IMG/VR virus record: IMGVR_UViG_3300025769_000251
Location: 1 to 42,361 of that record
Source: a virus
Strand: one strand, 5' to 3'
DNA length: 42,361 bases
In this document: in pieces, positions 1 through 42,361 of the stretch
Layout: every line of letters starts with the position of its first letter
How positions within the stretch are numbered: the first letter of the stretch is position 1
Notes under the pieces: model-generated
What the model saw: only the letters and a program-made list of their open reading frames with translations
Databases searched by the model: none
Told to the model about the DNA's origin: nothing
Made by a program: the position numbers and the translations under genes

Positions 1-1
1 C

Positions 2-1243
2 TTGGCATCCGGAAATGCTAATATCAATAAGTCAATTACCTATATTTCTTCCGTAAGTGACGGAGGAACAGGCAATCCTCCAACCACTACAACCACCACC
101 GTTCAAACCAACGTGGGAGGAGGACTCACTACATATACAGATTCAGCAGAGTTTAATCTCGCTATAGGTAAACAAGACTCAGACGGTCTCTTAGATATTG
201 CCAAACTTGTCACAAAAGATATTGAAACTAAAATCAACCCAACCAAACTAAAAACCAGTCTGTCAGAACTCTCAAACAATACTCAAGACGGTGACACAAT
301 ACTATCATCAGTTAATAACGCCGAACAGACAAGATCAGACTATTCGATAAACGTTGAAAGATATAAAGGAATAGTTTCAAACAGAGTGGCGGGAGGTTCT
401 TCATTGGGCGTGGTGCAGGGACTGTCTCTCAAAACGCTGACAACAATCCGTCAAACGGTCAAAAACGTTGCACCCAAACTCTCAGATGCTGAAGTAGAAA
501 ATCTCATTGCATTATCGCAGGGAGACGCCGTTGACATGTCAAATGCTATCAAATTACTTCAAGACAACACAGATCTTACGTACAAAGAGGCACAAAGATT
601 TCTTAAATCGATTGACACGACGATCACCAATTCGACGAGATTACCGCCAGACACTGTGATTCTCTCTGAACCATATGTTATTGGGAGTTATTCAAAGAAT
701 TGGAACAAGGGGTTGAATGATCCAGTATTTCCTTACATTTCATCCACTGCAGAACTGCAAGCTGAGATTGCGATCATTGAGAAGTCTCGAACTGTCGACA
801 AAGTTATTGTGCATTGGACTGAGACACACACGAACAAGAATATTGGCAGTGAAGAGATTAACGAATGGCACCTTAAAGCTGGATTAGATGGAATTGGTTA
901 TCATTATGTTTGTCGCAGGGATGGATCGTTACAGAGGGGAAGACCGATTAGTTTGGATGGTCAACACACTCCTGACAATGATAATGGTACTATTGGGTTT
1001 GTATTTGTTGGGGGGATTAATGCACCTACTGGCACACCGAATGAGGAGAACTTTTTATCTTCTCAAAGCTTGACACGATCTCAGATTAATACTTTTGATC
1101 ATTTTTGTAGAACTTTGTATAATGTATATCCTGGCATTAAGATTTTTGGACACAATGAAGTAGATGAAACGGGATTAAATGTTGATCCGGGCTTTGATGT
1201 TTCGGATTATGTTTTAACAAGATTTGGAAAAACAAATGACTAA
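2..1243 (+). CDS. Baseplate hub-type protein with C-terminal N-acetylmuramoyl-L-alanine amidase domain (5' partial)
   Basis: The frame is open to the left window edge and the first codon seen is TTG, so the gene most likely begins upstream. Numbering from that codon, residues 1-220 are low-complexity and helical, with a Thr-rich linker at 29-33. Residues about 245-405 match the Amidase_2/PGRP fold, which cleaves the MurNAc-L-Ala bond of peptidoglycan. The likely zinc ligands are His271 (in VIVHWTET), His384 (in FGHNEV) and Asp396 (in VDPG). The GYHYV stretch at 299-303 and the GFVFVGG strand also fit the family. The stop codon overlaps the start of the gp5-like spike gene (TAA 1241-1243 against ATG 1236). 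That context suggests a virion-borne lysin of the baseplate hub that opens the cell wall during injection, in place of the T4 gp5 lysozyme domain. The amidase call is firm; the hub role is inferred from position. Confidence 0.8.
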   Translation: MASGNANINKSITYISSVSDGGTGNPPTTTTTTVQTNVGGGLTTYTDSAEFNLAIGKQDSDGLLDIAKLVTKDIETKINPTKLKTSLSELSNNTQDGDTILSSVNNAEQTRSDYSINVERYKGIVSNRVAGGSSLGVVQGLSLKTLTTIRQTVKNVAPKLSDAEVENLIALSQGDAVDMSNAIKLLQDNTDLTYKEAQRFLKSIDTTITNSTRLPPDTVILSEPYVIGSYSKNWNKGLNDPVFPYISSTAELQAEIAIIEKSRTVDKVIVHWTETHTNKNIGSEEINEWHLKAGLDGIGYHYVCRRDGSLQRGRPISLDGQHTPDNDNGTIGFVFVGGINAPTGTPNEENFLSSQSLTRSQINTFDHFCRTLYNVYPGIKIFGHNEVDETGLNVDPGFDVSDYVLTRFGKTND

Positions 1244-2684
1244 TACAGTTGATGATATTGCGGGCAGGAAAAAATACCTAAATGAAGGTGCTGAAGATAC
1301 TCAGGGAGTACCAAGGGAGGGTATGAACGATCCTACGGGAGAATATCCTAAACGGGATTATTTCTTTGGTAGTAGTGTGAATAAAGCTGCAGTGGGCGCA
1401 AAGGTGAATAATCTTGCACTTGGTGGTAGCGAACTTGGTATTGATTTAGATTTACCGCCCCAGAAACCTAGTGAATATCCGTTTAATCAGGTACAAGAAA
1501 CTCAGAGTGGTCATGTTATTGAAATAGATGATACGCCTGGCGGAGAAAGGGTGTTAATAAAACATCGCACTGGTGCGGGAATGGAATTACGAGCAGATGG
1601 ATCTGTTTTAATATCATCTAAGAATCAAAGTGTTACGGTTACTGGTGGCGATGCCACAGTTATTGTAGAGGGTGAGGGAAATTTAATCTACAAAGGTGAC
1701 GTTAATCTAAGGGTAGCTGGAGATTTCAATGTTGATGTTGATGGCAACTATAATCTAGAAATTGCCGGTGATAAAATTGAGAATATTAAAGGAAGACATA
1801 ATAAGAAAGTTTTTCGGGATGTAAATGTTGACATTCATGGAAGTCGTGTTAGTAAGACAATTGGAGCTATATCAGAAACTACTTTAACACGTTATGACGT
1901 ACTTGTCAACGGCCGCGCGAATTATAGAAGTACTGGTACTACAGAAATTACTGGTAGTAATCTAATTACTACAGCAGTTAATGAATGGACAGCTGCTGCG
2001 AGTACTGCAAATATTACCGCCAGACATATTTCTATGATAGGACATAAAGGAACTATTGGGGGACCATTGATTGATTATTATGGCAAGACATATGGGGGTT
2101 TGCCCGGTGGTGTAACGAATATTGCGACCTTCTATGGGGCGCTCGTAGGACGCGCCACAGAGGCGTTACATTCAGACTATAGTATGTACTCGGAAATGTC
2201 TGGATACGCCGTTGGCGCGGTTCAGGCAGCGTCTGCGGTTAGCTTAGGAGGAACAGCACCAGTACCAAAACCACCCAAACCAGGAATTATGCCATATACC
2301 CCATTGCCTCAAACAGCACCATTACCAGCACCTCCTATAGTAGAATTAATGTTGGCCACAAGTTCTTATGGAGTACGTAATGTAGAGATAGATCCTTTGT
2401 TACGAGAAAAAATGGAGAAGAACGATGAGTATGCAGAACTGTTTAATTTTGACCCAGATATACATGAAATCAGATCAAAACTAAGAAGTCCCGCTAATCT
2501 TAATAACAGCAAGTTCACATCATACTTGGTAAGTGAAAATTTACTGAACAAAGATTTTGCCAAGACGCTTCCTTCTAATATAGGAAGATCTGCAAATAAA
2601 ACTGGTACTATACGATTTGGTGTAGAATTATTAGGAAACAACCCTATTGATAATAGAAGTAAACGTTTTAAGGTAACAAAATGA
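1236..2684 (+). CDS. 5: gp5-like baseplate central spike protein (beta-helix), lacking a lysozyme domain
   Basis: The product has 482 residues if it starts at ATG 1236; an in-frame TTG at 1224 is less likely. Residues about 85-135 contain the ETQSGHVIEIDDTPGGERV segment typical of T4 gp5/VgrG proteins just before the spike. After it come short valine/glycine strands (about residues 130-240, such as GDVNLRVAGDFNVDVDGNY) that fit the triple-stranded beta-helix needle. No lysozyme domain is present; the cell-wall enzyme sits in the gene just upstream. A proline-rich linker at about 340-370 and a charged C-terminal domain of about 110 residues follow the needle, which T4 gp5 lacks. In T4, gp5 is the trimeric membrane-piercing spike on the gp27 hub. 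The gene overlaps its upstream neighbour by 8 bases and the next gene by 4 (ATGA). Confidence 0.85.
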   Translation: MTNTVDDIAGRKKYLNEGAEDTQGVPREGMNDPTGEYPKRDYFFGSSVNKAAVGAKVNNLALGGSELGIDLDLPPQKPSEYPFNQVQETQSGHVIEIDDTPGGERVLIKHRTGAGMELRADGSVLISSKNQSVTVTGGDATVIVEGEGNLIYKGDVNLRVAGDFNVDVDGNYNLEIAGDKIENIKGRHNKKVFRDVNVDIHGSRVSKTIGAISETTLTRYDVLVNGRANYRSTGTTEITGSNLITTAVNEWTAAASTANITARHISMIGHKGTIGGPLIDYYGKTYGGLPGGVTNIATFYGALVGRATEALHSDYSMYSEMSGYAVGAVQAASAVSLGGTAPVPKPPKPGIMPYTPLPQTAPLPAPPIVELMLATSSYGVRNVEIDPLLREKMEKNDEYAELFNFDPDIHEIRSKLRSPANLNNSKFTSYLVSENLLNKDFAKTLPSNIGRSANKTGTIRFGVELLGNNPIDNRSKRFKVTK

Positions 2685-3307
2685 AAATATTGATTGATCC
2701 GAAATATGATCCTACTGGTAAAGAAGTTACATCTAAATTAAAACTCGGACCAGGAATTACTATGGCCAAGTTTTTGGGAGCAAGGGGTTCTAGAACACAA
2801 CTCAAAAAACTCTATAATGAAGGTTTTAATGGCGCTCCTGATTTTAACCAAATAGCTCGTAACCTTGTATTACATTCTCATATCATACAGACTGTAACAT
2901 CTAATATAGAATATAGTCAACACCGTTTGATTGTTAGTGAAGGAATTTATGAACCCAACCCAAAATTTGATAGTAGCGGAAATTATATCGGGGAGAAACC
3001 GTCAGGTATATTAGCTTTGAGAAGAACCGGCCAAGCAGTCGTTTATCAGTTAGTTAATAGAAAGGGAAAAACTGACCCCGTAAAAACTTTTGATTTAGCG
3101 GTTTTCTGGAAAGACTATATTGGTTATGATAAACTTACGTTAGATTACGATACATTTGATCCTAATGGCGAATTGACTTGTCAGATTGTTATAGAAACTC
3201 CTAATGTACCCGAGTCATATGATGTTACATATAAAGGTGTTATAGAGACCCGATATAATGGAGAATTGCAAACTGTTAATGAATTGTTAGAAATTCTCCC
3301 GAATTAG
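2681..3307 (+). CDS. Baseplate-linked protein with a degenerate peptidase M15-like fold
   Basis: The 208-residue product starts at an ATGA overlap with the spike gene. I do not know an experimentally assigned homologue. The order of elements from residue 82 to 172 resembles the M15 D,D-peptidase core: a strand-turn (LIVSEGIYEP, 83-92), then G-x-A plus strand (TGQAVVYQLV, 116-125), then an aliphatic helix (FDLAVFW, 137-143), then YDKLTLDYD (149-157) and a last strand (CQIVIE, 167-172). The three zinc ligands of active M15 enzymes (His and Asp around G-x-A-x-D, and the His of the last strand) are not where expected, so it is probably inactive. The location suggests a structural baseplate component, or a remnant wall-binding domain. 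The baseplate setting is solid; the fold assignment is inference. Confidence 0.5.
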   Translation: MKILIDPKYDPTGKEVTSKLKLGPGITMAKFLGARGSRTQLKKLYNEGFNGAPDFNQIARNLVLHSHIIQTVTSNIEYSQHRLIVSEGIYEPNPKFDSSGNYIGEKPSGILALRRTGQAVVYQLVNRKGKTDPVKTFDLAVFWKDYIGYDKLTLDYDTFDPNGELTCQIVIETPNVPESYDVTYKGVIETRYNGELQTVNELLEILPN

Positions 3308-3308
3308 T

Positions 3309-3316
3309 TATAAATA
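3309..3316 (+). promoter_or_regulatory. T4-type late promoter ahead of gp25
   Basis: A perfect TATAAATA lies just after the preceding stop codon (3305-3307) and 25 bases before the gp25 ATG. T4 late promoters consist essentially of this -10 element, read by host RNA polymerase with the phage sigma factor gp55. The same octamer precedes several other gene blocks here at a similar distance. Confidence 0.85.
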
Positions 3317-3341
3317 AACAGTATAACACAGAGCGACTCTA

Positions 3342-3923
3342 ATGGCAATAACTAACGAAGAAGGAAATTTATCGAATAGTCCCCGCGTGACTATGACTCG
3401 TCCCTATTCGGATTTTGATTTAACGTTTAACGCTAGAACAACAACTGATGGAGACGTGTTTAAAAAAACTGATGCAGCTTCTGTTAAACAAGCGTTAAAG
3501 TCTTTGTTATTAACTAATGCTTTTGAGAAACCTTATAGACCTCAGTATGGAGGGAACTTAAGTGGGTTATTATTTGAACCTGCTGATGAAAATACGGGAG
3601 AAGAATTAAGTTCACGTATAAAGGACGCTATTAATAGGTATGAACCAAGGGTTAAAATACTTAACCTAAAAATTGTTTCGCAACCAAATTTGAACAAAAT
3701 AAAGATTTTGTTGGAGTTTCGTGTTATCTCTACGGGTATAGTAGATGTTCTACAACTCGTATTGGGAGCGGTTGAAGTATGTGATCCACCTTACTTAAAG
3801 GCACCTCCGACTACAGCTTTTATAGAAGATTATATTCTGACAGAAAGTTTATTAGTAATTCGAACCGAATCTGGTTTAAATTTAATCTTTGATGATGATG
3901 AAGATCTATACGAAGACGACTAA
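3342..3923 (+). CDS. 25: Baseplate wedge protein gp25
   Basis: The 193-residue product contains the gp25/GPW family core: LLLTNAFEKPYRPQYGGNL, then an LLFEPAD segment, an amphipathic helix and the EPRVKI segment, leading to a beta strand with ILLEFRV (about residues 55-130). In T4, gp25 is the sheath-like wedge protein that nucleates sheath assembly. This version is longer than T4 gp25 (132 residues). It has about 30 extra N-terminal residues and a C-terminal tail ending in a very acidic stretch (FDDDEDLYEDD). It is the first gene after a late promoter and is followed 18 bases later by gp6, so the two wedge genes are probably co-expressed. Confidence 0.9.
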   Translation: MAITNEEGNLSNSPRVTMTRPYSDFDLTFNARTTTDGDVFKKTDAASVKQALKSLLLTNAFEKPYRPQYGGNLSGLLFEPADENTGEELSSRIKDAINRYEPRVKILNLKIVSQPNLNKIKILLEFRVISTGIVDVLQLVLGAVEVCDPPYLKAPPTTAFIEDYILTESLLVIRTESGLNLIFDDDEDLYEDD

Positions 3924-3941
3924 CATACAGGAAAAGATACG

Positions 3942-5753
3942 ATGGCAACAACAATAAAATCTACAGATTTAGATTTTGATACTATAAAAAATAATCTGAA
4001 AATTTTTCTGGCACAAAGTCCGGAATTTTCGGACTATAATTTTGAGGCGAGTGGTCTTTCTTCTATATTAGATGTTCTAGCTTATAATACACATTATAAC
4101 GCATTGACGGCAAATTTTGCTTTGAATGAATCTTTTCTGAGTACTGCACAATTAAGAAGTAGTGTTGTGAATCTTGCAAGCAGTTTAGGTTATAGTGTTG
4201 GAAGTCGTACAGCGTCCTGTGCGGTGGTTAATATGTACGTAGTGAATAGTCTTGTACCTGAGAGTATGACCTTACCAGCAGGTTTTAAATTTACTTCTAC
4301 CATTAATAATAAGTCCTATACCTTTAAGACAAGGGATACTTTAATAGCAACCAATAACGGTAGTAATCAATATTATTTTCAGTTAGGCGAAAATCAAAAT
4401 GTGACTTTATATGAAGGAGTGGAACAAAGGAAAATTTTTATCGCAGGCCCGGCAAACGAAAATGAGACATATGTACTTCCTACCACAAATTTAGATCTAG
4501 ACACTGTACAGGTTCGTGTTTATGCGGATACTAGTACAACCGTCTATACGACTTATACTGCTATTAAAGATGTTGTTAATATAAACAAAGATTCTACAAT
4601 TTTTGTGGTGAAAGAAACTCCCAATGGTCAGTATGAGTTAACTTTTGGTAATGGCGCTCGGTTAGGAAAATTTCCCAAAGTTGGTAATAAGATTGAAGTC
4701 TTATATGATCAAGTAGCCGGTCCGGATGCAAATGGAGGAAGAACCTTTACTCCGGTTAATACAATTTTTGATGCGGCAAACAATGCTTTGACATTAAATG
4801 TTGTAACCGTTGTGGGAAGTATGAGTGGTCAATTAAAAGAACCTATAGCAAGTATTAGAAAAAATGCCCCCTACCTTTATGCTACTCAGAACCGAATGGT
4901 GACAGCAGCTGATTATTCTTCTCTGGTAAAAAGAAAGTTTAGTAATGTTATTACTGATGTTCAATCGTGGGGTGGGGAAGATAATATTCCTCCGGAATAT
5001 GGTTCAGTTTTTTTGAGTATATTATTTAATACAGATAATCTTGATACTCAGACCGAGACAAAAAATTCTATAATTGATATTGCAAAAAATTTATCCGTGG
5101 CTTCTTTTAATGTGAAATTCCTTGATCCTGTTAGCACATATTTAGAATTACAAACAAGGTTTCAATGGAATCCAAATCTTACAGGGCTTACTCAAACGGC
5201 CATAGAAAAACTTGTTACTAGCGCTACCGAAAAATATTTTAATGATGAATTGACAGGTTTTGATGAATCATTCAGGAAATCGAATCTACTAACCATAATA
5301 GACGATACAGATCCTTCTATATTGTCTTCAAGAACAGATGTGGTAATGCAGAATCGTTTTATTCCGGAAAGCGGTGTTGTGAGTTATTCTATTAAATTTC
5401 CCACAAGCATTGCTATTCCTGATGATGTTAACTATATTATCAATAGTTCAAACTTTGACATACCAAACTCAACTAAAAAAGCATTTTTAAGAAACCGATT
5501 AAAGTCTTCTATTATAGAAGTTGTGGATGTTCAGACAGGAACGAACCTGTTCGATAATGTGGGAGAATATGATTCTGTTTCGGGTGTATTAACTTTAAGT
5601 AATTTTACCGGAACTTTATCGGGTAACAATGGATATATAAAAATTACGGCAGTGCCATCAAACCAGTCTACCCTTAATGCAGTGCGTAATAATCTTATAA
5701 CGTTTGATGCCACGGCTTCAACTAGTACTGCAATTATTACAGATACCTTATAA
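3942..5753 (+). CDS. 6: Baseplate wedge protein gp6
   Basis: The 603-residue product is close to T4 gp6 (660 residues). The N-terminus carries the family signature: an IKNNLKIFLAQSPEFSDYNF helix, GLSSILDVLAYNTHYNA (about residues 42-58) and ANFALNESFLSTAQLRSSV, ending in the SLGY motif near residue 84. A J-like domain with AADYSSLVKRKF follows at about residues 322-333. In T4, gp6 dimers form the inner ring of the baseplate and pair with gp25 and gp53 in each wedge. An AGGAAA Shine-Dalgarno sequence lies about 10 bases before the ATG. The stop codon (5751-5753) lies inside the next late promoter. Confidence 0.9.
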   Translation: MATTIKSTDLDFDTIKNNLKIFLAQSPEFSDYNFEASGLSSILDVLAYNTHYNALTANFALNESFLSTAQLRSSVVNLASSLGYSVGSRTASCAVVNMYVVNSLVPESMTLPAGFKFTSTINNKSYTFKTRDTLIATNNGSNQYYFQLGENQNVTLYEGVEQRKIFIAGPANENETYVLPTTNLDLDTVQVRVYADTSTTVYTTYTAIKDVVNINKDSTIFVVKETPNGQYELTFGNGARLGKFPKVGNKIEVLYDQVAGPDANGGRTFTPVNTIFDAANNALTLNVVTVVGSMSGQLKEPIASIRKNAPYLYATQNRMVTAADYSSLVKRKFSNVITDVQSWGGEDNIPPEYGSVFLSILFNTDNLDTQTETKNSIIDIAKNLSVASFNVKFLDPVSTYLELQTRFQWNPNLTGLTQTAIEKLVTSATEKYFNDELTGFDESFRKSNLLTIIDDTDPSILSSRTDVVMQNRFIPESGVVSYSIKFPTSIAIPDDVNYIINSSNFDIPNSTKKAFLRNRLKSSIIEVVDVQTGTNLFDNVGEYDSVSGVLTLSNFTGTLSGNNGYIKITAVPSNQSTLNAVRNNLITFDATASTSTAIITDTL

Positions 5754-5756
5754 ATA
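5749..5756 (+). promoter_or_regulatory. T4-type late promoter ahead of gp8
   Basis: A perfect TATAAATA overlaps the gp6 stop codon (TAA 5751-5753) and ends 25 bases before the ATG of the gp8-like gene, the same spacing as the gp25 promoter. The downstream leader also resembles the gp25 leader (ACAGT shortly after the octamer). Confidence 0.85.
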
Positions 5757-5781
5757 AGAACAGTTAACTAAGAGAATAAAG

Positions 5782-7137
5782 ATGACCTCATCCGTGACAG
5801 ATAATTTTAAACGACACTTACTCAATGAATTTAAGAATGAAATTGATGGTAGTGATGTTCAATACTATATGGGTCTAGCACGAAGCGAAAATTTTGTGGT
5901 TGGGGAAGATCAATCTTCTCTGTATTTTCAGTCTCAGTTAAGACATACTATGCAGAGTGTGAAAATTTTATCCTCTAACTCTTTTGTTGTTCCTCACATA
6001 CCGTGGTCTAGCGGTGTTAGTTATAGTCAGTATGATGAGGCTGATTTGAATACTAATTTCTATGTGGTCAATTCATCCAATGAAGTGTTTGTCTGTATTC
6101 AGACCGGCAAAGTTGCGGATGGCACCATCAGACCAAGTACCGTTGAACCAACTTCGGGTTCGTTAGCATCTAGTTTTAAAACTTCTGATGGATACATCTG
6201 GAGACAGGTTGCAATGTTAAGTAATGTTGCAATATCAAATTTTTTAACCTCAGATTGGATGCCAATTAAAACGATTGTTGATCAATCTCCCAACTTATCC
6301 ATTCCTCAAGATTCCGATCAGAGAGACTTACAAAATCTTGCGGTTCCGGGCGAGATCATAAATTTAGCTATAGACAGTGGAGGCACTGGTTACACTACAG
6401 CTCCTACAATTACTATTACAGGTAACGGTTCTAGTGCAAGTTTTACATGCAATATCAATGCGGGTAAAATTGTGCGGATTAATATTGATTCCGACAACAA
6501 TGGTAATATTAGTCACGGTAGTGGTTATGACTATGCGTCCGTAGTATTGTCAGATGGTGATGCAGTCATAAGACCAGTAATTGGATCTCCTGATGGTATT
6601 AACGCTGACCCCATAAAAACTTTAAAAGCTAAATCATTAATGGTTCAAGCGGATTTTGTGGGGAGTGAAAATAACACCATTCAAGCGAATTCAGAATTCA
6701 ATCAGATGTTCTTACTAAAAGATCCCAAACAATATGGTAGTTCGTCTGCATTTGTTGGTAATACAGGCAATGCACTAAAAAGCTTTACGGTCTCTTCTGT
6801 TATTGGAGATTGGAACGAAAACAATATGATGTTCTCAGATCTTGCTGGAGGAACAAAAAAAGGTAAGGTTTTTTATTATTCCGGAAACACCCTTTATTAT
6901 TATCAGGACGAAGAAACTGGATTTAACTCATTTGAACCTGGGCCCATCGTATCAGTAAACAATGCGGGAATTACCGCAACAGTTGATGCGATTATAAATC
7001 CAGATATTGATGCATATTCAGGTGATATTTTGTACATAAATAACATAAACACAGATTTAACAAGCAACGAAACTTTAGGAATTACTAGAGTTTCAACACA
7101 AACCGAAGACACCAAAGTTATTATTCAGTTAGGATAA
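5782..7137 (+). CDS. 8: Baseplate wedge protein gp8-like
   Basis: The 451-residue product follows gp6, the general T4 order. Three landmarks match T4 gp8 in order: GLARSENF (T4 has FGRSEPW), then SFVVPHIPW (T4 has AVIPRRDW), then an FVCIQT strand with GTIRPSTVEP and SDGYIWRQV (T4 has GTIEPGDGYVWEYLF). These span about residues 29-145. The section around 195-250 contains an Ig-like DSGGTGYTTAPTITITG segment common in phage wedge proteins and absent from the 334-residue T4 gp8. In T4, gp8 dimers link gp7 and gp10 in the wedge. It lies 25 bases after a late promoter and 3 bases before the next large gene. Confidence 0.75.
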   Translation: MTSSVTDNFKRHLLNEFKNEIDGSDVQYYMGLARSENFVVGEDQSSLYFQSQLRHTMQSVKILSSNSFVVPHIPWSSGVSYSQYDEADLNTNFYVVNSSNEVFVCIQTGKVADGTIRPSTVEPTSGSLASSFKTSDGYIWRQVAMLSNVAISNFLTSDWMPIKTIVDQSPNLSIPQDSDQRDLQNLAVPGEIINLAIDSGGTGYTTAPTITITGNGSSASFTCNINAGKIVRINIDSDNNGNISHGSGYDYASVVLSDGDAVIRPVIGSPDGINADPIKTLKAKSLMVQADFVGSENNTIQANSEFNQMFLLKDPKQYGSSSAFVGNTGNALKSFTVSSVIGDWNENNMMFSDLAGGTKKGKVFYYSGNTLYYYQDEETGFNSFEPGPIVSVNNAGITATVDAIINPDIDAYSGDILYINNINTDLTSNETLGITRVSTQTEDTKVIIQLG

Positions 7138-7140
7138 AAA

Positions 7141-10100
7141 ATGGCAAGCACATTTACGAGTTCAACACTACCACAATTATATAAAGATGATTATGATTCA
7201 GCTGATAATTATCATCAGATTTTATTTAATTCGGGTAGAGCCCTTCAAGCAAGAGAATTGACACAACTACAAACTTTAATCTATGCAGAAATGGGTAGAT
7301 TTGGTAGTAATGTGTTTAAAGAAGGTTCAGCCGTATCGTTTGGTAACATTGCGATAAACGCTTCCTATGATTTTATTCAGATAGCAACTGTTACGGGCGG
7401 TGCATTTGCAGATATTCCGGTGGGCACTGTTTTCACGGAGGCTGATACAAATATTAAGGTTAAAGTTTTACAAGTTTTACCTGCCGAAGCACTTGTAAAC
7501 CCAGACACCCTGTTTGTAACTTATATTAATGGTGGTGGAACAGCGATAAACGGCACACCTCCGACGGTATCAGCCGAGGGGCAATTGCTTGGTCCAAATT
7601 TTGCTCTTACAGTTCATGAGTTCGGTCAAAATGGAGCACCATTTCCAACCGGCCGAGCAGTTAAACTTGATGTCGATCAGGGAGATTTTTTTGTTATGGG
7701 TAGATTTGTGCATTCTAACGCACAATCAATCATTTTATCACCAACATCTCAAATTGTCAACACTATTGTCGGTTTTAAAGTAATTCAGGAAGTAATTACC
7801 GTTAATGATACCCAAGATTTGTACGATAATGCTGGAAGTAGTCCAAATCTTGCGTCACCGGGCGCTGATCGTTATCGAATTCGATTAGAATTGACCGAAA
7901 AAGATCCTAATAATGATACTGATACCTTTGTATTTCTTGCTCGGATAGAAAATTCTAAAATTGTTGAGACTGTAGATGTTTTAGATTCATATAATAAAAT
8001 TAATGATGTTCTTGCACTAAGAACAGAAGAAGAATCCGGTGACTACATTGTAAATCCGTTTACAATCGGGTTTGATTCAGCGGATGCTGAAAATTTAAGC
8101 TTGACTATATCAGAAGGTACTGCATATGTCAATGGTTATCGTGTAGAAAACCCATCTCCTACAAAACTTATCGTTCCTCGTTCTATTGGAGACGGTGAAT
8201 TGGTCAATAATGACGTTATTCCTGTCACGTATGGAAACTATGTTTTAATTGACAGTACTACAGCGCTCCCAACATTTGATTATTCTCAGGTTAATATTTG
8301 TTCGGACACTATAGGTTCTAATGTCATAGGGACCTGTAGAATTCGGGGCGTTGAACCGTCTGGTTCTCAGTTGAAAATGTACTTATTTGACATTGAAATT
8401 AATCCAAATGAAAATTTCAACACGGCTAAGAGTATTACTCAATTTGGCGCTGGTGACACACAACTATTAAACACAAATGGTACTTCGGCACAATTATTTG
8501 GTTCAACAGATAATGATCTGTTATTCCAGACTTCTAGACCTAGACCAAGTAGTTTTAGTGACATAATCATTACTACACAAAAATCTGTTACCAAAATTGC
8601 AGAAGTTACTGGCAACACAATCACTCTCGATAATTTGCCTGGAGGTGAAACATATGAAAATTCTTCCCAATGGATAATTGTTGAGATAACCGGAGCAAAC
8701 GGACCGGCATTCATACCAACTACTGTCACTGGCATTGGGACAAACGCGGTAACCATATCAGATCCTTTAATTGCCGATGGTGAAGCGTACCAGATCATAC
8801 ACTATGTTAAAAATTCTTCAGCTACTCAGAAAAGTAAAAGTTTAACAAGCTTTTCCGGATACTTTGATGTGGTAGCAGGAGAAGTAGATTTGGGTCTTCC
8901 CGATGTGTCTCAAGTTGAAGTTGTTAAGGTTGTTGGCGCTGGCCCGGATGTTACCACTGGACCAGACTGTTCTGAAAGGTTTATTCTTGACGATGGTCAA
9001 AGAGACAACTATTACCAAAACGGTAAACTAATATTGAAGGGTGGAGAAACCGATCCTACTCGTGTTTATGTTGAATTTACATATTGGGCTCGAGGCGGCA
9101 TTGGCGGTGCGTTCTATTCACCACAAAATTATTCCGCCTCAACCTATGGTAACATTCCGAATCATGTGTTACAAGATGGTTCTGTAATCAGTCTGCGTAA
9201 CTATTTAGATTTTAGACCTGATAAAGATGCGGCCGGAAACTTTTCAAATATTTCCTTTTTACCAGCCTCTGGCACTTCAATTAGTGCTGACGTTACATAC
9301 CATCTTCCAAGGGCAGATAAAGTTCTTATTACACAAGAAGGTGACTTACAAGTTTTGATGGGGCAACAATCAAGAGATCCTCAACTCAAAAAAACTCCGG
9401 ATAATGCACTAGAACTTTATCAGGTATTGATGAATGCAAATACTATCGATGAAAATGATGTACAAATCAAACCCATCGAACATAAACTGTATACTATGGC
9501 AGACATTGCAAAACTGGATGACAAAATAGAAAATCTTAAAGAATATACAGAACTTAACATTGCAGAATTGAGAGCTTTCCACACACCCAGTCTAGACAGT
9601 GCAGGATTAGAACGACCAGACTCTGGTATCGTAGTAGATAATGGAGAAGATCAAACTGGATCGGCGACGGAAGATGGTGACTATTCTGCATCTTTGGATC
9701 CTGAAAATCAATTGATCAGACCTATGGTTGATGAAGACAATATTCGTTTGGTTATTGAAACCCTGTCCGGTGTTAATTATGGCAATAGTAATGTAGTTAA
9801 AAAAGGCGATAATGTTTATTTGGGTTATGATTCTGCTGAATGGAAATTCCAAAATTTGGCATCTAGATCTATTAAGGTAAATCCTTACGGTATGGTTGAT
9901 AATGTGGGTGTTATTAAACTTTCACCTTCCACTGATGAATGGAAAGAATCTAAAGAAGAAGCAATCAAAGCCGTTGTCGGAACTTCTAAACTAGACACCA
10001 AACAAGCTTTCTTATGGAACAGCTGGCAATGGAACTGGAAAGGACGAAATGATGAAGATTTGTGGATCAGTGATGATACAAAATCTGGATTCGTTTCTAA

Positions 10101-12582
10101 TGGAATTCGAAGAAGACTTGCCAAAAAAATAAGCGACTCATATAATTCCACACGTTTTAACAATCGGTCTAATCGTGGTTATGTTCGTAGAGTGGTTGCG
10201 AGAGACTCATTAAGAATGAGAATCGGCAATCGTTTTGTAGATGTTGCATTGATTCCTTGGATAAGATCTAGAAAAATCTTTTTCCATGCCAAAGGATTAA
10301 CACCTAATACTAAATTTACCCCATTCTTTGATGGTGTTGATGTATCAGCGTGGTGTAAATCAGAAACTTCTTTTGTAGCGTTTTCTGATAGAAATGATGA
10401 TCTTGGTAATCAGAACACATACAATTCTTTGACACAACATCCAGAAGGTACTGAGGAGTTAATTTCAAATTCTCAGGGTGAATGTATAGGATCATTTTTT
10501 ATTCCTAACTTAAAACCAGTTTACTATCTTCCAAAGAAATTTCAATCGAGGAGATTACGTAATTCTTATCTAAGATTTAGGGCTGGTATTCGAGAATTTA
10601 AACTTTTGGATATCAATGAGAATGATTGGTCTAAAGCGAACAGTAAGGCTTTTGCTTACTATAGCGTTGTTGGTGCATTAAACAACAAAACAAATCATAT
10701 GTTAACTACACGGGGGTATCAGACCACATTACCTTTGGGATTAGGGTTTTCAAGTTTTCCTTCTGCATATTCTCCACGAGATTTAAAAAATTCTTTGGAT
10801 GCTCAAAATGCTTCGATAGGTATAATTAATGCTCAACTAGCGGGTAAGTATAGTCCAATAACCGAACCATTAACTTCGGGACAATTAACAACTCTTGACG
10901 CTAATGGTGAAATGTCACAAGTGTTATCAGATTACATTAATGTTAACAACAATCAGTACTCTAATAACTATAGTGCACCGAACGCTTTACCACAAAACCC
11001 GCTTGCACAAACATTTTATGTCGACAATCAATTTGGTGTTGTGTTGACTAAGATATCATTATTCTTTAAGAGTAAGTCGCAAGATGATTTACCAGTATCG
11101 ATACATTTAAGGCCGGTTATTAATGGTAAACCTTCCAACACTGATATTGTTCCAGATAGTCATGTTTTCAAAAATGCAACTGAAGTAAATGTCGCAAGTC
11201 TCAATGACGTGTTTACTATGTCTAAAATTAAAAGCGATTATGAAACTGAGTTTGTTTTTGATGAACCTGTATTCTTACAACCTTGGACAAGTTATGCTGT
11301 GGTAATTACTTCACCTTCTGAAGATTATGAAATATTCTCGGCAAAGACCAAGGATTATGTGTTAGGCAACTCTGGTAAAAGTATTAGTACTCAGGCCGGT
11401 TCTGGGAGTTTATTCTTACCTCAAAATGGTGTTGTCTGGTTAGAAAGTAAAAACCAAGATTTAATGATGCGTTTGGCTCGTGCACAGTTTAATATTTCGG
11501 GCGGTAGTTTATTCTTGAAAAACGCACCTTTACCCGCAAAACAATTAGAACCCAATCCAATAAGATTAAACGGAACTACTAGTGTTTATGTTAAAGCTCC
11601 ATGTCATGGTTTGGCTGTTGGAGATACTGTACAACTTGCTAATTGTGAAGATGTCAGTAATATTACTGCGGCAACATTAAACACTACACATATTGTGGAT
11701 GCCATAGATGCAGATGGTTATCAATTTGTAATTGGTACTACAGCAACTGAATCTGTTAGTGGGGGTGGCGATCAATGTCTGTCTTCTAGAAACTTGGTAT
11801 TTGATGTGGTAAATCCAAACATGGAAAGTATTATTCCAAACTTTACTTCACTAGACTATTCTGCGAAGTTTATTTCTGGAGTACATGTTTCTCAACCAAC
11901 GTCAGAAAGGTTTTTGCCTAATGGTTTGGGTGGAGCAATCATCAATGCGAAATTTGAAAAGATAACACCAGATCAGAACACAGAATTTGATAAACCCAGA
12001 GCAGTCTATAATAGCAGTGTGGTTGATGCCACGAGTCATTTAGGATCAACAACTGCTGGTGATACAGAATCTGTTTATATGAAAATAGATTTTAAATCCT
12101 CTAACGATTATGTGTCTCCAATCTTAGATCTTTCTAGATGTTCTTTAACAGTCGCAGGTGAATGTATTTTTGATGGGAATCAAACACCAAGCCTTCATCC
12201 GGTTGCAGAAACATCGCCTTCTGGTGGTACAGATGGTCCTAAACATATCACAACTCCTATAACTCTTGAAGTGCCTGGGGTTTCGATGGATGTTAGAGCC
12301 GAAGTTACTGTACCACCTGATGCAAACATTGATTTTTACTACAGAACTGCAGCTGCAGATCAGAATATTTCAGAGGTTCCTTGGAGATATCAACCGCCGG
12401 TTAATCCTATTCCCAATTCTACATCGGGTACGGTTCAAGCGCAGTGGTTGCCTGGAGGAAAGAACGGGAGTTTAGATCCATTTATGCAATCACAGACCAA
12501 GTTTGTAATGCGGGGTCAAGGTAAAGGACCTTCTATCCAATTGGGCAACGGTGGTATTTTGACAAGGATACATGCCGTATAA
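7141..12582 (+). CDS. Very large baseplate/tail protein (DUF4815-like; possible gp7/gp10 counterpart)
   Basis: The 1813-residue product starts with LPQLYKDDYDSADNYHQILF and SGRALQARELTQLQTLIYAE (about residues 30-50). I recognise this N-terminus from DUF4815-type virion proteins of marine T4-like phages. The middle (about 680-840) has a helical MADIAKLDDKIENLKEYTEL segment. At about 1280 the NPLAQTFYVDNQFGVVLTKI motif opens a beta-rich C-terminal section with a jelly-roll look (LPVSIHLRPVINGKPSN, PWTSYAVVIT). By size and position, after gp8 and before the fibres, it could do the work of T4 gp7 and/or gp10, joining wedge to fibres. I see no direct sequence match to either. Translation is probably coupled to gp8 (gap of 3 bases) and to the small gene that follows (2 bases). 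Confidence 0.7.
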   Translation: MASTFTSSTLPQLYKDDYDSADNYHQILFNSGRALQARELTQLQTLIYAEMGRFGSNVFKEGSAVSFGNIAINASYDFIQIATVTGGAFADIPVGTVFTEADTNIKVKVLQVLPAEALVNPDTLFVTYINGGGTAINGTPPTVSAEGQLLGPNFALTVHEFGQNGAPFPTGRAVKLDVDQGDFFVMGRFVHSNAQSIILSPTSQIVNTIVGFKVIQEVITVNDTQDLYDNAGSSPNLASPGADRYRIRLELTEKDPNNDTDTFVFLARIENSKIVETVDVLDSYNKINDVLALRTEEESGDYIVNPFTIGFDSADAENLSLTISEGTAYVNGYRVENPSPTKLIVPRSIGDGELVNNDVIPVTYGNYVLIDSTTALPTFDYSQVNICSDTIGSNVIGTCRIRGVEPSGSQLKMYLFDIEINPNENFNTAKSITQFGAGDTQLLNTNGTSAQLFGSTDNDLLFQTSRPRPSSFSDIIITTQKSVTKIAEVTGNTITLDNLPGGETYENSSQWIIVEITGANGPAFIPTTVTGIGTNAVTISDPLIADGEAYQIIHYVKNSSATQKSKSLTSFSGYFDVVAGEVDLGLPDVSQVEVVKVVGAGPDVTTGPDCSERFILDDGQRDNYYQNGKLILKGGETDPTRVYVEFTYWARGGIGGAFYSPQNYSASTYGNIPNHVLQDGSVISLRNYLDFRPDKDAAGNFSNISFLPASGTSISADVTYHLPRADKVLITQEGDLQVLMGQQSRDPQLKKTPDNALELYQVLMNANTIDENDVQIKPIEHKLYTMADIAKLDDKIENLKEYTELNIAELRAFHTPSLDSAGLERPDSGIVVDNGEDQTGSATEDGDYSASLDPENQLIRPMVDEDNIRLVIETLSGVNYGNSNVVKKGDNVYLGYDSAEWKFQNLASRSIKVNPYGMVDNVGVIKLSPSTDEWKESKEEAIKAVVGTSKLDTKQAFLWNSWQWNWKGRNDEDLWISDDTKSGFVSNGIRRRLAKKISDSYNSTRFNNRSNRGYVRRVVARDSLRMRIGNRFVDVALIPWIRSRKIFFHAKGLTPNTKFTPFFDGVDVSAWCKSETSFVAFSDRNDDLGNQNTYNSLTQHPEGTEELISNSQGECIGSFFIPNLKPVYYLPKKFQSRRLRNSYLRFRAGIREFKLLDINENDWSKANSKAFAYYSVVGALNNKTNHMLTTRGYQTTLPLGLGFSSFPSAYSPRDLKNSLDAQNASIGIINAQLAGKYSPITEPLTSGQLTTLDANGEMSQVLSDYINVNNNQYSNNYSAPNALPQNPLAQTFYVDNQFGVVLTKISLFFKSKSQDDLPVSIHLRPVINGKPSNTDIVPDSHVFKNATEVNVASLNDVFTMSKIKSDYETEFVFDEPVFLQPWTSYAVVITSPSEDYEIFSAKTKDYVLGNSGKSISTQAGSGSLFLPQNGVVWLESKNQDLMMRLARAQFNISGGSLFLKNAPLPAKQLEPNPIRLNGTTSVYVKAPCHGLAVGDTVQLANCEDVSNITAATLNTTHIVDAIDADGYQFVIGTTATESVSGGGDQCLSSRNLVFDVVNPNMESIIPNFTSLDYSAKFISGVHVSQPTSERFLPNGLGGAIINAKFEKITPDQNTEFDKPRAVYNSSVVDATSHLGSTTAGDTESVYMKIDFKSSNDYVSPILDLSRCSLTVAGECIFDGNQTPSLHPVAETSPSGGTDGPKHITTPITLEVPGVSMDVRAEVTVPPDANIDFYYRTAAADQNISEVPWRYQPPVNPIPNSTSGTVQAQWLPGGKNGSLDPFMQSQTKFVMRGQGKGPSIQLGNGGILTRIHAV

Positions 12583-12584
12583 TT

Positions 12585-12818
12585 ATGAAAGAATATCTTG
12601 AAGTTTCAGGTCATCCGGGCTTAGTTCGTGATCCAGATAACAACGCGATTTTGTCCGTTGATTTTGAAAAAATCGAACGAGCTCGAAGACTGAAAAAAGA
12701 AAAGCTGACCCAAGAACAAATTCAAAGAACGTTTGACAGTAGATTGAGTTCTCTTGAATCTGATATATCTGAAATTAAAGAGGTTCTAAATTCCATAGCA
12801 AAAAACTTATATAAATAA
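12585..12818 (+). CDS. Small conserved-type virion protein with C-terminal coiled coil
   Basis: The 77-residue product starts 2 bases after the large baseplate gene. The N-terminus (GHPGLVRDPDNNAILSVD, residues 9-26) resembles a short segment I associate with small virion proteins of marine T4-like phages. From residue 30 it is a charged helix with heptad-like leucine/isoleucine spacing (LSSLESDISEIKEVLNSIAK), so a short coiled coil is likely. The function is unknown; a trimerisation or adaptor element between baseplate and fibres would fit. The stop codon lies inside the next late promoter. Confidence 0.65.
   Translation: MKEYLEVSGHPGLVRDPDNNAILSVDFEKIERARRLKKEKLTQEQIQRTFDSRLSSLESDISEIKEVLNSIAKNLYK
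12810..12817 (+). promoter_or_regulatory. T4-type late promoter opening the repeat-fibre/modification unit
   Basis: A perfect TATAAATA overlaps the upstream stop codon (TAA 12816-12818) and ends 28 bases before the ATG at 12846. No further intergenic octamer occurs until 19360, so the five genes between them probably form one late transcription unit. Confidence 0.85.
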
Positions 12819-12845
12819 ACCATACACTGATTATAAGTTTTAATA

Positions 12846-15800
12846 ATGTCTCTTAGACCATTTAAATTTGCCAATGATGCTACCAATACGGGTGCAATTA
12901 AGCAATTCTCTAAACCTGAACGGCAATATCTTGCCTATAGGACGGGAAAATATCTTACCGATATGGTCGAAGGAGATCCTTCAACGCTAACCATTACACC
13001 TACAGCAACCACCGTCAACGTTGGTACTTATGTAGACACAATCTATAATCCTGACGTTCCTAGTGAATTTCCGAGAACACGTTCACGAACATATTACGGT
13101 AAAGCTAATTCCTCAGATGATGTTAATAAATTTAGTTATGTGAATCCTGTTACACTACCGTCATTAGTTTATACTGACGATACTGTCGAAATAACCGTTA
13201 CGGTTGATTGTTCTGAGACTCAAAATAGATTTGATGAAATACAATCATCAATTTCGTTTAACGCTTCGGCTTCTAATTATAATATAGATTCGATTGTCAC
13301 TTCTCCTACAGCTACAACAATTGATGATCTATCAGTTTCTTGGGAAAATTTTTCAACTGGATTAACGCCACAACAATATTCAGTAACGTATACACTATCA
13401 TTTACTAATATTGGTTACATGTTGGTTTCTATTAGTTCATCAGCTTTAGATTCAAACAATGTGCAACCAACATCAACCGATATTTACTCTTCTTTTATTA
13501 GAGTCGAAAGATCTGATTCGCCGGGATTATCTGAAATACAAACTTCAATTTATCAAGAAAATATGGTGACACCGTTAGAGGACGGTGAAAATAAAAGATA
13601 TCCCATTTATTACGATGTTTACCGTAGAGGGTTGAAAGAAAGTAATAATGTAGAATTGGACAACATGACTGTGGGCGTCCTAAACAATATGATGGAAGAC
13701 GAATTGCCTGGGACATATCGCTTGTCAGCAGATTCGCCTGGTGATGATTGGCAAATTTATTTAGAAAATGTTTTTATTGATACAAGATATGATGGAAGTT
13801 CGACCGCATATTCTATATGGTTGAGAACAGAATACGAAACAATTCCAGTCCGAACAAATCCTTTAGTAGTTAGGCGTGCTGGACCTAACAATCGCTTTGA
13901 TGGTCTTCAAGCGATGAATGATGAACAGATAGATTTTACCTTCGGGGAAAGAGCTAAAAGAATTATTATGGAATCTGGCGTTGGCACATATCAATTGAGG
14001 TCTAGTGAACAAGGCGCACCTACGGATGCTGGCACATGGGTCGCTAGAGGCGTTGCAATTGATACTCGTTTAACATTTAGAGCGGATGAAGGGTACACTG
14101 GATTTGTTGACTATGAAAGAACGTATGATTCAACATATATTGGTGATACCATATATGAAGGAGATTATGAAGGAACATATCTTGTAGAATATGAAACTGA
14201 ATATGAATCGACATATTCTACAGAGTATGAAACAGCATTTCAACTTCAATATACTGGAAACTATTCTACAGATTATGAGGGACTATATGAGACAGGTTAT
14301 TTGAACGAATATTCTGTTGAATATCTTCAAGAATATGGTGCAATTGATTTCGAAGCCTTTGATGGATATGAACCGGATCGTGAATTATATCAAGCCGAAT
14401 ATGAAGGTATTATTGACATTGAAAATTATAATGCTGATTATGATGGGTCTCCAGCTGAATATGTTGCTACATATAACGTAGACTATAGTGGTGATTATCA
14501 AACAGATTATATTGGTGGTTACGAAAGAGACGATTTTGAATTTTATTCTGGAGTGTATATCGGTGATTATTTAACCGAGTTTGAAGCTTACGATGGTGAA
14601 TATATTGGTACGTTTGAGATTACCAATTATAATACCGAATTCTTAACATACGAAGTCTTTGGTGGCGAGTACATTGGTACCTATGATGGTGAATATATTG
14701 GTACGTTTGAGATTACCAATTATAATACCGAATTCTTAACATATGAAGACTTTGGTGGCGAGTACATTGGTACCTATGATGGAGAATACATTGGTACGTT
14801 TGAAATTGCAAATTACAACACTGAATTTTTGACATATGCTGTTTTTGGTGGGGAATATATTGGCACGTTTGAAGGTGAAACATATACGACAGATTTCTTA
14901 TCTTATGCCGAGTTTGCTGGACAATATCTAGGAACTGATTTTGAAGAGTTTTCAATAACTAATTACACTGGTTTTGAAAGTTTTAGTGGTGACATTATTA
15001 CAACAGATTTCGAATTTTTCGAATCTACTCCTTATCAAGGCTTCGAATCTTTCACGGGTTCATATACTGGAACTGATTTTGAATCTTTTTCAGTCTCCAA
15101 TTATCAAGGCTTCCAATCTTTCACGGGCGAATATACTGGAACTGATTTTGAATCTTTTTCAGTCTCCAATTATCAAAGTTTTGAAACCTTTACTGGTGAG
15201 TACACTACAACTGATTTTGAATCTTTTTCAGTCTCCAATTATCAAGGCTTCCAATCTTTCACGGGCTCATATACTGGAACTGATTTTGAATCTTTTTCAG
15301 TCTCCAATTATCAAAGTTTTGAAACCTTTACTGGTGAGTACATTGGAACGTACAATTCACCGGCCGGCCCTGTCGTCTTAACGGGAACTGTGAATCCAAG
15401 AGGTTCAGCGATAAACAATACTCAGAATACGACAAACAATCCAACAGCCAAAGGATATTTCACCTCGCAAAGTGGTTCTGCTATTACTATTAATAGTACA
15501 GGAACTATTACTCAAAATCCATGGTCATCACTAGGGAATGTTTTATGTTTCTATAGTCAACAATTCTTTGTCGGTAAATCAAAAAGCATGAAGCATAGGA
15601 TTGTTTTAGTACTATCAGGCACTCATCCTCAAAACGCCTTTACTAACATTACAATTGGTGGCATAGGGTCTTGGATTAACGTATTTGAAACAGCAAATGC
15701 ACAATACGCTACTGGGAGCGGATTAGGTCAAGGCCTTTACGCTTTCGGCGGAACTGGACTTACCGGAACGGAGTGGGTATGGACGAGTGGAAACACAAAT

Positions 15801-15905
15801 AGTGGTTTTGAGGGTCCACTTGGTACCGGCGATAATTTAAATGCTTGGACAGATCTTATGGATGCAGGCACTACATCTAGATCTTGGACTGTAGAATACC
15901 CATAA
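12846..15905 (+). CDS. Tyrosine-rich repeat fibre/virion protein
   Basis: The 1019-residue product has three parts. Residues 1 to about 415 are non-repetitive and beta-rich, opening with RPFKFANDATNTGAIKQFSK and likely Ig-like domains; this is probably the virion-attachment part. Residues about 416-840 are an extremely Tyr/Glu/Thr/Gly-rich tract, with aromatic residues often every fourth position (LVEYETEYESTYSTEYE) and turning into longer tandem units (GEYIGTFEITNYNTEFLTY, then TGTDFESFSVSNYQ). Residues about 840-1019 form a non-repetitive C-terminal domain (GSAINNTQ, WSSLGNVLCFYSQQ, GIGSWINVFE) that could be the receptor-facing tip. The C-terminal gene boundary is a TAATG overlap with a second protein of the same style. 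The function as a tail fibre or decoration is inferred from position and composition. Confidence 0.75.
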   Translation: MSLRPFKFANDATNTGAIKQFSKPERQYLAYRTGKYLTDMVEGDPSTLTITPTATTVNVGTYVDTIYNPDVPSEFPRTRSRTYYGKANSSDDVNKFSYVNPVTLPSLVYTDDTVEITVTVDCSETQNRFDEIQSSISFNASASNYNIDSIVTSPTATTIDDLSVSWENFSTGLTPQQYSVTYTLSFTNIGYMLVSISSSALDSNNVQPTSTDIYSSFIRVERSDSPGLSEIQTSIYQENMVTPLEDGENKRYPIYYDVYRRGLKESNNVELDNMTVGVLNNMMEDELPGTYRLSADSPGDDWQIYLENVFIDTRYDGSSTAYSIWLRTEYETIPVRTNPLVVRRAGPNNRFDGLQAMNDEQIDFTFGERAKRIIMESGVGTYQLRSSEQGAPTDAGTWVARGVAIDTRLTFRADEGYTGFVDYERTYDSTYIGDTIYEGDYEGTYLVEYETEYESTYSTEYETAFQLQYTGNYSTDYEGLYETGYLNEYSVEYLQEYGAIDFEAFDGYEPDRELYQAEYEGIIDIENYNADYDGSPAEYVATYNVDYSGDYQTDYIGGYERDDFEFYSGVYIGDYLTEFEAYDGEYIGTFEITNYNTEFLTYEVFGGEYIGTYDGEYIGTFEITNYNTEFLTYEDFGGEYIGTYDGEYIGTFEIANYNTEFLTYAVFGGEYIGTFEGETYTTDFLSYAEFAGQYLGTDFEEFSITNYTGFESFSGDIITTDFEFFESTPYQGFESFTGSYTGTDFESFSVSNYQGFQSFTGEYTGTDFESFSVSNYQSFETFTGEYTTTDFESFSVSNYQGFQSFTGSYTGTDFESFSVSNYQSFETFTGEYIGTYNSPAGPVVLTGTVNPRGSAINNTQNTTNNPTAKGYFTSQSGSAITINSTGTITQNPWSSLGNVLCFYSQQFFVGKSKSMKHRIVLVLSGTHPQNAFTNITIGGIGSWINVFETANAQYATGSGLGQGLYAFGGTGLTGTEWVWTSGNTNSGFEGPLGTGDNLNAWTDLMDAGTTSRSWTVEYP
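14595..14873 (+). repeat. 93-bp in-frame tandem repeat, three copies
   Basis: Copies begin at 14595, 14688 and 14781, each 31 codons (GEYIGTFEITNYNTEFLTY plus a GGEYIGTYD-type linker). The first two are almost identical at base level and the third has drifted. Confidence 0.9.
15063..15338 (+). repeat. 69-bp in-frame tandem repeat, four copies
   Basis: Units start at 15063, 15132, 15201 and 15270, each 23 codons (Y-T-G/T-T-D-F-E-S-F-S-V-S-N-Y-Q plus FxxFTGxx). The GATTTTGAATCTTTTTCAGT core is identical in all four. Two alternating versions (QGFQSFTG and QSFETFTG) indicate duplication of a 138-bp double unit. Confidence 0.9.
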
Positions 15906-17431
15906 TGGCCGATTTTATAGCATATAGTGATTACACGACACCGGAATCAGAATCCTACACCGGAGATGGTGGCACTTCTTATCTAGCTACTTATTCTAGC
16001 GTGTTTGATGACCCAACTCCAGCTTCTGAATCCTACACCGGAGATGGTGGCACTTCTTATCTAGCTACTTATTCTAGCGTGTTTGATACTCCAACTCCTG
16101 TTTCAGAGTCTTATATTGGAGATGGTGGCACTTCTTATCTAGCTACTTATTCTAGCGTGTTTGATGACCCAACTCCAGCTTCTGAATCCTACACCGGAGA
16201 TGGTGGCATTTCTTATCTAGCTACTTATTCTAGCGTGTTTGATGACCCAACTCCAGCTTCTGAATCCTACACCGGAGATGGTGGCACTTCTTTCGCAGAA
16301 AATTATGATGGGGAATATTTAAATTATACTGCGCCAGACGGAGTAGAGTATGTTGGTGATGGTGGTGCCCCCTATCTAGCATCATATGATGGAGTATATG
16401 AAGGATACACTGCGGCCGGACCTTTTGATTATATTGGCGCTGATTACGAAAATGCATACGATGTTACATATGTTGCAACATATTCAGATTATACAGATCC
16501 AGTTACAGAAAATTACACAGGAACGGATTATGTAAATCCATTTGATACTGATTACTTAAGCACTTATAGTGACTATACAACTCCGGAGTTTGAATCTTAC
16601 AGTGACTACACAACCCCAGAAATAGAAGGTTACATTGGTGCCGATTATTCAGACCCATATGATACTGATTACTTAAGCACTTATAATGATTATACAACGC
16701 CAGAGTTTGAATCTTACAGTGACTATACAACACCAGAATTAGAAGATTACGTTGGTGCTGACTATTCAGACCCATATGATACTGATTACTTAAGCACTTA
16801 TAATGATTATACAACGCCAGAGTTTGAGTCCTATGTAGGTGTTGGTGGGTATACTGGTTTTGATGGTACGTTTGACACGCCTAGGTTTGAAACATATGAT
16901 GGTGTTTATACGGGAGTTGTTTTTGAAGCGTATTCACACGATTACGAAGGTGATTATACACAATCTTTTGATGACTATGAAACGGGCGTTTACATTGGTA
17001 CCTATGACGCAACATATACTGGCGAATATCAAGGGACATATAACACAACATATATCGGTGAATACACTCCAACTTTCAATTCAGAATATGAGGGGGAATA
17101 TGAAACAGCTTATGAAGTTCTTTACGAAACAGAATATGGTGTAGAATATGAAGGTAACTACGTTGTAGAATATGAAGGTAGTTATGATAGGGATGCATAT
17201 ACTGCAGAATATGAAACTGAGTACAATGCTGAAATATATGAAACTGAATATAGCGTCTCTTATGATGGTGATATATACTTAGGTGATTATGTTGGTGATG
17301 ATCCTTATCAAGAGTACACAACTTCGTACATTTTTGATTATACCACTGAAGAAATATTTGGCAGTAACTATGAAATTTCTCCACCAATTGTTCAAGTAGA
17401 GACTTGGACATTATATGTGAGAATTGCTTAA
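15905..17431 (+). CDS. Second tyrosine/acid-rich tandem-repeat protein
   Basis: The 508-residue product starts at ATG 15905, whose first base is the last base of the previous TAA; an in-frame TTG at 15884 is rejected because it lies inside the previous gene. It is almost entirely repeat: five copies of a 26-residue unit around SYTGDGGTSYLATYSSVFD (about residues 16-130); then a 39-residue unit built from DTDYLSTYNDYTTPEFESY (about 212-312); then a Tyr-every-fourth-residue tract (YIGTYDATYTGEYQGTYNTTY, then EYETEYNAEIYETEYSVSYD, about 365-475). It closes with a short non-repetitive C-terminus ending WTLYVRIA. It is strongly acidic. It shares composition and the YxGxY style with the preceding gene, so both probably belong to one fibre system. 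No homologue with known function is recognised. Confidence 0.7.
   Translation: MADFIAYSDYTTPESESYTGDGGTSYLATYSSVFDDPTPASESYTGDGGTSYLATYSSVFDTPTPVSESYIGDGGTSYLATYSSVFDDPTPASESYTGDGGISYLATYSSVFDDPTPASESYTGDGGTSFAENYDGEYLNYTAPDGVEYVGDGGAPYLASYDGVYEGYTAAGPFDYIGADYENAYDVTYVATYSDYTDPVTENYTGTDYVNPFDTDYLSTYSDYTTPEFESYSDYTTPEIEGYIGADYSDPYDTDYLSTYNDYTTPEFESYSDYTTPELEDYVGADYSDPYDTDYLSTYNDYTTPEFESYVGVGGYTGFDGTFDTPRFETYDGVYTGVVFEAYSHDYEGDYTQSFDDYETGVYIGTYDATYTGEYQGTYNTTYIGEYTPTFNSEYEGEYETAYEVLYETEYGVEYEGNYVVEYEGSYDRDAYTAEYETEYNAEIYETEYSVSYDGDIYLGDYVGDDPYQEYTTSYIFDYTTEEIFGSNYEISPPIVQVETWTLYVRIA
15950..16291 (+). repeat. 78-bp in-frame tandem repeat, five copies (last partial)
   Basis: Units begin at 15950, 16028, 16106, 16184 and 16262, exactly 78 bases (26 codons) apart. 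Most copies are near-identical at base level. The third start has drifted (GAGTCTTATATTGGAG) and the fifth breaks off after the TSF codons. Confidence 0.95.
16540..16834 (+). repeat. 117-bp in-frame tandem repeat, about two and a half copies
   Basis: The GATACTGATTACTTAAGCAC core recurs at 16546, 16663 and 16780, 117 bases apart. Each unit encodes DTDYLSTY followed by two SDYTTPE-type segments and a GADYSDPY linker. Confidence 0.9.
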
Positions 17432-17445
17432 AATGAGGATTTGTA

Positions 17446-17913
17446 ATGTCGAACTATCGGTTTTTAAAAAATGCATTTTGGGAAAAAGAAGATAGATCTC
17501 AATTAAAATGTATTAGGATGACAAAACTTGGGCCAAACCAAGAAAAAAAAGATGAACTCTCTTTAAAAAAATATAATGAAGATGGTTCAGAAAATAAATT
17601 ATTTCGTGAAGTGGTTGATACGTTGACTATTAAAGGTATTGACAAATCTTCTAATGAACGAAAAGAACAGAAAAAACGAAGCAGTTTAGATAATAAAGTC
17701 AAAGAAGATCAAAAAAGAAAAGCCAAAGAACTAGAACGTTTATATGGTTTTAAATTAAGAGCTTTTGAAATAGAAGATGTAAAAAATTGTTCTAATAGAT
17801 TAATACGATCAAAAATACGAAAAGCTAAAAACGAAATTGAAGTTCAGTCCTTAGTAACAATTGCAATTGCGCATGAAATGGGTTTGCAACTTATTAATCA
17901 GGTGGATGACTAA
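17446..17913 (+). CDS. Basic coiled-coil protein of unknown function
   Basis: The 155-residue product starts 14 bases after the repeat-protein gene, with GAGG in a good Shine-Dalgarno position. The N-terminus is aromatic (YRFLKNAFWEKEDRSQLKCI, residues 4-23). The middle (about 65-100) is a lysine/arginine/glutamate-rich helix (NERKEQKKRSSLDNKVKEDQ) and the C-terminal third is again helical (ALVTI-type hydrophobic helix, ending NQVDD). I see no membrane segment or signal peptide. It lies between two acidic fibre genes and the glycosyltransferase, 1 base before the latter. It is strongly basic while its neighbours upstream are strongly acidic, so a dedicated fibre chaperone or adaptor is one reading. 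I do not recognise a family. Confidence 0.6.
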   Translation: MSNYRFLKNAFWEKEDRSQLKCIRMTKLGPNQEKKDELSLKKYNEDGSENKLFREVVDTLTIKGIDKSSNERKEQKKRSSLDNKVKEDQKRKAKELERLYGFKLRAFEIEDVKNCSNRLIRSKIRKAKNEIEVQSLVTIAIAHEMGLQLINQVDD

Positions 17914-17914
17914 T

Positions 17915-18664
17915 ATGACGCGTGGTTATGTAGTGGTTGCTTCGGTGAAAAAATATTTTTATTTGTCTGCAATACATTTGGTAGAGACTATTAAAGCATA
18001 TGATCCTAATGCTCATGTAACACTTTTTACCGAAGAAAAGTTTTTAGACGGTCAAGAAAGGTTTGCTGACAGGGTTGAATTTGTAAACCCTCACAAAAGG
18101 TCTAAACTAGATGGCATGGCTAGATCACCATATGATCAAACTTTTTATATTGATGCAGATTGTCAAGTGGAACACGAAGACATTTCAAAAGTTTTTGATC
18201 ATTTAGGCGACAATGATTTAGTTTTTACTGGGTTGCCAGAAGAACGACATTACTGTTATGCTGAAGTATATTTTCCTGGCGCAACAAAACCAGATGGTAG
18301 TTTAGGTGGGTTTGAACTGTGTGGAGGTGTATGTTTGTATAACATGTCTAGACCACTGGTTCGGGATTTCATGAAAGATTGGCACGATTTAACTATTCGA
18401 CAATATGATGGTGAGTGGTGGCCTTTAGATGATGAAGGTAATGAGGACTATGTAAATTATCCTAAATCGTTTAAAAGGTGGGACCAGTTTTCTCTCTGGT
18501 GGTTATTAAACAAGGAAGAGAAATATACCGATCTTAAAGTCTCTATATTTGAGGATGATGCTAGGTGGAACTTTTTTAACGGATACCGATATCCGCATAA
18601 TAAAGGACCTGTTGTAATAAGACATTTTTCTAACGGAGCACCAAAAAAACAACATTATGATTAG
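17915..18664 (+). CDS. Putative GT-A-fold glycosyltransferase (GT8-like)
   Basis: The 249-residue product starts at ATG 17915, one base after the previous stop; an earlier in-frame ATG at 17861 would overlap that gene by 53 bases and adds residues unlike an enzyme start. The N-terminal strand (GYVVVASVKKYFYLSAIHLV, residues 4-23) binds the nucleotide sugar in this type of fold. The metal-binding DxD motif is Asp80-Ala81-Asp82 in FYIDADCQV. GGFELCGGVCLYN (131-143) fits the acceptor-side loop, and His237 in VIRHFSNG could be the distal metal ligand. It should transfer a sugar from an NDP-donor in the cytoplasm to an unknown acceptor. It overlaps the oxygenase-like gene by 8 bases and follows Tyr-rich fibre genes, so a virion protein is a plausible acceptor. 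Confidence 0.8.
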   Translation: MTRGYVVVASVKKYFYLSAIHLVETIKAYDPNAHVTLFTEEKFLDGQERFADRVEFVNPHKRSKLDGMARSPYDQTFYIDADCQVEHEDISKVFDHLGDNDLVFTGLPEERHYCYAEVYFPGATKPDGSLGGFELCGGVCLYNMSRPLVRDFMKDWHDLTIRQYDGEWWPLDDEGNEDYVNYPKSFKRWDQFSLWWLLNKEEKYTDLKVSIFEDDARWNFFNGYRYPHNKGPVVIRHFSNGAPKKQHYD

Positions 18665-19343
18665 AATAGGACTAACTGATATACCATTGAATGATTATGC
18701 TCTTGAAATATTAGAAGAATCAGAATGGTTTGTTACAGATGAAAATTATAAACGTGTTCAACTTGGATGTCGCAATAAACTGACTAAACAAGATCAGAAC
18801 TATTACACTAGTGAAGAATATAGAAATCGTATCATGAGTATGGGACAAAATCATGATGGTTTTCCTGAAATTATATGTGCACATTCTTTCGGTTTAACAG
18901 GATTAAAGTTTGCAGACAACGAAGATCTAGTTAACATTGCTGAAGAGATTAATGAGAAACTTCAAAACACAATTCAAAATCTTGCGGTAAATCTTTGTAT
19001 GAAACGAAACGCATTGTTTGCAGTATATCCGCCTGGTGGATACATTTCATGGCACAATAATGCAAACGCTTCTGCATATAACATTATTTTTACATGGTCA
19101 GAAACGGGTGATGGGTTTTTCCAATATTGGGATCCAGACCAAAAATCCACTATTATTATCCCAGATGTAAAAGGTTGGCAATGTAAAGCTGGTTATTTTG
19201 GAAGTTACGATCAAGACCCTAGAACATGGTGTTATCACTCTGCTAAAACCGAATGCCTCAGAATGACCATTGCTTTCACGTTGAGTAAAGACGAAATTGC
19301 GCTCGGATTACAAGATATGATTATTGAGGATATTAGCTCTTAG
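18657..19343 (+). CDS. 2-oxoglutarate/Fe(II)-dependent oxygenase-like protein
   Basis: The 228-residue product carries the double-stranded beta-helix pattern of this family late in the chain: YPPGGYISWHNNANASAYNI (124-143), FFQYWDPDQ (154-162), then WCYHSAKTECLRMTIAFTL (191-209). His133 and His194 fit the two iron-binding histidines and Arg202 the 2-oxoglutarate-binding arginine. The usual Asp of the HxD motif is Asn135 here, so activity may be altered. Families of this look occur in marine T4-like phages, where I recall the HxN-type motif too. Active relatives hydroxylate protein side chains or small molecules. The 8-base overlap with the glycosyltransferase argues for a joint task, for example hydroxylation followed by glycosylation. 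The substrate is unknown. Confidence 0.75.
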   Translation: MIRIGLTDIPLNDYALEILEESEWFVTDENYKRVQLGCRNKLTKQDQNYYTSEEYRNRIMSMGQNHDGFPEIICAHSFGLTGLKFADNEDLVNIAEEINEKLQNTIQNLAVNLCMKRNALFAVYPPGGYISWHNNANASAYNIIFTWSETGDGFFQYWDPDQKSTIIIPDVKGWQCKAGYFGSYDQDPRTWCYHSAKTECLRMTIAFTLSKDEIALGLQDMIIEDISS

Positions 19344-19359
19344 TTCTTAACCTTAAATG

Positions 19360-19367
19360 TATAAATA
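19360..19367 (+). promoter_or_regulatory. T4-type late promoter ahead of the small virion genes
   Basis: A perfect TATAAATA lies in the 53-base gap between the oxygenase-like gene and ATG 19397, 29 bases before the start codon. Confidence 0.85.
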
Positions 19368-19396
19368 ACACCATACATATATGGAATTAAGGGAAA

Positions 19397-19750
19397 ATGG
19401 CACATTACGAAGATCTGAAAATAGATCAAGGCACAGATGTTGCAATAGAGATATATCTAGTCAACCCAGACGGATCTGAAAAAAATTTAACAGGGTATAC
19501 TGCAGCTGCAAGTCTTGCAACCCGATATGATGCGCCAACTCTTGAAAAAATTGCGTTTACCGCGGCAGTACAGTCCCCCGCAACGGCAGGCATTGTTAAT
19601 TTATCGTTAACTAACGAACAAACGCAAGCTTTAAATCCAAAAAAACGATATGTTTATGATGTAGAAATCTCGGTTGATAACGAAGGAAGTACTGTTGTTG
19701 AACGAGTTCTTGAAGGAAAATTAACTATAACCCCTTCAGTAACGGAATAA
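19397..19750 (+). CDS. Small beta-sandwich virion/tail protein
   Basis: The 117-residue product opens with HYEDLKIDQGTDVAIEIYLV and continues with LTGYTAAASL, then VNLSLTNEQTQALNP, RYVYDVEIS and VERVLEGKLTITPSVTE. The pattern (a fixed D-Q-G-x-D start, alternating strands, and V-E-R-V-x-E-G at the end) is one I recognise from small structural proteins of marine T4-like phages. It resembles the N-terminal domain of baseplate upper (BppU-type) proteins. A role as connector between baseplate and fibre is likely but not shown. It is followed by the next gene after 1 base, and both are under the promoter at 19360. Confidence 0.65.
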   Translation: MAHYEDLKIDQGTDVAIEIYLVNPDGSEKNLTGYTAAASLATRYDAPTLEKIAFTAAVQSPATAGIVNLSLTNEQTQALNPKKRYVYDVEISVDNEGSTVVERVLEGKLTITPSVTE

Positions 19751-19751
19751 C

Positions 19752-20891
19752 ATGGCTTCCATAGATAAAATCCTTATTGGATCACCAACATATAAAACAG
19801 TTGTTGGCAACATAACTCGCGTACATAAAGTTGTTGTTGGTACGCCATTATCAACGGTTGTTATTGGACCTTATGTAGACATTGACAACATTGTCGGTTT
19901 GGACACGTCTGGCAAAACTGACGGCGGTATTATATCATATGATTCCGACAGTGGCAACTTTGTTGTTGGTGAAAATCCTCTTATTGAGGTAGATGGTAAA
20001 ACTTATCCGAGCGACTCAGCCCACACAAACATTCTTATAAGACGATCTGGAACACAAGGTGAACCTGTTAAATTACAACAGGGGGAGATTGCATATTCAT
20101 TTTTATCTGATCCAGCAACAGATGGTTTTGGTAATGGTGGGGATCGTTTATATATTGCAATCGGTGAAAATAACGATAGTGGTTATTCTACAGAAATAGA
20201 CGTAATCGGTGGTACTTATTTCACTAATCTTTTGAATCATCAACAGGGGACTTTGACTCCAAACAGTGCTTTGTTGGTTGATAATAACAAAAGAATAAAT
20301 GAAATTTTAGCTGACAGTGCAACATTTTTAAAATTAACGTCGAATGAAATTTATGCAAACAGTTTTGTTGATACGCCTATTGTTCAAAACGATTCTTTAG
20401 TTTTAAAAGGTACCACAGATAATTATGTGGTTGCGACTAACGGTGCCGGCGTAGAAGTTTATTATAACAACAGCGTTACATTTGAAACGACATCGTTGAC
20501 TGGTAGAACAGGTCCAACTCCCGGCCTTTTATTGGGAGATAACAGAACACTACAAGTCGATGGTTTAACTTTCCTTGATTCAACAACTATAGACGGCGAT
20601 TTAACCATCACTAAAAATTTAGTTGTTCAAGGTGAAACGACCAGTATTGAAACTACCGAATTGTTGATTGAAGACAAACGGATTGTCATAGCAAACGGTG
20701 TTCCAGATCCAGTTTCGGCGGACCAATCGGGAATTGCTGTAGGTGATTCAGCGAGTCCGATTGCTACAATAACATATGTCAATAATGGGGTCGATTCGGA
20801 TTGTTGGGAGTTTAATCCGGGCATTTGCGCACCAAAATTAACAGTTGATGAACTTAGGTTTCAAGTTGTCGACTGTGGCACATACGCATAA
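19752..20891 (+). CDS. Fibre-type virion structural protein
   Basis: The 379-residue product has an N-terminus with short valine/glycine repeats (KILIGSPTYKTVVGNITRVH, KVVVGTPLSTVVIGP) that look like a beta-stranded attachment segment. The middle (about 75-140) has QGEIAYSFLSDP and GDRLYIAIGE. The C-terminal half contains GDLTITKNLVVQGETTSIET and LLIEDKRIVIANG (about 280-320), a module common in marine myovirus fibre proteins that marks beta-helical shafts. No tip or enzyme domain is visible. The stop codon lies inside the next late-promoter-like element. Confidence 0.65.
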   Translation: MASIDKILIGSPTYKTVVGNITRVHKVVVGTPLSTVVIGPYVDIDNIVGLDTSGKTDGGIISYDSDSGNFVVGENPLIEVDGKTYPSDSAHTNILIRRSGTQGEPVKLQQGEIAYSFLSDPATDGFGNGGDRLYIAIGENNDSGYSTEIDVIGGTYFTNLLNHQQGTLTPNSALLVDNNKRINEILADSATFLKLTSNEIYANSFVDTPIVQNDSLVLKGTTDNYVVATNGAGVEVYYNNSVTFETTSLTGRTGPTPGLLLGDNRTLQVDGLTFLDSTTIDGDLTITKNLVVQGETTSIETTELLIEDKRIVIANGVPDPVSADQSGIAVGDSASPIATITYVNNGVDSDCWEFNPGICAPKLTVDELRFQVVDCGTYA

Positions 20892-20894
20892 ATA
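20887..20894 (+). promoter_or_regulatory. Probable late promoter (one mismatch) ahead of the 2429-residue fibre gene
   Basis: CATAAATA differs from the T4 late consensus only in the first base. It overlaps the upstream stop codon (TAA 20889-20891) and ends 27 bases before ATG 20922, matching the layout of the perfect copies. Confidence 0.6.
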
Positions 20895-20921
20895 GAGATA
20901 GACTGCAGAGAATTATCTAAT

Positions 20922-23900
20922 ATGGCAACACGGAAAAAAATACTATTACCTAGAAGTGACATACCTAATAGGGCCCCCACAATAAACGAAATTGATTTCG
21001 GTGAAATTGCAATCAATACTCATGATGGGCGAGCATTTATTAAACGTGAAGCCAACGGTGAAGTATCAATACAATCTATCGGTTCCGAAGAAGTAGAAAA
21101 TGTATATTATGTTTCTAAGTCAGGATCATATGGAAACGATGGTCGATCGCTTTTAAATTCTTTTAAAACCCTTGATTCTGCGGTAGCTACAGTTCTTACT
21201 AAACAGGGGTTTAAGTTTAATGAAAAGGTTTGTGAGAGAGACCTAAACTTAATCATGGACGCTGTGCGTTATGACATGATTCTATCTACTAATTACAATT
21301 CGGTAACTGCTGGTCTTGCATATAAACGTGGTAACGCTATTAAAGTAACCACTGATCAAAAATATCAAACTAGACGTGCAATCAATGAGGAAAGGGTCGG
21401 AATGATTTCTGCGCCCGAGGTTGTAAACAGTTCTATTGCAACGGAAAGAATAGTTGCTGGGTTTGATGACATCATAGGTATTTTTTATGATGAAACTCCC
21501 GACGATTTATATTTTACAGATCCACCCGTAGAAGTGCAAACAGATGCAAACGCTGCGGCCGCCGCCATACAAGCTAATAGGTCTGCAATTCAGGATGCAG
21601 TAATTGATTATATTAATACAGGTATTATTAGTGGTTATGATGAAGCGAAATGTTCACGAGATGTTGGACTCATTCTTGATGCAGTTTCCCGTGATTTGTT
21701 ATTAGGAACAGAATACAATACTATTACTGCCGGTAACGCTTATCTTCGTGCAAACTCAGCGTATGTTTTAAGCAATCAAAACGAAGCAACCATTGCGGGA
21801 ATAAACTTCGCGAGAGACTATATCACTGCGTTACCTGATGTCACGTCTGACACAGACATAGACAACTTATTCCTTAACGTAACAAATGTTATCGACGGAA
21901 CTGTAACAACTTATCCTGCGATTAGTTACCCTACTACTGCTGGATCTACTTATCAAACCAGTGATCGAATTTCTGCAGCTACAGCATTACAAACAAATCG
22001 TCAAACCCTTATTGATGAGACAACAGAGTATATTAACGAAAACTACACTGGTATTGGTGCGACCTGTGAACGGGATCTTGGGTTTATTCTTGATGCTGTC
22101 CGTAGAGATTTGTTGTTAGGTACAGACTACAATACTATTACTGCCGGTAACGCTTATCTTCGTGCAAACTCAGCATATGTTCTTTCAGATCAAAGCGCGG
22201 TTACAGTTGCATTGGTTAACTATGCAAGAGATCTTGTTAAAGCATTACCCGAAATTAACAGTACTGCATTAATAGACACTTTGTTTGCAAGAGTTACTCA
22301 AGTTTTAGACGGAACTATTACAACAGTTCAACCAGTAACTACTTATGCTGGTAATGGTACATATGCAACATCAAATTTAAGGTTGGCACAATCACTGGAT
22401 TTACAAACTAATCGAGCCACTTTAATTTCTAGTGTTACTAGTTTTATTTCTAGCAATTACCCTGCTCTTGTTTATGATACTGTAGCATGTGAAAGAGATA
22501 CAGGATTTCTTATTGATGCTGTTTCGCACGATCTTTTGTATGATGGGAACACTGCGTCAAGAACGGCTGCGTTGGCATATTTTGTTGGAACCAATTCTCA
22601 ATTGGGTGTTGGCGAAGAGACGGCTACCGTTGCTGCATATGCGCATCTCACGTCTGAAATTCAAGCTTTAACGAACGTTACGGAAGATGCTAGGGTCGCG
22701 ACTTTAATCGATATAACAAGGGACGCAATTACCGCAGGAAATGTTTCTAGTGTTCCCGCTGAAATAGAAGTTTCAACTCTAGGTTTATCTACAACAGAAT
22801 ATGATAACATACTAGCTGAATCTAACACCATTATTTCAAACACAATTGAATATGGAAGAGACAACTATTCTTTTTATGATCAGGATACTTGTGAAAGAGA
22901 TGTCGGTTATATTATAGATGGGTTATCACACGATGTTAAGTATGGTGGTAATACGGCAACAAGAACCAATGCGTTAGCATATTTCGTCGGCGCAACTTCT
23001 CAATTGGGCCCTGACGAAGGCGTTGCAACAGTAGCCGCATACAATGATTTAAAAACAAGAATAAATGTTGTGGTTACTACTGTTCCAGAACAGACGGTTA
23101 TAGGAAGTTTAATTGATGAAATCACCGGAGTTATTACCGCTGGTGATACTGCAGGACTTTCAGCTGAAGTAGAAATAGAAACTGGCGGGTTGACAACAAC
23201 TGAGTTTGATGCAATACAAGCTGCAGTCTCGGATGCGCAAAGTGCAACTATAACGTACATAAACGAAAATTTCTCATCTGCACTTAGTGGTTATGATGCG
23301 GCTAAATGTGCACGAGATGTTGGTCTCATTCTTGATGCTGTAAGAAGAGATCTCATGATTGGATCTGACCACTGGACTGTGACTGCAGGAAACGCTTATC
23401 TTAGAACCAACTCTGCATACGTTTTGAGTAACCAAAGTGTTGCAACTATCCAAGCAGTAGAGTTTGCAAGGGATGAAATCAAAGCATTAACTGACGTAAC
23501 AAATGATGCCACTGTTGATACGTTATTTGAAAAAATAATTGATGTGTTAGACGGAACTTTCACAACACCACAGTCAGTTACGTCTTTACCTGAAAATGGA
23601 ACATATGCCCAGACTCCGTCACGATCTACGCAAACTTCTGACATAGTTTCAAACAGAGCAACATTAATTAGTGGTGTTACATCGTTTATCAATTTGAACT
23701 ATGGTAGTTTTAGTTACGATCAAGCTGCATGTGAAAGAGACACAGGTTTTATAATCGACGCCTTAGTTGCAGATTTATATTATGGTGGTAATACTGCCAG
23801 TAGACAAGCAGCACTTGCATATTTTGTTGGTACAAATAGTCAATTGGGTTCCGGAGAAGAACTTGTAACAATTGCCGCATACAACGATTTAGCTACAAAC

Positions 23901-26900
23901 ATCAAAGCATTAACCAATGTTTTTGAAGATTCAAGAGTTGATGAATTAATAGGTTTAATTACTGAAGTAATATCTTCAGCTTCCGTTGATGGACTTGCGG
24001 ACGAAGTAGAAGTTAGTACTGTAGGATTATCAACAACAGAGTTTGATGCTATAAAAAACAATACGTTGAGTATTCAAAACGGGGTAATTGATTTTGTCAA
24101 TGATATGAACCCAGTTAATAATTTCGATGATGAAAAATGTTTTCGTGACACGGGGTTAATTATTGATGCTCTTGCGGTCGACCTACAGAACAATACTAAT
24201 TACAATAGCACCACTGCTGGACTTGCATACCGTAGAGCTAATGCACAAAAAGTTCAAAGTGACCAGTTGTCATACACAGTTGATTCAATCAATTATTTAC
24301 GAGATCAAATTAATGCTTCAGGAATAAATGATGAAAGTCAAACATTTATTACTGCTAGGATTAAAGAAATCACAGATCTTCTAACCGAATCTACCGAATA
24401 TGGTGCGTATGATGGTGATCCTATTTTCTTTACTGGATCTGGTTCTGAAAATGCAGACAAACGAAATGCTGCAAACGCACTGATTGTTAATCGAAGAACT
24501 ATTCAAAAACAAGTTATTTCTTGGCTTCAGGTTAACTACGATACTTTAGAATACAACCAAGAAAAATGTGAAAGAGACGTTGGTTATATTGTTGATGCGT
24601 TAACTCATGATATTTTATTCGATGGCCAGTTTGGTACAGACACTAATGCTCGGTCTTATTGGGTTGGGGTAGATCTTAACATTGAAAACACGACCACCGC
24701 AGCTGAAAGTTTAGATGGTATTCCGGACATTTGGACCAATCAGTTGGGTGTTGGTGAGGTCGCAGCATCTTCAGCTGCATATGAACAATTAAAAACGATC
24801 ATAAATCAATATATTATCACTACTACAGAAGAAACTAGAGTTTCTACTTTAATAGACGTTATTAAATCATCTATAAATGCAGCTGATGGTTCTGGAATCA
24901 CCACCACTTTGCCAACTATTACAGGTGAGAGTAATCTTTTTTATGTCAACAGAAACACTCTCCAAGAACAAGTGGTCTTTTATGCAAACACCATATTCCC
25001 CGTTTTTTCTTACGATCAAACCAAATGTCGAAGAGATGTTGGTTATATTCTAGATGGACTAACATACGATCTTAAATATGGTGGCAACAGTGCAACGTAT
25101 ACAAATCAGAGATCATATTTTTCTGTTTTCTCAAATGGATATGGTGATCTTTTAGGACAAAATGAAATCACCGCAACGATTGCGGCATACGGCGAATTAA
25201 AATCTATTATCGGAACATATATTTCAGGTCTAGATGCAGGCAACCTAACTAAAGTTCAAACATTATTAGATATCATTATTAATTCAATTCAACAATCTTC
25301 GGTTGGCACTTACCAACTTGGTGATTTTTTTGATGGAGATCAAATATACCAGTATAATATTCCTACGGGTTCTTCTCCTTTGCAGTTTCCGAACTTGATC
25401 ACCCTTGGTTACAAAGTTTTGTTTAATGAGTTATATTTAGCACATCAAATATTCGATGACTCCAAATCGCAACGATTGACTATCATAAGATCTTCAAACG
25501 CTGTAGCAAAAAACCAAGGCACAGATACCACAATATATTTAAAATCCGGTGATTATGTAATTAACAACCCGATTAAATTGCCACCCAAAACTTCAATTAT
25601 TGGCGATGCTTTGCGTTCGACAACAATTCGTCCAAAAAATGTAGATTCAGATATTTTTTGGGCAGATAATGGTGTATATATTAAAGAGATTACTTTCCGA
25701 GATCATCAAAACGGCGCGGCTGTATTATCTTTTGATCCAAGAGTAGACTCGCCGGGTGCTGGACCTTTCATCACACAGTCACCTTATGTACAAAACTGCA
25801 CATCATTAACATCATCAGGCATTGGTCTTAGAATTGATGGATCCAAAGTATCAGGTCTTAGATCAATGGTACTCGACGCATTCACCCAGTTTAATGCTGG
25901 GGGGATCGGTGTTCATCTTTTGAATCGTGGTTATGCTCAGTTGGTATCATTATTTACGGTATCAACGACAACATCTGTTTTAGCTGAAACTGGTGGACAA
26001 TGTTCTCTTACCAACTCAAACTCTTCGTTTGGTGAAAGAGGTCTTGTTGCAACTGGTGGCAGTCCATCTTTATATAATGGTTCTCTTCATGCAAATTATG
26101 TCCAAAACGACAATGTGATTCGCGTCAACAGCATTGTTACTCAAGATGCTGCGGATTATACTCTAAACATTGGTGACTATAAAAAACCAAATTATAATGA
26201 CGCTATTAAATTTGACTCAGATAACTATTACTACACTATTCTAGATGTCTCCGACGAAATAACCAAAGATTGGACCGCAACAGGAAATTCACAAGAATCT
26301 GAAATAGTTGCTCAGGCAAAAAACCTTGATGCAAAATATGGTAATAGTGTTAGTATTAGTTCCGACGATAATTACTTAGTACAATCATCTAGAGACGGTA
26401 TTATCAATCTAGGTGGTGATGTAGAAATTAAAAAGAGAGACATTGTTGGTGGAGTTCCACAATGGGATTATCAACAAACTCTTGTTCCGGTGCCAACTTT
26501 TGGTACTGCGACAGCGGATTTTGATTTTGGTACAAAAGTAATATTAAATGAAAACGGGTCATATCTTGCAGTCAGTGCGCCTGGACAACAGAATGTTGAT
26601 GGTGCAAGTGGTGCTACGCAAAATAATGGCGCAATATACACTTATCGCAGAACTAATGAAACTTGGACACAGGATGCTGTCATATCATTACCGGAAGTAT
26701 CAGACCGTTCTAGATTTTTTAGTCGTTCTTTTGATATGTCAGAAAACGGATTGTGGATTGCATCTTCAACGGCAAATGATCTTACAGCTGGTGGCCAAGG
26801 CGCATGTTACATTTACAATAGAACGGCTCCAGAATCATCCACATGGACTCAGACACAAAGGATTACTATACCTGATGGTGTTGGTGCTAGTGTACAAGAA

Positions 26901-28211
26901 CCGGAAGTAACAATTAACGAAGATGGTACTGACTTGTTGATAATGTGGAAAGGACAACTCAACAAAGTCTACTACTATCAAAGGAACATTGATAATATAT
27001 TCATTTTAGCACAGATTGTTGTACCGAGATCTAATTTTAGTGGAACCAGAGATAGTAAAATTAAACTAGCACAAAACACCACTCATTTTGTAATGGGCGA
27101 CCAAAACTCACCTAGAGGTTATTTCACTAATACTTCAACTGATAGTGACCAAGGTGCATCTTTCCAATATGCGAAAAAACAAAAACTGAATAATGTTGTG
27201 ATATCCAATTCACCACCTAGAATTACAACCTCGGATACTGATCGGTGGATAAATTTTGAAACAGATTTTCCAATAAACACTACAGTTGAAATTGTTGGCG
27301 CTGACACAAATGACGGGACTTATACTATTGCTGGTAGAACGGCCAACACAATAGATTTTGTTGAAGTTTTTCCTACGCCGGGAACATTTACCGATGTACA
27401 AATTTATTTGAATGGATCGGGCGTTTCTGAATTCTTTGTATTCGATGAAGGCCAGTGGATAACTGAAGATATCATTGAAGCACCATATAACACTCCTGCA
27501 TCGTTCGGGTACGGATTTGATGTCGATATTAACACTCGTGGTGATTTATCAACCGTAGGAAATAACCCAAGTAACAGTAATATTTCTAACGAAGTTTCTG
27601 TTATTGAACGCGCTCGCAGTGATTGGAGAAGGGTTACTCGGTTAGAACCCCAAACACCCACAGATGCTGCAACTATAGGCAATGATGGATATGGTGGTGC
27701 AGGACACTCAACCACAGTCGGAGGTTCTGGAGACTACATCGTAATTGGCGCAAGGGATCGTAGAGAAGACTTGGTTGATGCAAACACAAAATACGGTGCG
27801 GTTTTTACATATTATTCTATCCTAGATGAAACTGGATCTTATGAAATTACTGTTGCGCCTGCATTAAATGTCAATATGAAATCATTACAAAACGTAAGTT
27901 TTCATCAAAGATCATTAATTACTGCATCGGGTCATACTTTCGAGTATGTGGGATCTGGAACTAATATGTTTACAGCGATTCCACAAAACGGGGGTGTTCC
28001 GAAAAAAGAAAACGAAATACAATTTGATTCAGCAGAATCAAGTCAACCCAATTTTGGTCTTGTATATTTCACTGCAACAGATGAAAGGGGAGACTTTAGA
28101 ATTGGAGAAGATTTAACTATTAACAGAGAAGAAGGTAATATTACTGGTATAACATTCGATAGATCGTTATTTGCAGTATTGACGCCGTTCATATTAGCAC
28201 TAGAGGGATAA
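20922..28211 (+). CDS. Giant fibre/adhesin: Cys-x-x-Asp repeats, beta-helix and embedded beta-propeller
   Basis: The 2429-residue product starts with RSDIPNRAPTINEIDFGEIA, a phage fibre attachment motif. VYYVSKSGSYGNDG (about 60-75) starts a parallel-beta-helix element. Residues about 103-1400 hold ten repeats of about 120-150 residues headed by C-x-R-D-x-G-x-I-x-D (for example CERDVGYIIDGLSHDVKYGG). A beta-helix follows (SGDYVINNPIKLPPKTSIIG, about 1543-1562, to about 1726). Residues about 1780-2310 look like an FG-GAP-type beta-propeller (FGTKVILNENGSYLAVSAPG, GAIYTYRR, YIVIGARD), interrupted near 2085-2165 by an Ig-like insert. The C-terminal 120 residues, ending SLFAVLTPFILALEG, resemble the end of other marine phage fibres. 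It is probably a side or long tail fibre. It ends one base before the next ATG. Confidence 0.75.
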   Translation: MATRKKILLPRSDIPNRAPTINEIDFGEIAINTHDGRAFIKREANGEVSIQSIGSEEVENVYYVSKSGSYGNDGRSLLNSFKTLDSAVATVLTKQGFKFNEKVCERDLNLIMDAVRYDMILSTNYNSVTAGLAYKRGNAIKVTTDQKYQTRRAINEERVGMISAPEVVNSSIATERIVAGFDDIIGIFYDETPDDLYFTDPPVEVQTDANAAAAAIQANRSAIQDAVIDYINTGIISGYDEAKCSRDVGLILDAVSRDLLLGTEYNTITAGNAYLRANSAYVLSNQNEATIAGINFARDYITALPDVTSDTDIDNLFLNVTNVIDGTVTTYPAISYPTTAGSTYQTSDRISAATALQTNRQTLIDETTEYINENYTGIGATCERDLGFILDAVRRDLLLGTDYNTITAGNAYLRANSAYVLSDQSAVTVALVNYARDLVKALPEINSTALIDTLFARVTQVLDGTITTVQPVTTYAGNGTYATSNLRLAQSLDLQTNRATLISSVTSFISSNYPALVYDTVACERDTGFLIDAVSHDLLYDGNTASRTAALAYFVGTNSQLGVGEETATVAAYAHLTSEIQALTNVTEDARVATLIDITRDAITAGNVSSVPAEIEVSTLGLSTTEYDNILAESNTIISNTIEYGRDNYSFYDQDTCERDVGYIIDGLSHDVKYGGNTATRTNALAYFVGATSQLGPDEGVATVAAYNDLKTRINVVVTTVPEQTVIGSLIDEITGVITAGDTAGLSAEVEIETGGLTTTEFDAIQAAVSDAQSATITYINENFSSALSGYDAAKCARDVGLILDAVRRDLMIGSDHWTVTAGNAYLRTNSAYVLSNQSVATIQAVEFARDEIKALTDVTNDATVDTLFEKIIDVLDGTFTTPQSVTSLPENGTYAQTPSRSTQTSDIVSNRATLISGVTSFINLNYGSFSYDQAACERDTGFIIDALVADLYYGGNTASRQAALAYFVGTNSQLGSGEELVTIAAYNDLATNIKALTNVFEDSRVDELIGLITEVISSASVDGLADEVEVSTVGLSTTEFDAIKNNTLSIQNGVIDFVNDMNPVNNFDDEKCFRDTGLIIDALAVDLQNNTNYNSTTAGLAYRRANAQKVQSDQLSYTVDSINYLRDQINASGINDESQTFITARIKEITDLLTESTEYGAYDGDPIFFTGSGSENADKRNAANALIVNRRTIQKQVISWLQVNYDTLEYNQEKCERDVGYIVDALTHDILFDGQFGTDTNARSYWVGVDLNIENTTTAAESLDGIPDIWTNQLGVGEVAASSAAYEQLKTIINQYIITTTEETRVSTLIDVIKSSINAADGSGITTTLPTITGESNLFYVNRNTLQEQVVFYANTIFPVFSYDQTKCRRDVGYILDGLTYDLKYGGNSATYTNQRSYFSVFSNGYGDLLGQNEITATIAAYGELKSIIGTYISGLDAGNLTKVQTLLDIIINSIQQSSVGTYQLGDFFDGDQIYQYNIPTGSSPLQFPNLITLGYKVLFNELYLAHQIFDDSKSQRLTIIRSSNAVAKNQGTDTTIYLKSGDYVINNPIKLPPKTSIIGDALRSTTIRPKNVDSDIFWADNGVYIKEITFRDHQNGAAVLSFDPRVDSPGAGPFITQSPYVQNCTSLTSSGIGLRIDGSKVSGLRSMVLDAFTQFNAGGIGVHLLNRGYAQLVSLFTVSTTTSVLAETGGQCSLTNSNSSFGERGLVATGGSPSLYNGSLHANYVQNDNVIRVNSIVTQDAADYTLNIGDYKKPNYNDAIKFDSDNYYYTILDVSDEITKDWTATGNSQESEIVAQAKNLDAKYGNSVSISSDDNYLVQSSRDGIINLGGDVEIKKRDIVGGVPQWDYQQTLVPVPTFGTATADFDFGTKVILNENGSYLAVSAPGQQNVDGASGATQNNGAIYTYRRTNETWTQDAVISLPEVSDRSRFFSRSFDMSENGLWIASSTANDLTAGGQGACYIYNRTAPESSTWTQTQRITIPDGVGASVQEPEVTINEDGTDLLIMWKGQLNKVYYYQRNIDNIFILAQIVVPRSNFSGTRDSKIKLAQNTTHFVMGDQNSPRGYFTNTSTDSDQGASFQYAKKQKLNNVVISNSPPRITTSDTDRWINFETDFPINTTVEIVGADTNDGTYTIAGRTANTIDFVEVFPTPGTFTDVQIYLNGSGVSEFFVFDEGQWITEDIIEAPYNTPASFGYGFDVDINTRGDLSTVGNNPSNSNISNEVSVIERARSDWRRVTRLEPQTPTDAATIGNDGYGGAGHSTTVGGSGDYIVIGARDRREDLVDANTKYGAVFTYYSILDETGSYEITVAPALNVNMKSLQNVSFHQRSLITASGHTFEYVGSGTNMFTAIPQNGGVPKKENEIQFDSAESSQPNFGLVYFTATDERGDFRIGEDLTINREEGNITGITFDRSLFAVLTPFILALEG
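21229..25120 (+). repeat. Ten degenerate repeats headed by Cys-x-x-Asp-x-x-x-(I/L)-(I/L/M/V)-D
   Basis: Heads lie near 21230, 21650, 22065, 22485, 22890, 23305, 23730, 24135, 24565 and 25025, about 420 bases apart. Two subtypes alternate irregularly: one with NAYLRxNSAYVL and one with ALAYFVGxxSQLG. A 47-base stretch is identical in repeats two and three (21714-21760 and 22128-22174). Confidence 0.85.
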
Positions 28212-28212
28212 C

Positions 28213-28614
28213 ATGGCAACTCCATTAAACGCGTTTAAAACGAAAACTTGGTCGTTAAGAGACTCTGATGCGGCTCAAGGCAAACTAGTCTATAATGCTC
28301 CTCCTGGAGTTACTGGTATTATTTTGATGGCACAAATCGCAAACGTCGATTCAGAACAAAGAACGTGTTCTTTTTCTTTCGCACACAAAGATACGGGTAC
28401 TGGTGTTGAAACCAAATTAGTTGATGCCTTTCCAGTTAGGAAAAACGACGCTGCATCACCATTAACAGGAAAGTTGATTGTTCAAGAAGGAAATCAACTT
28501 TACACGTATGTTCACGCTATAAATACTAGAACGGTTGATGGTGGAGCGGGTTTTACAGACTGCGATGATAGTTTGAAACTTACTTTATCCATTCTTGAAT
28601 CATTAAACGGATAA
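28213..28614 (+). CDS. Small virion structural protein
   Basis: The 133-residue product begins TPLNAFKTKTWSLRDSD and has LVYNAPPGVTGIILMAQIAN (about 27-46), a NDAASPLTGKLIVQEGN segment (about 77-93) and the end LKLTLSILESLNG. I recognise this layout from small beta-sandwich structural proteins near the tail fibres of marine T4-like phages. The likely role is a fibre-associated or decorating protein. The gap to the preceding gene is one base and to the next gene four bases, so translation is probably coupled. A TATAAATA octamer falls inside its coding region. Confidence 0.65.
   Translation: MATPLNAFKTKTWSLRDSDAAQGKLVYNAPPGVTGIILMAQIANVDSEQRTCSFSFAHKDTGTGVETKLVDAFPVRKNDAASPLTGKLIVQEGNQLYTYVHAINTRTVDGGAGFTDCDDSLKLTLSILESLNG
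28518..28525 (+). promoter_or_regulatory. Possible internal late promoter
   Basis: A perfect TATAAATA lies inside the preceding small gene, 93 bases before the ATG of the 603-residue fibre gene. The distance does not match the 25-29 bases seen elsewhere, and a few octamers are expected by chance in AT-rich DNA, so this is tentative. Confidence 0.3.
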
Positions 28615-28618
28615 TTAA

Positions 28619-30430
28619 ATGTCTCAGTTGACCACTATATCAGGATACGTTCCAACTCGTTCAGCTGATGAGCTAGAAGACGATAGGTATGAATTTCTGA
28701 CCTTAGATCAGGCTGAACCAAATCCTGGCAATCCAGAGGAGGATGGTTCGCTTTTCATTTCTGATGCTGACGGCACCAGATCTTTTACAACTAGTCCTAC
28801 GTTAACTGGATTGAATTTTCAAGCTAACACATTATCAGATTTATCATTTAGACCGTCACAATATTATCTAGTCTTATCTGGTGATCCGACAGACGGGATT
28901 GTCGATTCTGTAGGATGGTCTACTTTAGTAGAAGTTGACACATTACAAACTGTTACTGAACGGGGTAATGTTACAGACGAAAATATTACAATAGCTGATC
29001 TCGTATCTCAAAAAATAACAGCTGACAGTGCAAACTTTTCAGGCGCTGTCACTATTACTGAGTTTTTGACCGTTGGAAATAATACCGGAGTTGGTGGTAA
29101 CTTAATTGTTTCGGGTGATACCAACATAACCCTTGATCTCAATGTTACTGGAATAACAACATTATCAGACAGTGCAGTTGTACAAAATAAATTTTTCTTA
29201 GAAAATATAGGTGAAAAAACTGACGAAAATAAAATCTTGTATAGAAGACAATCGGATGGTCTTATATTACAGGGTGATCTTGATGCAGAAAATATTGATA
29301 AGGTTAACATTGGTGAAACCGATTCTAACGTAACGCATTATCCTCTTTTCAGTTATGCAAACAATGCTACGCCTGGATTTGATAGTGTTTATGCTGACTT
29401 TTCTGCGTACACATATCAACCATTTACCAACACTCTTTCTGTTCAAAACTTCGATGTTAACAACATTGTTGCAACGGGCATAACCGATTTAGATTCTACA
29501 TTTATTGCGGGTGATGTTCGAATACAAACAGCTGCAGGCAGATTATTAGATAGTGCTGGTAGATCATTTGTAGTGTATGACTCTGCAGGCGCTTTACTTT
29601 GGGGTAATAATGGTATTCCGGCCGGCGATGCAACCACCGGCGAAATACAACCGATACCTATCAACCTTACGGATTTATTAGATGTTGACGCACCAAATCC
29701 CAACGCTAATGATGTTATAGCATACAACGCTATAACTCAAAAATGGGAACCTGTTCCTAACGCTGGGGGTGGTGGTGGAATTTCTTTAACCGATTTAGAT
29801 GCGTTAACCTTGCCTCCAGCTGGTACGGGCGATTTGTCATACGACAACACTACTGGTATTTTTAGTTACACCCCACCAGTACTTCCATCATCTTTATTAG
29901 ATTTGGGCATCCTTGATGGATTAAATCAACAGATATTGTCTACAGATGGTAATGGAAATTTCACTTTTATAGATAATGTAGGTGATAGTGCCACAGGCAA
30001 TGTGAGGGTATCGCAAACTGTACCTACGGCACCTTTAGGTGTTAACAGCACTACTAATATTGAATTTAATCAGATAGGCAAGTCATTTATTTTGTATAAT
30101 ATTACTGTAGATAGTGCATGTTGGATAAGAATATATTCAGATACTTCCAGCAGAACTGCTGATGCGGGAAGATCTCAGGGACAAGAGCCTATAGAAGGTT
30201 CTGGTGTCATTGCGGAGTTTATAGCATCATCCCCAACAACATTTAAAGTAACGCCTGGTGTCAACGGTTATGCCGACACCGAAAACGAAATTCCAGTCGC
30301 AATTACTAATTTGGCGGCATATGAAACAGCATTTAATGTATCCATGGATGTATTAAAATTAGAAAATAACAATCCATTGATACCAACTTATACAATAAGT
30401 GGTCCAGCAACGATCGACGAGGACGGATAA
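28619..30430 (+). CDS. Fibre protein ending inside a Calx-beta-like domain
   Basis: The 603-residue product has an N-terminal attachment part (GYVPTRSADELEDDRYEFLT), then beta-helical shaft modules (NLIVSGDTNITLDLNVTGIT, about 160-180). These are followed by LLDVDAPNPNANDVIAYN and QKWEPVPNAGGGGG (about 350-387), a fibre motif that ends in a glycine hinge. Residues about 455-585 form a domain with SACWIRIYSDTSSRTADAGR that recurs in marine phage fibres. The last 15 residues ([15 protein letters not shown]) are the first strand of the Calx-beta-like repeat that continues in the giant gene just downstream. That gene is in the same frame, separated only by TAA and CGC. Either a longer protein has been split, or the stop is read through at some rate. 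Confidence 0.75.
   Translation: MSQLTTISGYVPTRSADELEDDRYEFLTLDQAEPNPGNPEEDGSLFISDADGTRSFTTSPTLTGLNFQANTLSDLSFRPSQYYLVLSGDPTDGIVDSVGWSTLVEVDTLQTVTERGNVTDENITIADLVSQKITADSANFSGAVTITEFLTVGNNTGVGGNLIVSGDTNITLDLNVTGITTLSDSAVVQNKFFLENIGEKTDENKILYRRQSDGLILQGDLDAENIDKVNIGETDSNVTHYPLFSYANNATPGFDSVYADFSAYTYQPFTNTLSVQNFDVNNIVATGITDLDSTFIAGDVRIQTAAGRLLDSAGRSFVVYDSAGALLWGNNGIPAGDATTGEIQPIPINLTDLLDVDAPNPNANDVIAYNAITQKWEPVPNAGGGGGISLTDLDALTLPPAGTGDLSYDNTTGIFSYTPPVLPSSLLDLGILDGLNQQILSTDGNGNFTFIDNVGDSATGNVRVSQTVPTAPLGVNSTTNIEFNQIGKSFILYNITVDSACWIRIYSDTSSRTADAGRSQGQEPIEGSGVIAEFIASSPTTFKVTPGVNGYADTENEIPVAITNLAAYETAFNVSMDVLKLENNNPLIPTYTISGPATIDEDG
30419..30423 (+). promoter_or_regulatory. Shine-Dalgarno-like GAGGA for the giant gene
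   Basis: GAGGA lies inside the last codons of the upstream gene, 10 bases before ATG 30434. It supports independent initiation or re-initiation at the giant frame after the TAA at 30428-30430. Confidence 0.5.
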
Positions 30431-30433
30431 CGC

Positions 30434-31945
30434 ATGGCAAATGTTTATACAGTTACCACTACAAATTTAGTTTCTGGAACAGGAACTTTATATTGGACAA
30501 TTGATGGTAATACATCCGATTTTGTGGAGGTTAGTGGCACCATAGAAATTGTTCAGAATACGGGAACGTTTGAAATCACAGCATTGGCTGACAATGCCGC
30601 CGAAGGTCCCGAAGCTTATACGATTAGTCTTAGAACAGGTTCTATAACTGGACCTGTTGTAGAAACTTACTCATTAACGGTTCTTGACACTTCTGCGCCT
30701 GAACCTACATATGATTTAACCGGACCTGCCACCATTGACGAAGATGGTCTTAATAATACTTACACCGTTACTACTACTAATTTTCCAGACAATAATTTAT
30801 ACTGGACTATTAACGGTACGGTTGCTGATTTTGCCGTTATTAGTGGTACGGTCCCAATTGTTTCCGGTTCAGGAACTTTTGATATTTCTGCTTTGGAAGA
30901 CAGTATTACTGAAGGTGATGAAAACTTTACAATCAGTTTAAGAGAAGGTTCCATTAATGGGGCTGTTGTTGATACATTAGGCATCACGGTTATTGATACT
31001 TCTCTCAACGCTCCTACGTACAATTTAACCGGACCAATTACAATTAACGAAGATGGTCTTAACAACACTTATACAATTACCACAACTTTTGTTCCAGATA
31101 CAACTGTACTTTACTGGACTATTAATGGTACTACTGCTGACTTTACTGCCATCAATGGATCATCAGTAATTACATCTAACTCAGGCACATTCGATATTTC
31201 CGCCATTGTTGATGCGTTAACAGAAGGCGATGAAATCTATACGATCAGTTTAAGAACCGATTCAATTTCTGGTACAGTAGTAGACACCCTAGAAATTACT
31301 GTTATCGACACTTCGTTAGATGTGGCATATGATTTGACTGGTCCTACTACTATAGAAGAAACTGGTTTACCGAATACTTATACAATCACAACAACTTCTG
31401 TTCCTGACGCTACAACGCTTTACTGGACCATTAATGGTACTACTGCTGACTTTACGGCTATTAATGGATCATCAGTAATTACATCTAGTTCCGGAACCTT
31501 TGATCTTACTGCTATAGCTGACAATTTGACAGAAGGCGATGAAATCTATACGATCAGTTTAAGAACCGATTCAATTTCTGGTACAGTGGTAGACACTCTA
31601 GAAATTACTGTCACCGATACTTCGTTAAGCCCACCAACCTATGATTTAACTGGGCCTATTAGTATCAACGAAACTGATTTACCAAATACTTATACAATCA
31701 CAACAACTTCTGTTCCTGACGCTACAACGCTTTATTGGACTATTAATGGTACTACTGCTGACTTTACTGCCATCAATGGATCATCAGTAATTACATCTAA
31801 CTCAGGCACATTCGATATTACCGCCATTGCAGATGAATTGCTTGAAGGTAGTGAAAACTACACGATTAGTTTGAGAACAGATTCCATCTCGGGAACCGTA
31901 GTTGATACTTTAGATATTACAGTCAACGACACGTCGATTCCGTCG
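30434..31945 (+). repeat. Five Calx-beta-like domain repeats (about 306 bp each)
   Basis: Domains begin about 30434 (its first strand lies in the upstream gene), 30701, 31007, 31319 and 31628. The last three share long near-identical stretches such as the codons for [18 protein letters not shown], indicating recent duplication. Confidence 0.85.
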
Positions 31946-34900
31946 ATCTTCTACCCATTGACTGGTGAAGCAGAATCTATCTTGAACGCTACGTGGATTT
32001 CCAATTACGCTCCAGCGAGTTATCGATTTGATACAACGCCTGGAGCTGAAGGTATTAGGGTTGATATAGGAGACCCTATTACTAATATGAATCAGATGTT
32101 CAAAGATAAAAATACATTCAACAATGCGGATATTGGTTCTTGGGATGTAAGTACTGTTACTAATATGCTTAATATGTTTGATGGGGCAGAAGCGTTCAAT
32201 CAAGACATCGGTTCTTGGGATGTAAGTAATGTCACACGTATGGATTTTATGTTCAACATATTTAGTGGTACATCTACTTTCAATCAAGACATTAGTGGTT
32301 GGAATACAAGCAGTGTCACACGCATGGATGCTATGTTCAAAAATGCAACAGTATTCAATCAAGACATTAGTTCTTGGGATACATCTAGTGTTACTAATAT
32401 GAATTTTATGTTCGATAATGCTGCAGCATTTGATCAAAACCTGAATGCTTGGGATGTATCATTAATACCGTCACTACCCGAAGGCTTCGATACTAACACG
32501 CCATTATTCACGGTTGACGAACATCCTTTTTGGGGTACTGATGGTACAGGCATCTTGTATCCATTAACCAACACTGCAACAGATCCTACCAGCACAACAT
32601 GGCGTACCAATTATGGTACTGCAGCAGGATACCAGTTCATTCCTAATGTTGGTATCTTAATGCCAGCAGGAACACCTATTACTGATATGCTAGAGATGTT
32701 CTATGGAAATGCTACGTTTAATGATCCCGATATATCTGTTTGGGACACGTCTAGTGTTACTACTATGCAAAGTATGTTCACCAATGCCTCATCATTCAAT
32801 CAAGATATTAGTTCTTGGGATGTGAGTAGTGTTACCAATATGAGTAGTATGTTCTTTCAAGCTTATGCATTCAATAATGGAGGTGTAGCATTAAACGGCA
32901 CCTTTGCTAGTACTATGACTAGTGTTCTTAATATGAATAATATGTTTAGAAATGTTGACGCATTCAATGCAGACATTAGTTCTTGGGATGTGAGTAGTGT
33001 TACCAATATGAGTAATATGTTACAGGACGCCAATGTATTCAATCAAAATATTGGTTCTTGGGATGTGAGTTCTGTTACCAATATGGCTTATATGTTTGAA
33101 GGTGCTGATCTATTCAATCAAGATATTGGTTCTTGGGATGTGAGTTCTGTTACCAGTATGAATTATATGTTCCAAAATGCCTTTGTGTTTGATCAAGACA
33201 TTAGTGGATGGAATGTGTTGAATGCTAGTGTTGCACCAGGCAATCCAACTCCACCAACAAACTTTGATCTCAATACACCCGTCACTTGGATAACAGCAGA
33301 GAAACCACAATGGGGTACAGACGGTTCCATCTTCTATCCATTAACGGGTGAAGTAGAAACAGTTCTTAGTTCAACTTGGAGAACGGCTAACTCTGGTAAT
33401 TACACTTGGGATGCAACTCCTGGCGCAGAAGGCATTCGAACTCCTACTACGCAACCCATTACTGATATGACTTCTATGTTTGAAGGTTCCAGCACGTTTA
33501 GCAACTCTGATGTTGCTGCTTGGGATGTAAGCACTGTTACCAATATGAGCAGTATGTTCAAAGATGCATCTAGATTTGGTAGTGAACCTGGACTACTTTA
33601 CACGTTAAATAATCCTAATGCTTATGGTACAAGTCAAGATGATTTTTTTGGAAACTCAGTAGCAACGTCAGGTACATATTCTATCGTAGGTGCTTATGCT
33701 GAAGATGATGCTGGTGGTAATACTTCAGGTAAAGCTTATATCTACAACAATGTCACTGGTGCTTTGTTACACACATTAGATAATCCTACTGCTTATGGTA
33801 CTAGTGCAGGTGATTATTTTGGTTGGTCAGTAGCAATATCAGACACCTATGCTATTGTAGGTGCTTATGCTGAAGATGATGCTGGTGGTGATGGTTCAGG
33901 TAAAGCTTATATTTACAACAATGCCACTGGTGCTTTGTTACACACCTTAAATAATCCTACTGCTTATGGTACAAGTGTAGGTGATTTCTTTGGACACTCA
34001 GTAGCAATATCTGACACATATGCTATTGTAAGCGCTCGTAATGAAGGTGATGCTGGTGGTACTCAATCAGGTAAAGCTTATATCTTTGATAACGCCACTG
34101 GTGCTTTGTTACACACATTAAATAATCCTAATCCTTATGGTACAAGTGTTTTTGATCAGTTTGGAGAGTCAGTAGGAATAACTGATACCTATGCTATTGT
34201 AGGTGCTGTTTATGAAGATGATGCTGGTGGTACTGAATCAGGTAAAGCTTATATTTACAACACAGTCACTGGTGCATTACTTCACACTTTAAATAATCCT
34301 AATGCTTATGGTACAAGTCAAGATGATCTTTTTGGAAACTCAGTAGCAATATCTGATACATATGCTATTGTAGGTGCTAAGACTGAAGATGATGCTGGTG
34401 GTACTAATTCAGGTAAAGCTTATATCTTTAACACAGCCACTGGTGCTTTACTACACACATTAGATAATCCTAATGCTTATGATACAAGTCTGAATGATAA
34501 TTTTGGAACCTCAGTAGCAATAACTGATACCTATGCTATCGTAGGTGCTCGTCAAGAAGATGAAGCTGGTGGTAATACTGGTTCAGGTAAAGCTTATATC
34601 TTCAACACAGCCACTGGTGCTTTACTGCACACCTTAGACAATCCTAATGCTTATGATACAAGTCTGAGTGATCTTTTTGGAACCTCAGTAGCAATATCTG
34701 ATACCTATGCTATCGTAGGTGCTAATAGAGAAGATGATGCTGGTGGTACTGATTCAGGTAAAGCTTATATCTTCGATTTAACTGCACCCTCTTCTTCGTG
34801 GAGTATATCTAATTGGGACACTAGTTCTGTCACCAATATGTCTTCTATGTTCCAAAACGCCTCCGTGTTTGATCAAGATCTTAACACATGGGTGACAACT

Positions 34901-37900
34901 TCTGTCACCAACATGCAAAGTATGTTTGATGGTGCAACAGCATACAACAATAGCATAGGCCAACTAGCTCATACCTTAGACAATCCTAATGCTTATGATA
35001 CAAGTGCAGGTGATCTTTTTGGAGTATCAGTAGCAACATCAGGCACTTATGCTATCGTAGGTGCTTATGATGAAGATGATGCTGGTGGTGTTAGTGCAGG
35101 TAAAGCTTATATCTTTAACACAGTCACTGGTGCTTTGTTACATACATTAGACAATCCTACTGCTTATTTTACAAGTGGGGCTGATACTTTTGGATCGTCA
35201 GTAGCAATATCTGACACTTATGCTATCGTAGGTGCTCAGCAAGAAGATGATGCTGGTGGTGGTAATTCAGGTAAAGCTTATATCTTTGATAACGCCACTG
35301 GTGCTTTACTACACACCTTAGATAATCCTAATGCTTATGGTACAAGTGCAGGTGATAACTTTGGAGCGGCAGTAGCAATATCTGACACTTATGCTATCGT
35401 AGGTGCCCGTGGTGAAGGTGATGCTGGTGGTACTGATTCAGGTAAAGCTTATATCTTCAATACAGTCACTGGTGCTTTGTTACACACATTAGATAATCCT
35501 AATGCTTATGGTACAAGTGCCGATGATTTTTTTGGAGTCAAAGTAGCAATATCAGATACCTATTCTATTGTAGGTGCTCAGAATGAAGATGATGCTGGTG
35601 GTACTGATTCAGGTAAAGCTTATATCTACAACAATGCTACTGGTGCTTTAGTACATACTTTAAATAATCCTAATGCTTATGATACAAGTGCGAGTGATTA
35701 TTTTGGAAACTCAGTAGCAATAACTGATACTTATGCTATCGTAGGTGCTCGTTTAGAAGATGATGCTGGTGGTACTGGTTCAGGTAAAGCTTATATCTTC
35801 AATACAGCCACTGGTGCTTTGTTACATACTTTAGATAATCCTAATGCTTATGATACAAGTGTTGATGATAGGTTTGGAGACTCAGTAGCAATAACTGATA
35901 ACTATGCTATTGTGGGTGTTCGTTTAGAAGATGATGCTGGTGGTGATAGTTCAGGTAAAGCTTATATCTTTGATAACGCCACAGGTGCTTTACTTTATAC
36001 TTTAGACAATCCTAATGCCTATGGTACAAGCTTTACTGATAACTTTGGATACTCAGTAGCAATATCTGACACCTATGCTATCGTAGGTGCTTATATTGAA
36101 GATGATGCTGGTGGTGATAGTTCAGGTAAAGCTTATATCTACAATTTAAATGGTATATCCGGTTGGGACACTGGTGCTGTTACTAACATGAATTCTATGT
36201 TCAAGGATGCCTCAGCATTTGATCAAAACCTAAATGTTTGGGATGTATCATTAATACCGTCATACCCAACAGACTTTGATACTAACACGCCATTATTCAC
36301 GGTTGACGAACATCCTGTCTGGGGCACTGACGGTACATACACACTATATCCATTGAGCAATACAACTAACGACCCCACCAGTGCTACATGGCGAACTAAT
36401 TACGCTCCTAATTATGTGTGGGTAGATAATGTGGGTCTTTATACTGATGGTCCTATAACAAATGCGGCCAATATGTTTCAAAACAATGCAACGTTCAATG
36501 ATCCAGACATATCCACGTGGGATGTGAGTGCCGTGGATGGAGGCTCACCATTTGGATTTACCAACATGTTCGCAGATTGTACTTCTTTTAATCAAGACTT
36601 ATCTGCTTGGGATACAAGTAACGCTGGATCAATGGCGGGTATGTTCTCCGGCAGCGCCTTTAACCAAGACATTAGTTCTTGGAATGTAAGTAATGTTAGA
36701 AGTTTCTTAGCAATGTTCCAAAACGCAACCGCATTCAATAACGGTGGAGTTGCACTCACTTGGTCTACCTTCGCTAGTAGTAATATAACCATGATTAGTA
36801 TGTTTAGAAATTGTCCTTTCAATCAGGATATTTCAACATTTGACATGAGTGGTGTTACTGATATGCAATATATGTTCTTTGATAATTCCGCGTTCAATCA
36901 GGACATTAGTGGTTGGGATGTAAGTGGAGTAACTAATCCTAATAATATGAGGTATGTTTTCAAAAACGCTACAGCATTTGATCAAAATTTGAATGCTTGG
37001 GATGTTTCGACCATACCTTCATTACCACTAGATTTTGAAACTAACACGCCATTATTTGACGTTGCTGAACATCCTATCTGGGGTACTGATGGTACTATCT
37101 TGTATCCATTAACGGGCGAAGCAGAATCTATTTTGGATCCCACATGGATTTCTACTTACGCTCCAACCAGTTATGTTTGGGATGCAACACCAGGCGCTGA
37201 AGGTATTCGTGTAAAAGCGAATGATCCTATTACAAACATGGAAAGAATGTTCCTTAATGGTGGTTCGCCTGGCGATGGTGGAGTTAGTAGTACATTTAAT
37301 AATTCTGATGTTTCATCTTGGGATGTCAGCACTGTTACTAATATGAAAAATATGTTTCGTTATTGCCCATCTTTTAACCAACCATTGGATTCGTGGGATG
37401 TGAGTAATGTTACTAATATGGAGGCTATGTTCCAGATTCAACTGACGGTCGGATCGTTCAACCAACCATTGAATTCATGGAATGTAAGTAATGTTACTGT
37501 TATGAATGGTATGTTTTACAATCAGTCTGCATTCAATGGAAACATTAGTTCTTGGAATGTGGGTAATGTTACTGATATGAATAATATGTTCAATGGCACC
37601 GCATTCAATCAAGATATTGGTTCTTGGAATGTCTCTAATGTTACAACCATGAGCAATATGTTTAATAATGCTTCAACATTCAATCAAGATATCGGTTCTT
37701 GGGATGTGAGTAGTGTTACTAATATGGTAGCTATGTTCGCCAATGCTTCATCATTCGATCAAGACATTAGTTCTTGGAACGTGTTGGCGGCTAGTGTTGC
37801 TCCAGGCGATCCAACTCCACCAACAAACTTTGATCTCAACACTAATGCCAGTTGGACAGCAGCAGAGAAACCTCTTTGGGGTACTGATGGTACAGGCATC

Positions 37901-40900
37901 TTGTATCCATTAACCAATACAGCTACAGATCCTACCAACACAACATGGCGCACCAATTATGGCACTGCAGCTGGATACTCGTTTATTCCAAACGTTGGTA
38001 TTCTAATGCCAGCAGGAACTCCACTAACAAGCATGTACTGGATGTTCAAATCAAATACTACGTTTAATGATCCTGATATTTCAACGTGGGATGTGAGTAC
38101 TGTTACAAACATGGTGGAAACGTTCAGCGGCGCGACATCCTTTAATCAACCTTTAAGTTCTTGGAACGTAAGCAATGTCACCGACATGACAGCATTGTTC
38201 CAAAATGCAGATGTATTTAACCAAGACATTAGTTCTTGGAATGTGTCTAATGTCACCAGTATGGATAGTATTTTTAATTTTGCTATTGCTTATAATAATG
38301 GTGGTGCAACATTTTTAGGTAGTACTTTTTCTAGTACAATAAGCAATGTTACAAATATGTTCAAATTTTTTAGGTATGCTGGTGTTTTCAATCAAGACAT
38401 ATCTGACTGGAACACTAGTTCTGTTACAAACATGAATCAGATGTTTGATAATGCTACAGCGTTTGATCAAAACTTGAATGCTTGGAACGTTACTAACATA
38501 CCGTCACTACCATCAGGCTTCGATACTAACACGCCATTATTCACTACTGACGAACATCCTTTTTGGGGTACGTCAGGTGGTATCTTATATCCGTTAAGCA
38601 ACACGGCTACAGATCCTACCAGCACACTTTGGCGTACCAACTATGGTACTGCAGCTGGATATTCGTTTTCTGCAAACGTTGGTATCTTAATGCCAGCAGG
38701 ATCACCTATTACTAATATGCAACAGATGTTCGCTGGAAATGCATCCTTTAATGATCCTGATATTGCAACATGGGACGTTAGTACTGTTACGAGCATGGGG
38801 AGTACGTTTAGTGGTGCAACCTCATTCAATCAAGACATTAGTTCTTGGGATATGACTAACGTCACTTTTGCAACAAATATGTTTTATAACGCCACAAATT
38901 TCAACCAAGATATTAGTGGTTGGAATGTAAGCAATGTTAATAGTTTCAGTAATATGTTTTATGGTGCTTCATCATTCAACCAACCAATTGGTATTTGGAA
39001 CATAACTGGCGCTAACAGTTTGGCAAGTATGTTCTTCGGCGCTACCGCATTCAATCACGATATTAGTTCTTGGAATACATCTAGTATTACTAATATGTAC
39101 GAAGTTTTCAGAAACGCAACCTCATTCAACAATGGCATAGGTCAAGTAGCTCGTACTTTAGATAATCCTAATCCTTATGGTACAAGTCAAAATGATAATT
39201 TTGGATACTCAGTAGCAACATCAGGTACATATTCTATTGTAGGTGCTTATCAAGAAGATGATGTTGGTGTTACTAATTCAGGTAAAGCTTATATTTACAA
39301 CAATGCCACTGGTGCTTTAGTACATACTTTAGATAATCCTAATGCTTATGATACGAGTCAAGGTGATTCTTTTGGAACCGCAGTAGCAATATCAAATACC
39401 TATGCTATCGTAGGTGCTTATCAAGAAGATGATGCTGGTGGTGTTAGTTCAGGTAAAGTTTATATCTTCAACAATGCCACTGGTGCTTTAGTACATACTT
39501 TAGATAATCCTAATGCTTATGATACAAGTCAAAGTGATCTTTTTGGATACTCAGTAGCAATATCTGACACCTATGCTATCGTAAGTGCCGTTGGTGAAGA
39601 TGATGCTGGTGGTACTGCTTCAGGTAAAGCTTATATTTACAACACTGTCACTGGTGCTTTACTCCACACATTAGATAATCCTAATGCTTATGATACAAGT
39701 TTGAATGATAACTTTGGAAACGCAGTAGCAATATCAGGTACTTATGCTATCGTAGGTGCTTATCAAGAAGATGAACCTAGTGGTCCACTAGGTAGTGGTA
39801 CTAATTCAGGTAAAGCTTATATTTACAACAATGCTACTGGTGCTTTGGTACACACCTTAGACAATCCTAACGATTATGGTCCAGCTGGAGGTGATAATTT
39901 TGGAATATCAGTAGCAATATCAGATAACTATGCTATTGTAGGTGCTTATTGGGAAACTTATTCTGGTGGTACTACTTCAGGTAAAGCTTATATCTTCAAC
40001 ACAGTCAGTGGTGCTTTACTCCATACCTTAGATAATCCTAATGCTTATGGTACTAGTGCGGGTGATTATTTTGGAATATCAGTAGCAATATCTGATACAT
40101 ATGTTATTGTAGGTGCTAATCGAGAAGATGATGCTGGTGGTACTGAAGCAGGTAAAGCATACATCTACAACAATGCCACTGGTGCTTTAGTACATACTTT
40201 AGATAATCCTAATGCTTATGATGCAAGCAATGGTGATTATTTTGGACAATCAGTAGCAATAACTGATACTTATGCTATTGTAGGTGCTCCTTATGAAGAT
40301 GATGCTAGTGGTGGTGGTTCAGGTAAAGCTTATATTTACAGTCTAAATGACATATCCGGTTGGGATACTGGTGCTGTTACTAATATGCAAAGTATGTTCA
40401 ATGGTGCTTCATCATTTGATCAAAACCTAAATGCTTGGGATGTATCATTAATACCGTCATACCCAACAGACTTTGATACTAACACGCCATTATTCACGGT
40501 TGACGAACATCCTGTCTGGGGCACTGCTGGCGGTATCTTGTACCCGTTAAGCAATACCGCAACAGATCCTACCAGTAGTGATTGGCGTACCAACTATGGT
40601 ACAGCTGCTGGATATCAGTTCAGTGCAAACGTTGGTATTTTAATGCCAGCAGGAACACCATTAGCTGATATGCAAAGCATGTTTTACGGTAACGCCACAT
40701 TTAATGATCCTGACATCTCATCTTGGGATGTAAGCACTGTTACCAATATGACCCAAGCGTTTCGTGATGCAGTTGCATTTAACCAAGACATTAGTTCTTG
40801 GGACACATCTAGTGTTACTGATATGAGTAGTATGTTCAACGGAGCTAGCATATTTAACCAACCGATCGGTTCTTGGGATGTGAGTAATGTTACTAGTTTG

Positions 40901-42361
40901 AGTAATATGTTCAACACTGCTACTGCATTTGATCAAGATCTTAGTGGTTGGGATGTCAGTCTCAATTCCAATCTAAATTATGTTTTTACACAATCTTCAT
41001 TTAACAATGGGGGTGTTGCAACACTACCTTGGAATACTTCTAGTGTTATTTCCGCGGCCGGTACTTTTTCAGGCAATTCGTCGTTCACCGCAGACATTAG
41101 TTCTTGGGATATGAGCAATGTTACTAATATGAGTGAAATGTTCTACAATGCTAGAATTTTCAATCAAGACATCGGTTCTTGGAATGTAAGTAGTGTTACT
41201 GATATGTCTTCTATGTTCCGTGATGCTAGTTTATTTGCCAGTGAGGCTGGACTAGTTCATACATTAGATAATCCTAATCCTTATGGTACAAGTGAAAGTG
41301 ATCTTTTTGGAACCTCAGTAGCAACATCAGGCACATATTCTATCGTCGGTGCTTATCAAGAAGGTGATGCTGGTGGTACTCAATCAGGTAAAGCTTATAT
41401 CTACAACAATGCCACTGGTGCTTTAGTACATACATTGAATAATCCTAATGCTTATAGTACAAGTGCAAGTGATCAGTTTGGAGAGTCAGTAGCAATATCT
41501 GATACATATGCTATTGTAGGTGCTAAGAGTGAAGGTCAACCTAGTGGTACTCAATCAGGTAAAGCTTATATCTTCAACAATGCCACTGGTGCTTTAGTAC
41601 ATACTTTAGATAATCCTAATGCTTATTCGACACCTACCTTGGATCTATTTGGACAATCAGTAGCAATATCTGATACATATGCTATTGTAGGAGCTCCACG
41701 TGAAGATGAACTAGAGTCATCACCAGGAGCGGCTGACGGCACTGAATCAGGTAAAGTTTATATCTTCAACACAGCCACTGGTTCTTTAGTGAGAACATTG
41801 AGTAATCCTAACCCTTATGGTACTAAATTAAATGATTATTTTGGACAATCAGTAGCAATATCAGATAACTATGCTATCGTAGGTGTCCGTAATGAAGATG
41901 ATGCTGGTGGTACTGAATCAGGTAAAGCTTATATCTACAACCCAGCCACTGGTGCTTTACTCCATACCTTAGATAATCCTAATGCTTATGGTACAAGTGC
42001 AGGTGATAATTTTGGATACTCAGTAGCAATAACAGATACCTATGCTATCGTAGGTGCTCGTTATGAAGATGATGCTGGTGGTACTGATTCAGGTAAAGCA
42101 TATATCTACAACACAGTCACTGGTGCTTTACTACACACATTAGGTAATCCTAATGCTTATGATACAAGTGCAAGTGATAATTTTGGACACTCAGTAGCAA
42201 TATCTGATACCTATGCTATTGTAAGTGCTTTTTTTGAGGATGATGCTGGTGGTAATCAATCAGGTAAAGCTTATATCTTTGATATTGCAACTGGTTCATT
42301 ACTTTATACTTTAGACAATCCTAATGCTTATGATACAAGTGTTAATGATTATTTTGGTTGG
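30434..42361 (+). CDS. Giant modular adhesin: Calx-beta-like domains, BspA-type repeats and seven-bladed propellers (3' partial)
   Basis: The frame stays open from ATG 30434 to the window end, at least 3976 residues. Residues 1 to about 503 are five Calx-beta-like domains (core [19 protein letters not shown]). From about residue 506 come 25-residue BspA/DUF285-type repeats ([20 protein letters not shown]), arranged in modules that start with a YPL cap ([20 protein letters not shown]) and often end in [17 protein letters not shown]. Four blocks of FG-GAP-like blades ([16 protein letters not shown], then SGKAYI) interrupt the solenoid; the three complete ones have seven blades each. All parts are known as extracellular adhesive or protein-binding folds, so a giant receptor-binding fibre is likely. 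No enzyme domain, signal peptide or membrane helix is seen. Repeats this close to identical make mis-assembly possible. The true C-terminus lies outside the window. Confidence 0.85.
31949..33592 (+). repeat. BspA/DUF285-type solenoid, block A
   Basis: Repeats of 25 residues with [17 protein letters not shown]-x-x-M-F. YPL caps lie near 31952, 32560 and 33335. The block is interrupted at 33593 by propeller 1. Confidence 0.9.
33593..34780 (+). repeat. Beta-propeller 1: seven FG-GAP-like blades, 171-bp period
   Basis: Seven SGKAYI motifs occur between about 33730 and 34770. Each blade is about 57 residues: [11 protein letters not shown], then [16 protein letters not shown], an acidic EDDAGG loop and SGKAYIYN. 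The first blade has the variant [13 protein letters not shown]. Confidence 0.9.
34781..34963 (+). repeat. BspA-type spacer between propellers 1 and 2
   Basis: Only about two BspA repeats ([17 protein letters not shown] and [14 protein letters not shown]) separate the two propellers, so they would sit side by side on the solenoid. Confidence 0.85.
34964..36151 (+). repeat. Beta-propeller 2: seven FG-GAP-like blades
   Basis: Seven blades with GKAYI motifs between about 35100 and 36140. The total length is 1188 bp, identical to propeller 1. The first blade reads [13 protein letters not shown]. Confidence 0.9.
36152..39145 (+). repeat. BspA/DUF285-type solenoid, block B (longest)
   Basis: About 1000 residues of 25-residue BspA repeats divided by YPL caps near 36345, 37095, 37905 and 38590. 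Three of its four modules repeat the closing FDTNTPLF-type segment; the one closing near 37830 uses a FDLNTNASW variant instead. Confidence 0.9.
39146..40351 (+). repeat. Beta-propeller 3: seven FG-GAP-like blades
   Basis: Seven blades, 1206 bp in total. The fourth blade carries a short extra loop ([13 protein letters not shown]) that accounts for most of the added length. The first blade again reads [13 protein letters not shown]. Confidence 0.9.
40352..41251 (+). repeat. BspA/DUF285-type solenoid, block C
   Basis: One partial module and one full module with a YPL cap near 40542 and about nine repeats. The block is left at 41252 by propeller 4. Confidence 0.9.
41252..42361 (+). repeat. Beta-propeller 4: six complete blades and the start of a seventh
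   Basis: Six SGK(A/V)YI motifs are visible, and a seventh blade begins [15 protein letters not shown] before the window ends. The first blade carries the [13 protein letters not shown] signature. Blade three has a longer acidic loop ([17 protein letters not shown]). Confidence 0.85.

What the first reader, a model, noticed from the sequence alone, without database searches (positions are those of the whole stretch)
30380..30470. Single in-frame TAA splits a Calx-beta-like domain between two fibre genes
The 603-residue gene ends in [15 protein letters not shown], then TAA, CGC, ATG and [11 protein letters not shown] in the same frame. In the next domain the same elements are continuous ([15 protein letters not shown] followed by [11 protein letters not shown]). 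So one domain is cut by a stop, with a new start two codons later and a GAGGA upstream. This could be a recent nonsense mutation, a deliberate split giving two chains that complement each other as a split domain, or low-level readthrough giving a fusion of more than 4500 residues.
Basis: partly seen in the sequence, partly recalled or inferred. Interest (0 to 1): 0.75.

Follow-up and report, generated by a model that had tools for sequence, protein, structure and literature searches.

The report
Gene boundary inside a fibre domain
In an uncultured marine phage, the end of a tail-fibre protein carries one strand of a folded domain whose remainder begins the next, giant adhesin-like protein, so the two chains may clip together like a split protein tag, although this was not tested.

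Summary
In detail: the 603-aa fibre gene ends [18 protein letters not shown], and CGC-ATG-ANVYTV continues in frame. It is not a simple nonsense mutation: read through, the joint is two codons longer than 35 of 36 aligned units and one longer than the other, and the new ATG has the strongest Shine-Dalgarno pairing of 17 listed starts.

The upstream protein is a T4-like fibre with a C-terminal knob. In 80 of 80 best-matching viral loci the gene stops 0-3 residues after the knob's LxLE, so the window's 20-residue tail, a Calx-beta-like A strand, is unique there. In 12 orthologs the next gene is a subtilase; elsewhere subtilase and Calx-beta-like repeats share one gene. A cassette rearrangement probably left the boundary inside the first repeat.

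The cut falls in a loop; read through, the strand docks confidently (pLDDT 94.5). Best reading: two separate chains rejoined by strand complementation. A functionless scar is the main rival. Readthrough and sequencing error are unlikely but not excluded.

The parts
28619..30430 (+). fibre gene, 603 aa, orthologous to 738-1018-aa fibre genes in marine viral contigs
30080..30367 (+). C-terminal knob domain (PHROG 9627/15343-like), residues 488-583, ending LKLEN
30368..30427 (+). 20-residue tail [20 protein letters not shown] beyond the canonical end; its last 15 residues (30383-30427) are the A/A' strand of a Calx-beta-like unit
30419..30423 (+). Shine-Dalgarno GAGGA inside the Asp-Glu-Asp codons, 10 nt before the ATG
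30428..30430 (+). TAA stop of the fibre gene
30434..42361 (+). giant downstream gene, at least 3976 aa, runs off the window; starts MANVYTV at strand B
30434..30694 (+). unit 0: Calx-beta-like unit lacking its A strand (profile positions 21-107)
30698..31936 (+). four complete Calx-beta-like units (30698-31003, 31007-31315, 31316-31624, 31628-31936)
31946..42361 (+). BspA-type DUF285 repeats and FG-GAP_2 repeats

Best explanation
The TAA/ATG is a real, used gene boundary that sits in the A'-B loop of a Calx-beta-like beta-sandwich. It most likely arose when the cassette downstream of the knob fibre was exchanged, so that a Calx-beta-like repeat array (which in other phages follows a subtilase domain) came to lie directly after the knob; the ribosome stops and restarts in the first inter-strand loop. 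Two chains are made: the fibre protein with an A-strand peptide at its C terminus, and a giant adhesin-like protein whose first domain lacks that strand. The peptide most likely fills the gap in the giant protein's first domain and so docks it non-covalently to the fibre tip. Shown: sequence, frame, the unique tail, a strong SD, an intact strand sequence, a cut in a predicted loop. Inferred: the evolutionary route, and above all the docking in trans.
For: Joint read directly. The knob gene ends 0-3 aa after LxLE or its equivalent in 80 of 80 viral loci (62 distinct C-terminal sequences), in 12 of 15 loci from the fibre-ortholog scan (of the other three, two run off the contig and one has a different C terminus), in 5 of 5 phage records examined and in 7 of 8 MAG loci. 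So the tail is added. The A-strand peptide is intact: against unit 1, 2 codons identical, 10 synonymous, 3 non-synonymous, versus 26/20/30 in the body (Fisher p 0.028). SD -8.0 kcal/mol, best of 17 starts. Read-through model pLDDT 94.5, strands 8-12 and 16-18 followed by loop 19-25 holding the stop (residue 22), then strand 26-33. Subtilase plus Calx-beta-like repeats in one ORF in L003, L108, L115, L123, L139; subtilase after the orthologous fibre genes (PF00082 for L152); no subtilase match in the window.
Against: No second genome with the same split was found: the exact-pattern scan gave 2 loci, neither with a Calx-beta context, so conservation of the split is untested. The strand's codon pattern could have been fixed before the split; the excess of synonymous change is seen against units 1 and 2 (10:3, 9:5) but not against units 3 and 4 (5:8, 4:8). 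The truncated unit is predicted to fold almost as confidently without the strand (94.3), so the strand may not be needed. No two-chain prediction could be run. A comparable A-strand peptide in L121 lies in decayed, non-functional-looking sequence.
Confidence: 0.48

Rival explanations
1. Recombination scar: the two proteins are made separately as described, but the 20-residue tail and the missing A strand are leftovers of a cassette exchange and do not pair.
For: The locus is a swap site: the next gene differs between this phage and its orthologs. Decayed Calx-beta debris at a gene boundary exists in L121. Unit 0 without its strand still gives a confident model.
Against: The tail still carries an intact A strand differing from unit 1 mostly by synonymous codons. 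The cut falls in a loop, where a split domain can reassemble.
Confidence: 0.35
2. Low-level readthrough of the TAA gives a minor fusion of more than 4500 residues in addition to the two separate proteins.
For: Both parts are in one frame and the read-through domain folds well in prediction. Optional Ig-like extensions by recoding are known in phages (PMC5009743, passages).
Against: TAA is the usual stop here (13 of 17 listed genes); no unusual RNA fold, z +0.8; the ATG with a strong SD makes readthrough unnecessary; in relatives the gene after the knob is out of frame in 74 of 80 loci, so a fusion is not a conserved need.
Confidence: 0.07
3. Recent nonsense mutation or assembly error in a fused knob-Calx-beta gene.
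For: The record is a single IMG/VR viral contig; no reads could be inspected and no second copy was found.
Against: A one-base change does not explain two extra codons together with an MA start and the strongest SD in the window. No fused knob-Calx-beta gene was seen among 80 knob loci.
Confidence: 0.1

Closest known systems
Donor-strand complementation in chaperone-usher pili
   Same: An Ig-like beta-sandwich lacking one strand is completed by a strand from a neighbouring chain (PMC10104325, passages).
   Different: Here the donor would be the C-terminal tail of a phage fibre and the missing strand is the first (A), not the last; no chaperone or usher is known here; pairing in trans is not shown.
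T4-superfamily gp37-gp38 fibre tip (phage S16)
   Same: A trimeric fibre followed by a separate tip adhesin docked without covalent bonds (PMC6851490, passages).
   Different: S16 gp38 docks by a tryptophan-tipped helical bundle; here a beta-strand tail is proposed. Homology to gp37/gp38 was not tested.
Ig-like domains added to phage structural proteins by frameshifting (phages T3, A2, SPP1)
   Same: A mobile Ig-like domain joined to a virion protein at a translational boundary (PMC5009743 and PMC8718954, passages).
   Different: There one chain is extended by frameshifting; here the joint is in frame with its own strong start and cuts inside the domain.
Split CnaB2 (SpyTag/SpyCatcher), recalled, from no call
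   Same: A beta-sandwich divided into a short strand peptide and the remainder that can reassemble.
   Different: Engineered and covalent; nothing here suggests an isopeptide bond.

Membership tests
Calx-beta domain (PF03160) | score above Pfam's curated cut-off | tested here: not met
   25.1 bits against 27 for tail plus units 0-1; 20.9 for the whole giant protein. Hence called Calx-beta-like.
Calx-beta domain (PF03160) | Calx-beta fold | tested here: inconclusive
   Foldseek best matches are NCX1 CBD12 (E 9e-8) and CALX CBD12; VIA Z 10.1, rmsd 10.7 over 200 residues for 3us9, but other Ig-like chains score 9-10.
Donor-strand complementation | a domain lacking one strand in its own chain | tested here: met
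   unit 0 covers profile positions 21-107 only; the A strand lies before the stop.
Donor-strand complementation | the strand is supplied by another chain | not testable with these tools
   only single chains could be folded; the read-through chain docks the strand in cis.
Donor-strand complementation (chaperone-usher) | dedicated chaperone and usher | not tested
   none was searched for; none appeared among the families matched.
Phage Ig-like extension by recoding | one chain extended by frameshift or readthrough | tested here: inconclusive
   same frame, but a separate ATG with SD -8.0 and no notable RNA structure; protein products unknown.
gp37-gp38 type fibre plus tip adhesin | fibre gene directly followed by an adhesin gene | tested here: inconclusive
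   gap of 3 nt and adhesin-like repeats DUF285 and FG-GAP_2 downstream; that the giant protein is an adhesin is inferred from its repeats.
gp37-gp38 type fibre plus tip adhesin | helical attachment domain with conserved tryptophans | not tested
   no comparison with gp38 was run.

The most novel reading that the evidence does not exclude
A natural split beta-sandwich used as a snap joint in a virus: the fibre's C-terminal tail is the missing first strand of a giant adhesin's first domain, so a protein of nearly 4000 residues or more is mounted on the fibre by strand complementation, and cassettes can be exchanged by cutting a repeat array at an inter-strand loop. L140, where another Calx-beta-like unit is divided by TAATG with an SD of -7.4 at a different loop, would be a second instance.
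Probability: 0.4. Interest if true: 0.75.

Novelty: new variant of a known kind. Interest (0 to 1): 0.5.

Why it matters
If the strand pairs in trans, phages use heterotypic strand complementation to mount exchangeable giant adhesins on a conserved fibre, which would explain how such cassettes can be swapped without a dedicated attachment domain and would supply a natural split-domain pair for protein engineering. If not, it is a clear snapshot of a cassette exchange that leaves a gene boundary inside a domain.

Tried and rejected
Close DNA relatives: none in the phage collection. Single-protein scans with the fibre protein found nothing and with unit 0 four domain relatives only. Alternative genetic code: rejected, TAA ends 13 of 17 listed genes. 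RNA structure as a readthrough signal: none. Solved relatives by sequence: none convincing for the fibre, knob or unit profiles. The Calx-beta-like profile found no relatives in genome contigs. Papers: 'Calx-beta' with phage and tail fiber 0; donor strand complementation with bacteriophage and tail fiber 0; stop codon readthrough with phage and tail fiber 3, search listing only; cyanophage with tail fiber and BspA 0; Calx-beta with bacteriophage 3, none on phage proteins by title; strand complementation with phage, adhesin and receptor-binding protein 1, on pili. A one-base loss at an older stop (LEN then TAA) as the origin of the tail was considered; it cannot be tested with what was found.

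Survey for other interrupted Calx-beta-like units: 346 matches in 142 loci, several loci being overlapping parts of one contig, and three loci that copy the window left out. Interrupted: window, L140 (TAATG, frame change), L108 (frame change near a run of A), and L121/L169 (one contig, decayed remnant). A sequencing indel cannot be excluded for L140 and L108.

Full report
What is there. The window is a 42361-base IMG/VR virus record. It holds a T4-like tail region: an amidase-like gene, baseplate hub and wedge genes, then fibre genes. The fibre gene 28619-30430 ends in [21 protein letters not shown] and ATG follow, and the frame continues into a gene that runs off the window after 3976 residues. 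The giant protein has four complete Calx-beta-like units after a first unit without its A strand, then DUF285 and FG-GAP_2 repeats.

It is not one changed codon. Between EDG and the B strand the joint has stop-R-M-A-N, where the next unit has L-N-N. In alignment A4, 35 of 36 other rows are two residues shorter here and one (L109) is one shorter. The ATG is followed by GCA, as at 3342, 3942, 7141, 19397, 20922 and 28213, and the GAGGA before it gives the lowest anti-SD duplex energy (-8.0) among 17 listed starts, three of which are mechanical TTG starts; 0.57% of 1053 other ATGs in the window do as well. TAA ends 13 of 17 listed genes, so it is not a sense codon here. The joint RNA has no special fold (z +0.8).

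The tail is the odd part. The fibre gene's C-terminal domain is a knob found widely in marine T4-like phages. Of 15 loci from a scan with the fibre N terminus, 12 keep the same end (six of them alike in the stretch printed), two run off the contig and L159 has another C terminus. Five phage records agree, as do 7 of 8 MAG loci, the eighth being a weak 29% match. Only the window carries [20 protein letters not shown] after it.

What normally follows. In the 12 orthologs the next gene is a subtilase-like protein of about 610-640 aa, overlapping the fibre stop as TAATG in ten and following it directly in two (L154, L155); Pfam confirms Peptidase_S8 for L152, the others resting on similarity to it. 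In five loci, three of them near-identical, a subtilase match and Calx-beta-like repeats share one ORF (L003, L108, L115, L123, L139); L036 has knob, then subtilase with a weak Calx-beta-like match. The window has no subtilase match. So loss or replacement of a subtilase part between knob and repeats is a simple route to this arrangement; that is inference.

Is the strand still a strand? The tail's last 15 residues differ from unit 1 at 3 positions, with 10 further codons changed synonymously and 2 identical; the body of the units shows 26 identical, 20 synonymous, 30 non-synonymous (Fisher p 0.028, one comparison chosen as the nearest neighbour). Against unit 2 it is 9:5, but against units 3 and 4 it is 5:8 and 4:8, so the signal is not general, and the changes may predate the split. 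The read-through chain folds with mean pLDDT 94.5: strands 8-12 and 16-18 from the tail, a loop 19-25 that holds the stop, then strand 26-33. The chain without the tail also folds (94.3), with pLDDT 81 at residues 11-20. Best fold matches are the Calx-beta pairs of NCX1 and CALX, while the Pfam score stays under its cut-off; I therefore write Calx-beta-like.

How it most likely works. Translation of the fibre gene brings ribosomes onto the SD inside its last codons; they stop in the A'-B loop and restart two codons later. The fibre's tail then offers an A strand next to a nascent giant protein whose first domain lacks exactly that strand. Completion of the domain in trans would mount the giant protein on the fibre tip. 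Separate translation I hold very likely; pairing in trans I put a little under one half, because no second genome with this split was found (2 pattern hits, neither a relative by context), no two-chain model could be run and the truncated unit may be stable alone.

Recurrence. In 346 unit matches over 142 loci, three other interruptions appear: L140, where the unit is cut at another loop by TAATG with an SD of -7.4 (about 1.6% of 4760 ATGs as strong); L108, a frame change near a run of A; and L121/L169, a decayed remnant. A natural tendency of these arrays to be cut at gene boundaries is possible, but indels in assembly could explain L140 and L108.

Known comparators. Donor-strand complementation in pili (PMC10104325, passages), the S16 gp37-gp38 fibre tip (PMC6851490, passages) and Ig-like extensions by frameshifting (PMC5009743 and PMC8718954, passages) each share one feature; in the passages read none has a gene boundary inside a domain shared by two virion proteins, and the paper searches listed under Tried and rejected found no report of one.

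Noticed in passing
L140:1936-6443: A baseplate-region gene ends inside a Calx-beta-like unit (..SAGDFL, TAATG) and the next gene continues the unit in another frame with a strong SD; a second split unit or an assembly indel.
   Followed up: partly
L108:5664-6019: Calx-beta-like unit after a subtilase domain broken by a frame change near a run of seven A, with about 15 extra residues.
   Followed up: partly
L121:1081-1330: Decayed remnant of a Calx-beta-like gene between two genes, ending with an A-strand peptide.
   Followed up: partly
window 20922-28211: The 2429-aa protein gives a Phycobilisome match just above cut-off (24.7 against 22.2 bits), unexpected for a virion-type protein.
   Followed up: no
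window 31946-42361: Alternating blocks of DUF285 (18 stretches) and FG-GAP_2 (27 stretches) repeats in one open frame that runs off the window.
   Followed up: no
L239-L245: Phage knob genes lie in contigs binned as MAGs of Euryarchaeota, Gammaproteobacteria, Bacteroidetes and Planctomycetes, suggesting viral contigs in those bins.
   Followed up: no
window 12583-12845: A 263-nt stretch without a listed gene in an otherwise tightly packed region.
   Followed up: no

Follow-up and report, generated by a model that had tools for sequence, protein, structure and literature searches.

The window, by which we mean the whole stretch of 42,361 bases analysed here, is a linear virus record (IMGVR_UViG_3300025769_000251), in which a single open reading frame (ORF) extends from position 30434 to the end, 3976 codons with no stop among them. 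A sequence-only reading, made without database searches, had seen in this ORF four blocks of 57-residue FG-GAP-like blades set within BspA/DUF285 repeats, and both the Pfam stretches and the blade starts at a TLxNP motif agree with it. The profile searches then proposed place both domains above their gathering cut-offs, DUF285 with 18 stretches and 1304 bits (cut-off 25) and FG-GAP_2 with 27 stretches and 861 bits (860.7; cut-off 23). The first ~504 residues of the ORF consist of Calx-beta-like repeats, not of DUF285, and the eight DUF285 modules come after them. The features are the following.

30434–42361, plus strand: giant ORF of a putative adhesin, at least 3976 residues, running off the contig at its 3' end
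30434–31945, plus strand: N-terminal region, about five 104-residue Calx-beta/Ig-like repeats (Pfam Calx-beta 36.3 bits; 312-bp tandem period at 31067–31936)
31946–32551, plus strand: DUF285 module M1, ring-free
32552–33328, plus strand: DUF285 module M2, ring-free
33329–36343, plus strand: DUF285 module M3, two nested propellers (AlphaFold2)
33590–34777, plus strand: propeller P1, seven FG-GAP blades, 1188 bp (Pfam; AlphaFold2, 28 strands)
34958–36145, plus strand: propeller P2, seven FG-GAP blades, 1188 bp (Pfam; AlphaFold2, 28 strands)
36344–37096, plus strand: DUF285 module M4, ring-free (syntenic with L088:2473–3222, 77.5% nucleotide identity)
37097–37897, plus strand: DUF285 module M5, ring-free (94.1% nucleotide identity to L088; 99.2% to L019 over 666 bp)
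37898–38581, plus strand: DUF285 module M6, ring-free (94.1% nucleotide identity to L088)
38582–40534, plus strand: DUF285 module M7, one nested propeller (AlphaFold2)
39140–40342, plus strand: propeller P3, seven FG-GAP blades (Pfam; AlphaFold2, 28 strands; Foldseek integrin alpha, E=2.3e-17)
40535–42361, plus strand: DUF285 module M8, bearing P4, truncated by the contig end
41249–42361, plus strand: propeller P4, six full blades and the start of a seventh, ending at the contig end

The 25-residue repeats of the earlier reading stand, but not the single long array in which it had placed them, since the solenoid comprises eight capped BspA/DUF285 modules, each of which opens with '(I/F)LYPL(S/T)...' and closes with '...DEHPxWGT' or '...EKPxWGT'. 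A module without a ring measures ~200–270 residues; two propellers lie in M3, with two repeats between them, one in M7 and one in M8. In the AlphaFold2 model of M7 the solenoid part has good pLDDT and short strands at regular spacing, and a sequence search found no solved structure related to DUF285.

Gene neighbourhood and domain relatives

Upstream of the ORF lie T4-like genes for the baseplate, its wedge included (gp25-like, gp6-like and others), for tail fibre, including short tail fibre and a 2429-residue protein, and for fibre assembly (one such gene), while downstream, in the related contig L019, there follow an S8-peptidase-like fibre protein, a head-tail adaptor, a head closure protein, a tail sheath stabiliser and a baseplate/fibre connector, the giant ORF being located inside a T4-like tail module. 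The closest annotated relatives of the gp6-like protein belong to phage C48C1 (39%) and to pelagiphage HTVC008M (35%).

Giant DUF285 proteins are known to occur in phages (PMC7765460). Isolate phage records matching DUF285 number 110, and nine match the block query, two of these via DUF285. The BspA-like/DUF285 (TpLRR) giants of phages Vibrio pir03, Aeromonas D3 and Synechococcus ACG-2014f resemble the window protein in their long arrays of 25-residue leucine-rich repeats (LRRs), with ~30–40% identity to it, and none of them is found among the FG-GAP matches. FG-GAP rings have a wide distribution among marine phages and giant viruses, where proteins such as those of cyanophage S-TIM5, phage C48C1 and prasinovirus and mimivirus-like entries are built of FG-GAP_2 blades, mostly seven per ring; these rings are mostly stand-alone or in tandem, whereas those of the window are nested in DUF285 modules.

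From the gene neighbourhood alone we infer that the protein would be a fibre, and with this go a putative location in the virion and a putative role in host binding. DUF285/BspA and FG-GAP proteins are frequent on cell surfaces, and the product could accordingly be imagined as exposed on the cell or secreted during infection and not as a part of the virion; we regard this as rather improbable, given that the gene is flanked by baseplate and tail-fibre genes and, in siblings, by neck and tail-sheath genes, and that cyanophage S-TIM5 has an FG-GAP relative which bears the annotation of virion structural protein.

Propeller blocks, predicted fold and blade number

With blades anchored on the TLxNP motif and block envelopes taken from the HMM profile, the 28 blade starts fall into four blocks as 7, 7, 7 and 7 (residues 1057–1400, 1514–1856, 2908–3255 and 3610–3959), and the last blade of block 4 stops ~18–23 residues in, at the contig end, exactly the three complete blocks and the fourth cut in its seventh blade that had first been described. 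The spacing of 57 residues is stretched in some blades by small insertions to 58, 62 or 64, and P1 and P2, each of 396 residues by HMM envelope, do share the reported length of 1188 bp. The two nearest relatives with a complete C-terminus, L012 and L019, include the stop codon of the homologue, and in both the last block, which has seven blades, is followed by two to three repeats of DUF285, a tip of ~200 residues and the stop; L019 is close kin of the window, because the two are 99.2% identical over 666 bp of M5. Both relatives lend indirect support to a block 4 that would likewise comprise seven blades. The first blade position has a signature of its own (position effect p=0.0004, against p=0.08 once blade 1 is removed). 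An origin of the four blocks by whole-block duplication was considered and rejected, since the blades give no signal of grouping by block (p=0.11) and their position signal hinges on blade 1.

In the AlphaFold2 model of M7, built with 55 aligned sequences (mean pLDDT 83.8, pTM 0.73), the ring has 28 strands ordered as one, six groups of four and one group of three, that is D'+6x(ABCD)+ABC, and in the model of M3 (mean pLDDT 78.8) both rings share this pattern. For M7, Foldseek ranks integrin alpha headpieces first among solved structures (E 2.3e-17; TM, when normalised by single-propeller targets, up to 0.66) and, on the viral side, finds the FG-GAP proteins of cyanophage S-TIM5 and of giant viruses, while M3 matches tandem double propellers and integrins; by sequence, the propeller profile yields only weak WD-repeat hits among solved structures. 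The strand order and the Foldseek matches imply that the blocks would close as seven-bladed rings, as had been predicted from the letters, with the first strand, D', pairing with and completing the last blade in the usual velcro closure. The two-ring model of M3 has a pTM of only 0.57, and the geometry of one ring relative to the other is not fixed by it.

With the integrin alpha propeller the window rings share the fold found by Foldseek, the seven blades, the FG-GAP motif and, on the textbook account of the integrin face, a variable face formed by the D-A and B-C loops, but they have only ~15–19% identity to it, their blades are nearly identical to one another and they are set in an LRR rod. 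Inspection by eye of the A-B hairpins in all 28 window blades shows no calcium-binding loops of the DxDxDG type, and for this reason the rings are not filed as integrin.

How general the number seven might be was assessed by applying the blade profile to every viral contig fetched by four scans, the first of which used a query of seven blades that may under-sample short arrays, a bias from which queries of 50–60 residues are free. Among the well-conserved arrays (mean blade score >75 bits), counted only when nonredundant and complete, 42 have 7 blades, seven have 14 and four have 21, with one each of 1, 4, 5, 6 and 13; multiples of seven thus make up 53 of 58. The queries of 50–60 residues contributed 23 extra nonredundant complete groups, nine with 7 and four with 14 blades, the remainder including weak and partial hits. 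Odd counts become more frequent at a lower score threshold, and on inspection several of them are rings whose divergent blades escape the profile; L025 reads as 5+2, a 38-residue loop splitting the ring, and L075 and L076 read as 16 and 9 by virtue of surplus hits from a divergent ring alongside. The exceptions are L072 with 6 blades, L192 with 5, L200 with 4 and L050 with 6+7, whose counts either look real or reflect blades lost in assembly, and L049 with one lone blade. On these counts seven blades is a strong rule and not an absolute one, and it is the usual number in viral FG-GAP rings, not a peculiarity of the window protein. The argument that arrays always stopping at seven betray selection for closed propellers consequently keeps its substance in the 53 arrays, but has to give up its 'always' to the five that deviate.

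Repeat collapse is not to be expected at typical read lengths, because the longest exact repeat anywhere in the gene is 92 bp and the blades, ~80% identical in their DNA and partly homogenised, reach a maximum of ~91%. The same alternation of rings and solenoid, for which a search of viral contigs had been suggested, is present in three further records assembled separately (L011, L012 and L019), and an assembly artefact is an unlikely source of the architecture. A broader objection would treat the numbers of blades and repeats as a by-product of slippage, recombination or assembly in repetitive DNA, with no selection for closed rings. It can draw on the similarity and partial homogenisation of the blades and on the few arrays with 4, 5, 6 or 6+7 of them, but it has to contend with the clustering at 7, 14 and 21, the shortness of the longest exact repeat, a strand order at the block ends that is the one for velcro closure and the signature of the first blade, and we consider it very improbable. 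On the reading that we prefer, seven blades would be retained because only a complete ring folds.

Nesting of rings within the solenoid

The register of insertion is identical at all junctions: a repeat ends with approximately 'MFxxAxxF' and a few more residues, a short linker leads to strand D', with which the ring starts, and once the ring has closed with its last strand C the solenoid restarts with a repeat that reads 'ISGWDTG' or 'ISNWDTS'. The same locus is represented in ring-free form by contig IMGVR_UViG_3300044723_003027 (L088/L101), the giant protein of which, at least 4020 residues long, is DUF285 throughout. This sibling agrees with the window in locus and in the order of M4, M5 and M6 (77.5, 94.1 and 94.1% identity), has the same downstream genes as L019 (629, 253, 298, 428 and 535 residues, as against 630, 253, 298, 428 and 535 in L019), and differs from the window in having no propeller and in the laminin-G-like domain at its C-terminus. 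The last part of M3 and that of the preceding module in L088 share 88% identity, and the flanks of P3, when joined in silico, align to the L088 repeats over the junction with one 9-nt gap. Because of this synteny with a ring-free sibling and the alignment of the joined flanks, the rings are to be seen as discrete units inserted between repeats of the solenoid, which siblings have gained or lost. Identity between L019 and the window falls from 99% in M5 to 79% in the following module, which suggests recombination within the gene.

A divergent partial ring occurs amid DUF285 stretches in L102, and L107/L108 and L153 have DUF285 and FG-GAP folds side by side within a single protein; L244 and L265, initially candidates for spanning a junction, were rejected, their blades being absent. 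Rings nested in DUF285 modules were found in none of the isolate phages matched, and the best 80 junction matches across 84,980 bacterial genomes hold no hybrid of DUF285 and propeller, on which ground a bacterial origin of the nested architecture was rejected. In the literature covered, no paper joins DUF285 with FG-GAP, and none that names FG-GAP treats propeller, phage and tail fiber along with it. The impression of an architecture unlike any known is borne out in so far as the nesting of rings between solenoid repeats is unusual and new, but not for its components, since FG-GAP rings in viruses and DUF285 proteins in phages were known already, as was the class, that of phage tail adhesins by context.

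Hypervariable columns and proposed function

Most of the amino-acid variation among the window blades falls in columns 17, 18, 20, 23, 37, 38 and 54 (the last being profile position 46), where pN/pS is 1.59, compared with 0.42 in the remaining 48 columns. On averaging over 43 viral propeller proteins of other contigs, the IMG/VR FG-GAP members tested, the same columns are again conspicuous, together with profile column 45; in these proteins codon positions 1 and 2 differ in 0.64 of comparisons in the variable columns and in 0.23 in the others, with 0.41 at four-fold silent sites, and the variable columns exceed the silent sites in 41 of the 43. This excess may in part derive from relaxed constraint and from homogenised silent sites. 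A diversity-generating retroelement was rejected as the source of the variation, the variable codons showing no adenine bias, all codon positions varying and the copies, 28 in number, being dispersed; nor did a reverse transcriptase come to notice in the window in the course of the general annotation.

The variable columns sit in loops. Set on the AlphaFold2 strands, the eight fall within the D-A and B-C loops or next to them, conservation being found in the A-B and C-D hairpins, and on this model all eight hypervariable columns would lie on one face of the ring. The D-A and B-C loops of a propeller share a common face, the one that serves integrin alpha chains as their ligand face. Because the ring termini are placed on the opposite, bottom face, where strand C leads over to strand D, the solenoid would grip the ring from below and the variable face would point outward.

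Taken as a whole, the protein is in our judgement probably a modular tail adhesin of a marine T4-like phage, a capped LRR rod with inserted seven-bladed rings that turn their diversified faces outward. In such an adhesin the BspA/DUF285 rod would carry closed FG-GAP propellers between successive repeats, and, because the outward face holds all the hypervariable columns, the rings would most likely bind host surface structures, their specificity shifting through substitutions in the loops and also through recombination, by which rings, LRR modules and C-terminal tips would be gained, lost or swapped. The propellers could alternatively serve as spacers or stiffeners of a long fibre in which the C-terminal tip alone binds, laminin-G-like in L088 and another domain in L019 and L012. 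The tips do vary among siblings, as in tip adhesins, and the ring-free sibling still has the rod; a spacer, however, has no need of variation above the silent level on one face of its blades, and it is the C-D and A-B hairpins that are conserved instead, so that we hold a purely mechanical role to be unlikely.

A more general proposal can be made, albeit tentatively and with something short of even confidence, namely that the solenoid constitutes a display system with standard insertion points between repeats, for which the rings, an exchangeable binder scaffold of many marine viruses, would each offer a face of ~56 hypervariable positions, 8 in each of the 7 blades, under diversifying selection. 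Two repeat folds known from cell-surface and viral proteins are here united in one phage protein, and the 'empty' sibling marks the ring as a discrete module. Should the hypervariable columns prove to be the binding face, they would provide a readable code of host recognition for many marine virus proteins that are mostly filed as unknown, as well as a natural binder scaffold amenable to test.

Arrays and rings in other contigs

Among well-conserved FG-GAP arrays of the surveyed viral contigs, blade counts other than seven were found in L072 (six), L192 (five), L200 (four) and L050 (six plus seven), and in three of these four the array ends at the stop codon of the ORF. These arrays could be true short rings, could have lost blades when repeats collapsed in assembly, or could belong to rings that a second chain completes. 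Tandem seven-bladed rings, two or three per protein (14 or 21 blades), joined by short linkers and without a DUF285 rod, are encoded in successive genes of two further contigs (L038:9008-20790 and L026:7131-15011).

Other probable structural genes

Two adjacent window ORFs (14592-16827; 1019 and 515 aa) lack a PHROG match and contain tandem repeats of 93, 69, 78 and 117 bp; they are likely further fibre-like proteins of unstable repeat number. The weak Phycobilisome match inside the 2429-aa tail-fibre protein (window 20922-28211; 24.7 bits against a Pfam cut-off of 22.2) is probably due to chance. In the sibling contig L019, a gp15-like tail sheath stabiliser (8543-9829) carries a C-terminal Big_9 Ig-like domain.

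Probable recombination and possible processing of the adhesin

The propeller-free DUF285 module M5 is 99.2% identical between L019 and the window over 666 bp, but the following module only 79% (L019:1-880 against window 37226-38108), and so sharp a fall between adjacent modules suggests a recombination boundary within the adhesin gene.

On its 3' side the giant adhesin gene is adjoined in siblings by a gene for a 629-630 aa protein:
L019:4956-6848, downstream protein
L012:2776-4668, downstream protein
L101:12063-13952, downstream protein (propeller-free sibling)

The L019 copy matches Peptidase_S8 and also a tail-fibre PHROG (phrog_15006); this adjoining protease-like protein could process the giant adhesin.
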